Source: Lachnospiraceae bacterium MD308 (GTDB taxonomy: Bacteria; Bacillota; Clostridia; Lachnospirales; Lachnospiraceae). Taken from it: a stretch of DNA of 64,000 nucleotides. Positions 1 to 64,000 of this stretch are shown piece by piece. Numbering within the stretch: position 1 is the stretch's first letter; every line of letters begins with the position of its first letter. The stretch lies in assembly GCA_010206225.2 (NCBI GenBank), contig VIQU02000017.1, positions 66,769 through 130,768 on the forward strand. Direction: 5' to 3'. The translations under genes were made by a program, and so were the position numbers. Under the pieces are notes generated by a model that was not told the DNA's origin, made no database searches, and saw only the letters and a program-made list of their open reading frames with translations.

Positions 1-174
1 ATATTTTTGCCTTTATACACCTTTATACAATTCTATTCCTCTTATAATCGTTAAATTGTATGGCAGGCGATTGATTATCTTGAAGCACGGAATGAGTTTG
101 AATAGTTCTCACTTTTCTTATTCATTGTCCTTTTTAAACTTATATCCGAATGAAATTTTTTATTAATAATATTT

Positions 175-208
175 TTATAGTTGTACATTATTATACTATA
201 ACTATAAA
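175..208 (+). promoter_or_regulatory. Putative promoter with overlapping inverted repeat, XRE regulator gene
   Basis: A possible -35 box TTGTAC (181-186) lies 16 bases before a -10 box TATAAA (203-208). An 8-base inverted repeat, TTATAGTT at 175-182 and AACTATAA at 200-207, covers both boxes. That placement suits an autoregulatory operator for the downstream HTH protein. The region is very A+T rich, so chance boxes are possible. Confidence 0.4.
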
Positions 209-250
209 TCATTACAATTAATATATCACTATTTTTAAAGGACATTGTTT

Positions 251-571
251 ATGAAGGAAATCAATTTTCGGGAAATCGGAAGGAAACTGAAAGAAACCCG
301 TACATCGAAGGGACTTACGCAAGAATATATCGCTAATATGGCAGATGTAAATACAAGCCATATCAGCAATATAGAAAATAATCGTGTAAAGGTTTCTCTT
401 CCCACTCTGGTGCATATATGCAATGCATTAAACGTGACAGTTGATTATATCTTGTCGGAGGAATACACTGATACTTCCTCAGTTCTTGACGAAGAAATCC
501 TACGCCATCTCCGCTCCTGTACTGTGAAAACCAAAAAACAGATTATTCAGATCATTCAGATCCTGAAATAA
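251..571 (+). CDS. XRE-family helix-turn-helix transcriptional regulator
   Basis: This 106-residue DNA-binding protein has an HTH_3 domain over about residues 8-63, including LKETRTSKGLTQEYIANMA and the recognition segment TSHISNIENNRVKVSLPTL. The C-terminal 40 residues are short and probably serve dimerisation. A longer reading begins at TTG 245, but AAAGGAC at 237-243 is correctly spaced only for ATG 251, so I chose that start. It is the only plus-strand gene in the first 23 kb and converges with the next gene, two bases away. Small XRE repressors of this kind often control themselves or a neighbouring accessory gene. The target is unknown. Confidence 0.85.
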   Translation: MKEINFREIGRKLKETRTSKGLTQEYIANMADVNTSHISNIENNRVKVSLPTLVHICNALNVTVDYILSEEYTDTSSVLDEEILRHLRSCTVKTKKQIIQIIQILK

Positions 572-572
572 A

Positions 573-818
573 TCAGTGTTCACAGCATTCGATCATCAAC
601 TGCACAGCATATTGAAACCCAAGCTTAAACCCTCCCTCCTCTGCGATCATCGCAATCTCGTAGAAACTGTCTCTCTGCAATTCATATGCCTGTACACTGA
701 TACTGCCTTTTTCTTTTTTCAGCACATCTTCTACCTTACTCTCTAATTTCACTCTTTGTTCTCTGAAAGCTCCCGTCTCCTGCAGGATGTTTCTGTATAT
801 CTCTTCTATTTTATCCAT
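573..818 (-). CDS. Small conserved hypothetical protein (81 aa)
   Basis: This is a charged, probably all-helical 81-residue protein. The first 40 residues are rich in E, K and R and could form a short coiled coil. The C-terminus contains the segment GGFKLGFQYAVQLMIECCE, which resembles the ending of small Lachnospiraceae proteins of the DUF6809 type, although I cannot confirm membership. GGAGGAAAATT precedes ATG 818, which supports translation. It lies downstream of the DUF5688 gene on the same strand, with a hairpin between them. Function is unknown. Confidence 0.6.
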   Translation of the reverse strand: MDKIEEIYRNILQETGAFREQRVKLESKVEDVLKKEKGSISVQAYELQRDSFYEIAMIAEEGGFKLGFQYAVQLMIECCEH

Positions 819-945
819 AATTTTCCTCCATACTTTCTATGCTTCGCAGACTAAAAATCTGGCAGCCGCATGTCATCTCATCGTTCAGTTTCTCCTCCGC
901 AACTTTTCTTCCTTCCGAAACGCCCTATATAGTGTGCATCATAAT

Positions 946-976
946 AAGAGCCCCGACAACCTCTGTCGTGGCTCTT
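946..976 (-). terminator. Hairpin downstream of the DUF5688 gene
   Basis: AAGAGCC (946-952) pairs with GGCTCTT (970-976), and CGACA (954-958) pairs with TGTCG (964-968), around a 5-base loop. On the minus strand the stem is followed by TTATTAT, a poor U-tract, so it may be a weak terminator or an attenuator in front of the 81-residue gene. Confidence 0.5.
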
Positions 977-1021
977 TTCACTGCAATGCAAAATATTCTG
1001 GCTTTCGGCATCCAAAAAACG

Positions 1022-1921
1022 TTACATACAAAGCCTGCCCTTTTCTCTGTCGTAATAGTATGCCCTGTCAGAAAGCACCTCCTCCGCTTCTACCTGCGTC
1101 TGATTGATTTCTGCAACCAGAGCGGAAAGCTCCTCCTTTCCGGGAGCCGCACCTTCCGGGACAACGATCACTTCATGAACACTGCTTGGAAGCACATAAT
1201 AATTGCTCTTTAAATACATTCCAATAGCTTTCAGACGTCCCTCATAAAGAATGACTGCCGCACCGTAGCTGCGAAGTCGGTTGCTGAGCACATACATATC
1301 ATCCTCCCCACATTTTGTATCTTCCGCTTCGCTTTCGCCAAACATCTCACAGGAAATCTCCTCTATAACAGCGCTCATAGAAGAAAATTCATCTGGCAGA
1401 AGCCTTGAAGTATTTTCTCTGGCCCGCCTGTAAAGTTTCTTTTTTGATACCTCCCACATATCCAAATGTTCATTCCGTACAGGCATGGTCGCAGTCCCAT
1501 ATCTGTTCACTTCCAGCAGCACACAGAACACGATGGCCAGATCAAGATAAGAAATATAGGGAACTTTTTTTAACATCTCCGTATTCGCCTTAAGATTTAC
1601 CAGACGATAGATCAGCTTGTCTTTAATCTCACTGTAGTCGCTGATCTTTTCTTCTCCCCACGACTTCTGGAAGCGCACCTCATGATAAAGCCTCAGTATA
1701 TCCGAAGTTATGTATTCCAAGGAAATCCCGTTCTGGAACTGCCGATAATACTCCTCTAAATATATAGTCGGAGAAATATTGATATTTCTTTCTGTCAGTG
1801 TAATCCCTCTGCGGATTGTGCCGTTATTCTTTTCCGCCGTATGGATACATACCGCTACATTATCTTTTACCGCCTCCTTCATTCTGTCTTCTACCGCCTG
1901 TACAAACTGATAATATGTCAT
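1022..1921 (-). CDS. DUF5688 family protein
   Basis: This 299-residue cytoplasmic protein matches my memory of the DUF5688 family, which is abundant and often multi-copy in Lachnospiraceae. Family-like traits are the N-terminal MTYYQFVQAVEDRMKEAV, the segment SPTIYLEEYYRQFQNG, and the later LVNLKANTEMLKKVPYISYLDL. No signal peptide, membrane segment or catalytic motif is visible. AAGG nine bases upstream supports ATG 1921. The family has no established function. In other genomes its members often sit in accessory regions, so the left end of this window may be a small accessory patch next to the housekeeping genes. Confidence 0.75.
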   Translation of the reverse strand: MTYYQFVQAVEDRMKEAVKDNVAVCIHTAEKNNGTIRRGITLTERNINISPTIYLEEYYRQFQNGISLEYITSDILRLYHEVRFQKSWGEEKISDYSEIKDKLIYRLVNLKANTEMLKKVPYISYLDLAIVFCVLLEVNRYGTATMPVRNEHLDMWEVSKKKLYRRARENTSRLLPDEFSSMSAVIEEISCEMFGESEAEDTKCGEDDMYVLSNRLRSYGAAVILYEGRLKAIGMYLKSNYYVLPSSVHEVIVVPEGAAPGKEELSALVAEINQTQVEAEEVLSDRAYYYDREKGRLCM

Positions 1922-2040
1922 CTATAAATACCTTCATGCAGCAGAGTACATTTTTCTTAAATCTTTTTCTTTGAAAATACAGCAGGAATTTTGCCAAAGA
2001 CTTTTTCAGAGTTGAAATATATTATGGTAACACACATTAT

Positions 2041-2073
2041 AAAAAAGCCTTGCCGAAAAAGCAAGACTTTTTT
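2041..2073 (-). terminator. Rho-independent terminator of efp
   Basis: Read on the minus strand, AGTCTTGC pairs with GCAAGGCT (one G-U pair) around a short loop and is followed by a run of six T. It lies 20 bases past the efp stop codon. Confidence 0.85.
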
Positions 2074-2093
2074 ATCAAGATTCTGATAATCTT

Positions 2094-2651
2094 TTATGCT
2101 CTTGAAAGATAATCTCCTGTGCGGGTATCAATCTTGATCTTCTCTCCCTGCTCTACGAACAGCGGAACATTCACCTGCGCACCCGTCTCAACAATCGCCG
2201 GCTTTGTCGCGCCCTGAGCGGTATCTCCTTTGAATCCCGGCTCTGTCTCTGTAATCTCAAGCTCTACCGTAAGCGGCGGCTCTATCGCAAATACGCTTCC
2301 CTGATAGGAACTGAGCTTCACATTCTCATTCTCTTTTACAAACTTCAGCGAATCACCGACTGTATCTGCATTCACCGCAATCTGCTCGAATGTCTCATTG
2401 TCCATAAAATTAAAAAGATCACCGTCATTGTAGAGATACTGCATCTCTTTTCTCTCAATATGGGCATTCTCAAACTTCTCTGTCGGACGGAACGTCTTCT
2501 CCACAACGCCGCCGTTAATAATATTCTTCAGCTTCGTACGCACAAAGGCCGCTCCTTTCCCGGGTTTTACATGCTGAAACTCCAATATCTGATAGACAAC
2601 TCCCTCAATCTCCACGGTAAGTCCATTTTTAAAATCACCTGCTGATACCAT
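2094..2651 (-). CDS. efp: Translation elongation factor P
   Basis: EF-P binds stalled ribosomes between the P and E sites and helps form peptide bonds at polyproline stretches. The 185-residue length is standard. The three beta-barrel domains follow in order: the KOW-like N domain (about 1-63), the OB domain (about 65-125) and the C-terminal OB domain ending in [10 protein letters not shown]. The tip loop reads [11 protein letters not shown], so the lysine that is modified in many bacteria is present; nearby genes give no clue to the modification used. GGAGGATTAGC precedes ATG 2651. It lies downstream of yqeG and the aromatic-amino-acid fusion gene, a neighbourhood common in Clostridia. Confidence 0.97.
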
Positions 2652-2710
2652 GCTAATCCTCCTTAATCGTGCCCGAAAGACACTTATCGTTCTTTTTCAC
2701 TTTCTTAATT

Positions 2711-3247
2711 CTATAATAGTTTCTGCCTTTTTTCAACCTTTTTTTCTCTCTTTAGGCTTCTTCGGTAAAAGTACAGCACAATCCTCTCCAAGTACCGCTT
2801 TAATACAATCTGGATCTCCTCTCTGGGATGGATCGGTTTCACTAAAATACTTCGGATCCCTGTCCGCTTAGCCCCCCACACATCTGTAAAGAGCTGGTCT
2901 CCGATAAACAACGTATTATCTGTATCGGTTCCCATGATCTCCATCGCCTTTTTATAATTCTTCACAGAAGGCTTATGAGCATTGTATACATAGTCAACTT
3001 GTATCTTCTCATTAAACATCTGAACTCTCGGTTCCTGATTGTTAGAAAGCAGACAGCATTGGTACCCGATCGCTTTCAGTCTTTTAAACAGCCCGACCGA
3101 CCGTCCATCTGCAGGAGCTCCGTGAGGAACCAGCGTATTGTCAATATCAAAGATAAGCCCCCGAAAGCCTCTCTCATAAAGCTCATCAAAATCTATGGCA
3201 TACGTCGATGCCACATATCTGTCTGGAAAAAATATATCAAACATCAT
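2711..3247 (-). CDS. yqeG: YqeG-family HAD-IIIA phosphatase
   Basis: This is a 178-residue haloacid-dehalogenase superfamily protein. Motif I is seen as LIFDIDNTLVPHG, motif II around CCLLSNNQEPRV, and motif III/IV as TLFIGDQLFTDVWGAKRTG, which carries the acidic Mg2+ ligands. It matches the YqeG/GEP4-like family; eukaryotic GEP4 dephosphorylates phosphatidylglycerophosphate, while the bacterial substrate is not firmly settled. Its ATG overlaps the stop codon of the upstream kinase gene, so the two are translationally coupled. The C-terminal 20 residues are strongly basic. Confidence 0.9.
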   Translation of the reverse strand: MMFDIFFPDRYVASTYAIDFDELYERGFRGLIFDIDNTLVPHGAPADGRSVGLFKRLKAIGYQCCLLSNNQEPRVQMFNEKIQVDYVYNAHKPSVKNYKKAMEIMGTDTDNTLFIGDQLFTDVWGAKRTGIRSILVKPIHPREEIQIVLKRYLERIVLYFYRRSLKREKKVEKRQKLL

Positions 3248-4029
3248 TCGTCATCCATTTCTGTCAGCCGCCGTACTAATTCTTCGCAGATTTCATGAAC
3301 ACTCTTATGATCCGTCCGAATTACAATATCTGCCGCCGACTCGTATTTACTGCGCCTCTGCTCCATCAGTTCGGATATCCCCTCCACATTCTTCCTTCCC
3401 CTAAGCACCGGACGGTCATCTATATCCTTCACACGGCTGTAGATCACTTCAGGACTTGCTGTCAGAAGCACCACGCGCCCGTTCTTTTTCATCTCCGCCA
3501 CATTGCGTTCACGCATTGCAACACCGCCTCCGCAGGAAATCACCGCGTTGCGCTCAGACTGCAGCTCTATAAGAAGCTCTGTCTCCAGATTCCTGAAATA
3601 TTCCTCACCATACGTCGCAAAGATATCTGGAATGCTCATCTGCTCACGCTCTGCAATGATCCGGTCCATCTCCACTGTCTTCATAGCAAACATCGTACTC
3701 AGATATTCGGATATAGTCGTCTTGCCCGCACCCATAAAACCGATCAGAACAATATTATAGTTAAAAAGCTTCCTTGCCTGAATGCGTTTGCTGTTCTTGC
3801 GGATACAGGAAAACACATCCTCAATCTCCTTCTTATATTTGCTGCCTGAAAGCTTCTCTTCCAGCCGTCTCTGTTGTTTTTCTTCCTGACGCGGCTGTAG
3901 AATCGGCATACCGTACTCTTCTTTATATACCATAATTTTTTCAATAATCGTATTGCGCTCTGCCAGCGCATCAATAATCTTATCATCACACAGCGTAAGC
4001 TGCTCCCGGTACATCTCTAAATCGTTCAT
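3244..4029 (-). CDS. aroK: Bifunctional chorismate mutase (AroQ type) - shikimate kinase fusion
   Basis: This 261-residue protein joins two shikimate-pathway domains. Residues 1-89 look like an AroQ-class chorismate mutase; R8, R25, K36 and R47 fall where the family's substrate-binding arginines and lysine lie. From residue 91 onward it is a complete shikimate kinase with Walker A GFMGAGKTT (97-105), the shikimate-binding aspartate in VEMDRI, the arginine in EYFRNLE, the glycine triplet in SCGGGVAM, and the lid arginine in DDRPVLRGR. The kinase makes shikimate 3-phosphate, while the mutase turns chorismate into prephenate two steps beyond it. GGGAGAG precedes ATG 4029. Mutase activity is inferred from few residues and should be tested. 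Confidence 0.88.
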   Translation of the reverse strand: MNDLEMYREQLTLCDDKIIDALAERNTIIEKIMVYKEEYGMPILQPRQEEKQQRRLEEKLSGSKYKKEIEDVFSCIRKNSKRIQARKLFNYNIVLIGFMGAGKTTISEYLSTMFAMKTVEMDRIIAEREQMSIPDIFATYGEEYFRNLETELLIELQSERNAVISCGGGVAMRERNVAEMKKNGRVVLLTASPEVIYSRVKDIDDRPVLRGRKNVEGISELMEQRRSKYESAADIVIRTDHKSVHEICEELVRRLTEMDDE

Positions 4030-4109
4030 ACCATCTCTCCCACCTTACAGTGTTTTCTCTTTGCACATATGGATGTATTATATCAACATCCCCTCATTTT
4101 CGCAAGTTA

Positions 4110-4934
4110 TTATTTTGCTTTCTTAAGAGCCTTCTTCACATCTTTATGAAAATTTTCCCATGCTTTTTCATCTTCCACAAAATACTTCGGGCAGTTCTTG
4201 CCCGTCACATCATAATGCCGGATGATATCCTTCTCGCTGAGGTCAAATTTCAGACACAGCCATGCGCACAGCTGCACCATAGACTGGTATGTATCCTCCA
4301 AAAATTCTCCGCTCTCATCCGGATGGCAGCACTCGATAGACACCGTATCAATATTCCGGTCATTGGAAGCATAGGCAACCTCCCATGTAGGAACACACTG
4401 TACGATCTCTCCATCCAGTCCAACGATAAAATTACTGCTTGTCTTTGTCAGATGACTATCCTTAAGCCCCTCAAAATAATTCCGGTTCGCGATTGCGGTC
4501 GCCCCCGGATTCGCCGTATAATGTACGACAATTCCTTTAATTTTGCTCGTCTCAGTCCCCGGTCTTGAATAAGGGTTCACAGTGAGGAGTTCCACATCAA
4601 TATCCGGCTTGGAAGCGTCAACCTTCTCCCCTTTCATCTCAAAATAATTCTTTGCGAGCAGCGACGGTTTCACAATTTTTATTACGATAAGCAATGCAAA
4701 AAAGACAGCCAGCAAAACAATACCCAAACGGATGCTTATCACCATCCGCCGGGTCTTTCGTTTCTGCTTTATGCTTGTCTTTTTCCTGCTTTTCCCCGCT
4801 TTTTGCGCCGTGCTCTGAGATACCGTTCTTTTTTGTACCGTTTTCTTCGTTGCAGCTTTCTGGGGGGTTTTTTTTGATGTAGTTTTCTGTACTGTCTTCT
4901 TTTGTTCTTCCTTATTCACGCCTGTACTCTCCAT
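4110..4934 (-). CDS. Membrane-anchored N-acetylmuramoyl-L-alanine amidase (Amidase_2 fold)
   Basis: This 274-residue protein has a long Lys/Thr/Gln-rich cytoplasmic N-terminus (about 1-65) with repeats of the type KKTxQK. One transmembrane helix follows at about 68-92 (VISIRLGIVLLAVFFALLIV). An external amidase domain spans about 125-270. The likely zinc ligands are the histidine in GIVVHYTANPG and the histidine and cysteine in IRHYDVTGKNCPKYF. Such enzymes cut the bond between MurNAc and the stem peptide. The very basic tail may bind nucleic acid, phospholipid or a partner; it is not part of the amidase family core. Confidence 0.88.
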   Translation of the reverse strand: MESTGVNKEEQKKTVQKTTSKKTPQKAATKKTVQKRTVSQSTAQKAGKSRKKTSIKQKRKTRRMVISIRLGIVLLAVFFALLIVIKIVKPSLLAKNYFEMKGEKVDASKPDIDVELLTVNPYSRPGTETSKIKGIVVHYTANPGATAIANRNYFEGLKDSHLTKTSSNFIVGLDGEIVQCVPTWEVAYASNDRNIDTVSIECCHPDESGEFLEDTYQSMVQLCAWLCLKFDLSEKDIIRHYDVTGKNCPKYFVEDEKAWENFHKDVKKALKKAK

Positions 4935-5026
4935 TCATGTCTCAGAGATTTTATATCATATTTGATGATATCACATGTTTCTGATAAAGGAATGAAAAGA
5001 TAGTTATATTTTTATGAAGATTTCTG

Positions 5027-6061
5027 TCATGCTTCCGTATGGAATCTGTACACTGTTGTTGTATCATACACTTCTCCTGCTCTTACTACCGGTCCTTCAA
5101 AGTGCTCTTTGTGCACTGCATCCGGAAAATACTGTGTCTCAAAGCAGACTCCGTGGCGTTTCTTATACTCCGCGCCTTCTTTTCCGGCCTCACTTATCAG
5201 AAAATTACCAGTGTAAAACTGCATCCCCGGCAGATCCGTGACGACCTCCATGGCAATCCCAGTCTCTTTTGAACGCATTCCAGCCACTACACGCATTCCA
5301 TCTCCATTAAGAACCCAGTTGTGATCATATCCCATTCCAAACACAAGAGCTTCATAATCGGCTTCTATGTCCTGTCCGATCGTCTTGTATTCCCTGAAAT
5401 CCATAGGAGTGCCCTCCACCGGCACAATCTCTCCTGTAGGGATCGACTCCGCATCCGCTCTGGTAAATGAATCTGCTGCGATCATCACTTCCTGCTTAAG
5501 CACTGTTCCCGAAGCATGTCCGGACAAATTAAAATAGCTGTGATTTGTAAGGTTCATAAGCGTATCCGCATCCGAAACCGCATGATAATGAATTATTATT
5601 TCATTATTGTCCGTCAGTTCATAGGTGACCGAGATATCCGCATTTCCCGGATATCCCTGATCTCCCTTTGGACTGCAAAGATGGAACGTAACACTTCGAT
5701 CCTCTATCTTTTCTGCTTTCCACATCCGTTTATTATAATAGTCGCGTCCGCCATGCAGAGAATTTACGCCAGCATTGGCTGTCAGTTCATAAGTCTTTCC
5801 ATTCAATTCAAAAGAGGCGTCCCCGATCCGGTTCGCTACTCTTCCTACGGAAGCTCCGAAATAAACATCGCCTTTTTCGTATGCGGCAGCGCTGTCATAT
5901 CCAAGCACCACATCCTGCATTTTTTTATCCTTATCGGAAACAGCCGCCTTTACCAGCGCTGCGCCGTAATCAGTAACCGCTATCTCCATTCCGTTTTTAT
6001 TTTTCATGAAATAAAGCTTTGCGCTCTCTCCTTTTGACGTCTTTCCAAATTCACTGACCAT
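5027..6061 (-). CDS. galM: Aldose 1-epimerase (galactose mutarotase)
   Basis: This enzyme interconverts the alpha and beta anomers of D-galactose or glucose in the cytoplasm. The 344-residue length is normal. The catalytic histidine lies in MNLTNHSYFNLSG, and the catalytic glutamate in the C-terminal GVCFETQYFPDAVH. The substrate-binding segment HGGRDYYNKRMW is also present. AAAGGAAGTC precedes ATG 6061. It follows guaB by 32 bases on the same strand and may be read through from it, though the two functions are unrelated. No other Leloir-pathway gene is nearby. Confidence 0.95.
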   Translation of the reverse strand: MVSEFGKTSKGESAKLYFMKNKNGMEIAVTDYGAALVKAAVSDKDKKMQDVVLGYDSAAAYEKGDVYFGASVGRVANRIGDASFELNGKTYELTANAGVNSLHGGRDYYNKRMWKAEKIEDRSVTFHLCSPKGDQGYPGNADISVTYELTDNNEIIIHYHAVSDADTLMNLTNHSYFNLSGHASGTVLKQEVMIAADSFTRADAESIPTGEIVPVEGTPMDFREYKTIGQDIEADYEALVFGMGYDHNWVLNGDGMRVVAGMRSKETGIAMEVVTDLPGMQFYTGNFLISEAGKEGAEYKKRHGVCFETQYFPDAVHKEHFEGPVVRAGEVYDTTTVYRFHTEA

Positions 6062-6093
6062 TCTTTCTGACTTCCTTTCTTTCCCTGCTGCTC

Positions 6094-7569
<1,476 letters not shown>

Positions 7570-7602
7570 TTAATCAAAAATCTATCATAAGTGTTAACTG
7601 CT

Positions 7603-7632
7603 ATCATAACGAATGAACGCTCTTCTTGTCAA
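7603..7632 (-). promoter_or_regulatory. Sigma-A-type promoter of guaB
   Basis: On the minus strand a consensus -35 TTGACA (7627-7632) is followed after 18 bases by TATGAT (7603-7608), or after 17 bases by TTATGA. No purine riboswitch or long leader separates it from the start codon. Confidence 0.75.
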
Positions 7633-7683
7633 CAAAATCTTTCAATTTTCGATGAATTTTTTCACCGTACGTCACACAGCTTC

Positions 7684-8175
7684 TTATTGACGCACAACTT
7701 TTCGCGGCGCCAGCATGAAAAGTCCTTCAATAATCGTGTCATTCGGCTCAAAGATCAGCTTTGCCTGATGTCCGTCATGCGATACGATCAACGCGTACAG
7801 TCTCGCGTCCGCGCTGCCGGAGCTTAAGTTGATGACCTTCGCATTCTGAAACTGGTCAAGCCTTGGAGAGTTTATGGGCGCAAGAAGCTCCATGACATCT
7901 ACATTCGCCGAAAAAACACGCTTTCTCTTTGATTTATTCATGATCTTATCAATGTCAAGATCTCCGTTCACATACAAATATTCATACTCCACATTCAGTC
8001 TCGTTATTAAAAACCACACAAGGGCAATGACAATAATCGGAACGATCAGTCCCATTGGCATGATAAATACAGTTAGCACGGACACGATCGCCACCGCAAC
8101 TAAAACCGCCTTTATCACCACATCCTTCATATCCGTCTGCTTTTTAATCAACTGTTCTGTATAAAAGTCACTCAT
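7684..8175 (-). CDS. DUF6106 family membrane protein
   Basis: This 163-residue protein has two adjacent hydrophobic helices at about residues 18-65 (VVIKAVLVAVAIVSVLTVFI and LIVPIIVIALVWFLI). A C-terminal domain follows that contains EYEYLYVNGDLDIDKI, FSANVDVMELLAP and IFEPNDTIIEGL. I recognise it as the uncharacterised DUF6106 family of Lachnospiraceae. The open frame extends upstream to 8241, but GGAGG at the right distance supports the ATG at 8175. It stands alone between guaB and the groESL terminator. The C-terminal part looks like a small PH-like beta domain facing the cytoplasm, which is an inference. Confidence 0.75.
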   Translation of the reverse strand: MSDFYTEQLIKKQTDMKDVVIKAVLVAVAIVSVLTVFIMPMGLIVPIIVIALVWFLITRLNVEYEYLYVNGDLDIDKIMNKSKRKRVFSANVDVMELLAPINSPRLDQFQNAKVINLSSGSADARLYALIVSHDGHQAKLIFEPNDTIIEGLFMLAPRKVVRQ

Positions 8176-8260
8176 TTCCATATCCTCCATTGTTCTTTGC
8201 GGCGCAGATAGATTTTTCACCGCTTTTATCCTTACGAGCATTGTAACACACTTTATGCTA

Positions 8261-8290
8261 AAAAGGGAACTCTCTGCTAAAGAGTTCCCC
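8261..8290 (-). terminator. Rho-independent terminator of groESL
   Basis: GGGAACTCT (8265-8273) pairs perfectly with AGAGTTCCC (8281-8289) around a 7-base loop, and the minus-strand reading continues into TTTT. It lies just past the groEL stop codon. Confidence 0.9.
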
Positions 8291-8308
8291 GAAAATTCAT
8301 ATTTTATT

Positions 8309-9952
<1,644 letters not shown>

Positions 9953-9982
9953 CTATATGATTATTATATTTCCCTGAGTTTT

Positions 9983-10267
9983 TTATTCTACGATAGCAAG
10001 GATATCATCCTGCTTCACAATAATGAATTCCTCGTCATCAAGCTCTACTGTTGTCCCGGCATATTTTGAATAGATAACTGTCTGTCCGGCTGACACATTC
10101 ATTGCAACTTCTTTTCCATCAATTGTTCCGCCAGGTCCAACAGCGACAACCTCTGCCTGCTGCGGCTTCTCCTTTGACTGTCCTGGAATTACGATTCCTG
10201 ACTTTGTTGTCTCTTCTGCAACTAACTGTTTCAAAACGACTCTGTCGCCAAGTGGTGTTAATTTCAT
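9983..10267 (-). CDS. groES: Co-chaperonin GroES (Hsp10)
   Basis: GroES caps the GroEL cage as a heptamer. The 94-residue protein shows the family start MKLTPLGDRVVLKQ, the mobile loop EETTKSGIVIPGQSKEKPQ, and the ending VKQDDILAIVE. AAGGAGGATTTAAT precedes ATG 10267. The CIRCE operator and a consensus promoter lie directly upstream. Confidence 0.98.
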   Translation of the reverse strand: MKLTPLGDRVVLKQLVAEETTKSGIVIPGQSKEKPQQAEVVAVGPGGTIDGKEVAMNVSAGQTVIYSKYAGTTVELDDEEFIIVKQDDILAIVE

Positions 10268-10298
10268 ATTAAATCCTCCTTAATATTATCTATATTTG

Positions 10299-10325
10299 TT
10301 AGCACTCATAAAAAGAGAGTGCTAA
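10299..10325 (-). promoter_or_regulatory. CIRCE operator (HrcA-binding site) of groESL
   Basis: The exact CIRCE layout is present: TTAGCACTC (10299-10307), a 9-base spacer, and GAGTGCTAA (10317-10325). HrcA binding here is the established mechanism of heat-shock control in Firmicutes. The site lies between the promoter and the groES ribosome-binding site. Confidence 0.97.
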
Positions 10326-10338
10326 AAACTCTAGATAT

Positions 10339-10367
10339 AAAATAGCACTCTCCACCTGTTTTGTCAA
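10339..10367 (-). promoter_or_regulatory. Sigma-A promoter of groESL with an extra CIRCE half-site
   Basis: On the minus strand a perfect -35 TTGACA (10362-10367) is followed by a 17-base spacer and the -10 TATTTT (10339-10344). The spacer contains GAGTGCTA (complement of TAGCACTC, 10343-10350), which equals 8 of 9 bases of a CIRCE half-site. A third HrcA contact is therefore possible inside the promoter. Confidence 0.8.
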
Positions 10368-10379
10368 CACACTTTATAT

Positions 10380-10685
10380 TTAGTTTACAGGATTTTTATA
10401 AAATCCATTCCGCACATAGAATACAACTACTTTTCCAAGCTTATTACCGTATCGTTCCTTAATGACTCCTTCACACTTAATCTCCTCTTCTTCCACTTCC
10501 AGAATGCACTCATATACTCCGTCCAATGAAAAAAGCGGCAATTCAGACTTCCCTGTTAATAAATATATGCTCTCTTCCTTCGGATTATACGTAATAACCT
10601 CACAATGATATATATTTTCATCGAAATAGCCATTTTGCACGATCACTCTTGTCATCCTGAGGCTGGCAGGACATTTCTCATACAT
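10380..10685 (-). CDS. Conserved hypothetical protein (101 aa) downstream of codY
   Basis: I do not recognise this 101-residue protein. It appears beta-rich, with alternating hydrophobic residues (TRVIVQNGYFDENIYHC, SLDGVYECILEVEEEEIKC, GKVVVFYVRNGFY), a pattern that resembles a small PilZ-like or OB-like barrel. The PilZ signature residues are not evident. It starts 25 bases after the codY stop codon on the same strand with AAGGG upstream, so it is probably co-transcribed with codY. No signal peptide or membrane helix is visible. Confidence 0.55.
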   Translation of the reverse strand: MYEKCPASLRMTRVIVQNGYFDENIYHCEVITYNPKEESIYLLTGKSELPLFSLDGVYECILEVEEEEIKCEGVIKERYGNKLGKVVVFYVRNGFYKNPVN

Positions 10686-10710
10686 AATAACTGCTACCCT
10701 TCTATAATAT

Positions 10711-11487
10711 TTACCGCTCTTCCTTCAGCTTTTCAAGTTCAGTGAACACATAGTCGTTCACAACCTTAATATAGGTTCCCTTCATACCGGAAGAACGCGA
10801 TTCGATCACACCTGCACTCTCGAATTTGCGCAGCGCGTTCACAATGACAGAACGTGTAATCCCTACCCGGTCCGCCACTTTGCTGGCAACAAGGATACCT
10901 TCCATCCCTTCGAGCTCTTCAAAAATATGAATGATCGCTTCCAGTTCGGAAAAAGAAAGGGTACTGATCGCCGACTGAACAATATGCTCCTTTCTTGTCT
11001 CCTCTGCATTCTCCTCATTGACAGAGCGCAGCATCTCAAGCCCTACCACAGTTGTTCCGTATTCACTCAGAATAATGTCGTCAATCTCATACAGCGCATC
11101 TTTCTTATAGATAAAAAGCGTCCCGAGACGTTCTCCCGCTATATCGATCGGGCTGATCAGCGCCTGATAGTGTTCTACGATCCCTTTCGAAAATCCAAGC
11201 GTCTCAAGATTGACATTCTCCTTCGTGGAAAGAACAATGAGGAAACGTTCATTCAGATGAAAATCAATATGCTTACCCACATCCTTCTCTATCAGTTCCT
11301 CGATATATGGAACGCCCTCGCATTTACTCCCGCCAAGCACTTTCCCTTTCTTACTGACAACCAGCACATTAGAATCCAGAATATCTGTCAATACATCGCA
11401 GATATCGTTAAAAACAACCTTGCTCGAATTATTGTTGTGAAGCAATTTATTAATTTTTCTCGTTTTATCTAACAATTGTACACTCAT
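10711..11487 (-). CDS. codY: GTP-sensing global transcriptional regulator CodY
   Basis: CodY represses stationary-phase, amino-acid and virulence genes when GTP and branched-chain amino acids are plentiful. The 258-residue length equals the family norm. An N-terminal GAF-type sensor domain covers about 1-155, beginning SVQLLDKTRKINKLL. A winged-helix domain follows, with VASKVADRVGITRSVIVNALRKF as its helix-turn-helix. The frame opens at 11541, but GGAGG places the start at ATG 11487. Its promoter carries a CodY-box-like sequence, suggesting autoregulation. The order comM-dprA-topA-codY is familiar in Firmicutes. Confidence 0.97.
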   Translation of the reverse strand: MSVQLLDKTRKINKLLHNNNSSKVVFNDICDVLTDILDSNVLVVSKKGKVLGGSKCEGVPYIEELIEKDVGKHIDFHLNERFLIVLSTKENVNLETLGFSKGIVEHYQALISPIDIAGERLGTLFIYKKDALYEIDDIILSEYGTTVVGLEMLRSVNEENAEETRKEHIVQSAISTLSFSELEAIIHIFEELEGMEGILVASKVADRVGITRSVIVNALRKFESAGVIESRSSGMKGTYIKVVNDYVFTELEKLKEER

Positions 11488-11512
11488 ACGTTTTCCTCCG
11501 TTCTTTAGCGTA

Positions 11513-11541
11513 ATATTATCACATAATTTTCGAACATTCAA
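11513..11541 (-). promoter_or_regulatory. codY promoter with CodY-box-like palindrome
   Basis: On the minus strand -35 TTGAAT (11536-11541) and -10 TAATAT (11513-11518) are 17 bases apart. Plus-strand AATTTTCGAACATT (11525-11538) differs from the CodY consensus AATTTTCWGAAAATT by one deleted base and one substitution, and it covers the spacer. Confidence 0.55.
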
Positions 11542-11587
11542 TAAATTTTACACATAATTTTATTCTTTTTGTAATTCCTGATCTTTT

Positions 11588-13678
11588 CTAATCTGCTTCT
11601 GCTTTTCTGTTGTCGGATTTATTCTCCACATATCCACACTGCTCATTACCGCAGCATAGTTTATTCCCTTTTTCCACCATATAACTTTTGCAGCGTGGAC
11701 ATTTTTTTTCAGACGGTTTTTGCCACGACATAAAACTGCATTCCGGATTATCCTCACATCCGTAATATTTACGGCCTTTCTTTGTCTTTCTCAAGACAAC
11801 ATCCTTGCCGCACTCCGGACATTTCACACCGATTTTTTCAAGATATGGCTTCGTGTTCCTGCATTCCGGAAAACCGGGACAGGCTAAGAATTTTCCGTGA
11901 GGTCCGTATTTGATCACCATATTGCGTCCGCACTGCTCACAGACCACATCCGTCACTTCATCTTCAATTTTGACCGTCTCAAGTTCTTCTTCGGCATGTT
12001 TTACTGCTTCTTCAATATCTGGATAGAAATTCTCGATAATCGTCTTCCATTTCACTTTGCCTTCCGCAACTCCGTCCAAAAGACTTTCCATATTGGCAGT
12101 AAAATTCACATCTACGATCGTCGGAAATGACTGCTTCATCATATTGTTCACAACTTCGCCGATCTCTGTCAGGTACAGATTCTTATTCTCCTTTGCCACA
12201 TATCTGCGGTTAATGATCGTGGAAATCGTCGGAGCATAGGTACTCGGCCGTCCAATGCCAAGTTCCTCTAATGTCTTTACAAGCGCCGCTTCTGTATAAT
12301 GGGCCGGCGGCTGCGTAAAATGCTGCTTACTCTCAAAACTTTCCTTCGTAAGAACAGAATCTTTATCAAGTCCCTTTAACAGTACGCTGCTCTCTTCCTT
12401 TCCTTCCCCGGCCTCCGTATAGACTGACCGGAAACCCTCGAAAGAAAGTCTGGAAGCCGCCACTGAAAACCGATACTTTCCCGCACCGATTTTCACAGAC
12501 GTTGTCTCATATTTTGCGGGCTGCATCCTGCTGGCCACAAAACGCTTCCATATAAGCTGGTAGAGCCTGAACTGATCTCTGGTCAGGGAATCCTTCACCA
12601 CTGCAGGTGTTCTCGACACATCTGTCGGACGGATCGCCTCATGAGCATCCTGAATCTTCTTCCCATCTGCTCCCTTTGATTTTCCTTCCGCCACGAACGA
12701 ATCACCATACTGTTCTTTAATATATTCGCGCACATTCCTGTCCGCTTCCTCAGACACCCTTGTGGAGTCCGTACGCAGATAAGTAATGAGCCCAACCGTT
12801 CCATTGCCCCGAAGATCAATTCCCTCATAAAGCTGCTGTGCGATCCGCATTGTCTTAGCAGTGGCAAAATTGAGTCCTTTCGATGCTTCCTGCTGCAAAG
12901 TGCTCGTTGTAAAAGGCACCGGCGACTTTTTTGTCCGCTCGCCCTTTTTCACCTCGTCTACTACGAACTGCGCAAGGTCTATTTCCTTTATGATCTGTTC
13001 CATCTCCTCTTTAGAACGGATCGTCACCTTCTGATCTTCTGTCCCGTAGAATTTTGCCGTCAAAGGCTTTCTCTCGCCCTTCACCTTAAGACAGACGTCC
13101 AGCGTCCAGTATTCTTCTGGAATGAACAGGTTAATCTCTTCCTCCCGGTCTGCGATGATCCTTAAGGCAACCGACTGGACGCGCCCCGCACTTAAGCCTC
13201 TCTTCACCTTTGCCCATAAAAGCGGACTGATTCGATAACCTACTACTCTGTCCAGCATACGTCTGGCTTGCTGGGCATCGACCAGATCCATATCAATCTC
13301 TCTTGCATTTTTCAGCGAAGCTTTTACCGCATTTTTTGTTATCTCATTGAAGCTGATGCGATACATCTTCTTATCCTCCAGCTTCAGCGCCTTGGATAGA
13401 TGCCATGAAATCGCTTCTCCCTCCCGGTCCGGGTCAGTTGCAAGATATATCTTATCCGCTTTTTTAACTTCCTTGCGCAGATTTGCAAGGATCTCCCCTT
13501 TTCCGCGAATCGTAATATATTTTGGTTCAAAATCATGCTCGACATCAATCCCGAGCTGACTTTTCGGCAGATCCCTTACATGCCCGTTCGATGCGGTCAC
13601 CACATAATTGCTTCCCAAAAATTTTTTAATTGTCTTAACCTTGGCAGGCGACTCTACGATCACAAGATATCTAGCCAT
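11588..13678 (-). CDS. topA: DNA topoisomerase I (type IA)
   Basis: TopA relaxes negative supercoils. The 696-residue protein begins with a Toprim domain (VIVESPAKVKTIKKFLG, then TDPDREGEAISWHL with acidic metal ligands). The catalytic tyrosine lies in GLITYLRTDSTRVS near residue 300. The C-terminus has three zinc-ribbon repeats starting at CEQCGRNM, CPECGKDV and CPRCKSYM, all with four cysteines, as in other Clostridia. GGAGG precedes ATG 13678. It lies between dprA and codY on the same strand with short gaps. Confidence 0.97.
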   Translation of the reverse strand: MARYLVIVESPAKVKTIKKFLGSNYVVTASNGHVRDLPKSQLGIDVEHDFEPKYITIRGKGEILANLRKEVKKADKIYLATDPDREGEAISWHLSKALKLEDKKMYRISFNEITKNAVKASLKNAREIDMDLVDAQQARRMLDRVVGYRISPLLWAKVKRGLSAGRVQSVALRIIADREEEINLFIPEEYWTLDVCLKVKGERKPLTAKFYGTEDQKVTIRSKEEMEQIIKEIDLAQFVVDEVKKGERTKKSPVPFTTSTLQQEASKGLNFATAKTMRIAQQLYEGIDLRGNGTVGLITYLRTDSTRVSEEADRNVREYIKEQYGDSFVAEGKSKGADGKKIQDAHEAIRPTDVSRTPAVVKDSLTRDQFRLYQLIWKRFVASRMQPAKYETTSVKIGAGKYRFSVAASRLSFEGFRSVYTEAGEGKEESSVLLKGLDKDSVLTKESFESKQHFTQPPAHYTEAALVKTLEELGIGRPSTYAPTISTIINRRYVAKENKNLYLTEIGEVVNNMMKQSFPTIVDVNFTANMESLLDGVAEGKVKWKTIIENFYPDIEEAVKHAEEELETVKIEDEVTDVVCEQCGRNMVIKYGPHGKFLACPGFPECRNTKPYLEKIGVKCPECGKDVVLRKTKKGRKYYGCEDNPECSFMSWQKPSEKKCPRCKSYMVEKGNKLCCGNEQCGYVENKSDNRKAEAD

Positions 13679-13706
13679 AAAATTACTTCCTCCACTGTGA
13701 ATTTAT

Positions 13707-14780
13707 TTAAATTCTCACATAATAGTTTTTAGAAATTTCTTTCGCCATCCCCTGTAATTCCAGAGTGATCAAATGTTCCAGAACTTCCCTCGCCGAAAGA
13801 TGTGTTTCTTTCGATAAACAATCTATGTCTTTCGGTGTAAAACCGAGACAACTATACACTAAATTTTCTGTTGTTTCAAGCTTTTTTTTATTTTTGTTTA
13901 TTATTTGCAAGTCTTTTAGACATTTGATATCCATTTCGTCTAACAAATCTTCCGGCGAAATCAATATTCCCGCCCCCTGCTGAATAAGCCGGTGGCACCC
14001 TTGACTTAAAGGGCTTGCCGCCGGTCCCGGCAGCGCGTACACATCCTTCCCCTGTTCAAGCGCCATATCCGCGGTTATCAGAGAACCGCTCCGCTCCTTT
14101 GCCTCTATTACAAGCACCACGTCCGACAATGCACTGATAATCCGGTTTCTTGCCGGAAAATATCCGGGAAGCGGCTTAGTGCCCGGTATCTGTTCAGAGA
14201 TGATCCCGCCTTCCCTCTGCAGATCCATATAAAGACCAAAATTTTCTCTCGGATAGCAGATATCCACGCCGCATCCTAACACTCCATAGGTTCTCCCGTT
14301 CCCATTCAATGCGCCTCTCTGGCCAAATCCATCGATCCCTCTGGCCATACCGCTGATGATCTGCACTCCTGCTTTCGCCAGCTTCTCTCCATATTGTAAC
14401 GCCATCTCTTCCCCATAGTTCGTACATCTCCTTGCTCCCACAATTGCCGCGGAGGTCTTCTCCTCTTTTGGGAGCTTTCCTTTTACATAAAGAGCATAGG
14501 GCGGATTCTGAATCCTTTTCACCCTCTTCGGATACTTTTCCGAAAAATAAGGCACAAAAGAAATCCCCTGTTCTCCCATCCGAACATACTCTGCGCGGAT
14601 ATCTTTTTCTTTCACCCCTGTAACTGTCTGTACTTCTTTTTCCTTTAGAATGCCCGTTGCCCGCAGTTCTCTTTCTTCTATATTATATATCTCTTCTGCG
14701 CTTTTGAATTTCTCCCGCAAAAGTCTTTTCTTTCCTGCAGATATCCCATAAAGGGATGCCAGCCAGTATTCATACATCAT
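13707..14780 (-). CDS. dprA: DNA-processing protein DprA (Smf)
   Basis: DprA loads RecA onto incoming single-stranded DNA during natural transformation. The 357-residue protein has an N-terminal helical domain, the Rossmann-like core (AAIVGARRCTNYGEEMA, ISGMARGIDGFGQRGAL, SGSLITADMALEQGKDVYALPG), and a C-terminal winged-helix domain that includes KDIDCLSKETHLSAREVLEHL. Its ribosome-binding site lies inside the last codons of comM, so the two genes are coupled. DprA is widespread even in species not known to be competent, so its presence does not prove transformation. Confidence 0.96.
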   Translation of the reverse strand: MMYEYWLASLYGISAGKKRLLREKFKSAEEIYNIEERELRATGILKEKEVQTVTGVKEKDIRAEYVRMGEQGISFVPYFSEKYPKRVKRIQNPPYALYVKGKLPKEEKTSAAIVGARRCTNYGEEMALQYGEKLAKAGVQIISGMARGIDGFGQRGALNGNGRTYGVLGCGVDICYPRENFGLYMDLQREGGIISEQIPGTKPLPGYFPARNRIISALSDVVLVIEAKERSGSLITADMALEQGKDVYALPGPAASPLSQGCHRLIQQGAGILISPEDLLDEMDIKCLKDLQIINKNKKKLETTENLVYSCLGFTPKDIDCLSKETHLSAREVLEHLITLELQGMAKEISKNYYVRI

Positions 14781-14786
14781 ATGCAG

Positions 14787-16322
14787 TTACCTCCCCCAAT
14801 ATTTCTTATCCACCGTCCGGTATCCTATTGCTTCCTTCAGATGCGGCATACCAATTTCTCCTCCGCCCTCCATATCCGCAATCGTCCTTGCCACCTTAAG
14901 AATCTTATGATAGGTTCTGGCTGTCAGGCTAAGCGCGGTAAATGCCTGTTTCATCAGCTCCTCTTCCCCACTCCCTAAACAGCAGAATTTTTCTATCTGT
15001 CCAACACTCAGCATAGAATTGCTCCAAACTCCCGTCCCCTCATACCTCTTTTGCTGAATGTTCCTCGCCGCTTCCACTCTCTTCCGTATATCGGCTGACG
15101 TCTCCTGTCTGATGTTCTCCCGAATTTCTTCATATTGGATCCTCGGAACTTCCATACAGATATCGATCCGGTCTAAAAATGGCTGACTGACACGAGAAAG
15201 ATACTGCTGCATCTGCCATGGTGTACAGCTGCATCTTGAAAAATCAGGAAAATTGCCGCAGGGACATGGATTCATCGCGGCAGCAAGCATAAAGTTAGAT
15301 GGAAACACATAATTTCCATGTGCCCTGTTGATATGGATTTTCCGCTCCTCCAGAGGTTGTCTTAGCACCTCCAGCACAGATTTTTTAAATTCCGCCAACT
15401 CGTCCAAAAACAGTACGCCGCCATGAGCCAGACTGATCTCTCCCGGAGACGGTATGAGTCCTCCGCCGGCCAATGCAGACTTTGTCACCGTATGATGTAC
15501 ACTCCTAAAAGGTCTGCCTGTAATAAGCGGACGTTCTTTATCCACCAGCCCAAGCACACTGTATATCTTTGTGATCTCCAGACTCTCGGCATGGGAAGGA
15601 GACGGCAGGATCGTTGGAATCCTCTGCGCGATCATAGACTTCCCGCTGCCCGGAGGCCCGATTAATAACAGATTATGTCCGCCTGACACTGCCACCTCCA
15701 CAGCTCGCTTCACGGATTCTTGTCCCTGAATATCTGAAAAATCAACCGTACCTGTCGGCGGATTCGCATACATTTCCCACTGGCTGCCGCTCTCCGGAAG
15801 TATCCTTGTCTCTCCCTTCAGATATTCCACTGCCTGTCTGAGACTCTCAACCCCGATAATCTGTATTCCCTCTGTCAAAGCGCCCTCAGGGGCATTGCCT
15901 TTTGGAAGTATACATCGGTCACACCCCATCTTTTTTGCCTCCGCAACGATTGGCAGTATTCCTTTCACTTCCCTGACTCTCCCATCCAGACTCATCTCCC
16001 CGACCACAACTGTATTCTTAAGTCTCTCTGCCGTAAGCTCTCCTAATGCCGAAAGCAATGACAGCGCGATAGGAAGATCGAAGGACGCGCCCCTTTTTCT
16101 GACTGTTGCCGGAGCCAGATTAATGATAATCTTCTTTGCCGGAATCTGTATTCCCGAATTACGAACGGCGGTTCTCACCCGTTCCGAAGCCTCCTTTACT
16201 TCCGCGGAAAGATACCCTACCATATGGAATACCGGAAGTCCGTTGCTGATATCCGCCTCCACATGAACCGGTTCTACATGCAGCCCTTCAATGGCCGCAG
16301 ACATTACTGTGCTGAATGACAT
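14787..16322 (-). CDS. comM: YifB/ComM-family Mg-chelatase-like AAA+ ATPase
   Basis: ComM-type helicases promote branch migration during integration of transforming DNA in Vibrio; the role in Clostridia is inferred. The 511-residue protein has an N-terminal S5-like/Lon-like domain (about 1-170), an AAA+ core with Walker A GPPGSGKSMIAQRIP and Walker B GGVLFLDELAEF, a zinc-finger-like CPCGNFPDFSRCSC segment, and a C-terminal Mg-chelatase domain. AAAGGGG is spaced for the ATG at 16322 rather than the GTG six bases upstream. Confidence 0.95.
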   Translation of the reverse strand: MSFSTVMSAAIEGLHVEPVHVEADISNGLPVFHMVGYLSAEVKEASERVRTAVRNSGIQIPAKKIIINLAPATVRKRGASFDLPIALSLLSALGELTAERLKNTVVVGEMSLDGRVREVKGILPIVAEAKKMGCDRCILPKGNAPEGALTEGIQIIGVESLRQAVEYLKGETRILPESGSQWEMYANPPTGTVDFSDIQGQESVKRAVEVAVSGGHNLLLIGPPGSGKSMIAQRIPTILPSPSHAESLEITKIYSVLGLVDKERPLITGRPFRSVHHTVTKSALAGGGLIPSPGEISLAHGGVLFLDELAEFKKSVLEVLRQPLEERKIHINRAHGNYVFPSNFMLAAAMNPCPCGNFPDFSRCSCTPWQMQQYLSRVSQPFLDRIDICMEVPRIQYEEIRENIRQETSADIRKRVEAARNIQQKRYEGTGVWSNSMLSVGQIEKFCCLGSGEEELMKQAFTALSLTARTYHKILKVARTIADMEGGGEIGMPHLKEAIGYRTVDKKYWGR

Positions 16323-16394
16323 CTGCACACCCCTTTCTTAGATTGTAATGATAAATTGTGATGATTGCGGCCGATACAGCCTTTGAAAATTACC

Positions 16395-16428
16395 GGAAAC
16401 CGATCGGGGGAAGCCGCCCCCTGTTTCC
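16395..16428 (-). other. Stable two-part hairpin in the comM leader
   Basis: GGAAAC (16395-16400) pairs with GTTTCC (16423-16428), and GGGGG (16406-16410) pairs with CCCCC (16417-16421). The hairpin lies between the sigK terminator and comM. There is no clean U-tract after it, so it may be a leader structure or an mRNA-stabilising element. Confidence 0.5.
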
Positions 16429-16502
16429 AGAAATGTGAGATAATTCTATCCGAATTACGGACAGATGTCAACCATATTTTGATAATACCAGTTTAAATAC
16501 TG

Positions 16503-16521
16503 AAAAGGGGGTTTAACCCCC
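16503..16521 (-). terminator. Terminator downstream of sigK
   Basis: GGGGG (16507-16511) and CCCCC (16517-16521) form a short GC stem, with two more possible A-T pairs. The minus-strand reading continues into TTTTCAG. It starts about ten bases after the sigK stop codon. Confidence 0.75.
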
Positions 16522-16531
16522 ATCTCAAGCT

Positions 16532-17149
16532 CTAAAAATATTCACGCAGTTTTTCGATCGCACTTTTTTCGATTCTTGAAACATAAGAACGAGAGATGCC
16601 AAGTTGTTTTGCTATCTCCCGCTGTGTATATTCCTCCTCATTATACAGGCCATATCTCATCTTAAGAACCAGACGCTCTCTTGACGACAGCTCAGACTCT
16701 ACTTTCTGGTAGAGCATCTTAATATCATCCTTAAGCTCTGCCTTCCGATGAGCGTCATCTTCATCCGTCTCAATAATATCAAACAACTGTATCTCATTAC
16801 CTTCCCTGTCTGTTCCGATCGGTTCATAGAGAGAGATTTCTCTGGAGGTTTTCTTTTTTGCCCTAAAATGCATCAGTATCTCATTCTCGATACATCTTGC
16901 CGCATAGGTTCCAAGCCTTACACTCTTATCTGGGTTAAATGTGACGACTGCCTTGATCAGTCCGATCGTCCCGACAGATAAAAGGTCTTCGTTATCCTCC
17001 TCCAATGTCTGGTATTTTTTAACGATATGGGCCACAAGGCGCAGATTCCTTTCAATCAGAATATGCTTTGCCTCCAGGTCACCCTCCGTATATTTTTGCA
17101 TGTAATAAGTTTCTTCAGCAGCGGTGAGAGGTTGGGGAAATGATTTCAA
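16532..17149 (-). CDS. sigK: Late mother-cell sporulation sigma factor SigK, without pro-sequence
   Basis: SigK directs late mother-cell transcription (coat, cortex and lysis genes). The protein begins FPQPLTAAEETYYM, and region 2 contains ERNLRLVAHIVKKYQ, TIGLIKAV and TYAARCIENEILMHFRA. Region 4 contains TQREIAKQLGISRSYVSRIEKSAIEKL. These match Bacillus SigK closely, including the EGNEI segment. The frame allows GTG 17158, but AAGAGGTG best fits TTG 17149; both give only a few residues before the conserved FPQPL. The cleavable membrane pro-sequence of Bacillus SigK is therefore absent, as is known for Clostridioides difficile. The gene is intact, with no skin-type insertion. Confidence 0.93.
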   Translation of the reverse strand: MKSFPQPLTAAEETYYMQKYTEGDLEAKHILIERNLRLVAHIVKKYQTLEEDNEDLLSVGTIGLIKAVVTFNPDKSVRLGTYAARCIENEILMHFRAKKKTSREISLYEPIGTDREGNEIQLFDIIETDEDDAHRKAELKDDIKMLYQKVESELSSRERLVLKMRYGLYNEEEYTQREIAKQLGISRSYVSRIEKSAIEKLREYF

Positions 17150-17203
17150 AAAAAGCACCTCTTGGCATACTTAATAATATTGTATGTGTGAGAGGGGGGT
17201 TTT

Positions 17204-17329
17204 GTGCTTTTCCATGTTTTTTTAATTTAGTGGGTGAGGCACAGCCCTGCCAGAGCATATTTCTACGGAACCGCGCTTTCGCACTGGCCGAGTTGTGCCG
17301 CGAAGTGTATTAAAATACCGGAAAAGCAC
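17204..17329. repeat. Palindromic, MITE-like or structured-RNA element
   Basis: A perfect 10-base inverted repeat bounds a 126-base unit: GTGCTTTTCC (17204-17213) and GGAAAAGCAC (17320-17329). Inside it, GGCACA (17239-17244) pairs with TGTGCC (17294-17299), GCCAG (17249-17253) pairs with CTGGC (17284-17288), and GCGCTTTCGC forms a small hairpin at the centre. The result is one long interrupted stem. It holds no open frame of note. It could be a dispersed miniature repeat or a non-coding RNA in the sigK-U32 gap. I see no clear target-site duplication. Confidence 0.55.
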
Positions 17330-17355
17330 GAAGCTCCCTCTACATGGGAGCTTCG
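17329..17355 (-). terminator. Hairpin overlapping the stop codon of the U32 gene
   Basis: CGAAGCTCCC (17329-17338) pairs perfectly over 10 bases with GGGAGCTTCG (17346-17355), and the loop contains the stop codon. On the minus strand the stem is followed by TGCTTTTCC, a weak U-tract. It probably ends the fur-rnj-trmR-U32 transcript. Confidence 0.6.
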
Positions 17356-18575
17356 CGGCGGAGGATGTCGTAGACTTCTGCCTGTTCGGATAGTTTTACA
17401 TAGAGTACTTGTTTGGGATGGGGAGCGCTTTCCTGACTTGCGCCGTCCTCATCGGTGATACTTAAAACTGTTGCAGGAATGTTTCGGCCGTCGGGCTTCA
17501 TGATCTCAATCTCTTCGCCGACGGAGAATTTGTTGCGCTGCTCGATGCGGCAGACATTGCCGTTTGCTTCGCCTGCGATTCCGAGATAAGTGTATTCTCT
17601 TACGTAGGTATTATTGTCGTAAATCTGGCTTTCTTCACTGGGTTTTCCGAAGTAGAAGCCGGTAGTGAACTGACGGTAAGTACAGTTTGTTATCTGATTC
17701 AGGTACCACGGCATATTCTCTTTATATTTTTCGGGCGATTCCAGATAGTCGTCGATGGCTTTCCGGTAAGTTCTCGCCACTGTTGCCACGTAGAGAGCTG
17801 TTTTCATGCGTCCTTCGATCTTGAAGCTGTCGATTCCCGCCTCTACCATCTCGGGGATATGTTCAATCATGCACAGATCCTTTGAATTAAAGATGTATGT
17901 GCCGCGCTCATTTTCATAAACTGGCATATATTCACCGGGTCTCGTCTCTTCCACTACCGCATATTTCCAACGGCAGGGGTGGGTGCATGCTCCGTGATTG
18001 GCATCCCGGCCGGTAAAGAAATTACTGAGAAGGCAGCGGCCGGAATAAGAGATACACATTGCCCCATGGATAAAGCTCTCGATCTCCATCTCTTCTGGAA
18101 TATGTTCCCGGATTTCTTTGATCTCTTTTAACGACAGCTCCCTTGCAGAAACTACCCGCTTTGCACCCTGTTCCCACCAGAACCGGTAGGTGCCGTAGTT
18201 CGTGTTGTTCGCCTGCGTGCTTACATGGCGGTCGATCTCCGGGCATATTTCCTTCGCAATCATAAAAATCGCCGGATCTGCAATGATAAGTGCATCTGGT
18301 TTCAGCTCTTTTAATTCTTTCAGATATTCCTCTGCTTTCGGAAGGTCATCATTATGCGCCAGTATATTCACCGTGACATGCACTTTCACCCCTCTTTCAT
18401 GGGCAAATGCAATTCCCGCTTTCATATCATCCAAAGAAAAATTCTTTGCCTTTGCACGAAGCCCGAAAGCCTCTCCCCCGATATATACCGCATCAGCGCC
18501 GAATATGACCGCTGTCTTTAACACTTCCAGACTGCTTGCCGGAATCAAAAGTTCCGGATGTCTTTTGTCTCTCAT
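17340..18575 (-). CDS. trhP: Peptidase U32 family protein, probable tRNA uridine-5 hydroxylation enzyme (TrhP-like)
   Basis: U32-family TrhP/YegQ proteins are known to form 5-hydroxyuridine at tRNA position 34 using prephenate-dependent chemistry. The 411-residue protein starts RDKRHPELLIPASSLEVLK. It carries the iron-sulfur-type cysteine cluster in HGAMCISYSGRCLLSNFF and GACTHPCRWKY, plus FKIEGRMKTALYVA and a C-terminal beta-barrel. The long frame from 18662 overlaps trmR; ATG 18575 with GGTGA upstream is the likely start. It follows trmR directly, as yrrN/yrrO follow yrrM in Bacillus, which supports a tRNA role over proteolysis. Confidence 0.88.
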   Translation of the reverse strand: MRDKRHPELLIPASSLEVLKTAVIFGADAVYIGGEAFGLRAKAKNFSLDDMKAGIAFAHERGVKVHVTVNILAHNDDLPKAEEYLKELKELKPDALIIADPAIFMIAKEICPEIDRHVSTQANNTNYGTYRFWWEQGAKRVVSARELSLKEIKEIREHIPEEMEIESFIHGAMCISYSGRCLLSNFFTGRDANHGACTHPCRWKYAVVEETRPGEYMPVYENERGTYIFNSKDLCMIEHIPEMVEAGIDSFKIEGRMKTALYVATVARTYRKAIDDYLESPEKYKENMPWYLNQITNCTYRQFTTGFYFGKPSEESQIYDNNTYVREYTYLGIAGEANGNVCRIEQRNKFSVGEEIEIMKPDGRNIPATVLSITDEDGASQESAPHPKQVLYVKLSEQAEVYDILRREAPM

Positions 18576-18594
18576 TTCGTTCACCGTTTCTTTC

Positions 18595-19245
18595 TTATCT
18601 TCTAACGCTAAGTGCGATCCCATCCCCCAAAGGAAGGATCGACGTCTGAAGTCTATCATCATGCTTTAACTGATACAGATACTCCCGCATACGGCTGTGA
18701 ATGGTACGGTTCCTTCTCTCTACCGCAAACCGGGACTTTATGATATCGCCATCCTGCAGCACGTTATCAGACACCAGCACTCCTCCCGGCGCAAGAAGAC
18801 GTATGGCCTCCGGCATATACTGGATATACTGTCCTTTGGCAGCATCCATGAATATGAAGTCATAGGGTCCCTGAAGAGTCTTCATGATCTCCAGCGCATC
18901 CCCTTCAAGGAGCGTGATCTGCTCCTTTCGTCCCACCCGCTTAATATTTTCAAGAGCTATCGGAATACGTTTCTCATAATTTTCAATCGTTGTGATATGG
19001 CCGCCCTCCGGCATATACTCACTCATTAAAATCGCTGAAAATCCGACAGCCGCTCCTATCTCTAAGATACGAAGCGGCTTTTTCATCAGCAGGAGCACCT
19101 TTAAGAAGCTCTGTGTCTCCTTTCGGATGATCGGTACGTGTGACTCTAAAGCCTCCTGCTCTATTTTTTCAATCATATCACTCTCCGGAAGTTCCAGAGA
19201 ATGTAGATAGGTTATCGTTCTCTCATCTACAATCATCTTATACAT
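18595..19245 (-). CDS. trmR: SAM-dependent O-methyltransferase, tRNA 5-hydroxyuridine methyltransferase TrmR
   Basis: TrmR (YrrM) methylates 5-hydroxyuridine-34 to 5-methoxyuridine in Bacillus. The 216-residue class I methyltransferase has motif I ILEIGAAVGFSAILM, the acidic segment TTIENYEKR, the metal-binding motif YDFIFMDAAKGQY, and LVSDNVLQDG. The start overlaps the rnj stop codon (ATGTATAAG); an ATG three codons later is also possible. It lies between rnj and the U32 gene. The overlapping layout and the U32 partner make the TrmR assignment more likely than a generic catechol-type methyltransferase. Confidence 0.88.
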   Translation of the reverse strand: MYKMIVDERTITYLHSLELPESDMIEKIEQEALESHVPIIRKETQSFLKVLLLMKKPLRILEIGAAVGFSAILMSEYMPEGGHITTIENYEKRIPIALENIKRVGRKEQITLLEGDALEIMKTLQGPYDFIFMDAAKGQYIQYMPEAIRLLAPGGVLVSDNVLQDGDIIKSRFAVERRNRTIHSRMREYLYQLKHDDRLQTSILPLGDGIALSVRR

Positions 19246-20905
19246 CCATAATAATCGGCAGTATCATCGGTTTCCGCTTTGTCCGTCTCCAGATAAAATC
19301 ATTCATCTTATCACGGATCACCAGCTTAATCTTACTCCAGTCTGCGTTGCGCTGGTGCGTCAGGCAATCTTCCACCGCATCCGTGAGTATCTGCCTTGCC
19401 TCTTCCATAAGTCCTTCAGACTCTCTTACATAGACAAAACCTCTCGATACAATGTCCGGCCCCGCAAGAAGCTGATTGCTTCCCCGCTCAAGCGTCAGCA
19501 CGACGATCAGGATGCCGTCTTCCGCCAGATGCTGACGATCTCTCAAGACGATATTCCCCACATCGCCCACACCGAGTCCGTCCACAAGAATCTCCCCGGT
19601 ATGAACTTTGTCCACAATCTCCGCCTTATCACTGTCAAGCTCCAACACATCGCCGGAATGGATAAGGAATACATTCTCCTTTGGTATGCCCAAATTTCTT
19701 GCAAGAGCCGCATTGGCATTCCTGTGGCGGAACTCGCCGTGTACCGGAATCGCATATTTCGGCCGCACAAGCGAATAGATCAGCTTTAATTCTTCCTGAC
19801 ATGCATGACCCGATACATGGGCATCCTGAAAGATCACATTCGCACCTTTCTCCGAAAGTTCGTTGATCACCTTAGATACCGATTTCTCGTTGCCGGGAAT
19901 GGGATTTGAACTGAAGATCACGGTATCTCCCGGCATGATGGTCACCTTTTTATGCACATCCGCCGCCATACGGGAAAGCGCCGCCATAGATTCTCCCTGA
20001 CTTCCTGTCGTGATCAGTACCGTCTTCTCAGGCGGATAGTTCTTAAGCTGATCTATCTCAATCAGCGTATTTGCCGGAACACTTAAGTATCCCAGCTCCT
20101 GAGCTACTTGAATGATACTTACCATACTGCGCCCTTCCACGACAACCTTACGGTTATATTTGCATGCGGAATTGATGATCTGCTGCACACGATCTACATT
20201 TGACGCAAATGTGGCAATAATGATCCGCGTATGCTGATACTCCGCAAATATATGGTCAAAGGTAAGTCCTACTGTGCGCTCGGACTGTGTAAAGCCCGTC
20301 CGTTCCGCATTAGTGCTGTCACTCATCAGCGCCAGCACGCCTTTCTTTCCAATCTCCGCAAAGCGCTGCAGATCTATGGCGTCCCCGAACACCGGAGTAT
20401 AGTCAACCTTAAAGTCTCCCGTATGGACAACGATCCCCGCCGGAGAATAAATGGCAAGAGCCGCCGCATCCTGAATACTGTGGTTTGTCTTGATAAACTC
20501 TATTCTAAACTGTCCCAGATTGATGGACTGTCCGTGCTTTACCACTTTCCTTCTCGTACTGCGAAGGAGATTATGTTCCGTAAGCTTCTTTTCAATGATC
20601 CCCATCGTAAGCTTTGTCGCATAGATCGGCAGGTTCATCTCCCTAAGCACATAGGATAGAGCCCCGATATGATCTTCATGCCCATGGGTAATGACAAACC
20701 CTTTCACCTTCTGTATATTGTCTTTCAGATACGTAATATCCGGAATCACCAGATCGATTCCGAGCATATCATTCTCCGGAAATGCCAGACCGCAGTCCAC
20801 CACAATAATACTGTCCTCGTATTCAAAGGCAGTAATATTCATTCCAATCTTCTCTAATCCTCCGAGTGGAATGATCCGCAATTTTCCGTTGTTCTTTTTT
20901 TTCAA
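19238..20905 (-). CDS. rnj: Ribonuclease J
   Basis: RNase J is an endonuclease and 5'-3' exonuclease central to mRNA decay and rRNA maturation in Firmicutes. The 555-residue protein has the metallo-beta-lactamase motif THGHEDHIGAL, the later HTGDFKVDYTP, the beta-CASP segment SDSTNAERTG, and SGHACQEEL with the C-terminal metal-binding histidine. Translation starts at TTG 20905, seven bases after GGAGG; no ATG fits better. It is in the operon with fur upstream and trmR downstream, overlapping the latter. Confidence 0.96.
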   Translation of the reverse strand: MKKKNNGKLRIIPLGGLEKIGMNITAFEYEDSIIVVDCGLAFPENDMLGIDLVIPDITYLKDNIQKVKGFVITHGHEDHIGALSYVLREMNLPIYATKLTMGIIEKKLTEHNLLRSTRRKVVKHGQSINLGQFRIEFIKTNHSIQDAAALAIYSPAGIVVHTGDFKVDYTPVFGDAIDLQRFAEIGKKGVLALMSDSTNAERTGFTQSERTVGLTFDHIFAEYQHTRIIIATFASNVDRVQQIINSACKYNRKVVVEGRSMVSIIQVAQELGYLSVPANTLIEIDQLKNYPPEKTVLITTGSQGESMAALSRMAADVHKKVTIMPGDTVIFSSNPIPGNEKSVSKVINELSEKGANVIFQDAHVSGHACQEELKLIYSLVRPKYAIPVHGEFRHRNANAALARNLGIPKENVFLIHSGDVLELDSDKAEIVDKVHTGEILVDGLGVGDVGNIVLRDRQHLAEDGILIVVLTLERGSNQLLAGPDIVSRGFVYVRESEGLMEEARQILTDAVEDCLTHQRNADWSKIKLVIRDKMNDFIWRRTKRKPMILPIIMDV

Positions 20906-20922
20906 ATTTCCACCTCCATATA

Positions 20923-21381
20923 TTATTTTTCCGTCTTCTTAAGGCATTCTTCACATTGCCCGTAAAATTTCAGTTCGTGGTCCATCACATGAAATCCCGC
21001 CTCTTTCTCAATATGGCGTTCCAATTCATCCAGCCAGTCATCCTTAAACGACTGTACCTTTCCACATGTCCTGCATATCAAATGATGATGGTGATGCTTT
21101 CCCTCTGTGCTTATGCCTTCTCCGATTTCATAACGCACGCATCCATTATCCAGATTAATGCGGTCCACCAACTGCATTTCCAGCAATAGCTGTACTGTCC
21201 GGTAAATAGTCGCAAGCCCGATCTCCGGGTAGTCTTCCTTTACCAGATCATAGATATCCTCTACCGTCATATGCCTGTCCTTATGACACGCGAGTACCTC
21301 TAACACAAGTAACCTCTGATTCGTTACTTTAAGTCCTTTTTCTTTCAGCATCTGCCTAAATTTTTCCTGACTGATAGACAT
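20923..21381 (-). CDS. fur: Fur-family metal-dependent transcriptional regulator
   Basis: This 152-residue Fur/PerR/Zur-family protein has an N-terminal winged helix (LKVTNQRLLVLEVLA, EIGLATIYRTVQLLLEM). Its dimerisation domain carries a histidine-rich metal site GKHHHHHLICRTCGK and a second CxxC pair CEECLKK for structural zinc. Which metal it senses cannot be decided from sequence; the gene order next to rnj is seen with general Fur homologues. GAGAGG is spaced for ATG 21381, so the two extra residues of the longest frame are dropped. Confidence 0.92.
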   Translation of the reverse strand: MSISQEKFRQMLKEKGLKVTNQRLLVLEVLACHKDRHMTVEDIYDLVKEDYPEIGLATIYRTVQLLLEMQLVDRINLDNGCVRYEIGEGISTEGKHHHHHLICRTCGKVQSFKDDWLDELERHIEKEAGFHVMDHELKFYGQCEECLKKTEK

Positions 21382-21432
21382 AAACACTACCTCTCAGAAT
21401 CTTTCGTATACTATGGCATGTAAACATAGCTC

Positions 21433-21693
21433 TCAGGGTTCTATATCCACATCCTCTAATAGTTCCTCAAATACTTTTGAAATCACGCCAAGCTCATTAT
21501 CATCGTCCACAATCTCGTAGACACTGTCCGTATCATCCGCAGGAGAGGTATCCCTCAAAATCAGACACTGCGCATCCCCTTCTTCCGAGTCCGTAACCAA
21601 AATATAGGAAACTCCGTTGATCCTCGTCTGCTCCAGCACAAAGAATTCCACTTCTGTCTTCATCTCTTCGGACATAAATTTGATCTTTTCCAT
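21433..21693 (-). CDS. yrzB: DUF1292 family protein (YrzB-like)
   Basis: This acidic 86-residue protein has the DUF1292 pattern: FFVLEQTRINGVSYILVTD, then DAQCLILRDT and the tail DDNELGVISKVFEELLED. The family almost always lies beside ireB and ruvX in Firmicutes, as here, but its function is unknown. GGAGGG precedes ATG 21693. No membrane segment or catalytic motif is visible. Confidence 0.93.
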   Translation of the reverse strand: MEKIKFMSEEMKTEVEFFVLEQTRINGVSYILVTDSEEGDAQCLILRDTSPADDTDSVYEIVDDDNELGVISKVFEELLEDVDIEP

Positions 21694-21726
21694 TTTACCA
21701 TCCCTCCAAGCCCGATATAGCCCGCT

Positions 21727-22170
21727 TTAATCAGCTGCCTGCCCATTCGGCAGCGAATTCAGATATCCCTGCAATATAAAAACTGCCGCAATTTTATCAA
21801 TGTATTTTTTGCGGTTCTCTCGCCTTATATGATTCTCAATTAATGTCCGCTCTGCTTCCACCGTAGTCAGACGCTCGTCCCACATCACGACTTTAAGGCC
21901 GGTCCTCTTCGTCAGCATCTCACCAAATTCCCTTGTCTTTTCCGCCCGTTCTCCGATATCATTATTCATAAGCTTTGGAAAACCAAGTACGATCCGCCCC
22001 ACCTCATACTCCGAAATCAACGCTTCAATACGCGCGCAGGTTTTCCTAAGCTTGTTCTCGTCCTTGCGGGTGATCGTCTCAATTCCCTGCGCCGTAATAA
22101 GCAGAGGGTCACTGATCGCAACTCCCACAGTCTTCGAACCATAATCCAGTCCCATAATTCTCATAGACAT
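21727..22170 (-). CDS. ruvX: Holliday junction resolvase-like protein RuvX/YqgF
   Basis: This 147-residue RNase H-fold nuclease starts [19 protein letters not shown], where the aspartate is the first catalytic acid. It contains [19 protein letters not shown] and the second acidic motif [14 protein letters not shown]. The third acidic residue lies near the C-terminus in [15 protein letters not shown]. The family acts in 16S rRNA 5'-end processing in E. coli and as a putative resolvase. The ATG overlaps the ireB stop codon by one base, which indicates coupling. Confidence 0.94.
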
Positions 22171-22433
22171 TATAACCAGCCATTATGCTCAATATACGTC
22201 TTGAGCATCTCTTCTACTAATTCGTCACGCTCCATCTTCATGATCAGGCTTCTTGCACTGTTATGACTCGTAATATACGTCGGATCCCCTGACATAATAT
22301 ATCCGACGATCTGATTCACCGGATTATAACCTTTTTCGCTCAGAGCTTTGTACACAATCTCAAGGATATCTTTTGCTTGAATTTGTGGACCGCTTTCTAC
22401 CTGAAAAAATTGTGTGCTGCTTAAAGCTTTCAT
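22170..22433 (-). CDS. ireB: IreB family regulatory phosphoprotein
   Basis: IreB is a small dimeric substrate of the PASTA kinase IreK in Enterococcus, where it affects cephalosporin resistance. The 87-residue protein has the conserved core [36 protein letters not shown] (split over about residues 23-58) and [12 protein letters not shown]. Its N-terminus [10 protein letters not shown] holds Ser/Thr residues near the positions that are phosphorylated in Enterococcus. The ireB-ruvX-DUF1292 order is typical of Firmicutes. AAGGACG precedes ATG 22433. Confidence 0.94.
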
Positions 22434-22490
22434 ATACTCACGTCCTTCAAAAATACTTCTTTCTTATTCTAACCTAAAGCCATTCAAAAT

Positions 22491-23786
22491 TCAATGCATT
22501 ATTTGCAAATGGCTCTCAATTTCTACATTTACCATCTGATTCACTTGTTTTTGATTTAGTTTCTGTCTGATTTTGACATACTCCTTCGTATGCCCGATTC
22601 CGTAAAGTCCGTCTTCACATATCTCTACCTCTTCTATGAGAACTTCTTTCACGGTTCCTATGAACGCATTTTCAAAAGCTTCCTGCTTTTTTCTGCTCAA
22701 TTCGATGAGCTCCCTGCTTCTTTCATTTTTAATCTTCTCCGGGACCTGATGCTCCATCGCGGCGGCTTTCGTCCCTTCTCTCCTCGAATATTGAAAGACA
22801 TGTGTCTCATAAAAATTAACTTTATCAACGAAAGCTCTTGACTGCTCAAACTCTTCCTCTGTCTCTCCCGGAAAGCCCACGATAATATCCGTCGTAAGCG
22901 CCGGATTTTTAAAATATTTTCTGAGGAGACAGCATTTTTCATAATATTCCTCAGATGTATACCGGCGGTTCATGCGCTTTAACGTCTCATCACATCCGCT
23001 CTGAAGAGATAAATGGAAATGTGGGCACATCTTTGGCAGACTGCCAAGCTTCTTAGCAAATTCCTCTGTAATAATCCCAGGCTCCAGAGACCCAAGCCGA
23101 ATTCTCTCAATCCCCGCGGTCTCATGAATGTGTAAAATAAGTGACAGAAGGCTGTCTTCTTCCCCCTCAAGATCCACCCCATAAGAGCTCAGATGGATCC
23201 CTGTCAGCACCACTTCCTTATAGCCGTTTTCCGCCAGCTTATGAACCTCATTGATCACACTCTGCAGCTTTCTGCTGCGGACTCTTCCTCTGGCAAAAGG
23301 AATGATACAATAGGAGCAGAACTGGTTGCACCCATCCTGAATCTTAATATAAGCGCGGGTGTGACCTGCAGTCTGCGACAGACAAAGGTCTTCGTATTCT
23401 CTGACATGGCCGATATCGAGCCGCGCGTCAAGAACCTCTTTTTGCCTCTCCCTTTCATACTGCGCAAGAATCTCAGCAATATCTTTTTTTCGGTTGTTTC
23501 CCACAACAATGTCAATCACCTCGTCTGCCTGTCCGCCCTTTTCCTGCACATAACAGCCTGCCGCCACTATGACCGCCTCCGGATTCTTAAGCTTCGCCCG
23601 ATGGAGCATCTGCCTTGATTTCCGGTCCGCCATATTGGTTACTGTGCAGGTATTCACAATATAGATATCCGCCTTCTCAGAAAACGGTACGATGACATAC
23701 CCGTTCTCCACTAAAATCTGCTGCATTGCTTCCATCTCATAGGCATTCACCTTACAGCCCAAATTATGAAGCGCTACCTTTTTCAT
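22491..23786 (-). CDS. mtaB: tRNA t6A37 methylthiotransferase MtaB
   Basis: MtaB converts t6A37 to ms2t6A37 in tRNAs decoding ANN codons. The 431-residue radical-SAM enzyme has the N-terminal cluster cysteines in HNLGCKVNAYE, VNTCTVTN and AAGCYVQ. The radical-SAM motif is CNQFCSYCIIPFARGR, and a C-terminal TRAM domain covers about 370-431. The length and the KVNAYE variant match MtaB better than MiaB or RimO. GAAAGGAATT precedes ATG 23786. It lies 57 bases upstream of ireB and diverges from the HPr-like gene. Confidence 0.95.
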   Translation of the reverse strand: MKKVALHNLGCKVNAYEMEAMQQILVENGYVIVPFSEKADIYIVNTCTVTNMADRKSRQMLHRAKLKNPEAVIVAAGCYVQEKGGQADEVIDIVVGNNRKKDIAEILAQYERERQKEVLDARLDIGHVREYEDLCLSQTAGHTRAYIKIQDGCNQFCSYCIIPFARGRVRSRKLQSVINEVHKLAENGYKEVVLTGIHLSSYGVDLEGEEDSLLSLILHIHETAGIERIRLGSLEPGIITEEFAKKLGSLPKMCPHFHLSLQSGCDETLKRMNRRYTSEEYYEKCCLLRKYFKNPALTTDIIVGFPGETEEEFEQSRAFVDKVNFYETHVFQYSRREGTKAAAMEHQVPEKIKNERSRELIELSRKKQEAFENAFIGTVKEVLIEEVEICEDGLYGIGHTKEYVKIRQKLNQKQVNQMVNVEIESHLQIMH

Positions 23787-23816
23787 AGATAATTCCTTTC
23801 TATTTCAAACATTTCC

Positions 23817-23845
23817 TTGACTTTTCTAATATGTCCTTATAATAT
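23817..23845 (+). promoter_or_regulatory. Promoter of the HPr-like gene
   Basis: The -35 box TTGACT (23817-23822) and -10 box TAATAT (23840-23845) are 17 bases apart, about 35 bases before the start codon. TATAAT-like alternatives overlap the -10. Confidence 0.65.
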
Positions 23846-23879
23846 AATAGTGAATAAAAAGACAATAAGGAGGTATTTT

Positions 23880-24113
23880 ATGAAAACCGTACAAATTTCT
23901 TTAAACTCTATCAATAAAGTGAAGTCATTCGTAAATGAAATCACAAAATTTGACAATGATTTCGACCTTGTATCCGGAAGATATGTTATCGATGCCAAAT
24001 CAATCATGGGTATTTTCAGTCTGGATCTATCCAAGCCGATCGATCTGAACATCCATGCCAGCGAATCCGATATCGAAAACATCCTCAATATTTTGAAACC
24101 GTACCTTGTATAA
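23880..24113 (+). CDS. HPr-like protein lacking the phosphorylatable histidine
   Basis: This 77-residue protein has the HPr fold length and the regulatory segment KSIMGIFSLDL, which matches KSIMGVMSL around Ser46 of Bacillus HPr. The histidine motif GIHARPA is replaced: the aligned stretch reads SINKVKSFV, with Asn12 at about the place of His15. It therefore cannot carry phosphate from PEP in the usual way. Serine phosphorylation or an allosteric Crh-like role is possible, as Crh of Bacillus also lacks His15. GGAGG fixes ATG 23880. It is monocistronic, with its own promoter and terminator. Confidence 0.82.
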   Translation: MKTVQISLNSINKVKSFVNEITKFDNDFDLVSGRYVIDAKSIMGIFSLDLSKPIDLNIHASESDIENILNILKPYLV

Positions 24114-24142
24114 TTTACACAAAAGTTCTATCTTTAAAAGTC

Positions 24143-24174
24143 AGTCAGACTCAGAAGCCGAGTCTGACTTTTTC
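24143..24174. terminator. Bidirectional terminator between the HPr-like gene and thiI
   Basis: AGTCAGACTC (24143-24152) pairs perfectly with GAGTCTGACT (24160-24169) around a 7-base loop, and five T follow on the plus strand. The opposite reading ends in a shorter T-rich stretch. The two genes converge here. Confidence 0.9.
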
Positions 24175-24184
24175 ATTTTCCGGA

Positions 24185-25366
24185 TTATTTTATCTCGATC
24201 ACTTCGGCTGTTTTAACCGCCTCTTCAACAAGCGCATCTATCTTTTCTGCAAGCTTTTCCTCTGAACGTCTTATGACGTCAACATTTGGCTTTGTCACCG
24301 GATGCTTCGCCACAAAAATCGTGCAGCAGTCTTCAAAGGGCTGGATCGAGGTTTCATAAGTGTCGATCCTTTCTGCTACATCCACGATCTCCTGCTTGTC
24401 GAATCCGATCAGAGGACGGTACACCGGAAGCGTACACACGTCATTGGTCGCCGCAAGGCTCTGCATTGTCTGACTCGCCACCTGACCGATACTTTCACCC
24501 GTGATCAGGCCAAGACACCCATCCTTTTCTGCAAAATGCTCTGCAATCCGCATCATGTACCGGCGCATGATGATCGTCAGCTCGTCATGGGGGCACTGGT
24601 CGTAGATATAAAGCTGAATGTCCGTAAAATTCACCACATGAAGCCTGATCGGTCCGGAATACTCCGCCACTTTCCCGGCCAGCTCCACAACCTTCTGCTT
24701 TGCACGCTCGCTCGTATAGGGCGGGGCGTGGAAATAAGTCGCCTCAATCCCGACCCCGCGCTTGGAAATCATATATCCGGCCACCGGACTGTCAATACCG
24801 CCCGACAAAAGAAGCATCGCTTTTCCGTTGGTGCCCACCGGCATCCCTCCGGCTCCCGGGATGATCTGTGAATACACGTACACCTCCTCACGTACCTCGA
24901 TATTGACCATGACATCCGGGCGGTGTACGTCTACCCGAATCTCCGGAAACGCTTCTAAAATCGCCTCTCCCAGATCCCGGCTGATCTCCATAGAATTCTT
25001 TGGATAAGTTTTCTTCGAGCGTCTGGATTCTACCTTGAACGTAAAGCTCTTATCCTCATACATCTCATCCATATAGGCCACAACATCTTTTTTCAACTCC
25101 TCGAAACCTTTATCCGAAAGCCTTAACACCGGACAGATTCCTACCAGCCCGAATACCTTCTTCAGATGTTCTACCGTATCCTCATAATCATATTCTCCGC
25201 CGCAGTCCACATAGATCCGCGCCTGCTTTTTAAAGACCTCGAATTCGCCTTCCACTTCTTTCAGCGCACGGCGCACCTGACGAACCAATGCATCCTCAAA
25301 AAGATAGCGGTTCTTTCCCTTGATCCCAATCTCTCCGTATTTTAACAAAAATGTGTGAAATCTCAT
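24185..25366 (-). CDS. thiI: tRNA 4-thiouridine synthase ThiI (no rhodanese domain)
   Basis: ThiI adenylates U8 of tRNA and transfers sulfur to make s4U. The 393-residue protein has an N-terminal ferredoxin-like plus THUMP region (about 1-165) and the PP-loop motif LLLSGGIDSPVAGYM. A later GLITGESIGQVASQT follows. The C-terminal rhodanese domain of the E. coli enzyme is missing, as in Bacillus, where a dedicated cysteine desulfurase delivers sulfur directly. That partner lies 27 bases upstream on the same strand. AAGGAGAG precedes ATG 25366. Confidence 0.96.
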   Translation of the reverse strand: MRFHTFLLKYGEIGIKGKNRYLFEDALVRQVRRALKEVEGEFEVFKKQARIYVDCGGEYDYEDTVEHLKKVFGLVGICPVLRLSDKGFEELKKDVVAYMDEMYEDKSFTFKVESRRSKKTYPKNSMEISRDLGEAILEAFPEIRVDVHRPDVMVNIEVREEVYVYSQIIPGAGGMPVGTNGKAMLLLSGGIDSPVAGYMISKRGVGIEATYFHAPPYTSERAKQKVVELAGKVAEYSGPIRLHVVNFTDIQLYIYDQCPHDELTIIMRRYMMRIAEHFAEKDGCLGLITGESIGQVASQTMQSLAATNDVCTLPVYRPLIGFDKQEIVDVAERIDTYETSIQPFEDCCTIFVAKHPVTKPNVDVIRRSEEKLAEKIDALVEEAVKTAEVIEIK

Positions 25367-25393
25367 CTTCTCTCTCCTTAGTTTCTGATTGTA

Positions 25394-26551
25394 TTAACGT
25401 CTCGTATATCTCCTGAGCCGCGGCACCAGTTCCTTTAAGACCTCCAATGTGTAATCAATCTCTTCGCGGGTTGTAAACTCTGACATACTGAATCTCAGCG
25501 TTGCATCCAGATATTCCTGACTTGCTCCAATCCCTTTCAGCACCCCGCTCACCTGCGGATGGTTAGAAGAACATGCAGAGCCGGAAGACACATAGATTCC
25601 CTTCGCCTCCAACGCATGAAGAAGCACTTCACTTCGGATTCCTGCAAAGCCCACGCTGATAATATGAGGCGCGGACGTCTCATCATACATCCCGTGAATC
25701 TTCGTGCTTTCAATCTGGGACACGCCTTCTATAAAGTGCTCCTTTAGCGAGCGCATTCCAGCCACCTTCTCATCCAGATTCTCGTAGATGGTTTTTGCCG
25801 CCAGACCAAGCCCCGCAATACCCGGAACATTTTCCGTTCCAGAACGGACATTTTTCTGCTGTTCCCCGCCGAATACAATCGGTTTAATCTTCACGCTGCT
25901 GTCAATATAAAGCGCGCCGACTCCTTTCGGCCCGTGAATCTTATGCCCGCTGACAGAGCACATATCCACCTTCAGTCTTTTTGGATAGATTCGATATTTT
26001 CCGAACCCCTGCACCGCATCTACATGGAACAGAATATTCTTATTATAGGCCTTCACAATACCTGCAGCTTCCTGAATGGGCTGCACAGATCCCACCTCAT
26101 TATTCACATACATAACCGACACAAGAATAGTATCCGCACAGAGAGCTTCTTTCAGCGCTTCAAGCTTAATTCTACCAAAACGGTCTACCGGAAGGAATGT
26201 AACCCGAAAGCCTTCTTCTTCTAAATACCGCATCGTATTGATGATCGCTGGATGCTCGATTGCTGTCGTGATCAGGTGATTCCCTGCCCGGCGGTTCGCT
26301 CTCGCCGCCCCGATGAGTGCAAGATTATCGCTCTCCGTCCCGCCGGACGTAAAAAAAATCTCTTTCTCCTGCACCTTCCAGAGCTTTGCCAGTATTTCCT
26401 TCGCCTCTTTTATATACCTTTCTCCTTCCATGCCCTTTTTGTGCACGGAAGACGGATTCCCATAATCCTCACACATGACTTTGCGCACAAGATCTCCAAC
26501 ACATTCATATGCGCGGGTTGTTGCAGAATTATCCAAATATATTTCTTTCAT
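25394..26551 (-). CDS. Cysteine desulfurase (NifS/NifZ type), sulfur donor for ThiI
   Basis: This 385-residue PLP enzyme removes sulfur from cysteine as an enzyme-bound persulfide. The N-terminus is IYLDNSATTRAYECV. The PLP-contacting segments are SGGTESDNLAL and HVDAVQGFGKY, and the Schiff-base lysine is in SVSGHKIHGPKG. The catalytic cysteine lies in YVSSGSACSSNHP. The pairing with thiI equals the nifZ-thiI arrangement of Bacillus. No iscU or other Fe-S scaffold gene is adjacent, which argues for a thiouridine role. Confidence 0.95.
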   Translation of the reverse strand: MKEIYLDNSATTRAYECVGDLVRKVMCEDYGNPSSVHKKGMEGERYIKEAKEILAKLWKVQEKEIFFTSGGTESDNLALIGAARANRRAGNHLITTAIEHPAIINTMRYLEEEGFRVTFLPVDRFGRIKLEALKEALCADTILVSVMYVNNEVGSVQPIQEAAGIVKAYNKNILFHVDAVQGFGKYRIYPKRLKVDMCSVSGHKIHGPKGVGALYIDSSVKIKPIVFGGEQQKNVRSGTENVPGIAGLGLAAKTIYENLDEKVAGMRSLKEHFIEGVSQIESTKIHGMYDETSAPHIISVGFAGIRSEVLLHALEAKGIYVSSGSACSSNHPQVSGVLKGIGASQEYLDATLRFSMSEFTTREEIDYTLEVLKELVPRLRRYTRR

Positions 26552-26595
26552 ATACCCACTTCCTGTTTTTCTTTTCTTATTTATAGAATATGTGG

Positions 26596-27336
26596 CTATT
26601 CCTCCAGTTGGAACATCAACACAGATAATGTCGTAATTCCTGCCGTTTCCGTGCGCAGAATTCTTCGTCCAAGCGTGACCGCCTCTGCACCTTTTTCCAG
26701 CGCCTCTGAAACTTCCGCTTTCTCGAATCCACCTTCCGGACCGATAAAGATGCCGATAGACTGCCCTGGCTGAATTGCTGCAAGTAATTTCTTAGTCTTA
26801 TCCATCCCTTCCGCAAGCTCGTAGGGGATCAATCGGACGTCCAGCTTTGCCGCAAGCTCTAATGCCTCTTTCCACGACAGTACGTTTTTCACCTCCGGCA
26901 CAATCCCCCGCCCCGACTGTTTGGCCGCACTTTTCGATATCTCTTGCCACCGGCTGACTTTTTTCCGGGCTTTTTTTTCATCCAGCTTAACCACACAGCG
27001 TTTCAAAGCTACAGGGATAATCTGATACACGCCAAGTTCCACCGCTTTCTGGACAATAAATTCCATCTTTTCCTGCTTGGGCAATCCCTGAAAAAGGTAA
27101 ATCTTGGAAGGCAGTTCCGTATCGTTTTCCTCTCTCTGTATCACTGTCAGTATTGCTTCTCCTGTCTCCATATATTCCGTTATGCGGCACAGATAACGGC
27201 AATTATTGCCGTCGCTGACCGACACCTCTTCACCCGGCTTCATGCGGAGAACATTTTTCATATGGTTCACATCCGACCCTCTAATTACAATCTCCGTCTC
27301 CTCTACCTGAGAAGGCGGCACAAAAAAATGCTGCAT
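26596..27336 (-). CDS. rsmE: 16S rRNA (uracil1498-N3)-methyltransferase RsmE
   Basis: RsmE methylates U1498 in the decoding region of the 30S subunit. The 246-residue SPOUT-family protein has an N-terminal PUA-like domain (about 1-70) and a knotted C-terminal domain containing IGIFIGPEGGFEKAEV and LGRRILRTETAGI, the SAM-binding signature. It starts 10 bases after the prmA stop codon. The pair prmA-rsmE is a well-known operon of ribosome methyltransferases. Confidence 0.96.
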   Translation of the reverse strand: MQHFFVPPSQVEETEIVIRGSDVNHMKNVLRMKPGEEVSVSDGNNCRYLCRITEYMETGEAILTVIQREENDTELPSKIYLFQGLPKQEKMEFIVQKAVELGVYQIIPVALKRCVVKLDEKKARKKVSRWQEISKSAAKQSGRGIVPEVKNVLSWKEALELAAKLDVRLIPYELAEGMDKTKKLLAAIQPGQSIGIFIGPEGGFEKAEVSEALEKGAEAVTLGRRILRTETAGITTLSVLMFQLEE

Positions 27337-27346
27337 AAGGACACTC

Positions 27347-28300
27347 CTACTTTTTCTTTGCCACTACTGATACCCATTCGCCCTGGTGGTTCACTTCAAG
27401 GACTTCTAACCCCGCCTCATTTACCGCGTCCACTACCGTCTGCTCCTTATCATCAATAATTCCGCTGGTAATATAAACCGCCCCCTGCTTCATATGTGAA
27501 AAGATAACCGGCGTTAACGGCACAAGCACGTCCGCAAGAATATTGGCAGCTACAATATCATACTTCTCATAGCCGGCCTGATCCTGTACCTCCTTGTCAT
27601 CTATGATATTGCCGATCATCACTTCATATTGATCTTTCCCGATCCCGTTCTCTTCCATATTCTCATAAGTTGCGGTAATGGCACAGGGATCAAGGTCCGT
27701 ACCTACAGAATGTTCCGCTCCGAATTTCAGCGCCAGCATCCCTAGAATTCCGCTTCCGCATCCCACATCCAGCACATAGTCGCCTTTTTTTACATATCTC
27801 TTCAGCGCGCGGATACAAAGCTGCGTCGTCTCATGCATTCCCGTTCCGAATGCAGTTCCCGGATCGATATGAATCACAAGCTTTTTTGCATCCTCTTCCT
27901 TCACATGCTCCCACGATGGAATAACAAGAATATCATCAATATAAAACTGGTGAAAATACTGTTTCCAATTATTCACCCAATCTATATCCTCCGTCTCTGA
28001 CTCCTCAATCGTACATTCTCCCAGATCAAGGAAATCGCCCATATCTTTAAGCTCTTTTCGCACATCAGAAAGAATCTTCTTCGCATCCTCCTCCATATCC
28101 AGATAAAAAGTAAGGTAAGCCGTGCCATCGTCTTTAGCTATATCAGGAAGAATATCCACAAACATCTGCTCTTTATCTTCCTTCGTCAAAGGAATCCCAT
28201 CCTCAATCTGCACACCTTCAATACCAAACTCCGCCAGCATACTGCTCACGATATCCTCTGCCTCTGTCGTCGTCTTTAACCGAAACTGTTTCCACTTCAT
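27347..28300 (-). CDS. prmA: Ribosomal protein L11 methyltransferase
   Basis: PrmA trimethylates lysines of L11. The 317-residue protein has an N-terminal substrate-recognition domain and a methyltransferase core with VLDVGCGSGILGMLAL, the acidic end VGTDLDPCAI, and IVAANILADVLVPL with the NxLA motif. The motif DPGTAFGTGMHETT is characteristic of the family. AGAGGT is spaced for ATG 28300, not the ATG two codons earlier. A good promoter lies upstream. Confidence 0.97.
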   Translation of the reverse strand: MKWKQFRLKTTTEAEDIVSSMLAEFGIEGVQIEDGIPLTKEDKEQMFVDILPDIAKDDGTAYLTFYLDMEEDAKKILSDVRKELKDMGDFLDLGECTIEESETEDIDWVNNWKQYFHQFYIDDILVIPSWEHVKEEDAKKLVIHIDPGTAFGTGMHETTQLCIRALKRYVKKGDYVLDVGCGSGILGMLALKFGAEHSVGTDLDPCAITATYENMEENGIGKDQYEVMIGNIIDDKEVQDQAGYEKYDIVAANILADVLVPLTPVIFSHMKQGAVYITSGIIDDKEQTVVDAVNEAGLEVLEVNHQGEWVSVVAKKK

Positions 28301-28339
28301 AATCATACCTCTCTGATCGTCCGCCCTGATACATTGCCT

Positions 28340-28368
28340 ATTTTAACATCTGCAGCCAATAATGTAAA
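28340..28368 (-). promoter_or_regulatory. Promoter of the prmA operon
   Basis: On the minus strand TTTACA (28363-28368) and TAAAAT (28340-28345) are separated by 17 bases, about 40 bases before the prmA start. Confidence 0.7.
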
Positions 28369-28382
28369 CGTAATTGCTCCAA

Positions 28383-29000
28383 TCAGTATAAACCTCTGTA
28401 AAAATTCAAATACATATGAAGATTAATACTGACATATCTCCAGAGCCTCTTAATAAATCCGGTATTGTCCGGCTCATCCGCCACGCACATGACATAATCC
28501 AATCCAAACTTCTTCGCGTAGTGGTTTGCCTTGCGAAGATGCCATCCATTTGTAACAACCGCACAGTTATGAAGCCCCTCTGCTTCCATAAGATCCTTGG
28601 ATTTCATCATATTGTGGTAGGTACTCACCGATTCCGTCTCTGTGACAATCAACTCCTCGGGCACTCCCAGCTTCACAGCATAATCCTTCATGATCTCTGA
28701 TTCGATATGCGGATTCTTCACATGCCCGCCGGTAAAAAACAGCTTTTCCACTTTTCCATCATGCCACAGCTGCACCGCCTTCTCCACACGCGTCCTCATC
28801 ACTGCAGAAGGACTTCCGTTCAGATTCGCAGGGCAGCCGCAGACAAGCGCGCAGTCATACTTCTGTCTTTTCCATCTTTTTGCGGGACGCTCAAACACCT
28901 TTCGGAAGACAAATACATGTAACACGGCGTTTCCTAACAAACCTCCTAAGACCATTCCGCGAAAAAATACTTCGTCCCTCTTATATCTTCTTTTCCTCAT
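28383..29000 (-). CDS. YdcF/DUF218 family protein
   Basis: This 205-residue protein starts with a basic segment and a hydrophobic helix at about 14-32 (GMVLGGLLGNAVLHVFVF). A DUF218 domain follows, with CALVCGCPANLNG, LFFTGGHVKNP, ESVSTYHNMM and NGWHLRKANHYAK. Some DUF218 members bind SAM or act in envelope physiology (SanA, ElyC), but the function is not settled. GGGAGG is placed for ATG 29000. It may follow the cohesin-domain gene on the same strand, but a terminator separates them. Confidence 0.8.
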   Translation of the reverse strand: MRKRRYKRDEVFFRGMVLGGLLGNAVLHVFVFRKVFERPAKRWKRQKYDCALVCGCPANLNGSPSAVMRTRVEKAVQLWHDGKVEKLFFTGGHVKNPHIESEIMKDYAVKLGVPEELIVTETESVSTYHNMMKSKDLMEAEGLHNCAVVTNGWHLRKANHYAKKFGLDYVMCVADEPDNTGFIKRLWRYVSINLHMYLNFYRGLY

Positions 29001-29043
29001 ATGCATCCTCCCTGCAGTTTATCAAACGTAATGATGTATACAA

Positions 29044-29068
29044 CAAACCCCTGCATCCACTGCAGGGG
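29044..29068 (-). terminator. Terminator of the LCP-cohesin operon
   Basis: CCCCTGCA (29048-29055) pairs perfectly with TGCAGGGG (29061-29068) around a 5-base loop. On the minus strand the stem is followed by TTTGTTG. It lies just past the cohesin-gene stop codon. Confidence 0.85.
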
Positions 29069-29081
29069 CCTGCACTCTGAT

Positions 29082-30764
29082 TTAATCAAGATCAATAAAA
29101 TCAACCTTAAAAGTATCGTCAGGATCCGGTTTTCTATTCTTCTTCGGGCCATCGCCGCTTAGGAGATCGTCCAAATCATCAATGGTCAGTTCCTCTGTAC
29201 GGCTCTGTCCTCCATAGACGACAAACTCATCAGAATCCACATTGTCCAGCAGATCGCCGTCTTCAAGACGCATCTCTTCCGTAGCAAAATCATCTTCCGC
29301 ATATTCTATCTGAGCCGTCTGGAAATCTTCTTCCATACCCATATCTTCTGTAAAGCTCATATCCTCCGTAAAGCCCATATCCGATGTAAAGCCCATGTCT
29401 GACGTAAAACTCAGATTTTCCGTAAAATCCATATCCGACGTAAGGCCTATATCTTCCGTAAAGCTCATATCTTCCGTAGCAAAATCATCTTCATCAAAAT
29501 CTTTCTTTTTCCTGCCACGTCCCGGCTTTTCCTGCTTCTTCTCTTTCCCTTTCTTTTTCTCCTTCGCAGGTTCCGGCTCCTCATCGTTGAGTCCGTATTC
29601 CTCGTAAAGCTCATCCAGCTCCGCATTGCGGTTAAAGAGCTTTATTACTAACGTAACAATCAAAATAACGATTATAATCAATCCCAATCCGCCAAACAGG
29701 ACGATTTTCTGAATATTTTTCTCTATAAAATTTTCAACCTTACCAAGCAGTCCAGAGGTTTTTTCTTTTTCATCCGCACTGCCTTCCGGCACGAATCTCT
29801 GATAAGTATTTTCTTCTGCATCGTACCGGTAAAAATCGTTCTCTCCGTTGCTGTTCATGGCATAAAGCACATAATATCCTTCCTCGCCGGACTTCTGCCA
29901 TACAGGAAATGTCTTTTCTTCCAATGTAAGCTCTGCTTCCTTGTATTCAGACGGAAGGCTCACTGCCGATGTGTCACTCAAAAGAATAATGGAAGTCTTA
30001 TCGGAAATCACCAGTTCCTCATAAGGAGAAAACGTCGCGTTCTCTTCATTATATAAATAAAAGCTTCCGGCATCGCCGTTGAGCAGATACCCCAGTGTCA
30101 CTCCGTTGTTAGCATTGGCAACCATCTGGCGTTCCTGACCATCCAGCGAAACGGTCGTACGCTCATAACCTGCCGGAATATCCCCCTCTGGAAATTTGTC
30201 GGTCAATATATAAGCCACTCCGCCAACTTCAACTTGTATATCATCAGCAGAAGCAGACGATGATCCTTTCTCCCCGTCTTCCTCTTTCTCTTTGATTTTC
30301 GAAGGATCGCCTTCGGCAATCTTTATTGTAGAATTTCCTTCCTCAAGCGAAAGCTCATTGCCTTCACCTGAAGTAATCGTTGCGCCCGCCACTGTAATCT
30401 GTGTGCTTCCTTCTTTCAGAGCCTGAAATTTCAGCATAAAAATCTGCTCTGCAGAACCACCGTTACTTGTACAGGTCACGCTGCCGTCCTCGTCTGATTC
30501 AGCGCCGTCCCCAGAATCAAAACTCAACGATTCACTGTCATAACTTAATTGTACCTCTACGTCTCCCAGAGAGCCTCCTGTGGAACGTACCGCACATTTC
30601 ACTTCCACAATGTCCCCGACCTTAGTCTCCGGATCTGAAAATGATATCTTCCCGTCCGCTGCATTTACGACCATGGAAAAACACGGCACTGCCAAACAAA
30701 GCGCCAACAATACACCACTGATTCTCTTTGCTAATCTCATGCTCTTACCTTCTTTTTTATTCAT
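29082..30764 (-). CDS. Secreted cohesin-domain membrane protein with tandem hexapeptide repeats
   Basis: This 560-residue protein has a signal peptide (RLAKRISGVLLALCLAVPCFS, split here as about residues 10-30) and a cohesin-like beta-sandwich at about 38-145 (VGDIVEVKCAVRS, VEVQLSYDSESLSF, GSTQITVAGATITSG). Two further external segments follow, then a transmembrane helix near residue 345 (IVLFGGLGLIIIVILIVTLV). The cytoplasmic tail is basic and then very acidic, and holds eight hexapeptides of the form M-x-F-T-x-D. The longest frame reaches into the upstream LCP gene; GGAGG supports ATG 30764. It starts two bases past that gene's stop codon. Ligand and role are unknown. Confidence 0.8.
   Translation of the reverse strand: MNKKEGKSMRLAKRISGVLLALCLAVPCFSMVVNAADGKISFSDPETKVGDIVEVKCAVRSTGGSLGDVEVQLSYDSESLSFDSGDGAESDEDGSVTCTSNGGSAEQIFMLKFQALKEGSTQITVAGATITSGEGNELSLEEGNSTIKIAEGDPSKIKEKEEDGEKGSSSASADDIQVEVGGVAYILTDKFPEGDIPAGYERTTVSLDGQERQMVANANNGVTLGYLLNGDAGSFYLYNEENATFSPYEELVISDKTSIILLSDTSAVSLPSEYKEAELTLEEKTFPVWQKSGEEGYYVLYAMNSNGENDFYRYDAEENTYQRFVPEGSADEKEKTSGLLGKVENFIEKNIQKIVLFGGLGLIIIVILIVTLVIKLFNRNAELDELYEEYGLNDEEPEPAKEKKKGKEKKQEKPGRGRKKKDFDEDDFATEDMSFTEDIGLTSDMDFTENLSFTSDMGFTSDMGFTEDMSFTEDMGMEEDFQTAQIEYAEDDFATEEMRLEDGDLLDNVDSDEFVVYGGQSRTEELTIDDLDDLLSGDGPKKNRKPDPDDTFKVDFIDLD
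29325..29468 (-). repeat. Eight 18-bp tandem repeats in the cohesin-protein tail
   Basis: Eight successive 18-base units encode MSFTED, IGLTSD, MDFTEN, LSFTSD, MGFTSD, MGFTED, MSFTED and MGMEED. The DNA copies have diverged at third positions, so the repeat is not recent at every unit. Confidence 0.9.
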
Positions 30765-30768
30765 TTTC

Positions 30769-31983
30769 TCACTCCTCCAAGAACTCTGTCTCTCCAGTGT
30801 CTTCATAGGAACTTTCCGTATCGCCGCCATCCTCTGAAGCGTCCGTATCCTCATAAGAAAGCTCGCCGCTGCCGTCTCCTTCTTCATCCTCTTGCGATTC
30901 AGCATCAAGCTCTGCCGGCCTTACTACACCGGTCTCATTCTCAAGCTCCGCTGAGATCGTCTGCACGGTTTCCGATACTTCCTCCGGCACCTGATTCGGA
31001 TACAGGAACTCATGAAGCTCCCGCACATTCTCTGCAAGCCCTTGTGCCACAACCACATCTCCGGCCTCAGGATATGTAATCCCGTCCGATTTTTCAAAAG
31101 GAAAACCTTCGCTTTCACCAAAAGTATAATCCATAAGCGCCGATGCCAGCCCGATAATTTTTTTCAGACTGAAGCTTGTAGATACCTGAGGAAATACTGT
31201 GTCAATAATATCATTAATTGTCGCCAGATCCGTTGTCTTGATTTTTTTAAACAGCTTTTTGATCACTGTACGCTGACGTTCCGTACGCTTATAATCTCCG
31301 CCCTCTAATTTGCGCAGTCTCGAATAAGTAACTGCCTGCGGACCGTCCAGCTTATACGTACCTCCGCCTTCCAGCTCTTTCGCTTTCTTGCCCGCTGCCT
31401 TCGCCGTCTCCCCGATATATTTATTCATCATCTTGGCTTCTGCATCCGTTACCGTAATCTCAATCCCGCCCAGCAGATCAACGACATCTGCCATCGCTTT
31501 AAAATCCACCGTAGCATAATCTTCAATGTCAAGATCAAGGTTCTTGTTCAGCATATTGACTGCTTCCTCAGGTCCGCCCACAAAATATGCATTATTCGCT
31601 TTTCTGTACGTATCATTCATCTGTTTGAGAAGTGTATCCCGATATATGGAGGCCATCCGGATATCTTTACTCTCATTATCAATTGACACAACAATAATCG
31701 TATCGGCATGAGTCCCTTCCTCTAACTGCCCTTCTCTGGAATCACCGCCAAAAAGGGCGATCGTTGTATAGCCTTCCAGATCTATCCCTTCATTTACCTC
31801 GATATTGTCCATGCCGACGAATTGAAATTTGTCATATTTCGCCATGACATACGCCGTTCCCATCAGCAGCATCAATATAATCGTCTCAAAGAAGAGGATC
31901 ACCGCCCTTAACCTCTTTTTCCGTCTTCGCCTTTTTCTGGCCCTCGCGGCTCTGACCGCCGCCAATTCTCTTCTTCTCGCCAT
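30769..31983 (-). CDS. LytR-Cps2A-Psr (LCP) family glycopolymer ligase
   Basis: LCP enzymes move wall teichoic acid or capsule chains from the lipid carrier to peptidoglycan. The 404-residue protein has a very basic N-terminus, a transmembrane helix at about 28-48 (VILFFETIILMLLMGTAYVM), and the LCP domain with ALFGGDSREGQLEEGTHADT, RMASIYRDTLL, DLLGGIEITVTDAEAK and YSRLRKLEGGDYKRTERQR. The arginines that bind pyrophosphate are present. The C-terminal 70 residues are an acidic Glu/Asp/Ser tail. It is co-transcribed with the cohesin-domain gene. Confidence 0.92.
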   Translation of the reverse strand: MARRRELAAVRAARARKRRRRKKRLRAVILFFETIILMLLMGTAYVMAKYDKFQFVGMDNIEVNEGIDLEGYTTIALFGGDSREGQLEEGTHADTIIVVSIDNESKDIRMASIYRDTLLKQMNDTYRKANNAYFVGGPEEAVNMLNKNLDLDIEDYATVDFKAMADVVDLLGGIEITVTDAEAKMMNKYIGETAKAAGKKAKELEGGGTYKLDGPQAVTYSRLRKLEGGDYKRTERQRTVIKKLFKKIKTTDLATINDIIDTVFPQVSTSFSLKKIIGLASALMDYTFGESEGFPFEKSDGITYPEAGDVVVAQGLAENVRELHEFLYPNQVPEEVSETVQTISAELENETGVVRPAELDAESQEDEEGDGSGELSYEDTDASEDGGDTESSYEDTGETEFLEE

Positions 31984-32036
31984 ACTTAGCCTTTCTTTTG
32001 TATAGTCTTATTCCAGTCTTTACCTAATACTACACT

Positions 32037-32065
32037 ATACTACTATATTCTCGCGGAAAGTTCAA
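32037..32065 (-). promoter_or_regulatory. Promoter of the LCP-cohesin operon
   Basis: On the minus strand TTGAAC (32060-32065) and TAGTAT (32037-32042) are 17 bases apart. The -35 box lies just past the glmS stop codon, and I see no terminator between the two genes. Confidence 0.65.
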
Positions 32066-32068
32066 CAC

Positions 32069-33895
32069 TTATTCAACAGTAACTGATTTTGCCAGATTCC
32101 GCGGTTTATCGACATCGCATCCTCTTCCCACTGCAATATAATAGCCAAAAAGCTGAAGCGGTATGATAGCCAGTGAATTTGTAAAATATTTGTTCGTCTC
32201 CGGAATATAGATCACATAATCTGCTGCCCGTTCCACTTCTGTATTGCCCTCATTCGTAACAGCCAGCACGAAAGCTCCTCTCGTACTTACCTCAACCATA
32301 TTGCTGAGCGTCTTTTTATACAGATCTTTCTGCGTGAGAACCGCCGCAACCAGCGTCCCTTCTTCTATGAGCGAAATGGTTCCATGTTTTAATTCACCTG
32401 CGGCATATGCCTCCGAATGTATATAGGAAATCTCCTTAAGTTTCAAAGAACCCTCCAGCGAAATCGCATAATCCACGCCGCGGCCAATGAAAAACACATC
32501 TTTCGCCGCCAGATAACGATTTGCAAAACGCTGAATCTTCCCTTTATTATTAAGAAGCATCTCAATCTGAGACGGCAGCGCGCAAAGATCCGAAAGCATC
32601 TCCTGCAAAAGTTCTTCTTCCATCTGCCCGCGGGCGCATGCGAACTTCATAGCCAAAAGGTAGAGCGCGATCAACTGAGCAGAATATGCCTTTGTAGTGG
32701 CAACCGCAATCTCCGGCCCCGCCCACGTATACATCACATTGTCAGCCTCTCTTGCGATGGAACTGCCCACAACATTCACGATGCCAAGCACTCTTGCGCC
32801 ACGCTTCTTCGATTCCCGAAGTGCCGCCAGCGAATCTGCCGTCTCACCTGACTGACTGATAACTACAACAAGAGTTTTATCATTCAGAATCGGTCTGCGG
32901 TAACGAAATTCGGAAGCCAGATCCACCTCTACGGGAATTCTTGCAAGGTCTTCAAAAATATATTTGCTTGTAATACCGGTATGATACGCAGAACCGCATG
33001 CCACGATCATAATTCTGTCAATCTCCTGTATCTCTTTATCAGACATGCCAAGCTCCTCAATCACGATCTGTCCGTCCTTAATCCTCGGTGAAAATGTATC
33101 GGTAACCGCCTTCGGCTGTTCATTCATCTCCTTTAACATAAAATGCTCATATCCGCCCTTCTCGGCTGCATTCACATCCCACTCAATACGCACCGGCTGC
33201 TTTTCAATCGGCTCCTCATCTACGCTGAAGAATTCCATGGAATCCTCTTTCAACCGTACGATCTCTTCATTCTCAATAAAATATACATCCCGCGTATACT
33301 TAAGAACTGCCGGAACGTCCGAAGCAATGATGCTTCCCCCCGCCGTGTGCCCTACGATCAGAGGACTGTCCTTCCTGACCGCATAAAGTTCATCCGGATG
33401 ATCTTTAAAAATAATTCCGAGGGCATAGGACCCTTCCATCCGGTGCATGATCTTTGTCACGGCACGAAGGGGATTCCCATCATAATAGTAATCCAGAAGA
33501 TGCGCAATAACTTCCGTATCTGTCTCAGAAACAAACGTATATCCTTTTTTCTCAAGCCTTTTTTTAAGCTTCAGATAATTTTCAATAATACCGTTATGTA
33601 CGACCACGATACTCTGATTCTGATTAAAATGCGGATGCGCGTTCGTATCAGAGGGCGAGCCATGAGTCGCCCACCTCGTATGTCCGATCCCCATCGTTCC
33701 CGGCAAAGTCGCCCCGTCATGAGTCAGCTCACTTAACACCTTAAGGCGTCCTTTCGCTTTTTCCATCCCTATCTCTTTTCCATTATAAACTGCAATTCCT
33801 GCTGAGTCATAGCCTCTGTACTCCAGTTTAGATAATCCGTCTAAAAGAATCGGCGCCGCCTGCTGATTTCCAATATATCCTACGATTCCGCACAT
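32069..33895 (-). CDS. glmS: Glutamine-fructose-6-phosphate aminotransferase (isomerizing)
   Basis: GlmS makes glucosamine 6-phosphate, the entry point to peptidoglycan and amino-sugar polymers. The 608-residue protein starts MCGIVGYIGN, so Cys2 becomes the N-terminal nucleophile. The glutaminase has GHTRWATHG and HNGIIENY. Two SIS domains follow with ACGSAYHTG and ISQSGETADS, and the end is KPRNLAKSVTVE. GGAGGTTTATAAT decides ATG 33895 over the ATG five codons earlier. It lies between two LCP genes. Confidence 0.98.
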   Translation of the reverse strand: MCGIVGYIGNQQAAPILLDGLSKLEYRGYDSAGIAVYNGKEIGMEKAKGRLKVLSELTHDGATLPGTMGIGHTRWATHGSPSDTNAHPHFNQNQSIVVVHNGIIENYLKLKKRLEKKGYTFVSETDTEVIAHLLDYYYDGNPLRAVTKIMHRMEGSYALGIIFKDHPDELYAVRKDSPLIVGHTAGGSIIASDVPAVLKYTRDVYFIENEEIVRLKEDSMEFFSVDEEPIEKQPVRIEWDVNAAEKGGYEHFMLKEMNEQPKAVTDTFSPRIKDGQIVIEELGMSDKEIQEIDRIMIVACGSAYHTGITSKYIFEDLARIPVEVDLASEFRYRRPILNDKTLVVVISQSGETADSLAALRESKKRGARVLGIVNVVGSSIAREADNVMYTWAGPEIAVATTKAYSAQLIALYLLAMKFACARGQMEEELLQEMLSDLCALPSQIEMLLNNKGKIQRFANRYLAAKDVFFIGRGVDYAISLEGSLKLKEISYIHSEAYAAGELKHGTISLIEEGTLVAAVLTQKDLYKKTLSNMVEVSTRGAFVLAVTNEGNTEVERAADYVIYIPETNKYFTNSLAIIPLQLFGYYIAVGRGCDVDKPRNLAKSVTVE

Positions 33896-33956
33896 ATTAT
33901 AAACCTCCATAGCTTTCTATTTAAAAAGTAATTGTCTGTTTGCACTTTTAGACTAC

Positions 33957-33985
33957 ATTTTAGCAAATATCGTCTGAAATGTAAA
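33957..33985 (-). promoter_or_regulatory. Promoter of glmS
   Basis: On the minus strand TTTACA (33980-33985) and TAAAAT (33957-33962) are 17 bases apart. Only about 60 bases separate it from the start codon, too few for a glmS ribozyme. Confidence 0.75.
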
Positions 33986-33990
33986 CAACA

Positions 33991-34038
33991 AAAGAAAAAG
34001 GCGGTATGCATCCGTATCCGCTTTTGCATACCACCTTT
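33991..34038 (-). terminator. Terminator of the lysozyme-LCP operon
   Basis: AAAGG-GGTATGCA (about 33997-34010) pairs with TGCATACC-CCTTT (34025-34038), with one internal mismatch. The minus-strand reading ends in CCTTTTTCTTTTG. Confidence 0.85.
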
Positions 34039-34091
34039 CGATTTTTGAGTTTTTTGAAACACTTTCCTCTTACTATCAGGCAGAGATTGCT

Positions 34092-35561
34092 TTACTCTGA
34101 AGGAGTGTCCGGTTCCACTGGTTTGGGTTCTGGCTCCGTCGGTTTCGGATCTGGTTTGGGTTCTGGCTTCGGTTCCGGCTTTGGTTCCGGTTTACTATCA
34201 CCTGTATTTCCGCCGGAACTGTCTGTGCCTGCATTTCCGCCGGAGCTGTCTGTGCCTGCATTTCCGCCGGAATTGTTTCCGCCTGTACTTGTACTTGGTT
34301 TCTTATTGCTACTGTTATTATCGTTATTGTTGTTATTACTGTTATTATTCTTATTACTGCTATTATCGTTATTGCTGTTATTACCCGTCGTCGTAGTCTT
34401 CTTCGGCTTCACATACTCAGTCTGCCGCTCCTGCTCCCGATCCTCTTTTGTAGGAGTATACGTCTGCTGTTTCAGCGTAGAATCATCGGTTGCAGTTCTC
34501 TGTCCCACGCGGCTTACAATTGCACTGTTCAGATTTGCCACCGTAGTAGACACATTATAATCCTTCCTGTCAAACAAAAATTCATGCAGCTTCACTACGT
34601 TTGTATCCAGCGTGACCGGAATAACAATACTTCCAAGACCAGAAATCGTATCCGTCGTCTTATCAAACGGAAATCCTGAATTCTCCGTCAGCTTGTATTC
34701 CGTAAAGCTCTTGGCATAATATATGATATCTTTTACCGAGAAACTTGTCTTAATCGTTGGGAACACCTTATCTATTATTTTGTTAATCGTCGAAAGATCA
34801 GCCTTCTGCGCCTGCTCCACAATCTTTTCAATTACAAGCCGCTGACGTTCCGTCCGTGTAAAGTCACCGCCCGCCGTAGAACGGATACGCGCGTACGTAG
34901 TCGCCTGCACGCCATCCAGTTTCTGAGGTCCGGCTTTTTTTACCTCATGTGCCTTTTTCTTTGCTGCCTTCGCCGTCTCTTTTACGAATTTATTAAGATA
35001 TTTAATCTCAACCTCCTGAACATCAATCTCGACACCGCCAAGCAAATCAATCGCATTAGCAATGGCACTCCAATCGACCGTCACATATTCTTGAATATCC
35101 AGATCCAGATTCTTATTCAGCATGTTGATCGCCTGTGTCGGGCCTCCAAACGCATATGCTGCATTACATTTTTGAAGCTGTCCGTCTTCAATATCCAAAA
35201 GGGTATCTCTGTATACAGAAACCATACGTACTTCTTTTGTCTCTTTATTGAGACTGGCTACAATAATACAATCCGTACGTGTACCCTTGTCAAGCTGACC
35301 GGAACGAGAGTCTGTACCAAACAGAGCCACATTCAGATATCCTGTTCCCAGATCCTGTTCTTCCACCTCTTTATTGATACTGATCGCATCATCCGGTATT
35401 TCCTGCGTATCTAATTTGCCCAGCTTCGATGCGGCGTATACAACCCCGGAAGCAGCAATTGCAAGGAATGTACCGCCCAGACATACTCCGATCTTCTTTC
35501 CTACACTCAGCCGTGTAAACCAGTTGCCCGATTTTCTCCTGCGCCTTCTTCGCTTCGCCAT
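34092..35561 (-). CDS. LytR-Cps2A-Psr (LCP) family glycopolymer ligase with Asn-rich and PEPK tail
   Basis: This second LCP protein (489 residues) has a basic N-terminus, a transmembrane helix at about 24-44 (KIGVCLGGTFLAIAASGVVYA), and an LCP domain with ALFGTDSRSGQLDKGTRTD, RMVSVYRDTLLD, DLLGGVEIDVQEVEIK and YARIRSTAGGDFTRTERQR. From about residue 390 the tail is low complexity: an Asn/Ser run, GGNAGTDSS repeats, then PEPK repeats. Such tails often span the wall. GAGGTACG precedes ATG 35561. It follows the lysozyme gene by 25 bases. It shares about the same domain layout as the LCP gene at 30769-31983, but with a different tail. Confidence 0.92.
   Translation of the reverse strand: MAKRRRRRRKSGNWFTRLSVGKKIGVCLGGTFLAIAASGVVYAASKLGKLDTQEIPDDAISINKEVEEQDLGTGYLNVALFGTDSRSGQLDKGTRTDCIIVASLNKETKEVRMVSVYRDTLLDIEDGQLQKCNAAYAFGGPTQAINMLNKNLDLDIQEYVTVDWSAIANAIDLLGGVEIDVQEVEIKYLNKFVKETAKAAKKKAHEVKKAGPQKLDGVQATTYARIRSTAGGDFTRTERQRLVIEKIVEQAQKADLSTINKIIDKVFPTIKTSFSVKDIIYYAKSFTEYKLTENSGFPFDKTTDTISGLGSIVIPVTLDTNVVKLHEFLFDRKDYNVSTTVANLNSAIVSRVGQRTATDDSTLKQQTYTPTKEDREQERQTEYVKPKKTTTTGNNSNNDNSSNKNNNSNNNNNDNNSSNKKPSTSTGGNNSGGNAGTDSSGGNAGTDSSGGNTGDSKPEPKPEPKPEPKPDPKPTEPEPKPVEPDTPSE
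34207..34260 (-). repeat. Two 27-bp direct repeats in the LCP tail
   Basis: Two copies (34207-34233 and 34234-34260) differ at one base and encode the nonapeptide AGTDSSGGN. A partial third copy starts at 34261. Confidence 0.9.
34300..34385 (-). repeat. Asparagine-codon microsatellite in the LCP tail
   Basis: About 28 successive codons are almost all AAT, AAC or AGC/AGT on the minus strand and encode a run of Asn broken by Ser, Asp and Lys. Because the unit is three bases, length changes would keep the frame. Confidence 0.85.
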
Positions 35562-35586
35562 ATCGTAATCGTACCTCTTTTCCCGT

Positions 35587-37467
35587 TTATTTGATTAATT
35601 TTATATTGCTTTTTTTAACATAACCTGTCTTTGTATTTCCGTTTATTTTCACGGAAATACGATACCAGCTTCCGCTGCTTCCGCTCACTGTCACCTTTGA
35701 TCCTTTCTTTTTAATAACACCAAGATTCTTGGATGACTTCGATGCGTTTTTCCGAAGATTCAGCTTCTTGATCTTCGTCTTCGCCTTCACCTTCCCTTTC
35801 GTCTTAACACTGATCGCTTTTGAATAGCTGCCGTATGCCCTTCCGTTAAATACAACCTTGTAAGGACGTATTCTGTATTTGTATCGTGTGGCTGCATTCT
35901 TACTCCCGTCCGTATAGGAATTCGATTTGCCGGAAGCTGTCTTAATATTAGAATATGCTTTTTTTGAAGAATTATAACGTTCTATATAATATGCAGTAAT
36001 CCCCGATATCTTTGGCCATGTCAGTCTGATCTTATCAAACGCCGTGCCTTTTCCCGAGAACTTCACAGCAGTTAACTGCGTGATACCGGTATTAAACCCG
36101 ATGCAGGTCTTTGTCCCATGCGGATAAATCTTATAGGAATAATTCACGCCCGCCTTCAGTGACTTGTCCGTATATGAGGTTCCTTTTACCCCCGACTTCA
36201 CAATCGCATAACCGCCGCTTCCGCTTTTCCGGTAGATATCATAACTATCCGCGCCGTCCCATGCGTCCCATTTCATACTGAGACCGCCTGCCGCCCTCTT
36301 CGTAATCCGCAGAGTATTATAATAACGGTAATTCAAATCCGTATATGGATTATCCTTCGTTTTAATTCCGTCCACTTTACCTTTTGAAGTATACTGCCAG
36401 TATTCGTATTCTCCCTCATAGCTGGTAGAATTATTGTAGTGAGCCATCCAGATCGGATAGCTCTGACTGATGTCCGCGGCATATGTCTTATCTTCATACA
36501 TAGACTTACTTGCGTATACCATCGGAGTGTATCCAAGCGCCTTCACTCTGTTACAGAATGCATTGCAGACACTTGTCCCGGCGCTCTTGCTCAATTTTGC
36601 CTTATATAATCTTCCTACTCCCGTCGCCACATATTCAAAATCAAGGACAACCGGCAGGTCGATCTTGTATCCTTTAATATTCTTTACAATAAAATCCGCT
36701 TCCTGCTTTGCCTCCTTCGCAGAAACAGCCTGTGAAAATATGTACACGCCGATAGGAACACCTGCAGCGTTGGCATTCTTCATATTATTATAAGCCTGTG
36801 TATCAACTTTAAGCTTTCCGTTTTCATATCCCCGGTAAGCTACGCGTATGATCGCAAACTCAACTCCGTCAGCCTTCGCCTTCTCCCAGTCGATCGTGCC
36901 GTTGTGATACGATACATCAATCCCCCATTGCTTAATGCAGTCCTTGTATTTTGATTGATGTGACAATGCCTGCGTACGAATCGCACTTCCTGAAAAATCG
37001 CCCGTTCCTCTTCCTGTAAGGCGGTACTTTCCCGGATCTTCCGGATCGGCCGTAACCTTTTCTAAAGACTCCGGCTCATTATCTTTCTCAGATTCTTCCG
37101 CCTGTTCCTCTTCCTGCTTTACTATATCAGTCCGCGCTTCAGAAACATCCTCCTTCTGAGACGGTATCTCTTTAGTCTCAGTTTTCTGGCTTTCTTTGTC
37201 TTCTTCCTTTTGTTCCTCTTCTCTTAAAAGAGGCTTATCTGCAAGTACTTCTTCAGACTTATTGTCTTCCTTCAGCGTATCAGATTCTGTTTCATTTTTT
37301 GAAGCTTCCGCCGACACTTCATCTGAAGCTTCATCGCCAACTGCATCCTGTATTTCCTGTGAATTCGCTTCCACGTCCATCTCCTGCGCCAATGCTTCTG
37401 CCGGCAGCATCACAGTCATCAGACAGACTATCAAAAGACAGACAGCCTTATTATGTCTTTTTCTCAT
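35587..37467 (-). CDS. Secreted GH25 lysozyme (muramidase) with Fn3-like and SH3 domains
   Basis: This 626-residue exported enzyme starts with a signal peptide (KAVCLLIVCLMTVMLPAEALA) and a Glu/Ser/Lys-rich linker to about residue 150. The GH25 domain covers about 180-385, with KQWGIDVSYHNGTIDWEKA and the catalytic acids in LPVVLDFEY. Two fibronectin-III-like segments follow (YDIYRKSGSGGYAIV, YYIERYNSSKKAYSNI). A C-terminal SH3b wall-binding domain ends it (KLNLRKNASKSSKNLG, SWYRISVKINGNTKTGYV). It should cut the glycan strand between MurNAc and GlcNAc. A perfect consensus promoter drives it together with the downstream LCP gene. Confidence 0.93.
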   Translation of the reverse strand: MRKRHNKAVCLLIVCLMTVMLPAEALAQEMDVEANSQEIQDAVGDEASDEVSAEASKNETESDTLKEDNKSEEVLADKPLLREEEQKEEDKESQKTETKEIPSQKEDVSEARTDIVKQEEEQAEESEKDNEPESLEKVTADPEDPGKYRLTGRGTGDFSGSAIRTQALSHQSKYKDCIKQWGIDVSYHNGTIDWEKAKADGVEFAIIRVAYRGYENGKLKVDTQAYNNMKNANAAGVPIGVYIFSQAVSAKEAKQEADFIVKNIKGYKIDLPVVLDFEYVATGVGRLYKAKLSKSAGTSVCNAFCNRVKALGYTPMVYASKSMYEDKTYAADISQSYPIWMAHYNNSTSYEGEYEYWQYTSKGKVDGIKTKDNPYTDLNYRYYNTLRITKRAAGGLSMKWDAWDGADSYDIYRKSGSGGYAIVKSGVKGTSYTDKSLKAGVNYSYKIYPHGTKTCIGFNTGITQLTAVKFSGKGTAFDKIRLTWPKISGITAYYIERYNSSKKAYSNIKTASGKSNSYTDGSKNAATRYKYRIRPYKVVFNGRAYGSYSKAISVKTKGKVKAKTKIKKLNLRKNASKSSKNLGVIKKKGSKVTVSGSSGSWYRISVKINGNTKTGYVKKSNIKLIK

Positions 37468-37529
37468 GCAGATATCTCCTCATAATTCATTCTTTACTCA
37501 TTCTTTTAGTAAACTTTATATTCCAGTTT

Positions 37530-37558
37530 ATTATACTAACAGTCATACCGTTTGTCAA
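37530..37558 (-). promoter_or_regulatory. Perfect sigma-A consensus promoter of the lysozyme-LCP operon
   Basis: On the minus strand TTGACA (37553-37558), a 17-base spacer and TATAAT (37530-37535) match the consensus exactly. Confidence 0.88.
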
Positions 37559-37628
37559 ACCGAAGAAACCGTTTTTAATCTTTTCTTAATATATAATCCA
37601 CCATTTCAAAAAATTCTATACACTCAAC

Positions 37629-37657
37629 TATACAGAAGCCTTTTTTTTTGGTAGAAT
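37629..37657 (+). promoter_or_regulatory. Possible promoter of the yfhO cassette
   Basis: A weak -35 TATACA (37629-37634) is followed after 17 bases by -10 TAGAAT (37652-37657), about 40 bases before the start codon. A T-run lies in the spacer. Confidence 0.45.
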
Positions 37658-37697
37658 AGATAAATATGAAAAATTGTTTATTAAGGAGATTTTTATA

Positions 37698-40600
37698 ATG
37701 CAAACAAAACATCCACATATATCAAAAATGTCGCTTACAGGATTCGAGTTCATTCTGTTTTTCCTTATTTTATGCGGCGCGGCAATTCAGGTAACACTTG
37801 GCCAGCATCATGTGTTCTTTCTGTTCCTCCGTCTGATCTACGCTCCCGGCATGGTATTTTTGGCAGGGTTGTATGCGTCACAGGGTGATGATAATATTCT
37901 TCTTCTCTTAAAGCATGCTGCCGTCTATACTGTTTTGTTCCTGTTTTTCGGGCTTTGCAATCAAGTTCTTCTGAACCGCGAAAATCCCTTTGAAAGTATT
38001 ATCCGCATGGTTACCATGCAAAAAATCCCGATGACTTCTGAGATGTTTTTTACCGCTTCTGTCCTTTTTTTGTGTTCTGCACTGACAGCAAGATATATAG
38101 AACGGCTTTATAAAAGGAAATATCTATGGATCATATCAGGGATTCTGGCATCTTTTATTTCTTTTTTTCCGTCAGATATATTTGGATATCCGATCATCGG
38201 TGTATTCATAGACTGCAATGTTTATGACTGTATTGCTCTGCTTCCGTATCTCGGATATTTTATTGCGGGAATCTTTCTAGGGAAAGCTTCTGGAGCATTT
38301 TCTAGAAATCTTTTTATCGGCAGTTTTGTTATAACATTTGCGGCCGTGGCGCTCGTCTTTACACCTTTAAAACCGGCGGCTCTGACTATAGCAGCCGTAC
38401 TTCCTGTGTCTGTCATCTATCTGTTTTCCATATACTGCCCGCCATACAGGAAGATGACTGAAAAAATCCTTATGCTCTATAACAGAATCGTCTTGATACT
38501 AAAAGACTGGTATCGGGACTTTATGACAAGCAACCGCAGGGCACTCCCCCTGTATTTTGCTGTATACACCATGATGTTTACAGTTATGGCAGTGTGCGTA
38601 TTCTTTTCCTTTATTGAATATGGCAACAGCATTGCATGGATGCATGATGCGATTTCACAATACATTCCGAGAATCCATTATTTTACAAACTATGTACACG
38701 AATGCATTGCGCAGCTTTTGAAAGGTGATTTTAATTTCCCATCCTACAGCTTCCGCGTAGGGCTTGGCAACACAGTTCCTTTAAGCTATGAACCGGTTTA
38801 CTGGCTGTTCGCCCTGTTTGATTCTTCTCATGTGGAGGCCGCTTACAATATCATCACACTGTCTCGCTTTTTTTTAGCCGGACTTTCCGCATCAGTTTTC
38901 TTTCTGTACCACAAGAGAGGATATTTTGAAAGTCTTCTAGGAAGCATGATGTATACTTTCTGCGGTTTTGCAATCTATGCGGGCGTGCTTCACGCGCATT
39001 TTATTGCGCCTATGATCTTTCTGCCTCTCCTCATGCTTGCAACAGAGGAAGTCTTCCGCAAAAAACGCTGGTACCTGTGTACGGTTTTTGTCGCTGTCGC
39101 GCTGCCTGCCAATTACTACTTTATCTATATGAGTACGATCGCAATGGGAATCTATTACATCGGACGGTTTCTGTTTACAAAAAACCGCGAAAGGAAAAAC
39201 TGGAAATATTTCTTTACAACCACTGTAACGTTTGCGGGTGCTTACCTTTTAGGAGTCGTGATAGGAAATATCTCTCTGTTCACTTCCTTTGCCTCTTTTG
39301 TAGGTTCTGGACGCGCAGGGAATTCAGAGATAGCAACCGCCTCTTTATTCAACTATGGAAACGGCTGGCTTACGCGTCTGTATGCCTATTTTATTTCCGC
39401 ACCCTCCTCTCCGGGAGCATGGTTGAAGCTTGGATTTATTCCTCTCTCCTATATCGCCGTTGTAATTCTTCTTATGAAGAAAGGCAATCAGCTTTTGAAA
39501 TTTTTATTCCTGATCTGTGTTGCTTTCTGCGCCTTTCCGATCGCAGCATTTATATTCGGCGGATTCAGCACTATTACAAACAGATGGTGCTATATCTTTG
39601 CATTATTGGTTTCCTTTATTACGGTAAGATTCATCCCGGAATTCCGGAATCTGACCCGCAAAGAATTAAAGATTCTGTTTCTATCACTGTTACCTTATAT
39701 GCTGATCGTATTCATGAACCGCAATTACCGCACAGAGCATACTTTAGTCTCCCTTGCTATTCTTCTCTGTAACTATATCGTTATTTTATGTATGAATGAA
39801 AAACTGAATATCATGAATAAATATATCGCTCAGGCTGCTCTTCTCCTTTTGTGCTGCGGCGCGTTGACATTAACCGCCTTTTATCAGTACCGCGACGGAA
39901 AAAACACCACCCCGGATTCTTTCGCGAAACGGAGGCAAGTGATCGACGAGATTTCAGATACGCCGATGAGAGTACTGGACAACTATCCTGACGCCAGCTT
40001 TTACCGTGTATCTACTGCTGAAATCCCACGGAAAAACCTATGCTCCTCCCTTGTTATGGATTATAACAGTATCGCTACATTTTCCAGCACGATCAGCGGT
40101 CCTGTGATGGACTACAATGTCAGTATGGCAAACACCGCATGGAACCTTGTACAACTTGGCGGTTTTGACAACCGCACCTTTATGAACACCCTTGCCTGCG
40201 TAAAATATTATGCGCTGGCAGAAGATGAAACACCCCGTCTTCCATATGGCTATGAAAAAACTCCGGCCAAAGAAGGAACAAAAGGATCCTACAGCATTTA
40301 CAAAAATAACTATGTTCTCCCCTTCGGCTGCACTTATGATAATGTCATAAGCACAGATGAGCTAAATAATTACAGTCCGCTGGAACGTCAGGAAGTGATG
40401 CTTCAGGCTGCCGTACTGGAAGATAAACCAGACAGCACCCATTTTCAGGACAACTCGCCTGCAGCCACCGCTGTAGAAGCAACAATAACAGATTATGAAA
40501 CCAAAGACATAAAAACAGATGGAAAGCTTGCCGAGATAACCAAACCAGGAGCCTCTCTGACACTTAAGTTCGACGGACTTGAGAACTCAGAAACTTATCT

Positions 40601-41195
40601 GGTATTGGACGGATATTTAAATCCCGGGAAAAATAACAGCCAGTGTACTGTAAATATGAATCTGGCCTGCGATCTCTACCGCCGTAATTTCACATTCCGC
40701 TCCATTAACCACACTTACAGTACCGGGCAAAAAAGCCACCTGTTCAATCTTGGCTACCGCAAAGAATCGGCTGATACTATTACCGTCACTTTCAATGAGG
40801 CCGGAATCTTTACTGTTGACTCCCTGAAGATCTACAGCCAGCCTATGGATAAGTATGCTTCCTATATTGGCAATCTGACGGAAAACAAACTGGAAAATGT
40901 AGAGATGATGTCCAACACCATAACCGGAAACATATCGGTAAACAAAGACAAGCTCCTTGTCTTAAGCCTCCCCTATCAAAAAGGATGGACTGCCTATGTT
41001 GACGGAAAAGAGACAGTGATTCAGAAGGCGAATCTCATGTATTCCGGAATTTTTCTCGAACCGGGAGACCATGAGATTAAGCTCATATTCAAACGCCCCG
41101 GCGTCAAAGCCTCTCTAACTCTATCTGCTGTCGGAATCGTTATTTTTATCATAGCCTTGATTATCCGGCGCAGACGTATTAAAATAAAGAAATAA
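37698..41195 (+). CDS. YfhO-family GT-C-like membrane protein with N-terminal membrane extension
   Basis: YfhO proteins are polytopic, GT-C-like glycosyltransferases; Bacillus YfhO adds GlcNAc to lipoteichoic acid using a lipid-linked sugar made by CsbB. This protein has 1165 residues. The YfhO core begins near residue 285 (SNRRALPLYFAVYTMMF) with the acidic external loop MHDAISQYIPRIHYF and many further helices. An external C-terminal domain runs from about 760 to 1130, and a final helix ends in RRRRIKIKK. The first 280 residues form about seven additional helices not seen in Bacillus YfhO (about 860 residues). They loosely resemble acyltransferase-3 membrane proteins. AAGGAG fixes ATG 37698. 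Confidence 0.85.
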   Translation: MQTKHPHISKMSLTGFEFILFFLILCGAAIQVTLGQHHVFFLFLRLIYAPGMVFLAGLYASQGDDNILLLLKHAAVYTVLFLFFGLCNQVLLNRENPFESIIRMVTMQKIPMTSEMFFTASVLFLCSALTARYIERLYKRKYLWIISGILASFISFFPSDIFGYPIIGVFIDCNVYDCIALLPYLGYFIAGIFLGKASGAFSRNLFIGSFVITFAAVALVFTPLKPAALTIAAVLPVSVIYLFSIYCPPYRKMTEKILMLYNRIVLILKDWYRDFMTSNRRALPLYFAVYTMMFTVMAVCVFFSFIEYGNSIAWMHDAISQYIPRIHYFTNYVHECIAQLLKGDFNFPSYSFRVGLGNTVPLSYEPVYWLFALFDSSHVEAAYNIITLSRFFLAGLSASVFFLYHKRGYFESLLGSMMYTFCGFAIYAGVLHAHFIAPMIFLPLLMLATEEVFRKKRWYLCTVFVAVALPANYYFIYMSTIAMGIYYIGRFLFTKNRERKNWKYFFTTTVTFAGAYLLGVVIGNISLFTSFASFVGSGRAGNSEIATASLFNYGNGWLTRLYAYFISAPSSPGAWLKLGFIPLSYIAVVILLMKKGNQLLKFLFLICVAFCAFPIAAFIFGGFSTITNRWCYIFALLVSFITVRFIPEFRNLTRKELKILFLSLLPYMLIVFMNRNYRTEHTLVSLAILLCNYIVILCMNEKLNIMNKYIAQAALLLLCCGALTLTAFYQYRDGKNTTPDSFAKRRQVIDEISDTPMRVLDNYPDASFYRVSTAEIPRKNLCSSLVMDYNSIATFSSTISGPVMDYNVSMANTAWNLVQLGGFDNRTFMNTLACVKYYALAEDETPRLPYGYEKTPAKEGTKGSYSIYKNNYVLPFGCTYDNVISTDELNNYSPLERQEVMLQAAVLEDKPDSTHFQDNSPAATAVEATITDYETKDIKTDGKLAEITKPGASLTLKFDGLENSETYLVLDGYLNPGKNNSQCTVNMNLACDLYRRNFTFRSINHTYSTGQKSHLFNLGYRKESADTITVTFNEAGIFTVDSLKIYSQPMDKYASYIGNLTENKLENVEMMSNTITGNISVNKDKLLVLSLPYQKGWTAYVDGKETVIQKANLMYSGIFLEPGDHEIKLIFKRPGVKASLTLSAVGIVIFIIALIIRRRRIKIKK

Positions 41196-41217
41196 ACAAA
41201 TATTAGGAGAAACTAAA

Positions 41218-42345
41218 ATGATTAAATTTAATATCCCTCCCTGTACGGGAAAGGAAAATGAATATATCGCGCAGGCCATCGCAAGCCACAAAATCTGCGG
41301 CGATGGGGAATTCACAAAAAAATGTAACGAATGGATAGAATCCCATACCCGCACGTCAAAGGCGCTCCTTACCACATCCTGCACGCATGCCACTGAGATG
41401 GCCGCACTGCTCTGTGACATTCAGCCGGGGGACGAGGTGATCATGCCCTCCTATACGTTCGTGTCTACCGCCAATGCTTTTGTGCTCAACGGGGCCACGG
41501 TCGTATTCGTTGATATCCGTCCAGATACATTGAATATTGACGAAAATCTGATTGAGGAAGCTGTCACGCCAAAGACTAAGGCCATCGTTCCTGTTCATTA
41601 TGCCGGTGTTTCCTGCGAGATGGACAAGATCATGGAGATTGCCAGGCAGCATAATCTGAAAGTCATCGAGGATGCCGCTCAGGGAGTTATGTCCGAATAT
41701 AAAGGAAGACCTTTAGGCACCATTGGCAATTTTGGATGCTTTAGCTTCCATGAGACAAAAAACTATAGCATGGGTGAAGGCGGCTGCCTTTTAATCCGGG
41801 ACAAAGAAATGATTGAAAAGGCTGAGATCATCCGTGAAAAAGGGACGAACCGAAGCAAATTCTTCCGCGGACAGGTCGATAAATATACATGGGTATCGGC
41901 GGGCTCCTCTTATCTTCCAAGCGAGCTGAATGCTGCATATCTGTTTGCACAGCTTGAACAGGCACAGACCATATTTGATGACCGCATGAAATCATGGACT
42001 CTGTATTATGAGCTTCTCAGTCCTCTGAAAGAGGCCGGAAAGATTTCTCTCCCGGTTGTTCCTGATAACTGTAAACATAATGCACATATGTTTTACATAA
42101 AGGCAACCGATTTAAAAGAACGCACCGCTCTGATCGAATATCTGAGAAGGCAGGATATTTATTCTGTCTTCCACTATATTCCGCTTCATAGCGCCCCGGC
42201 CGGCAAACAGTACGCGAGATTTTGCGGGCAGGATATCTATACTACCAAAGAAAGCGAACGGCTTCTCCGGCTTCCTATGTACTACGGGCTAAAATCGGAA
42301 GATGTGTATTTTGTATGCGAAAAGATAATCCAATTTTATCAATAA
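41218..42345 (+). CDS. rffA: dTDP-4-amino-4,6-dideoxygalactose transaminase (RffA/WecE type)
   Basis: RffA converts dTDP-4-keto-6-deoxyglucose to dTDP-4-amino-4,6-dideoxygalactose with glutamate and PLP. The 375-residue protein follows the E. coli enzyme almost along its length: KICGDGEFTKKC, GDEVIMPSYTFVSTANAFV, VPVHYAGVSCEMD, EDAAQGVMS, CFSFHETKNYSMGEGG with the PLP lysine at about K181, REKGTNRSKFFRGQVDKYTW, and FHYIPLHSAPAG. AGGAGAAACTAAA precedes ATG 41218. The acetyltransferase RffC that follows in E. coli is absent. It is the second gene of the yfhO cassette. Confidence 0.94.
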   Translation: MIKFNIPPCTGKENEYIAQAIASHKICGDGEFTKKCNEWIESHTRTSKALLTTSCTHATEMAALLCDIQPGDEVIMPSYTFVSTANAFVLNGATVVFVDIRPDTLNIDENLIEEAVTPKTKAIVPVHYAGVSCEMDKIMEIARQHNLKVIEDAAQGVMSEYKGRPLGTIGNFGCFSFHETKNYSMGEGGCLLIRDKEMIEKAEIIREKGTNRSKFFRGQVDKYTWVSAGSSYLPSELNAAYLFAQLEQAQTIFDDRMKSWTLYYELLSPLKEAGKISLPVVPDNCKHNAHMFYIKATDLKERTALIEYLRRQDIYSVFHYIPLHSAPAGKQYARFCGQDIYTTKESERLLRLPMYYGLKSEDVYFVCEKIIQFYQ

Positions 42346-42368
42346 TTACAGGAGACTCGAAAGAAAAG

Positions 42369-43307
42369 ATGTTATATTCAATCATTATACCCTGCTACAA
42401 TTCCGCAAAGACTATCCGCAAAGTTGTAGAACTTACGATTCAGGAACTGGAGCGTCAGAAAAGAACCCCCTATGAATTCGTGCTGGTGGACGATTTTTCC
42501 CCTGACGGCGGAGCTACCGTTCAGGAGTTGGAATCCCTCGCCGATGATTACTCTTGCGTAAAAATCGTAGAGCTTGCTAAAAATTCCGGCCAGCACAATG
42601 CGGTGATGGCCGGGCTGAATTATGCTGACGGCGATACGCTGATCGCTATGGATGACGATATGCAGACGCATCCTTCCCAGCTCCCTGTTCTCTTTGAGGA
42701 ATTTGACAAGGGCTATGACATCGTGTACGGCTACTATCCTCAAAAAAAACACAGTCTGTTTCGCAATTTCGGAAGTTATATCAATTACTTGTCCGTGCGG
42801 ATTCTCATTGGAAAGCCTAAGGATATGAAGACATCCAGTTTCTGGATCATACGCAGGTTCATCCGGGATTATGTCATTCAGTATAAAAGCCAATACACGC
42901 ATTTGCAGGGACTGTTCCTTCGAACAACGCGCAATATCAGCAGCGTTCCTGTCAAGCACTTTGAACGGGAGGTAGGAACTTCCAACTATACCTTTAAAAA
43001 GCTCATCGGGCTTTGGTCTAATATCATGGGATACTCCATTGTACCGCTCAGGCTTGCCACTTACTGCGGTTATACCTTTTCCCTGCTGGGAATACTGGGA
43101 GCCGCTTTTATCGTAATTCGGAAACTTCTCGTTCCCTCCATGGCGATTGGCTGGCCCTCCATGATGGTGGCCATCTGCTTCTTTTCCGGAATCAACCTGC
43201 TGTTTCTGGGACTGATCGGTGAATATCTAGGCAGGATGTTCCTCGGTATGAGCCGTTATCCGCAATTTGTTGTCCGAAAAATATATACACAAAAGGAGGA
43301 TTCTTAA
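42369..43307 (+). CDS. ArnC/CsbB-like undecaprenyl-phosphate glycosyltransferase (GT2)
   Basis: Enzymes of this type load a sugar from a nucleotide donor onto undecaprenyl phosphate on the inner membrane face. The 312-residue protein has a GT2 domain (SIIIPCYNSAKTIRKV, FVLVDDFSPDGG, NSGQHNAVMAGLNYADGD, MDDDMQTHP at 94-102 with the metal-binding aspartates). Next comes HFEREVGTSNYTFKKLIGL, then two C-terminal helices around GYTFSLLGILGAAFIVI and FFSGINLLFLGLIGEYLGR. The GQHNAVMAG, EREVG-S-Y-F and GLIGEYLGR patterns match ArnC. The start at 42369 is 14 bases past AGGAGA, so initiation may be weak. Confidence 0.9.
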   Translation: MLYSIIIPCYNSAKTIRKVVELTIQELERQKRTPYEFVLVDDFSPDGGATVQELESLADDYSCVKIVELAKNSGQHNAVMAGLNYADGDTLIAMDDDMQTHPSQLPVLFEEFDKGYDIVYGYYPQKKHSLFRNFGSYINYLSVRILIGKPKDMKTSSFWIIRRFIRDYVIQYKSQYTHLQGLFLRTTRNISSVPVKHFEREVGTSNYTFKKLIGLWSNIMGYSIVPLRLATYCGYTFSLLGILGAAFIVIRKLLVPSMAIGWPSMMVAICFFSGINLLFLGLIGEYLGRMFLGMSRYPQFVVRKIYTQKEDS

Positions 43308-43308
43308 C

Positions 43309-44490
43309 ATGAAAAAAATTATGATTCTTGGCGCCGGCATCTATCAGGTTCCGCTCATCAAAACTGCGCGCAAACTTGGCATTTACTCCATTGTCGTCAG
43401 CATTCCGGGCAATTACCCCGGATTTGAATTGGCAGACAAAGTATATTATGAAAATACGACGGATTATGATAAAATACTTGAAATCGCCAAAGAGGAACAG
43501 ATAGACGGCGTTGTGACCGCCGGCACAGATGTAGCTGTGATTACCATCGGAAAAGTATGCGACGAATTAAATCTTTGCGGTCTTTCCTTTGAGTCTGCAC
43601 AGATTGCCGCCAACAAACTCCTAATGAAATCAAAATATGAAGAGCATGGTGTCAGAACAGCCAAGTTCCGCGAAATCCCTCTCAGCGCAGATGACGTATC
43701 TTACCGCGTATCGGATTTAAGCTTCCCGTTGATCTTCAAATCGGTTGATTCCTCCGGAAGCCGCGGCATTGTAAGAGTTGATTCTGAGGCAGATTTTGAT
43801 GCCGCCATACAAAATGTAAAGGAAAATACGAGATCTGATTATTATATCGTAGAAGAATTTATAGAGGGAGAAGAATTCGGCGCTCAGGCATTCGTGTACC
43901 GCGGAGAGGTCACTTTTATCCTTCCCCACGGCGACTACGTATTCAAGGGCGATACCGGAGTTCCGATCGGACATTTCGCCCCTTATGAACTTGACGCCTC
44001 CGTAATTGCAGATGCAAGAGAACAGCTCACTGCCGCCATCCATGCGATGGGACTTGACAACTGCGCCATCAACGCAGATTTTATCCTGAAGGACGGAAAA
44101 ACCTATGTCCTTGAGATCGGTGGACGTTCCGGGGCAACTTGTCTGGCAGAATTAGTATCAATCTATTACGGTTTCGATTATTATGAGAAAATACTGCAAT
44201 GTGCTTTGGGCGAGAACACTGTATTTGAATGTGATTCTCATGCAGTACCCAATGCCAGTATGCTGCTTATCAGCAGTAGGGACGGCACAATCAGGGAGCA
44301 GACCGACAAAAACCCGGATAACCCGAATATCTATGATGTACAATTTGATCATAAGCCCGGCGACAGCGTTTACAAATTTCATGTAGGCCCTCATCGTATC
44401 GGCCATGTCATCACCAAAGGAGACACCTTAAAACAGGCGGTCGACACATTGCATGAGGCATTAAAAAACATTGAAATAAAAGTTGAATAA
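43309..44490 (+). CDS. ATP-grasp ligase, possible amino-sugar acylating enzyme
   Basis: This 393-residue protein has a pre-ATP-grasp Rossmann-like domain (KKIMILGAGIYQVPLIKTA, DGVVTAGTDVAVITIGK). An ATP-grasp fold follows: KLLMKSKYEEHGVRTA, then the nucleotide-binding FPLIFKSVDSSGSRGI, VEEFIEGEEFGAQAF, and the metal-binding INADFILKDGKTYVLEIGGRSG (two overlapping motifs near residues 255-280). Such enzymes join a carboxylate to an amine through an acyl phosphate. It starts two bases after the GT2 stop codon with AAGGAGG inside that gene. In this context the amine could be the 4-amino group of the RffA product or of a lipid-linked sugar; this is inference. Confidence 0.85.
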   Translation: MKKIMILGAGIYQVPLIKTARKLGIYSIVVSIPGNYPGFELADKVYYENTTDYDKILEIAKEEQIDGVVTAGTDVAVITIGKVCDELNLCGLSFESAQIAANKLLMKSKYEEHGVRTAKFREIPLSADDVSYRVSDLSFPLIFKSVDSSGSRGIVRVDSEADFDAAIQNVKENTRSDYYIVEEFIEGEEFGAQAFVYRGEVTFILPHGDYVFKGDTGVPIGHFAPYELDASVIADAREQLTAAIHAMGLDNCAINADFILKDGKTYVLEIGGRSGATCLAELVSIYYGFDYYEKILQCALGENTVFECDSHAVPNASMLLISSRDGTIREQTDKNPDNPNIYDVQFDHKPGDSVYKFHVGPHRIGHVITKGDTLKQAVDTLHEALKNIEIKVE

Positions 44491-44505
44491 CGAAAAGACA
44501 AAGAC

Positions 44506-45936
44506 CTATTTTTTGAAATCCTTCACTACCTTTAAAAATTGCGGCAGGATCCATTTTACCGCAAGAACTGTTACTGCAAGGATGATACCGTACCTTATAT
44601 ACCACTGCAATACGAACAATTCCATTGTAGCAAGATTAAGAGCGAGATAAACAGCAGATATTATCACGCTCTTTTTTAGTGAGACCACCCTTCTTCCGGT
44701 AATCTTCTTTTCCAGATATCCCTGAAGCACCAGCAGGATAAAGTAGCTTGCAGCCGTCGTATAAGCGGCCGCCATGTATCCAAACCGGATAATACACACA
44801 TAATTCAGAATCACGTTGATGACCATCGTAAAAATCGTTCCCACCGCCACATAAGCAGTCTTTTTATAATAGTTTTGGATTGCCGTATAGATATAGCTAT
44901 AAAACCGAAGCAGTGTCCCGGTCACCATAGGCGCAATGAGGAGCACCGCCATACGATATTCTTTAGAACCGAGCACCGCTACAATCTCCGGCGCCAGAAC
45001 CACCAGATACCACGACAGGATTCCAAAGCCATGCATAAGGATCATCCAAGGGTTTTCGATATCGGCCGTCTCTCCCTGTGAGATCTTCTCATACATCCAC
45101 GGCAGAAAGGCATTCCATACTGAATCCTCCACAATCCATATGATGAAAGAAATCGTTGTCCCTAACGCAAAGATACCCGTATAATCGTAGCCTGCCAGAA
45201 ACTGGATCATGATCTTGTCCGCCTGATTCATAATCTGGATCGAAAGCATTTCCGGAATCAGAGGCAGACTGTATTTCAGAGCGTATTTCCAATATTCCCT
45301 CTGAATGAACTTTCCCCCCTGCTTCCATAAAAGAACTGCCACGATCAGACCGCCGATTACCTGCGGCACATAAAATCCCCATATACGAAGCTCCACCAGC
45401 TTGTCAAGATACCCGTGTACACGTCCCCAGTAGATAAGAAAAATAGACAATACCGTAGCCGGTACAATCGTGACCGTCGTAATAAAAATGCTCGCTTTAT
45501 AACGCATCATTTGCTTCTCCCGCCGCTGCATGAAAAGGATGCTGGTATAACCGAACACATATAAAAATGCCATAAAAAACATCACATCCGTCATTCCCCA
45601 GAGCTTCTGCACCTGCGGCCTGAAAAGCATGCATATCCCAAAAAATCCAAAAATAGAAAAATACGAAAGTGTCTGCACACAAGAGACGTATCCGTTATAT
45701 TTCTCTCCCATATCATACTTGGCCCGATCTACGCTCCGAAAGAGACAGAGCGACATCACCGGCACCATAATCAGAAGCCATGACTCATAAACTCTGATCT
45801 CTCCATACTGAGCTCTGGTTAAAAGACGCGTATAGACAGGCGTCGTAAGAAATGTAAGCCCTCTTATAAAAAGCTGCCCTACAATATAAAAAATCCCTGC
45901 TTTCAGCGCAAGTTTGTTTAATTTGTTATCCTTCAT
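44506..45936 (-). CDS. Oligosaccharide flippase family protein (Wzx-like, MOP superfamily)
   Basis: This 476-residue polytopic protein has about 12-14 predicted helices and the MATE/MOP-type start KAGIFYIVGQLFIRGLTFLT followed by TPVYTRLLTRAQYGEI, typical of polysaccharide translocases. It should move undecaprenyl-linked sugars across the membrane. AGAGGAAAG precedes ATG 45936. It converges with the ATP-grasp gene with only 15 bases between stop codons and no visible terminator. It could supply the flippase missing from the yfhO cassette, or serve another glycan. Confidence 0.88.
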   Translation of the reverse strand: MKDNKLNKLALKAGIFYIVGQLFIRGLTFLTTPVYTRLLTRAQYGEIRVYESWLLIMVPVMSLCLFRSVDRAKYDMGEKYNGYVSCVQTLSYFSIFGFFGICMLFRPQVQKLWGMTDVMFFMAFLYVFGYTSILFMQRREKQMMRYKASIFITTVTIVPATVLSIFLIYWGRVHGYLDKLVELRIWGFYVPQVIGGLIVAVLLWKQGGKFIQREYWKYALKYSLPLIPEMLSIQIMNQADKIMIQFLAGYDYTGIFALGTTISFIIWIVEDSVWNAFLPWMYEKISQGETADIENPWMILMHGFGILSWYLVVLAPEIVAVLGSKEYRMAVLLIAPMVTGTLLRFYSYIYTAIQNYYKKTAYVAVGTIFTMVINVILNYVCIIRFGYMAAAYTTAASYFILLVLQGYLEKKITGRRVVSLKKSVIISAVYLALNLATMELFVLQWYIRYGIILAVTVLAVKWILPQFLKVVKDFKK

Positions 45937-45999
45937 ATGATCTTTCCTCTACCAGATATCTGAGCGGACATCTGCTTTTTCAAATATCGCCTTTAAATT

Positions 46000-46028
46000 A
46001 GACTAACATAAAAACACTTCTTTCGCAA
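46000..46028 (-). promoter_or_regulatory. Promoter of the flippase gene
   Basis: On the minus strand TTGCGA (46023-46028) and TAGTCT (46000-46005) are 17 bases apart. It stands back to back with the promoter of the CapK-like gene. Confidence 0.55.
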
Positions 46029-46040
46029 GCTATGCATATC

Positions 46041-46074
46041 TTGAGTTTCTCATACAATTATGTTAGAATTGTAT
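46041..46074 (+). promoter_or_regulatory. Promoter and candidate operator of the CapK-like gene
   Basis: The -35 TTGAGT (46041-46046) and -10 TAGAAT (46064-46069) are 17 bases apart. An inverted repeat, ATACAATT (46052-46059) and AATTGTAT (46067-46074), covers the -10 box and could bind a repressor. Confidence 0.65.
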
Positions 46075-46118
46075 ACGCAGTTATTTGAGCATATTAACCT
46101 TGAAAGGAGAATTTATAT

Positions 46119-47441
46119 ATGGCATTTGTAATCGAAAAAAAGCTTAAAAATGTCATGACATTTTATTATCTTATGAAGCTGGACAAAAAAATTCCCACTG
46201 ACCGCAATTTTATCCGTAAGCGGCAGGGAAAAAAGGTTCATGAATTGATGAAGTGCGCCTATCAGATTCCATTTTACCGCAAACGTTTTAAAGAGAATCA
46301 CCTCACTCCTGACGACTTCCATACTCCGGAGGATCTTGTCAAATTCCCGATTACAACACGGGCCGATCTCAGACTTTGGATGCAGGAGGAATACGAAAAA
46401 CACCCGGAGATGCATGAGCGGTGGACAATTCTTTCCACCAGCGGTTCTTCCGGCATTCCCTTAAAATTTATCCAAACGCAGCGGGAATCCGCCTGTGTAG
46501 ACGCGAACTGGATCCGGGTACTCATGTATGGCGGATATCATCCTCTGCGCGGAAAGCTCTTTTCTTTTGTCACAAGCCATAAAAAGATCGATCCGAAGAA
46601 GGGAGACTCGATCATACAGAAATTCGGTCTTATGCGCCGCAAAGTAGTCTCAGAGGATAACTGTGTCGGCGACGGCATCCGTGATATTATCAACGACTTA
46701 AATGAGTACAGGCCTGACGTCTTATGCTTTCGCCGAAACTGTCTTGTCCGTATGGCACTTTATGCAAAACGACATAATCTTAAGATTTACAAGCCAAATC
46801 TTTACACTCCTGTGAGCGAGATGGTCGATGATATGACAAGGAAGATTCTCACGGAAACGTTCGGAGAAGGTCTGTTCGATGCTTACGGAAGTTCCGAGAC
46901 CGGAAGCTGTGTTGTCCAGCTTCCCGGCGAAGAGCTCTACTATATCAACAGTGACACTCACGTAGTCAATATTTATGATGATGAGAACCGGCTGACCGAC
47001 GACGGACGAGTCATCGTTACAACACTGTTTAAGAAGGATTTCCCCTTCATTAATTATGAGATCGGCGACCGGGCAACTTCTGTAACGCTGGATGGCGTGC
47101 GCTATATCACATCCATTCAGGGAAGAGTCAACGATCTTGTAAGACATGAAAACAGCGCTGAGACTTCCGCCCTCTATTTGATGAAGATTCCGAATGGTAT
47201 CGTAGGAATCGCACAGTTTCGTTTTATTCAGGAATCCTACCATGATATGCGTATACAGCTTGTAAAAGATCCAAATAATAATGCTAACACAAAAGAAACC
47301 ATTGAAAGCTTTTTCCGAGAAAAGATGGCAGAGCTGTTTCAGGATGAATTTACGCTTCATTTCGAATGGATGGATGTCATACCGCCTGACAAAAACGGAA
47401 AAATGCGCTGTTTCGCATGTGAAATCAACGATGAATCTTAA
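46119..47441 (+). CDS. AMP-forming ligase, phenylacetate-CoA ligase/CapK family
   Basis: CapK-type proteins are adenylating enzymes found in polysaccharide loci. The 440-residue protein has the phosphate-binding motif ILSTSGSSGIPLKF, the nucleotide motif FDAYGSSETGSCVVQ, and the hinge and C-terminal subdomain with YEIGDRATSVTLDGV and ITSIQGRVNDLV. The terminal lysine is in PPDKNGKMRCFACEI. The substrate acid is unknown. AAAGGAGAATTT precedes ATG 46119. The next gene starts 15 bases later. A role in acyl or hydroxyacyl decoration of a glycan is inferred from the neighbours only. Confidence 0.85.
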   Translation: MAFVIEKKLKNVMTFYYLMKLDKKIPTDRNFIRKRQGKKVHELMKCAYQIPFYRKRFKENHLTPDDFHTPEDLVKFPITTRADLRLWMQEEYEKHPEMHERWTILSTSGSSGIPLKFIQTQRESACVDANWIRVLMYGGYHPLRGKLFSFVTSHKKIDPKKGDSIIQKFGLMRRKVVSEDNCVGDGIRDIINDLNEYRPDVLCFRRNCLVRMALYAKRHNLKIYKPNLYTPVSEMVDDMTRKILTETFGEGLFDAYGSSETGSCVVQLPGEELYYINSDTHVVNIYDDENRLTDDGRVIVTTLFKKDFPFINYEIGDRATSVTLDGVRYITSIQGRVNDLVRHENSAETSALYLMKIPNGIVGIAQFRFIQESYHDMRIQLVKDPNNNANTKETIESFFREKMAELFQDEFTLHFEWMDVIPPDKNGKMRCFACEINDES

Positions 47442-47456
47442 CAAAGGGGGATGATT

Positions 47457-48386
47457 ATGATAAAAAATATTGGTGTCATTGGAGCCGGCTCTGTAGGCAG
47501 TGTTTTGATCTCTCATTTGTTTCCTGCATATCCAGACAATTTTTATTTGCTGGCAACCGGAAGCCGGGCGGAGCGGATGCGAAAGAACGGGCTTTCTATT
47601 AATGACCGTACACTAAAGCCTGCCGTATATTCTGACCAGTCACAAAATATTAATCTTGATCTTCTGATCGTTGCAGTGAAAAGCTACAGTCTGGAATCTG
47701 TAATCACAGATATCCGGCCGCTAATTCAGAAAGAGACGATTATCTTACCACTCTTAAATGGTATCATGGCAACAGAGCGTCTTCAATCCTATTTTCCGGA
47801 TAACCGCGTACTCTACGGTGTCATGATCCGAACAGATGCCCATCGAACCGGCCATAAAGTATACTACATTACTCCCGGCGAAGTACAACTTGGTTACGCT
47901 TATAATAAACCCGCAGAACCTGAAGTAACGCAGGTATGCGATTGTCTGAGAGCGGCAGGATTGAATGCGAATATCTATGAGGATATGAAACGCATCCAGT
48001 GGAGAAAATGGATGCTGAACACGGGAGGCTCTCAGGCCGCTGTAGAGATTGGGGTGGAATGCGGATACTTTGAACAAGTAGACGAGATCGTAGAGATCAT
48101 AAGGCTTTGCATCGATGAGATTGTAGAACTCGCAAAAGCAGAAAAAGTCAATATTACAACAGAAGACCGGGATGATATCATACAGTTTCTTTTGGGCTAT
48201 CCTGCCCATAAGAAGATGTCCATGCTCCAGGATGTTGAGGCCGGACGTCCTATCGAGATTGAGGAATATGCCGGAACCGTGATCCGTCTTGGCGAGAAGC
48301 ATGGAATACCGACACCGGCCAACCGGCTCATCTATCTTTCCATTGAGGCGAAAAAGAAAGTATCTGAACTGAAAAAACATCTGTAA
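47457..48386 (+). CDS. Ketopantoate reductase (PanE/ApbA) family protein
   Basis: PanE reduces 2-dehydropantoate to pantoate with NADPH; paralogues reduce other 2-keto acids. The 309-residue protein has the nucleotide-binding IGVIGAGSVGSVLISHL, the segment LDLLIVAVKSYSLESVI, ILPLLNGIMATERL with the substrate-binding asparagine, and a helical C-terminal domain with IQWRKWMLNTGGSQAAV. The lysine in RKWM fits the catalytic position. AAAGGGGG is spaced for ATG 47457, not the ATG at 47451. Pairing with an AMP-forming ligase suggests a role other than coenzyme A synthesis, but true PanE cannot be excluded. Confidence 0.85.
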   Translation: MIKNIGVIGAGSVGSVLISHLFPAYPDNFYLLATGSRAERMRKNGLSINDRTLKPAVYSDQSQNINLDLLIVAVKSYSLESVITDIRPLIQKETIILPLLNGIMATERLQSYFPDNRVLYGVMIRTDAHRTGHKVYYITPGEVQLGYAYNKPAEPEVTQVCDCLRAAGLNANIYEDMKRIQWRKWMLNTGGSQAAVEIGVECGYFEQVDEIVEIIRLCIDEIVELAKAEKVNITTEDRDDIIQFLLGYPAHKKMSMLQDVEAGRPIEIEEYAGTVIRLGEKHGIPTPANRLIYLSIEAKKKVSELKKHL

Positions 48387-48405
48387 CCAGCCGCTTTATG
48401 AAATC

Positions 48406-48445
48406 AAAACACCCAGACAAGTCTCTGCTCCTGTCTGGGCGTTTT
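48406..48445. terminator. Bidirectional terminator between the PanE-like and LRR genes
   Basis: CCCAGACA (48412-48419) pairs with TGTCTGGG (48432-48439), and AAAAC (48406-48410) pairs with GTTTT (48441-48445) after one mismatch. The A/T flanks serve both directions at this convergent gene end. Confidence 0.88.
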
Positions 48446-48477
48446 GACAAATTTTTCTTTCAGAAAAAATAAGCTCT

Positions 48478-49476
48478 CTACAATCTGTTCGGATACACAG
48501 CCACCTTGCCGTTCCTGTAATACAAAACACCGTTTTCACTGTAAAATCTGGGATTATCAGGTGCCGCCTCAATATAATACAGTTTCACCAGTTCATCCAG
48601 CGCACCCTCAGCAATGTAGGTGATATTGGCCGGAATATAGATTTCATGAATATCCGTCTCCAGTCCTTTCAGCGCACCTTTCTCGATGCCAGTACATGCC
48701 GCATCGCGGGGTAATACAACAAGATGATCCTTCAGAAACTTTGATGCATCTGTGTATCCTGCAATATGACCTTTCTCATTTGTTAGAAATCCCGGAAAAC
48801 GCTCCAGCAAAACGACAGGCTTTCTGTCATTCTGATCTGTATTTGCTTCTGTTCGATCCGCATCCGTTTTATCTGCATTCATTTTATCCGCATCTGTTCT
48901 GCCTGTCTCTGCATCACTTGCCCCGGTCTCTTCATTTGCTATGCTGCCATCTTGATCTTTCCTGCCTGTTGCAATATCCGCATTTTCTGTCATAATATCC
49001 GGATTTCTCGTCACGATATCCATAACCGGAGTATCCGGCAGCGCTCCTGCCGCATGTTTTCCATGATCATCCGTTTCCTTTTCCACACTTGAATGGATTG
49101 CTTTCGCTCCTGCCTTCGCCGCTTTCTTCACATTCTTTGTCCGTTTCTTTTCATCCGGTTCTGTATACCCGTAACTTACGGCAAAATTCTGTTCTTTTGC
49201 CGAAGCCTTCGGATCACTCTTGCTTTCGTGCCCGGCATTTTCTTCCGCTACACTTTCCTTGGGCAGAAGCGATAGTTCTGCAAAAGTTCTGATCGCCGGA
49301 AGAGCCTTTGCCGGCGCAGCCTGCTCCCTCATAAATTCTTCCGTATCATCTGGCAGTGCGCCGATATAATTGTACAATCCGGCAACCAGAAATGCTAGCA
49401 ATACAGCACATATCATCTGGTTCCACTCGATGTAAACTCTGCGCTTTGCCCAAAAGCTGCCTAAGATCCATTCCAT
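48478..49476 (-). CDS. Membrane-anchored leucine-rich-repeat (BspA-like) surface protein
   Basis: This protein of about 332 residues has a transmembrane helix near residue 25-42 (MICAVLLAFLVAGLYNYIG). A long charged external linker follows with Asp/Thr/Lys repeats of the form T-D-A-D-K. The C-terminal domain reads KGALKGLETDIHEIYIPANI and ITYIAEGALDELVKLYYIE, a short BspA-type leucine-rich repeat, then FYSENGVLYYRNGKVAVYP. The start is uncertain: ATG 49476 follows the upstream stop codon by five bases, while the open frame reaches 49539. It is the last gene of the long wall-polymer operon. The ligand is unknown. Confidence 0.72.
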   Translation of the reverse strand: MEWILGSFWAKRRVYIEWNQMICAVLLAFLVAGLYNYIGALPDDTEEFMREQAAPAKALPAIRTFAELSLLPKESVAEENAGHESKSDPKASAKEQNFAVSYGYTEPDEKKRTKNVKKAAKAGAKAIHSSVEKETDDHGKHAAGALPDTPVMDIVTRNPDIMTENADIATGRKDQDGSIANEETGASDAETGRTDADKMNADKTDADRTEANTDQNDRKPVVLLERFPGFLTNEKGHIAGYTDASKFLKDHLVVLPRDAACTGIEKGALKGLETDIHEIYIPANITYIAEGALDELVKLYYIEAAPDNPRFYSENGVLYYRNGKVAVYPNRL

Positions 49477-49481
49477 AACCT

Positions 49482-50183
49482 CTAATGACAGCCTCTTTTT
49501 CTGCAAAGCTTTTTCGCTGTCGGATCTGTCGGATCCCATCTATGCCATTTCGGAAGCTTTTCTATTTTGGGCTTGCCGAGCGGTCCGGGATTGGAACTGT
49601 TATAGATAATGACCTTCGTTTTCCGTTTGCAATTATCATAAATCCATTTTGCATCTCCCGCTCTCATGCGGATGCAGCCATGCGATGCCGTCGTTCCCAG
49701 CTTATTATATGCACTGACACTTAAGGTATTATTTTTTTTCTTTCCGTACATAACCGAATGAAACAGATACCCGTTCTTGATGCGAGTGCACCACTGCCCA
49801 TAGCAATGTCCCATCAGCGCATGCCAGCGATATTTGGAAGGAGTTTTTGCCGTTGTGATTGGCGTCGCCTTGCCTGTGGAACACACGAACGCTTTTACCG
49901 GGATGATATAACCTCTTTTTCCATCCTTTGCATAGACTGTCACACAATTTTTCTTCTTATTAACCTTAATCACATAGGAGGACTGCTTTCCGATAATACC
50001 GCTTACATCCTTCACAAGCTTTCCCTTTTTATTGTAATACAGCTTATATCCTTTGACATATCTCCAGCCGGCTTTGGGCGCTTTCGCCAAACCTTTATCC
50101 GCCGCGGAGACGTTCACCGGCGAAAGCACTGCTAATAAAACCGCCAACAATAATCCTAATCCTCTTTTTCCTACTAGCTTCAT
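49482..50183 (-). CDS. Secreted L,D-transpeptidase (YkuD domain)
   Basis: This 233-residue protein has a signal peptide (KRGLGLLLAVLLAVLSPVNVSA) and a short WRYVKGYKLYYNKKGKLVKD segment resembling a wall-binding repeat. A YkuD domain follows with the catalytic motif TASHGCIRMRAGDAKWIYDN, in which the cysteine attacks tetrapeptide stems to form 3-3 cross-links or attach proteins. The conserved upstream histidine lies in NGYLFHSVMYG. The open frame extends to 50390 inside the upstream gene; GGAAGGGAATTTC and the signal peptide place the start at 50183, which overlaps neither domain. Confidence 0.92.
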   Translation of the reverse strand: MKLVGKRGLGLLLAVLLAVLSPVNVSAADKGLAKAPKAGWRYVKGYKLYYNKKGKLVKDVSGIIGKQSSYVIKVNKKKNCVTVYAKDGKRGYIIPVKAFVCSTGKATPITTAKTPSKYRWHALMGHCYGQWCTRIKNGYLFHSVMYGKKKNNTLSVSAYNKLGTTASHGCIRMRAGDAKWIYDNCKRKTKVIIYNSSNPGPLGKPKIEKLPKWHRWDPTDPTAKKLCRKRGCH

Positions 50184-50200
50184 AATGAAATTCCCTTCCA

Positions 50201-52228
50201 TTAATGATTTGTATATGTAAAATGCATATAATCTTTCGTTGACTTCCAGTTTCCTCCCCAATAAAAGCCCTGTTTTTTCCAGATAGCTACGACCTGCGGA
50301 GTGATAGAATAGGGATCGATACCCGGCTTGTATTTCCCTTCTGTCACACCGATCATCGGATTGGAATTCCAGTTCAAATCCACAACGCAACCATAACTGT
50401 GGTGCGAACGATTCCTTCCTGACGCCATACTTCTCCAGTTATAAGTATCCGTATCTTCCGCTCTTACCGGAAAACCGACTGCATACATTTCCTGAAAAGC
50501 TTTCATAAATTTCTTCTCTAAAGCTCTGTGCACCCGAAGCTGCATCGTGCCCGGCATGCCTTCTGCATCCTTAATCGGCACCGTAATCGTCACAAGATAT
50601 TGCTCCATCTCTGCTTTCGTAGTCGGAACACCGCCCGGGAACAGTGTGTACAGCTTCTGCCCGTCTGAAAACGTCTCTTTCTTTACCGCCGAAAGTCCTC
50701 CGTAATATGTCTTTGAACCAGACTTGCGGAATGCCCTTACTTTAAAATAGTATGCAACTCCCGGCTTCAGCTTCTTTGCCGTATACGATACTTTTCCCGC
50801 ACCCTTTACTTTTCCTGCATAGACATACTTTCCTTCTTTCGCCTCGCTTTTATAGATCTCATAACCCTGCGCCCCGGCCTCCTTTTTCCAGATAACCTTT
50901 GCCTTAGTCTCGGCCGAACATTTTGCCGATTTGATCGTAACAACGCCTAATTTCCTGTTTTCACTCACGGCCGCAGACCATGCGCTGTATTCCTGCTTCG
51001 TCTTTGTTTTTTTCTTTACTTTTACCTTGACATTTCTGTAAGCACGAACTTTATAGTAATACGTTTTTCCAAAGTTCGCCTTTTTGTCGGAATAACTTAC
51101 CTTTGAACCTGATTTACAAGTGTATATTTTCTTGAATTTTCCCTTCGGCGATGTACTCCGGTATACGACATATCCCGAAGCTGCCGCTACTTTCTTCCAT
51201 TTCAGATTAATCTTAGAATAACTGGAAGTTGTCTTTACTACCGGTGTTCCGAACTTAATCTGAAACTTGACTGTTCTCGATCCTTTAAAATTACCGATAC
51301 CATTGATACGAATGGCTGCTGTTCCCATCTTCTTATTATTTGAATAGGCAGCCTTATAATCTTTTCCTAATACCAGATTCTTTCCCTGATACGAAAGCGT
51401 CACTTTGGGCTTTACCTGTTTCCCGGTATAATCAACTGTTTTAGCTGCCTGCAGTTTGCACTTTTTGATATCCGCCGGAGTAATCTTAAACTTGAGTGTC
51501 TTTGTACCTGTATAAGTATCTTCTTTTCTATCAGCTTCCTTTTCCTCCGTCTGCGCGCTTTCCTGATCTGCCCCGTCTTTCCCGGTCAGTACAATGGAAG
51601 CCTCGCCGGTTTTGACATTGTTCAGATACTCTATTTTATAACATTCCGGGGCAATCAGCTTTTCATTTTCCTCAGTTCTGCCTTCCGTCTTCTCCAAATC
51701 TTCTGCCGCGGCATGGTATACGACTTCCACTTCCGGCTTTATTTGAAAACCTGTATAGACAAACTCTGTATTTCCCGATTTCATCCTTACTTCTATAGTA
51801 TCCGAACCCAAATCATAATGCTTTGCTTCTAAAGCAGCTTTATATTCCATCTCTTTGGTCTCTTTTTTAACCTCATCGTCTGACTCCGAGCAAGATACAT
51901 CTGGTGTGTCTTTTGACTCTCCTGTCTCTTCTGGTTCTTCTGTCCCTCCTGATTCTTCCTTGTTTTCCGGCTCTTCTGTTTGTATTGTGTCATCACTCTT
52001 TGAAGGTTCTTCCGGTAAAACAATACTATCTTTCTTTGAAGGATCCCCCGGAACTTCTTCCGGTGTGTTGTCCGGTTCAATTTGAGATGTATTGTTTGAA
52101 TCTTCCTTTCTTTGATCCTCCGCCTCTTTTGCCGTTTCATCCGTTTTTTCAAACTCTTCTGCAGATACAGGCAGCGAAGTACACAATAGAACAGCGCCGA
52201 TCAAAATCATGCTTAATCTTTTTCTCAT
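50201..52228 (-). CDS. Secreted M15-family D,D-/L,D-peptidase with Fn3-like repeats
   Basis: This 675-residue exported protein has a signal peptide (RLSMILIGAVLLCTSLPVSA) and an acidic Glu/Asp/Thr/Ser linker to about residue 125. Then come Ig-like or bacterial repeat segments with YTGKQVKPKVTLSYQGKNL, and two Fn3-like modules (GYVVYRSTSPKGKFKKIY, GYEIYKSEAKEGKYVYAG). The C-terminal M15 peptidase domain has zinc-site motifs SHHSYGCVVDLNW and WGGNWKSTKDYMHFTY. It should trim peptidoglycan stem peptides. Its ATG overlaps the stop codon of the glycerophosphotransferase gene (ATGA), so it is coupled to polymer synthesis. Its linker and Fn3 style resemble the GH25 lysozyme. Confidence 0.9.
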   Translation of the reverse strand: MRKRLSMILIGAVLLCTSLPVSAEEFEKTDETAKEAEDQRKEDSNNTSQIEPDNTPEEVPGDPSKKDSIVLPEEPSKSDDTIQTEEPENKEESGGTEEPEETGESKDTPDVSCSESDDEVKKETKEMEYKAALEAKHYDLGSDTIEVRMKSGNTEFVYTGFQIKPEVEVVYHAAAEDLEKTEGRTEENEKLIAPECYKIEYLNNVKTGEASIVLTGKDGADQESAQTEEKEADRKEDTYTGTKTLKFKITPADIKKCKLQAAKTVDYTGKQVKPKVTLSYQGKNLVLGKDYKAAYSNNKKMGTAAIRINGIGNFKGSRTVKFQIKFGTPVVKTTSSYSKINLKWKKVAAASGYVVYRSTSPKGKFKKIYTCKSGSKVSYSDKKANFGKTYYYKVRAYRNVKVKVKKKTKTKQEYSAWSAAVSENRKLGVVTIKSAKCSAETKAKVIWKKEAGAQGYEIYKSEAKEGKYVYAGKVKGAGKVSYTAKKLKPGVAYYFKVRAFRKSGSKTYYGGLSAVKKETFSDGQKLYTLFPGGVPTTKAEMEQYLVTITVPIKDAEGMPGTMQLRVHRALEKKFMKAFQEMYAVGFPVRAEDTDTYNWRSMASGRNRSHHSYGCVVDLNWNSNPMIGVTEGKYKPGIDPYSITPQVVAIWKKQGFYWGGNWKSTKDYMHFTYTNH

Positions 52229-54819
52229 CTCTGGTATCCTTTCCAGTCACGTATTTCTTTCATAATTCTTTCGCAATTTGAATCATCTGTATATTGGAAA
52301 AAGTCTTCTACCCTGTCAAGATATACGCGTTCCATTTTACATCCGTTATTGATCATTTCGCACAAACTCTCTATCAAGCTGTCATATTCCTCAACAATCG
52401 GTCCAAATCCCATTGTATCGTACTTATAGATCCCTTCCTCATACTGCGGCGGCAGTTCATTGGGATGATAATATAATACCGGTTTTTTCATATACGCAAA
52501 ATCAAATTGAATACCGGAATAGTCTGTCACCATAAGACTGGATTCCGTTAACATTTTCTCGTAAGACACTTCCGATACTGCCGGAATAATAGATGTATAA
52601 TCATTTTTGTCATAATCGTCAACCTGTGAGCTTAACGTCGGATGTATCAGAAATACGATCTTATAGCCATTCTTTTCTGCCGCAGCCAGCAGCCTTTGAT
52701 CATTGATCAGACGATTGTATATCTCAAAATATTTCGTATGCTTAAATTCAGGATTATATTCTTTTGATGTTCCAAAAGCATTTCCTGTAATTACGATATT
52801 TCTTCTCCAAGTGGGCGCGATTAATATTTGTTTCTGGTCATTATTTTTTAATCCGTCATATCTTGGGCAGCCTGTCAGACGAAGTTCTCCCTTTTGATAA
52901 CCGTATACTTTTCTGTTAAGTCCGGCAATCTCATATTTTGAGGCGCAAAAATACATATGCGTGTTATCTTTTAACCGATTCTGATACTGCGCTATATTTT
53001 GAATTGTTAATCCATGCTGAATACATACGATCTCAGCGTTCAAAAGATTCTTTAAAAATCTCTGCAATCCTTTAAATCCGCAGTACGGCCACACTCCCGC
53101 ATGTGTGGCAAACACAATCTGTGTATTCAGCAGCACTAATTTCTGACGCAATGATCCGAAGACCAATATCTGTCTTCGATATTTCTTTTTCAGTCTTTTG
53201 TAATCTAACGATTCTTTGGTAACGATATAATAACTGTTAACGTCCGGACAGTTCCTGACACAATAGGAAAACAGATATTCTCCATTGTCTCCCGCTTTAT
53301 ACAGCTTGTCAAAAAATACCCAGTTTTCCTTTTTCCTGTAATGTTTTCTGCTGATCCAGTATAACAGCCTCAATTTCACTGCTTCGATTCTTTTTGCGGA
53401 TTTTTCTTTAAACAACATTTTGGCAATCAATCCGGTTTCCAGTATAAACTTTTTTTTGGGAACGAGATCATCAATCCAAATTGTCTCCGATGAAAATGTT
53501 ATAATCTTATCCTCAAAAGTCCAATATGACCAATGACTTCTTTCCAGTCTGGCCGAAACTTTTCTGTGGAACTGGATAGGAATGGTTATTTCCTTTCCTT
53601 TCAAGCGCCCTTTAAATTGTATTCCGGTCCTTTTATCCAGATCTTTTTTCGCTATTTCAAATTGAAATGCCGTGTAACGATGAACAGTCCTCCCGAAAAA
53701 GGCATCCAGATTGTACAATTCTGTATTTTCCCATTCGCATTTTTCTCCATTCACCAATACTTCAAAATCTTCTTCGATATGATCCAGACAGTAATCCGCT
53801 ATAATCTCTCCGTCAATAACAAGATGTTCCTCTTTATAATTAATTGCTTTTATACGCGCTTTCAGACAATCGACATCATATACATTTTCCCCGAATAAAT
53901 ATTCTAACTTCTTAGAATCAGCGGAACAGGCTCTTACTTCAAATTCCGGCTCTTTTCCATACTTTTCTTTTAGCAGCAAATACGCGAAAAATTTAACAAA
54001 GCCCTGTCTTTTGCGCGTTTCAATCAGATAGACGTCATCAATATACCGAGTCAGCTCCCGGACCTGATCAAAAAATATATCAACCTGTTCGTCGCTCAGA
54101 ACAAACTTATTTCTTTCGTTTTGATTCATAAAGAAACGTCTTAATATCATATGGACAAACAGTCTTTGTTCTGTCGGAGTCAGCTCCCCTTTTCTGGCGC
54201 ATGGCAGGGCAAAATCCCTGAAATATGGAATATACCAATTTTCATCATATGGTTTTAAATAGTAACGCGCTTGTTTTTCCAGACCTTCCTCTGTATAGTT
54301 CTCCATCGCCTTGACTACAGGTATCTGTTCTTTTTCACGCGTTAGAGCCAGCACGATTTTATCGGTAAAGAAAGGGGCTTCTTTTTCCTCAACAGCTATT
54401 TTCTTTAATGTCTCTGTTTTAAAAAAATACCTTCCGAAATAAAAAGGATTCGGATTCATCCCGCCTGTTTTATACATGTCCGCTTCAGAATTTTCCTTCA
54501 TTATCTTCTGCGACAGAATATCCTCATCCGTATTGTTAAGTACCCTTAACGCTTCCTTTATCCGATCCATGCCAAGTATATTTTTTTCATTGTAAAAAAT
54601 CACGTACTTTGACATTGTATTGTTCAAAAACGAACAATACTGTTCATAACATTCGCCTTTTTCTCCTAAATGAATCTCTAATTCTTCTATTCCTTTTGCC
54701 CTATCTAACGCCTCTTGATTTTTCTCAAAAAATTCTTCCCTGCTTTCTAAAAATATATTGATTGTTAACAGGCTCATAAAAAATACCCTCTGCATGAATA
54801 CTCCGATCGATTGATCCAT
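52225..54819 (-). CDS. Large CDP-glycerol glycerophosphotransferase, probable polymerase (TagF-like)
   Basis: This 864-residue protein probably extends a glycerol-phosphate chain. The C-terminal 390 residues carry the family motifs: FATHAGVWPYCGFKGL, IVCIQHGLTIQNIAQY, LTGCPRYDGL, LIAPTWRRN, IHPTLSSQ and VTDYSGIQFDFAYM. The N-terminal 470 residues hold no motif I know. They include a beta-rich stretch (about 300-440, with LVIDGEIIADYCLDH) that could be a separate binding domain. AAAGGAA precedes ATG 54819. It is the largest of four paralogues in the operon. Confidence 0.88.
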   Translation of the reverse strand: MDQSIGVFMQRVFFMSLLTINIFLESREEFFEKNQEALDRAKGIEELEIHLGEKGECYEQYCSFLNNTMSKYVIFYNEKNILGMDRIKEALRVLNNTDEDILSQKIMKENSEADMYKTGGMNPNPFYFGRYFFKTETLKKIAVEEKEAPFFTDKIVLALTREKEQIPVVKAMENYTEEGLEKQARYYLKPYDENWYIPYFRDFALPCARKGELTPTEQRLFVHMILRRFFMNQNERNKFVLSDEQVDIFFDQVRELTRYIDDVYLIETRKRQGFVKFFAYLLLKEKYGKEPEFEVRACSADSKKLEYLFGENVYDVDCLKARIKAINYKEEHLVIDGEIIADYCLDHIEEDFEVLVNGEKCEWENTELYNLDAFFGRTVHRYTAFQFEIAKKDLDKRTGIQFKGRLKGKEITIPIQFHRKVSARLERSHWSYWTFEDKIITFSSETIWIDDLVPKKKFILETGLIAKMLFKEKSAKRIEAVKLRLLYWISRKHYRKKENWVFFDKLYKAGDNGEYLFSYCVRNCPDVNSYYIVTKESLDYKRLKKKYRRQILVFGSLRQKLVLLNTQIVFATHAGVWPYCGFKGLQRFLKNLLNAEIVCIQHGLTIQNIAQYQNRLKDNTHMYFCASKYEIAGLNRKVYGYQKGELRLTGCPRYDGLKNNDQKQILIAPTWRRNIVITGNAFGTSKEYNPEFKHTKYFEIYNRLINDQRLLAAAEKNGYKIVFLIHPTLSSQVDDYDKNDYTSIIPAVSEVSYEKMLTESSLMVTDYSGIQFDFAYMKKPVLYYHPNELPPQYEEGIYKYDTMGFGPIVEEYDSLIESLCEMINNGCKMERVYLDRVEDFFQYTDDSNCERIMKEIRDWKGYQR

Positions 54820-54866
54820 GCATTTTCCTTTCCCTCATCATGTGTTTTTCGGTAGAAAACTTCTTT

Positions 54867-56522
54867 CTAAAATAACTTTTTGATCACTTTATCTGTGGCA
54901 TGACCGTCATAATTCGCAAAATTCTTTTCTACAAACTTGTAAATCTTTTCTACTTCATAATCTTCTTCACGAAGCGCCTGCATCATCTCTTCAAACGTAT
55001 CGCATACTTTTCCAGGAGCGCTCTCTTTTACGCTTCTGTGAACTCCTCGCGACAATTCATACAATTCTCTGTCCGGAGTAAAAAATACTACCGGTCTTTT
55101 AAGAAGAGAATATTCATAATAGTTCGATGAATAATCCGTAATCAATACATCCGTAATATAATATAGATCATTAATATTAGGATAAGATGAAAAATCTACG
55201 ATTCTGTCCTTATATTTTTCCGGTATTTTTATTGCCTCCTGCACAAACGGATGCATTTTTATAAGAAATATCTTATCTTCTCCACAATAATCACTGATGT
55301 CATCCATGTCTAACCAAGAATAATCATAATACGCGTACTTTTGTCCCGGTCCTCTGTATGTCGGAGCAAACATGATAATTTTTTTACCTTTCAGATTTGG
55401 ATACTTTTTATAGAATCCCTCTTTAAACTCCTTAATTACACCTTCATCCAAAAAGCCGTCCAGCCTTGGCATGCCAACCGGAAGAAATGCCTCTTTCTCT
55501 ATTCCAAAAACTTCCGAGAATACTTTTACCAGTCCATCTGATCCGGTCAACACATAATCATATTGTTTGTGGCAGGAACCTGTTGGAAACGGCGAACCGT
55601 CTTTTCCAAACCTGCAGTATCCTACCGCCTTAAACCCTTCCCCCGCATGCCATACCTGTATTAATTTTGTACGCTTATTTAATTTTAAAAACCCAAAAAC
55701 AGGGACATAATCATCTACAAATATATAATCCTGTCTCGCAATCTTATAAATTACTTTGATCCAGCTCATAATACTTTTATGGTTTCCGACTGCCTTGCGG
55801 AAAGAATACTCTATCTTATACTTCTTATCAAGTCCATACTTTTTGAGACCATCGTCTATATATTTTAAATTCCCCCACAGAGCATCGCGGGTCTCACTCA
55901 TAAACAGAATATGCTTCCCATCCTTCGGCAGGATACGCTCCCAAAACTGGTAAAACATTTTGATGGAAAATATCGCTGCAGACATATATATTCGGTCAAA
56001 CTTGCCCTTTATGGTCCGAGCTTCCTGAACATAATGCCTTTTCTTCCAGCCCTCGTTCTGAATCATAAAACAGCTTTTGAGCAAAAGCACCAAATACCTT
56101 TCGTCAACGGTAGCGCACGAAAAAGAAACTGTATAGGCATATTTATCTCTTCCATAGCGGAAAATACGGGAATTCTCTTCAAACTGATAGGCCACGTCAT
56201 GGTCCGTATAGCAAAGATATTTTTCCCCATTCACTGTCGCTGTAATTCTCCACATACCATTATCCAGAAATTGTCTTCCTTTCATCGCGGTTATGTTACA
56301 GCAAAAACAATATTCTTTATTTACATATTCATCATACCGAAGCGGAATCGCTTTTACAACCTTCGCATCTTCGATATGTTTGTGTTCATCCAAATCAATA
56401 CGGTCTACTAATTCCAGCCGGAAGTTTGCGCGCTCCATACACTCTGTACGAATCTTCATATGCAGAAATATTCTTTCCCACTTCAGTTCCGATACCTTAA
56501 ACACAATTTCTTTTTTCTCCAT
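54867..56522 (-). CDS. CDP-glycerol glycerophosphotransferase family protein
   Basis: This 551-residue TagB/TagF-family enzyme has an N-terminal beta-rich part (about 1-165) and a catalytic part with LIQVWHAGEGFKAVGY, PVGMPRLDGFL, MFAPTYRGPG, LIKMHPFVQEA and ITDYSSNYYEYSLLKRPVVFF. The histidines and aspartate that serve catalysis are all present. GGGGGAAT precedes ATG 56522. The extra N-terminal domain suggests a chain-extending rather than a priming enzyme, but that is an inference. It lies between tagD and the larger paralogue. Confidence 0.9.
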   Translation of the reverse strand: MEKKEIVFKVSELKWERIFLHMKIRTECMERANFRLELVDRIDLDEHKHIEDAKVVKAIPLRYDEYVNKEYCFCCNITAMKGRQFLDNGMWRITATVNGEKYLCYTDHDVAYQFEENSRIFRYGRDKYAYTVSFSCATVDERYLVLLLKSCFMIQNEGWKKRHYVQEARTIKGKFDRIYMSAAIFSIKMFYQFWERILPKDGKHILFMSETRDALWGNLKYIDDGLKKYGLDKKYKIEYSFRKAVGNHKSIMSWIKVIYKIARQDYIFVDDYVPVFGFLKLNKRTKLIQVWHAGEGFKAVGYCRFGKDGSPFPTGSCHKQYDYVLTGSDGLVKVFSEVFGIEKEAFLPVGMPRLDGFLDEGVIKEFKEGFYKKYPNLKGKKIIMFAPTYRGPGQKYAYYDYSWLDMDDISDYCGEDKIFLIKMHPFVQEAIKIPEKYKDRIVDFSSYPNINDLYYITDVLITDYSSNYYEYSLLKRPVVFFTPDRELYELSRGVHRSVKESAPGKVCDTFEEMMQALREEDYEVEKIYKFVEKNFANYDGHATDKVIKKLF

Positions 56523-56537
56523 ATTATTCCCCCACTG

Positions 56538-56954
56538 CTATTTCGAGTAAATATTATCGCTGGACAAATTCAGTTCCTCTTTTATTTTTGTTGTCGATAT
56601 CCCTTCTGTTCTGTCAAGATATACCACTTCGCAGATATCCCTGAGATTTTCGAACTTCTCATGTCCTTTCCAGTCACTTCCCATGACTACAGTATCCACA
56701 TGATAATTGAGCACATCGTCCCGTTTCTGATCCCACGTATTTTCCGGAATCACCAGATCCACATAACGGATTGCCTCCAGCATCTCTTTTCTGGTCAGGT
56801 AGTCATGATATGCTTTTTTCCCTTTGACCGCATTAAATTCCTCTGTAGATATGGCAACAATCAGATAATCTCCGAGTGCCTTTGCCCTCTTTAATAATCG
56901 AATATGCCCGTAGTGAAGTAAATCGTAAGTTCCATATGTCAATATACGTTTCAT
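56538..56954 (-). CDS. tagD: Glycerol-3-phosphate cytidylyltransferase
   Basis: TagD makes CDP-glycerol from CTP and sn-glycerol 3-phosphate, the donor for the neighbouring transferases. The 138-residue protein has the HxGH nucleotidyltransferase motif in YGTYDLLHYGHIRLLKRA and the second signature RTEGISTTKIKEEL. It also has VVMGSDWKGHEKF. AGGAGCAAAAG precedes ATG 56954. It lies between two glycerophosphotransferase genes with gaps under 20 bases. Confidence 0.96.
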   Translation of the reverse strand: MKRILTYGTYDLLHYGHIRLLKRAKALGDYLIVAISTEEFNAVKGKKAYHDYLTRKEMLEAIRYVDLVIPENTWDQKRDDVLNYHVDTVVMGSDWKGHEKFENLRDICEVVYLDRTEGISTTKIKEELNLSSDNIYSK

Positions 56955-56963
56955 CTTTTGCTC

Positions 56964-58304
56964 CTAATCTTCAATCAATGCCAGAATTCTTTCTGAAGAA
57001 TAGCCGTCGCAGCAGCACATAAATCTGTTTTTAAAATTCACTATTTCCTGCTTATCAAAACGTTCGTCAATATGTTTGATATAATCAACCATCTCCTCAT
57101 TTGTTTTGAACATCGGTCCGGGCGTTATCTCGTCAAAATCATAATACAAACCTCTTTCATCAATATATTCTTCTATATCATACGTGAAGAATATGATCGG
57201 CCGTTCAAACAAAGAATACTCAAACACAACTGACGAGTAATCAGAAATACAAATATCGGCAACAGTCATAAGTTCGTTAATATTCATATTTCCTTCTCTG
57301 GTCATATCAAACGCAAAAACATTTCTATATTCTTCCGGTATCGGCGGCAGTTCTCTCACTGACTGGTGATGCTTAAAGATAAGTATATAGTCGTCGTCCA
57401 GATTCTCAGCAAACAGCTTTACATCTAACACATCCGGCGAAACGCAGTTTGCCACTTCCCCGCGGAATGTAGGAGCATACAGGATCACCTTTTTATCTTT
57501 TGCCTGCGGAATTGCCTCATATAATTTTGTATAACAATTCTTCACAAACTCTGGCATAAAAAATTCATCTGTCCGGCTGATCCCTGTCGGCACGATAATT
57601 CCTGAATCTTTATCTATACCCATAGATTCCTCAAATATCCATGAAAGCTCCGGACTTGCAACCGTTACATAAGAGTAATTCGTATTCAGCGGATATTCCT
57701 TATGGCCTTCCGCTGTTTTCCCAAACTTTTTGTCCGCCGTACTCAGGCCAACCTTTTTAAACACACCGCAGCCGTGCCACAATTGGATATAGGTCGTCTC
57801 AGGCCGAAGTTTCAGATATCCCATCAAGTCATTGGCAGTACAGATGAACACCGCTTTTGCCGTAGCCGCCTCCCGGATATACTCTTTTGCATTTTTGTAA
57901 TACTGTTCATCCGATACTACCCGCACTTGCAATATGAACGTCTTTACCTCATAATCCGTATTTTCTTTTATATAATTGCGCATATACTTAAGGCTCAGGG
58001 ATAATTTGGCGCCGCGCTCCATAAATACTACTTTATGTTCAACAGGCTTTTTAGACTCTTCCGCATAGATTTTAGGAAATACTTCTTTGATAAACAAACT
58101 TTTCAGTTCTCCGGCATATGCTGCTTCCCTGTCTTCTTCCGAATATTTTTTCTGCATGCGCTGCTGAAGCAGATTCATAATCCGCTCATTTTCCAATCTT
58201 GACATTTCCTCTTTTAACCTGACCGCCTTACGTTTCTCATATATCTGGTAGGTTCCGTAAACTCCATGAGTCGTCAGATTATGGGCAATAGCTTTGATAT
58301 CCAT
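56964..58304 (-). CDS. CDP-glycerol glycerophosphotransferase family protein
   Basis: This 446-residue paralogue has the catalytic half with YIQLWHGCGVFKKVGLS, VPTGISRTDEFF, LYAPTFRGEV, IFKHHQSV and CISDYSSVVFEYSLFERPIIFF. The first 100 residues are helical and charged and could bind the membrane face. GGAGGATAAC fixes ATG 58304; the frame upstream overlaps the ABC ATPase stop codon. By size it resembles TagB or a short TagF. It is placed directly after the exporter genes. Confidence 0.9.
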   Translation of the reverse strand: MDIKAIAHNLTTHGVYGTYQIYEKRKAVRLKEEMSRLENERIMNLLQQRMQKKYSEEDREAAYAGELKSLFIKEVFPKIYAEESKKPVEHKVVFMERGAKLSLSLKYMRNYIKENTDYEVKTFILQVRVVSDEQYYKNAKEYIREAATAKAVFICTANDLMGYLKLRPETTYIQLWHGCGVFKKVGLSTADKKFGKTAEGHKEYPLNTNYSYVTVASPELSWIFEESMGIDKDSGIIVPTGISRTDEFFMPEFVKNCYTKLYEAIPQAKDKKVILYAPTFRGEVANCVSPDVLDVKLFAENLDDDYILIFKHHQSVRELPPIPEEYRNVFAFDMTREGNMNINELMTVADICISDYSSVVFEYSLFERPIIFFTYDIEEYIDERGLYYDFDEITPGPMFKTNEEMVDYIKHIDERFDKQEIVNFKNRFMCCCDGYSSERILALIED

Positions 58305-58320
58305 GTTATCCTCCTTATGT

Positions 58321-59139
58321 TTAACCAAAAATCCTGTCTATCAGACTTACTTTTTTATTCTTAATAATTCTTTCTTTGAATTTTTCATCCCGCTCCTTTT
58401 TCTTTTCGGCCTTCGACAAAGAATTATAACTTTCAACATAGTCCGCATAATGATCGCATACCGCCTCAATATCACCGTACTCTTTCAGCATTCCGCCTTC
58501 TAGCCACATTGCGGAATCACAGAACGAACGTACCTGCGGCAGAGAATGTGAAATAAAGATAATTGTTTTTCCTTCGTTTTTTAATTCCTCCATCTTATCC
58601 AGACATTTCTGCGCAAACCCTTTATCACCGACAGATAATGCCTCATCGATAATTAATATCTCCGGATTCAGACACAAATTAATGGAAAATCCCAGCCTTG
58701 ATTTCATACCGCTGGAATATTTTTTTACAGGCTGATACAAGAAATCTCCAATCTCAGCAAACTCAATCACCCCGTCTACGATTTCCTGCACATGTTTTTG
58801 ATTTAATCCAAGAAGCGCTCCTTTTAATTCTATATTTTCCAGACCAGTCAACTGACTATTAAGCCCTGTATTGATCGCAACCAGCGCCTGTTCGCCGTTC
58901 ACCTCGATCTCTCCCTCATTGGGCGACGCGATCCCTGACAATACAAGAGCCATCGTTGACTTTCCGGAACCATTTGTACCTAATATGCCGACTACCTGTC
59001 CCTTTTTTACCGTAAATGAAATATCTTTTAATGCATAAAAGTATTGCGTCTTTTCTTCTTTCTGTACTTGTTTATCTTTTCTCTTTAATTTATATATTTT
59101 TGATACATTTCTGAATTCGATCGCTATATCTGATTCCAT
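58321..59139 (-). CDS. tagH: ABC transporter ATP-binding protein, teichoic-acid/polysaccharide export (TagH-like)
   Basis: This 272-residue ATPase has Walker A ILGTNGSGKSTMAL, a Q-loop around INTGLNSQLTGLENI, signature YSSGMKSRLGFSI and Walker B ILIIDEALSVGDKGF. It then has FISHSLPQVRSFC, and the motif set is typical of TagH/Wzt/RfbB exporters. The C-terminal extension of about 40 residues is short, so no carbohydrate-binding Wzt-C domain is present. AGAGGAG precedes ATG 59139. It pairs with the permease 16 bases upstream. Confidence 0.93.
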   Translation of the reverse strand: MESDIAIEFRNVSKIYKLKRKDKQVQKEEKTQYFYALKDISFTVKKGQVVGILGTNGSGKSTMALVLSGIASPNEGEIEVNGEQALVAINTGLNSQLTGLENIELKGALLGLNQKHVQEIVDGVIEFAEIGDFLYQPVKKYSSGMKSRLGFSINLCLNPEILIIDEALSVGDKGFAQKCLDKMEELKNEGKTIIFISHSLPQVRSFCDSAMWLEGGMLKEYGDIEAVCDHYADYVESYNSLSKAEKKKERDEKFKERIIKNKKVSLIDRIFG

Positions 59140-59154
59140 GCTGACACTCCTCTG

Positions 59155-59961
59155 TTAGATCATATCAATAAAACGTGTTTTAAACTTATACATCATATAA
59201 CTCCCTACGAAAAAAAGCACAAGAGTAATAGCCCAAAAACATGCCATTGACCAACTATATTCCATAAATCCTCTGTGATAGAAAAAGCAGTCCCGATACC
59301 CCTGAACAATGTAATAAATAGGATTGCACATAATGATCCTCGCAACTCTCCCATGGCCTATCCGTTCTATATCCCACAAGATAGGAGTCAGATAAAGAAG
59401 AAGCCGCATACAGGCCAATATCAGCTTACGCGTATCTCTTGCAAGCATATTAAGTACGGAGGTCGTCAATGACAGAGAAACCGCGAACACGATTGTGCAA
59501 AGCAGATAATACAAAAGCCCCAGCCAATAGATATCCGGAAAATACCCCTGCGTAGCAAATATCACAACTACAATAGCAAACAAACAAAGATGATCAAACA
59601 GTTTCTCTAACACAATCGTCATCGGCAATATACTGACCGGGAATTTCATTTTCGTTATTACACTTATTTTTTTAAAGACCGCATTACATCCGTCTGTAAT
59701 ACACGGGCTGATAAAAAACCATACTACCATCCCTCCCAGCATCCAGATCAAATACGGTATGCCGTCCACATCCTTTCGGTTAAACACATATCCAAAAACA
59801 AACCAATATGTCATAACCTGAATGATAGGATTGGCAAAGTTCCAGAACACACCCAGCTTACTGTCTCTCATATCCGCCAGCAGCTCATATTTCGCTATCG
59901 AATAAATTCTATACATATTTTGAATATTCTCTTTCAAAACATATCCGGCACTTACAAACAC
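59155..59961 (-). CDS. tagG: ABC transporter permease, teichoic-acid/polysaccharide export (TagG-like)
   Basis: This 268-residue ABC-2 permease has six likely helices and the family start YSIAKYELLADMRDSKLGVFWNFANPIIQ (residues 19-47 region) followed by VMTYWFVFGYVF. The end is ITLVLFFVGSYMMYKFKTRFIDMI. With TagH it exports the completed lipid-linked polymer. Translation begins at GTG 59961, seven bases after GGAGG. Export by TagGH implies that the chain is finished in the cytoplasm, unlike Wzx/Wzy systems. Confidence 0.93.
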   Translation of the reverse strand: MFVSAGYVLKENIQNMYRIYSIAKYELLADMRDSKLGVFWNFANPIIQVMTYWFVFGYVFNRKDVDGIPYLIWMLGGMVVWFFISPCITDGCNAVFKKISVITKMKFPVSILPMTIVLEKLFDHLCLFAIVVVIFATQGYFPDIYWLGLLYYLLCTIVFAVSLSLTTSVLNMLARDTRKLILACMRLLLYLTPILWDIERIGHGRVARIIMCNPIYYIVQGYRDCFFYHRGFMEYSWSMACFWAITLVLFFVGSYMMYKFKTRFIDMI

Positions 59962-59985
59962 AGTCTAACCTCCTACATTCAACAA

Positions 59986-60747
59986 CTATTTTCTCAATCC
60001 TGTCGGTACTTCTCTTGTGCCGAACCCGAATATCTGCTCTGTCTCTCTATACTGTATCATAGCGCGAAAGGTATATAGATCCTCCGGCGTTGTAACTTTG
60101 ATGTTTCCTCTCGGTCCTTCCACAAGCGTTACATTCTTTCCAAGCTTTTTCATCATAGAGCAAGTGTCCACGACCCCCTCATATCCCGGATTATCCTTCC
60201 GCATGAGAGCATGGGCCTCCAGCACGTCGCCGAGTTTAAAACATTGCGGCGCCTGCGCCGTATAAAAGTCCGCCCTCGGCGGTATCTCATCAATACTCTG
60301 CCCGTCATGGCAGATCACCGGAGTCTCGTAAAGCGGCGTACACGTGATAGCCGTCCCATTTTCTCTCACACATGCCAGATCTTCATCAATCAATTCTTTT
60401 GTAATGCATGGACGTACACCGTCATGGATCAGCACAACCGCATCCGGCGTGTTATGCTCCCTTGCCGCCTGAAGGGCATTGTAGATGGAGTCCATTCCAG
60501 TCATGCCTCCCGGCACAATCTTCACTACTTTAGAAATCATATGGCGCTGCACCAGCTTCTGAAGCTTTCGGATATAATCTTCTTTACATGATACATAGAT
60601 TTCATCAATATCCGGGTGTTCCTCAAAAATATCCAGCGTATGAATGATGATCGGCTTTCCATTTACTTCTATAAACTGTTTCGGAAGACCGGAACCCATT
60701 CTCGCCCCTACTCCTCCCGCAAAAATAATCGCAATGTTTTTATTCAT
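59986..60747 (-). CDS. TarI/IspD-family cytidylyltransferase
   Basis: This 253-residue enzyme uses CTP to activate a sugar- or polyol-phosphate. It has the N-terminal AIIFAGGVGARMGSGLPKQF, the VLIHDGVRPCIT motif, TAQAPQCFKLGDVLEAH and GNIKVTTPEDLYTF. TarI (ribitol 5-phosphate) and IspD (methylerythritol 4-phosphate) share this pattern and are hard to separate by eye. The cell-wall context favours a TarI-like role. Its ATG lies inside the last codons of the SDR gene, so the two are coupled. The MDR-type TarJ reductase that usually accompanies TarI is absent here. Confidence 0.88.
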   Translation of the reverse strand: MNKNIAIIFAGGVGARMGSGLPKQFIEVNGKPIIIHTLDIFEEHPDIDEIYVSCKEDYIRKLQKLVQRHMISKVVKIVPGGMTGMDSIYNALQAAREHNTPDAVVLIHDGVRPCITKELIDEDLACVRENGTAITCTPLYETPVICHDGQSIDEIPPRADFYTAQAPQCFKLGDVLEAHALMRKDNPGYEGVVDTCSMMKKLGKNVTLVEGPRGNIKVTTPEDLYTFRAMIQYRETEQIFGFGTREVPTGLRK

Positions 60748-61792
60748 GATCCGTCTCTCCTTCGATCTCCAGATATTCCAGTGTCCTCTTAAAGCCTTCT
60801 TTTACGGAATATTTCGGACTCCATCCAATCTTGCGAAGCTTTCTGCTGCTTAAGATCCCCAATGTATAAGGAGCAGTTCCTTTCGTGCCGCCCTCAGGGA
60901 TATCAAATACAAGCTTCAGCCCTCTCTCCGGATAGATATCCACCATAATCTCTGCCAGTTCACGGATTGATACCTTACCTTCCTCATTGCCAATATTGTA
61001 TACCATATCCTCAGAGTCCAGCAGTATCCGATACAAACCTGCCACCGCATCTCCAATATAAGTATAACTCCTTACTGCTGTTCCCTCACTCTTTAACACA
61101 ATATCTTCGTTATGAAATACGTTTTTAAGAAAATCCGCCTGCACGCGCCCGTCATAGATAGACATTCCCGGGCCATAGGTGTGGGCAAGCCGGGCAAGCT
61201 TTACATTCAGTCCATATTCGTCATGATAGCAGACACACATAGTCTCCGCCGCCTTTTTTCCCTCAGAATAGCAGGAACGCGGATTAAGCTGATCTACAAA
61301 TCCGTAAGTATCTTCGTAGAAAAATTCCTGCCCTTCATTCGGCTGTCCATATACTTCTCTGGAAGAAATAAAAAGATACCCTTCCGCCTTCTTTTCCTTT
61401 GCCAGTCTCAAAGTGTTAAAGGTTCCCAGCGTATTCGCCGCTATCGTCTCCACCGGTTGATTCTGCATGATCAGCGGGCTCGCAGGACTCGCGGCATGGA
61501 TCACATAGTGTACATCCCCCGAAACCTCCAGTCTCTCTGTCACATCATGAACGATGATCTCTACATCCTCCCGCTCTCTTACCTCTTTCGGCAGCTTTTT
61601 TGCATTTCTTAACATAGCGATTACCCGAATATTATAATCATACCTTTCATTCAGCAGCGTCAAAACCTGCAGCATATAGATACCGATCATACCGCTTGCG
61701 CCTGTAATCAGCACTGTCCGTCCTTTTAATTTCTCCCACGGAATGTTTTCTCCTATAATCGCTTCCAAATCTTCTTTCAATACTTTATTCAT
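60740..61792 (-). CDS. NAD-dependent epimerase/dehydratase (extended SDR)
   Basis: This 350-residue extended SDR has the nucleotide-binding TVLITGASGMIGIYMLQVL, DVHYVIHAASPASP, the catalytic SCYSEGKKAAETM (YxxxK) and SSREVYGQPNEGQ. It also has a C-terminal substrate domain with YNIGNEEGKVSIRELAE. The pattern is near UDP-glucuronate decarboxylase and GDP/CDP-sugar enzymes. GGAGGAGAATC decides ATG 61792. Translational coupling with the cytidylyltransferase suggests that it acts on the same metabolite before or after CDP activation; the substrate is unknown. Confidence 0.87.
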   Translation of the reverse strand: MNKVLKEDLEAIIGENIPWEKLKGRTVLITGASGMIGIYMLQVLTLLNERYDYNIRVIAMLRNAKKLPKEVREREDVEIIVHDVTERLEVSGDVHYVIHAASPASPLIMQNQPVETIAANTLGTFNTLRLAKEKKAEGYLFISSREVYGQPNEGQEFFYEDTYGFVDQLNPRSCYSEGKKAAETMCVCYHDEYGLNVKLARLAHTYGPGMSIYDGRVQADFLKNVFHNEDIVLKSEGTAVRSYTYIGDAVAGLYRILLDSEDMVYNIGNEEGKVSIRELAEIMVDIYPERGLKLVFDIPEGGTKGTAPYTLGILSSRKLRKIGWSPKYSVKEGFKRTLEYLEIEGETDHE

Positions 61793-61809
61793 GATTCTCC
61801 TCCACATAT

Positions 61810-62955
61810 TTATTCATTGATCAATGTAAATACAAAATCTACAATATCCTTTGTCGCGTGTCCGACCGGATTTACATATTTATCTGCAAACCTCTTTAGC
61901 GCATCCATATCATACTCTTTTGTCTCAATCGCTGCGATAATTTCTTTTGCATCGTCTGAAACAGGTCCTGGAACTTCCTGTTCATAATCTAACGCCAGCC
62001 CGCGTCCGTCCGCGTACAGTTCCATGTCAAAATTATAAAAATATAAAGGTATGCGGCGGACTGCTGCTTCATATACGATACAAGAATAATCACTGATCAC
62101 ATAATCCGCTGCGAATAACATCTCGAAGCTCGAAAATTCATCGGCTCCAACAGCAGGCTCCTCCACCGATGCCTGCGACAATGGATGAAGCTTTACAACA
62201 AAATTATAATTTCCATGATCAACTGCATCCGTAAGCTCCTTCAAAGCCTTCTGAAACTCTTCTTCCTCCTTTCTGAAGGTGGGGCAATATAAAATGAGAG
62301 GCTTTTCTTTAAACTTTGGATACTCCCTGTAAATCCTCTCTCTGACCTTCTTCCCATATTTATCACTGTTTAGCAAATCCAATCTCGGCAAAGGCATCGT
62401 CAGGATCTTTTCTGCATCGCAATTGAATCCTTTGGCTAAATGATCCTTATAGCTCTCTGCGCTGGCAAATATATAATCATAATTCCTGTGCATCTTCATG
62501 GCATAAGCAAGTTCACTTTTGCTTCCTTCTTTCGTGTCAAGCGCCGTGTATCCGAACTTCTTCATCGTCCCCATAGAATGCCACATCTGTATGACTTTTA
62601 ACTCCTTTTTATGCTTCAGAAGACTGATTACGATGCAGTAGCTGTCCAGTATCGCCACTTTTGAGGTAGCAATATGAAACATCTGAGTAAGCATATGAAA
62701 ACCGTACTTCACTTTATCTGAGAGCGATGCGTGAACCCCTCCATCTAAAGTATGGCATAAAAAGACAACCTTCACTCTTTTATCCCGCAAGTTTATTCCC
62801 TTTTTTATCATCCGAAACTCATCGGAAGGCACATTGCTCTGCCTGCTTAACATTGTAACCTTATTTCTCACAGGCAGCAATTTAAAAATCGCATATATAA
62901 CATTCAGGCACTTTGTTCCTGTTTTTATTATACCAAGCTTAATTTTTGTTATCAT
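61810..62955 (-). CDS. CDP-glycerol glycerophosphotransferase family protein
   Basis: This is a paralogue of about 381 residues with motifs VIQMWHSMGTMKKFGY, MPLPRLDLLN, LYCPTFRKEEE, VVKLHPLSQAS and VISDYSCIVYEAAVRRIPLYF. Its small size is closest to TagB, the primase that adds the first glycerol phosphate. It is also closest to the initiating sugar transferase, which fits a priming role. The start at ATG 62955 overlaps the upstream gene by 17 bases; a longer reading from 63012 is less likely. Confidence 0.88.
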   Translation of the reverse strand: MITKIKLGIIKTGTKCLNVIYAIFKLLPVRNKVTMLSRQSNVPSDEFRMIKKGINLRDKRVKVVFLCHTLDGGVHASLSDKVKYGFHMLTQMFHIATSKVAILDSYCIVISLLKHKKELKVIQMWHSMGTMKKFGYTALDTKEGSKSELAYAMKMHRNYDYIFASAESYKDHLAKGFNCDAEKILTMPLPRLDLLNSDKYGKKVRERIYREYPKFKEKPLILYCPTFRKEEEEFQKALKELTDAVDHGNYNFVVKLHPLSQASVEEPAVGADEFSSFEMLFAADYVISDYSCIVYEAAVRRIPLYFYNFDMELYADGRGLALDYEQEVPGPVSDDAKEIIAAIETKEYDMDALKRFADKYVNPVGHATKDIVDFVFTLINE

Positions 62956-64000
62956 TCTTCTTTTCTTCCCACTTTTCAAATTTGTACGGACAATGCCGAT
63001 TCTTTCTGTCAAAAGCCTCTGTGCTGTCTTTTTTTAACAGAACGATCACCGTCTGGAATATAATCTGGATATCCTTAAGGATACTGAACTGCTCTATATA
63101 CATCATGTCCATAACCAGCTTGTCCTTCGGAGTTGTATTATACTTCCCTGTAATCTGCGCATAACCCGTAAGCCCCGCCTTTACGCGGAGCCTGTACTTA
63201 AACTCCGGAAGCTCTTCTGTGTATTCCTCCACATTCTTAAGCATCTCCGGGCGCGGTCCTACAAAGGTCATATCCCCTTTCAATACATTCATAAGCTGCG
63301 GCAGCTCATCAATTCTTGTACGCCTCAGGAATTTTCCCGTCTTCGTAATCCGGTCGTCATCTTTTGTCGCAGAACGGTTGTCATTGTTCGGCTTCATTGT
63401 ACGAAGCTTATATACCTCAAACTGTTTGCCATGAATGGTTGCCCTCTTCTGCTTAAAAAGAACCGGGCCGCCGTCCTCAAGCTTGACTGCCGCCATTGCA
63501 CACAGCCAGAACGGCGCGGATAAAATACCAAGCACTAAAGAAAAACTGATATCCATCATTCTTTTTATGATACGCTGTTCCATCGTCAATGACTTTACAT
63601 TGCGGTTAAACAGATAAACATCATCCAGAACATATTGCTTCGCGCCTAATTCCATGATATCTTCAACCTCTGGGTTGAAATAAACATTTACTTTATAGCG
63701 GTAGCACCAGCGCATAATATCCGTCCGCGCCTCCACGGGCACATCATAGACAAATACTGTCTGCGTTGTCTTGATGTGTTTTTTTATCTGATCACTGCGA
63801 TAATCCAAAACTGTCGAAACCCGATACTGCTTTTTAAACCGCTGCATGGCAAATACAATTTCATCCAGACTTTTTTGCGAAGACGTGATCACACAACATT
63901 TCTCCGGCTCATGGATCAGAAAAAACAGCCAGTTTCCAAAATACACAAAAAATATGATAATCCCTATCTGAACAAGAAATGCGATACCAAGAAGTCCTAC
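62939..64000 (-). CDS. Polyprenyl-phosphate sugar-1-phosphate transferase, partial (cut by window end)
   Basis: The enzyme starts glycan synthesis by moving a sugar 1-phosphate from a nucleotide sugar to undecaprenyl phosphate. The bacterial sugar-transferase domain has KRMMDISFSLVLGILSAPFW (re-entrant helix), GPVLFKQKRATIHGKQFEVYK, LRRTRIDELPQLMNVLKGDM, FVGPRPEMLKNVEEY and VKAGLTGYAQITGKY. Upstream of the in-frame GTG at 63946 the frame stays open for 18 codons to the window end with hydrophobic residues. The gene therefore begins outside the window, and the N-terminal membrane and CoA-binding-like regions are only partly seen. It is not the TagO/MraY type. Confidence 0.92.
   Translation of the reverse strand, partial: VGLLGIAFLVQIGIIIFFVYFGNWLFFLIHEPEKCCVITSSQKSLDEIVFAMQRFKKQYRVSTVLDYRSDQIKKHIKTTQTVFVYDVPVEARTDIMRWCYRYKVNVYFNPEVEDIMELGAKQYVLDDVYLFNRNVKSLTMEQRIIKRMMDISFSLVLGILSAPFWLCAMAAVKLEDGGPVLFKQKRATIHGKQFEVYKLRTMKPNNDNRSATKDDDRITKTGKFLRRTRIDELPQLMNVLKGDMTFVGPRPEMLKNVEEYTEELPEFKYRLRVKAGLTGYAQITGKYNTTPKDKLVMDMMYIEQFSILKDIQIIFQTVIVLLKKDSTEAFDRKNRHCPYKFEKWEEKKNDNKN

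Follow-up and report, generated by a model that had tools for sequence, protein, structure and literature searches.

A predicted acylated amino sugar cassette with exchangeable parts in Lachnospiraceae bacterium MD308 and related Clostridia

The window analysed here is a stretch of 64,000 nt from Lachnospiraceae bacterium MD308 (GCA_010206225.2, contig VIQU02000017.1, 66,769-130,768). It carries four plus-strand open reading frames, separated by spacers of 22, 23 and 1 bases, which encode a YfhO-type GT-C protein, a WecE-type transaminase, an ArnC-like GT2 and an ATP-grasp ligase (Table 1). An earlier note made from the sequence had described these genes, and both their identities and their placement at 37698-44490 were correct. 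What it overlooked was that the cassette is larger, with genes for a Wzx flippase, a PaaK-like adenylating enzyme and a PanE-like reductase directly downstream, and that some 285 aa of membrane domain lie N-terminal to the YfhO core.

Table 1. Genes of the cassette and of the nearby wall-polymer cluster, in window coordinates.
Feature	Position	Strand	Evidence or remark
YfhO-type GT-C glycosyltransferase, 1165 aa	37698..41195	+	PF09586, 355 bits, over cut-off, residues 294-1143
WecE/RffA-type dTDP-4-amino-4,6-dideoxygalactose transaminase	41218..42345	+	TIGR02379, 649.1 bits (cut-off 434.85)
ArnC/PgfS/CsbB-like GT2, predicted undecaprenyl-phosphate sugar transferase	42369..43307	+	PDB ArnC chains, E 1e-40
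ATP-grasp ligase with LAL_C2, predicted N-acylating (amino or hydroxy acid)	43309..44490	+	PF18603 and PF13535, both above their gathering scores
Wzx-type flippase, predicted to move the lipid-linked sugar across the membrane	44506..45936	-	PF01943, 55.7 bits (cut-off 28.2)
PaaK/CapK-like adenylate-forming ligase, predicted activator of a second carboxylic acid	46119..47441	+	PaaK-type NCBIfam matches, below cut-offs
PanE/ApbA-family 2-keto acid reductase, candidate 2-hydroxy acid supplier	47451..48386	+	TIGR00745, 206 bits, over cut-off
TagF-type polymerases, TagD, TagGH-like transporter, ribitol-5-P-type cytidylyltransferase, as candidate genes for the acceptor polymer	52225..63012	-	Tied to the cassette by proximity only

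The GT2 contains the motifs GQHNAV, DDD and GLIGEYLGR noted earlier, passes the Pfam GT2 cut-off, and has ArnC as its nearest solved structures in full-length matches (303 residues aligned), as expected of a membrane-linked GT-A enzyme of the ArnC/CsbB class. Its NCBIfam scores lie below the cut-offs for both ArnC (154.9 bits, cut-off 529) and PgfS (143 bits, cut-off 500). ArnT was absent among the best 50 of 1455 Foldseek matches of the YfhO core. The AlphaFold model of this core (pLDDT 85) resembles AftD (Foldseek E 3e-10, TM 0.44 by query length), with AftA matching by fold only at E 1.6e-3; these are matches to GT-C structures.

The N-terminal domain of the window's YfhO protein (model pLDDT 74) resembled no PDB fold at the E 0.001 threshold, the best being E 0.24, and hit no Pfam family even at E 1; an Acyltransferase-3 identity is therefore unsupported for it. 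Among relatives, L125 (1e-6, 28.5 bits, cut-off 31) and L115 (0.0045) match Acyl_transf_3, and a count over ten members gave three with a match at E up to 1. At locus L111, a stand-alone member adjoins the GT2.

The transaminase finds chain 4piw as its best PDB match (E 3e-163), and it satisfies the WecE model instead of that of ArnB, which scores 192.7 bits under a cut-off of 631. The earlier note had named a genome lacking rmlA and rmlB as grounds for abandoning a Fuc4N pathway. Both genes lie side by side elsewhere in the same genome, over curated cut-offs (rmlB 481.5 bits, rmlA 460.2 bits), so that objection falls away. In a relative (L053), some 10 kb of DNA carry in a single run YfhO, rmlB (487 bits), rmlA (464 bits), a small membrane protein pair, PaaK, WecE, GT2 and ATP-grasp, with both rml genes again over cut-off.

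The ATP-grasp protein combines the LAL_C2 domain with conserved catalytic residues, as in L-amino acid ligases: K103, K107, K144, D257, E269 and R273 are invariant in 16 sequences. A PDB profile search ranked 4dim first and L-amino acid ligases next; 4dim bears the name of a purine enzyme, a point against the scheme favoured here. Some relatives have the ATP-grasp joined in one protein with a D-cysteine desulfhydrase-family PLP enzyme, an indirect indication of an amino acid substrate. Most likely, the enzyme acylates the 4-amine of the sugar, and the acid that it joins is most likely an amino acid.

Among the downstream genes, the predicted Wzx would supply the flippase (GtrA or Wzx type) of a multi-component transmembrane glycosylation system. 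Homologues were seen in 15/80 scan loci; 11 of the 15 lie between ATP-grasp and PaaK and are read from the strand opposite to ATP-grasp. The PaaK-like protein has no Pfam match at 0.001. It carries the core motifs of adenylate-forming enzymes at 106, 256, 313 and 426, and many motif residues and the closing lysine are invariant in nine sequences. By profile it is closest to phenylacetate-CoA ligases, so it may merely form an acyl-CoA. The PanE-like gene is the sole TIGR00745 match over cut-off in the genome. A role as pantothenate enzyme is unlikely for it, because no panB was found in the source genome while 11 of 14 control genomes were positive, though a completeness of 97% leaves room for a gap. 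PanE was seen in 3/80 scan loci, all close relatives, and it adjoins PaaK also in one other genus (L166).

The survey covered 299 family genomes, together with 25 family-survey loci and 80 scan loci, and its tallies come from HMMs custom-built from the survey loci themselves with thresholds set by hand. On this basis, ATP-grasp at E<=1e-52 was detected in 26 of the 299 genomes, all 26 with WecE over cut-off, against 95/299 for WecE overall (Fisher p 8e-15). Of ten genomes with a weaker ATP-grasp match, four had no WecE. The best-conserved core of the cassette is the GT2-ATP-grasp pair: the two genes lie within 1.5 kb in 24/25 family-survey loci and 70/80 scan loci, and their co-divergence (r 0.75, 37 loci) exceeds that of ATP-grasp and WecE (0.48). 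A fixed four-gene unit, in contrast, is not supported, since the exact order is kept in just 8 of the 80 scan loci; in the stretch examined, 43/80 were without WecE over threshold and 55/80 without YfhO. PaaK of the window type is present in 8/8 genomes with a window-type ATP-grasp and in 1/291 others, the sole exception being L165, where WecE, GT2 and a divergent ATP-grasp stand in one run with PaaK. PaaK also lies within 4 kb of ATP-grasp in 37 of 46 scan loci (identity at least 50%). This double association makes a second acyl step likely.

Around the core, parts are swapped on two sides. On the acyl side, loci carry PaaK, a second ATP-grasp or a D-cysteine desulfhydrase-family PLP enzyme, in some cases as one protein with the ATP-grasp. 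L110 has PaaK together with the PLP enzyme, and a search of the source genome, run without a positive control, found no such PLP enzyme. The loci of Fusicatenibacter saccharivorans and Blautia caecimuris (L132 and L145) belong to the PLP-enzyme type, and that of Lachnospiraceae bacterium 3-2 (L081) to the window type. As predicted flippase, loci have Wzx or two small proteins resembling ArnE/ArnF; the two types co-occur in 0/80 loci, and neither was detected in 34/80. Of four small proteins of relatives that were scanned, three hit ArnE/ArnF models with scores short of the cut-offs, and the fourth had no match. On an ATP-grasp tree from a quick search, in which 23 of 78 inner branches are open, the PaaK label is clustered, changing 7 times against a shuffled mean of 27.4, although near relatives cluster anyway; the flippase labels (45 labelled of 81 rows) change 4 times, a count without a shuffled comparison.

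Taken together, it is probable that this gene set builds an acylated Fuc4N, carries it on a lipid and displays it on the surface. RmlA and RmlB would provide dTDP-4-keto-6-deoxyglucose, which WecE would convert to dTDP-Fuc4N, and the ATP-grasp would acylate the 4-amine with a carboxylic acid, in all likelihood an amino acid. Once acylated, the sugar would be loaded onto undecaprenyl phosphate by the ArnC-like GT2 and flipped by Wzx, and YfhO would place it on a wall polymer or on some other acceptor at the surface. A second acid, which the PanE-like reductase may provide as a 2-hydroxy acid, would be activated by the PaaK-like enzyme for addition to the same group. Gene identities, linkage and co-occurrence are the observations behind this scheme; which substrates are used, in what order the steps run, what the acceptor is and how the product ends up charged are all inferred. 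The Arn-like route to lipid-linked Fuc4N, of the CsbB/YfhO kind, that the earlier note had put forward is supported by WecE, by rmlA and rmlB, and by the single run in L053.

The same note had inferred that the sugar would put positive charge on the wall. This is unsupported, because acylation most likely takes place on the amine itself, and the cassette goes on with another acyl-activating enzyme. The pathway could nevertheless serve to add a free-amine or amino-acid-bearing sugar to teichoic acid, with PaaK and PanE serving other ends. A LAL_C2-type ATP-grasp would leave a free alpha-amine, and the glycerol-phosphate cluster reported 8 kb from the cassette is real, with TagD over cut-off at 56571-56945, four TagF-type genes (PF04464) and genes resembling TagGH (304 bits to the TagH model, cut-off 320). 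Yet TagF genes occur in only 6/80 loci, and the tie of PaaK to the window-type ATP-grasp points to a second acylation; this reading as a whole is rather unlikely.

The GT2 and YfhO match Pgf models too, so an acceptor other than teichoic acid is conceivable. Pgf is a protein glycosylation system of S. mutans, and the cassette shares with it a PgfS-like GT2 and a PgfM-like YfhO, which could place the modified sugar on secreted proteins. The YfhO match to NCBIfam PgfM2 (76 bits, cut-off 1500) is, like that of the GT2 to PgfS, below cut-off, and the cassette has additional ligases. It is surrounded by wall-polymer genes, which speaks against protein glycosylation, a distinctly improbable reading. 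It has also to be considered that the ATP-grasp is a PurT-like formyl-transferring enzyme. ArnA makes a formamido sugar, ArnC uses one according to its model name, and PurT models match the ATP-grasp at 57 and 54 bits, below cut-offs. This is very improbable given LAL_C2, the fusions of relatives with an amino-acid PLP enzyme, and the ranking of L-amino acid ligases (97, 83 and 82 bits) above the PurT-like chain (66.5 bits) in the PDB profile search.

Acylated Fuc4N display, the favoured reading, can be compared with several known systems. The Arn pathway places L-Ara4N on lipid A and guards Gram-negatives against antimicrobial peptides. The cassette shares with it a predicted 4-amino sugar, an ArnC-like GT2 and a GT-C, and ArnE/ArnF-like pairs occur in relatives; however, the cassette has a WecE-type transaminase and not an ArnB-type one, YfhO and not ArnT, an ATP-grasp replacing the formyltransferase, and in the window Wzx as flippase and not ArnE/ArnF. 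Lipid A is not expected as acceptor because the host is Gram-positive. The cassette would work like Arn yet is not Arn. Enterobacterial common antigen, a Wzx/Wzy polymer with Fuc4NAc, relies on a transaminase of the same family, matched over its curated cut-off, while the cassette has an ArnC-like GT2 and YfhO. The L-amino acid ligases BL00235 and BacD, relatives of the ATP-grasp by profile, couple amino acids to amino acids, whereas the predicted acceptor here is an amino sugar.

In multi-component transmembrane glycosylation of the CsbB-GtcA-YfhO type, a GT-A GT2 makes a C55-P sugar that passes through a GtrA/Wzx flippase to a YfhO-type GT-C, with GlcNAc, Gal and Glc among the sugars named (PMC8035078). 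The cassette has a predicted protein for each of the three components, but would handle an amino sugar for which it brings a transaminase of its own, besides one acyl-activating ligase or two. CA_C2189, an ATP-grasp aminoacyl ligase amid surface polysaccharide genes, belongs to a Clostridium cluster whose authors weigh the possibility that another protein there passes the acyl group on to an amino sugar; the cluster table lists no YfhO, GT2-ATP-grasp pair or PaaK (PMC4000134). Among open-licence PMC papers, none was found that pairs ATP-grasp with WecE, YfhO or D-cysteine desulfhydrase.

More tentatively, the cassette may be one form of a widespread, modular Gram-positive counterpart of Arn in gut Clostridia and relatives, in which the GT2-ATP-grasp pair installs N-acyl-Fuc4N while acyl-supply enzymes (PaaK, in some with a PanE-like reductase; the PLP enzyme; a second ATP-grasp) and flippases (Wzx or the ArnE/ArnF-like pair) are exchanged between lineages. 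If so, common gut Firmicutes would decorate their surface with an acylated amino sugar from a machine of swappable parts, and a dedicated ligase family, with 4dim as solved relative, would offer a directly testable substrate. Species would then carry different surface acyl groups, readable by phages, lectins and host peptides, and the genes named here would furnish a set for probing the role of this decoration against cationic peptides, phages and host lectins.

The four plus-strand genes that an earlier note placed at 37698-44490 are present, with gaps of 22, 23 and 1 bases between them, and the cassette extends past them into Wzx, PaaK-like and PanE-family genes. The same note named absence of rmlA and rmlB as refuting its proposed sugar, 4-amino-4,6-dideoxygalactose (Fuc4N); both are present and adjacent (rmlB 481.5 and rmlA 460.2 bits, each over its cut-off), so the precursor is predicted to be available in the window's genome. 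A genome search found a single WecE over the cut-off there, the cassette copy. In one relative's locus, L053, the entire pathway lies within ~10 kb: YfhO, rmlB and rmlA (487 and 464 bits, each above its cut-off), a pair of small membrane proteins, PaaK, WecE, GT2 and ATP-grasp. One of these small proteins matches ArnF at 38 and ArnE at 37 bits, below the cut-offs, and the second matches nothing. Adjoining the window's cassette on the minus strand (48478-52228) are genes for a protein without a Pfam match and an M15-type carboxypeptidase, and between them one for what we take, from its motifs, to be an L,D-transpeptidase-like protein.

Features of the cassette and of the teichoic cluster in the window
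Feature	Position	Strand	Evidence or note
YfhO-family protein	first of four genes in 37698-44490	+	PF09586, 355 bits
WecE-type transaminase	second gene	+	TIGR02379, 649 bits (cut-off 434.85); PDB 4piw, E 3e-163
GT2	third gene	+	closest solved structures are ArnC, E 1e-40
ATP-grasp enzyme	fourth gene	+	C-terminal domain of L-amino acid ligase type
Wzx-type flippase (predicted)	44506-45936	-	
PaaK-like adenylating enzyme	46119-47441	+	
PanE-family reductase	47451-48386	+	
IspD-family cytidylyltransferase	59986-60747		in TagD cluster; passes ribitol-5-phosphate-type NF001183 and ispD TIGR00453

The family survey covered 299 genomes from 298 genera, picked evenly out of a larger group. ATP-grasp occurs in 36 of them at E<=1e-40, and WecE in 96 at E<=1e-100 (95 over the cut-off). 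All 26 genomes with ATP-grasp at E<=1e-52 carry WecE over the cut-off, as do 6 of the 10 weaker ones (Fisher p 8e-15 for the 26, 5e-14 for all 36); ATP-grasp at E<=1e-40 is missing from 64 of the 96 WecE-bearing genomes. PaaK of the window's type was found at E<=1e-70 in nine genomes, including all eight whose ATP-grasp is at least 63% identical to the window's, the next-best ATP-grasp being 49% identical. The ninth, G104, lies outside those eight, and its locus (L165) places PaaK in a single run with WecE, which exceeds its cut-off at 626 bits, a GT2 resembling ArnC/PgfS and a divergent ATP-grasp. PaaK is matched weakly (E 4e-21) in a tenth genome, G081.

Gene order was compared in 25 survey loci (L049-L073), which represent 24 of the other 25 genomes reaching E<=1e-52, with G105 left out, and in a named-genome scan of the best 80 of at least 115 relatives (L081-L160), whose records are mostly titled metagenome assemblies or uncultured isolates and of which at least 4 loci coincide with survey loci. 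All gene labels in these comparisons come from HMMs derived from the window plus the survey loci themselves, with hand-set thresholds. GT2 lies within 1.5 kb of ATP-grasp in 24/25 survey loci and 70/80 scan loci. Conservation of the cassette as a fixed unit, whose absence the earlier note named as refuting, was not supported: the order YfhO-WecE-GT2-ATP-grasp occurs in 8 of these best 80 (L081-L084, L103, L105, L116 and L125, with YfhO truncated by the contig end in L082 and L116). Across 70 loci, distances for GT2 track those for ATP-grasp with a correlation of 0.77, and the value is 0.75 over the 37 also holding WecE, against 0.48 for ATP-grasp and 0.54 for GT2 with WecE in the same 37, common ancestry inflating all these values; the higher correlation agrees with a GT2 that would need to accept the ATP-grasp product. 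Two GT2-ATP-grasp pairs occur in each of L086 and L098, and tandem ATP-grasp genes, with GT2, in L130, L138, L153, L154 and L160. In the Paenibacillus loci L122 and L123, ATP-grasp adjoins a weakly WecE-like gene, without a strong ArnC-like GT2.

In a profile search of the PDB, the ATP-grasp enzyme was closest to 4dim, which bears a purine-enzyme name, followed by L-amino acid ligases, ranked above purine and carboxylase enzymes. ATP-grasp in relatives is fused to a D-cysteine desulfhydrase-family PLP enzyme (L060, L063, L070, L072, L073) or has it as a separate neighbour (L059, L062); the one protein scanned gave D-cysteate sulfo-lyase and D-cysteine desulfhydrase models as top NCBIfam matches, below cut-offs. 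This fused amino-acid enzyme suggests an amino acid as ligase substrate. In the window's clade, PaaK occupies the place of the PLP partner. Among the best 80 scan loci, the 46 with ATP-grasp at least 50% identical include 37 with PaaK and none with the PLP enzyme at a distance of up to 4 kb, and for the remaining 34 the corresponding counts are 2 and 15; with 4 kb available on both sides, PaaK counts are 23/28 versus 2/24. More than one ATP-grasp occurs in 15/34 loci below 50% identity versus 4/46 at or above it, and a single locus of the best 80 of at least 115 (L110) has PaaK and the PLP enzyme together.

The window's PaaK-like protein retains the core motifs and closing lysine. Phenylacetate-CoA ligases are its closest profile relatives, followed by AjiA1 and a further PaaK-like ligase, so its product may be an acyl-CoA or acyl adenylate. 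PaaK adjoins a PanE-like gene in the window, L081, L083, L084 and L166; in the window's genome this copy is the sole PanE over cut-off, and a genome search did not find panB. The reductase would convert a 2-keto acid to a 2-hydroxy acid, feeding PaaK, and this supply is the weakest link of the scheme.

The YfhO core model (pLDDT 85) matched AftD, a GT-C arabinosyltransferase, with E 3e-10 and a query-length TM of 0.44. AftA (1.6e-3) and an oligosaccharyltransferase from an archaeon (4.5e-3) ranked next, and unrelated proteins gave similar E-values. For an additional N-terminal membrane domain of ~285 residues (37698-38550; model pLDDT 74), a search of the PDB at E 0.001 gave no match. Because two relatives weakly match Acyl_transf_3, this domain may be an acyltransferase that has decayed. 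Tandem YfhO genes precede GT2 and ATP-grasp in L095, L107 and L109.

The proposal that the cassette puts positive charge on the wall is weakly argued, because the ligase is expected to use the Fuc4N amine and a second acid activator follows downstream. As for the candidate acceptor, TagD and TagF-type genes are indeed present in the teichoic cluster 8 kb from the cassette; TagF occurs in 6/80 scan loci (best 80 of at least 115), a frequency that gives no strong link to the cassette. The polymer may be a mixed alditol-phosphate, since a ribitol-5-phosphate-type cytidylyltransferase shares the cluster with TagD.

Judged by sequence, the cassette is not Arn, because its proteins fall below the cut-offs of curated Arn models; its relatives resemble Arn in carrying an ArnE/ArnF-like pair, and the predicted work of the two systems is similar. 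Wzx homologues occur in 15/80 loci, members of the small-protein pair in 31/80 and both together in 0/80 (best 80 of at least 115); 34/80 have neither, yet at least L085 carries another Polysacc_synt-type flippase. A search of open-licence PMC papers found none bringing these parts together; PMC4000134 already notes that a polysaccharide cluster of Clostridium includes an amino acyl ligase of the ATP-grasp type. In architecture the cassette agrees with the multi-component transmembrane glycosylation systems reviewed in PMC8035078, in which a Wzx flippase can stand in for GtrA.
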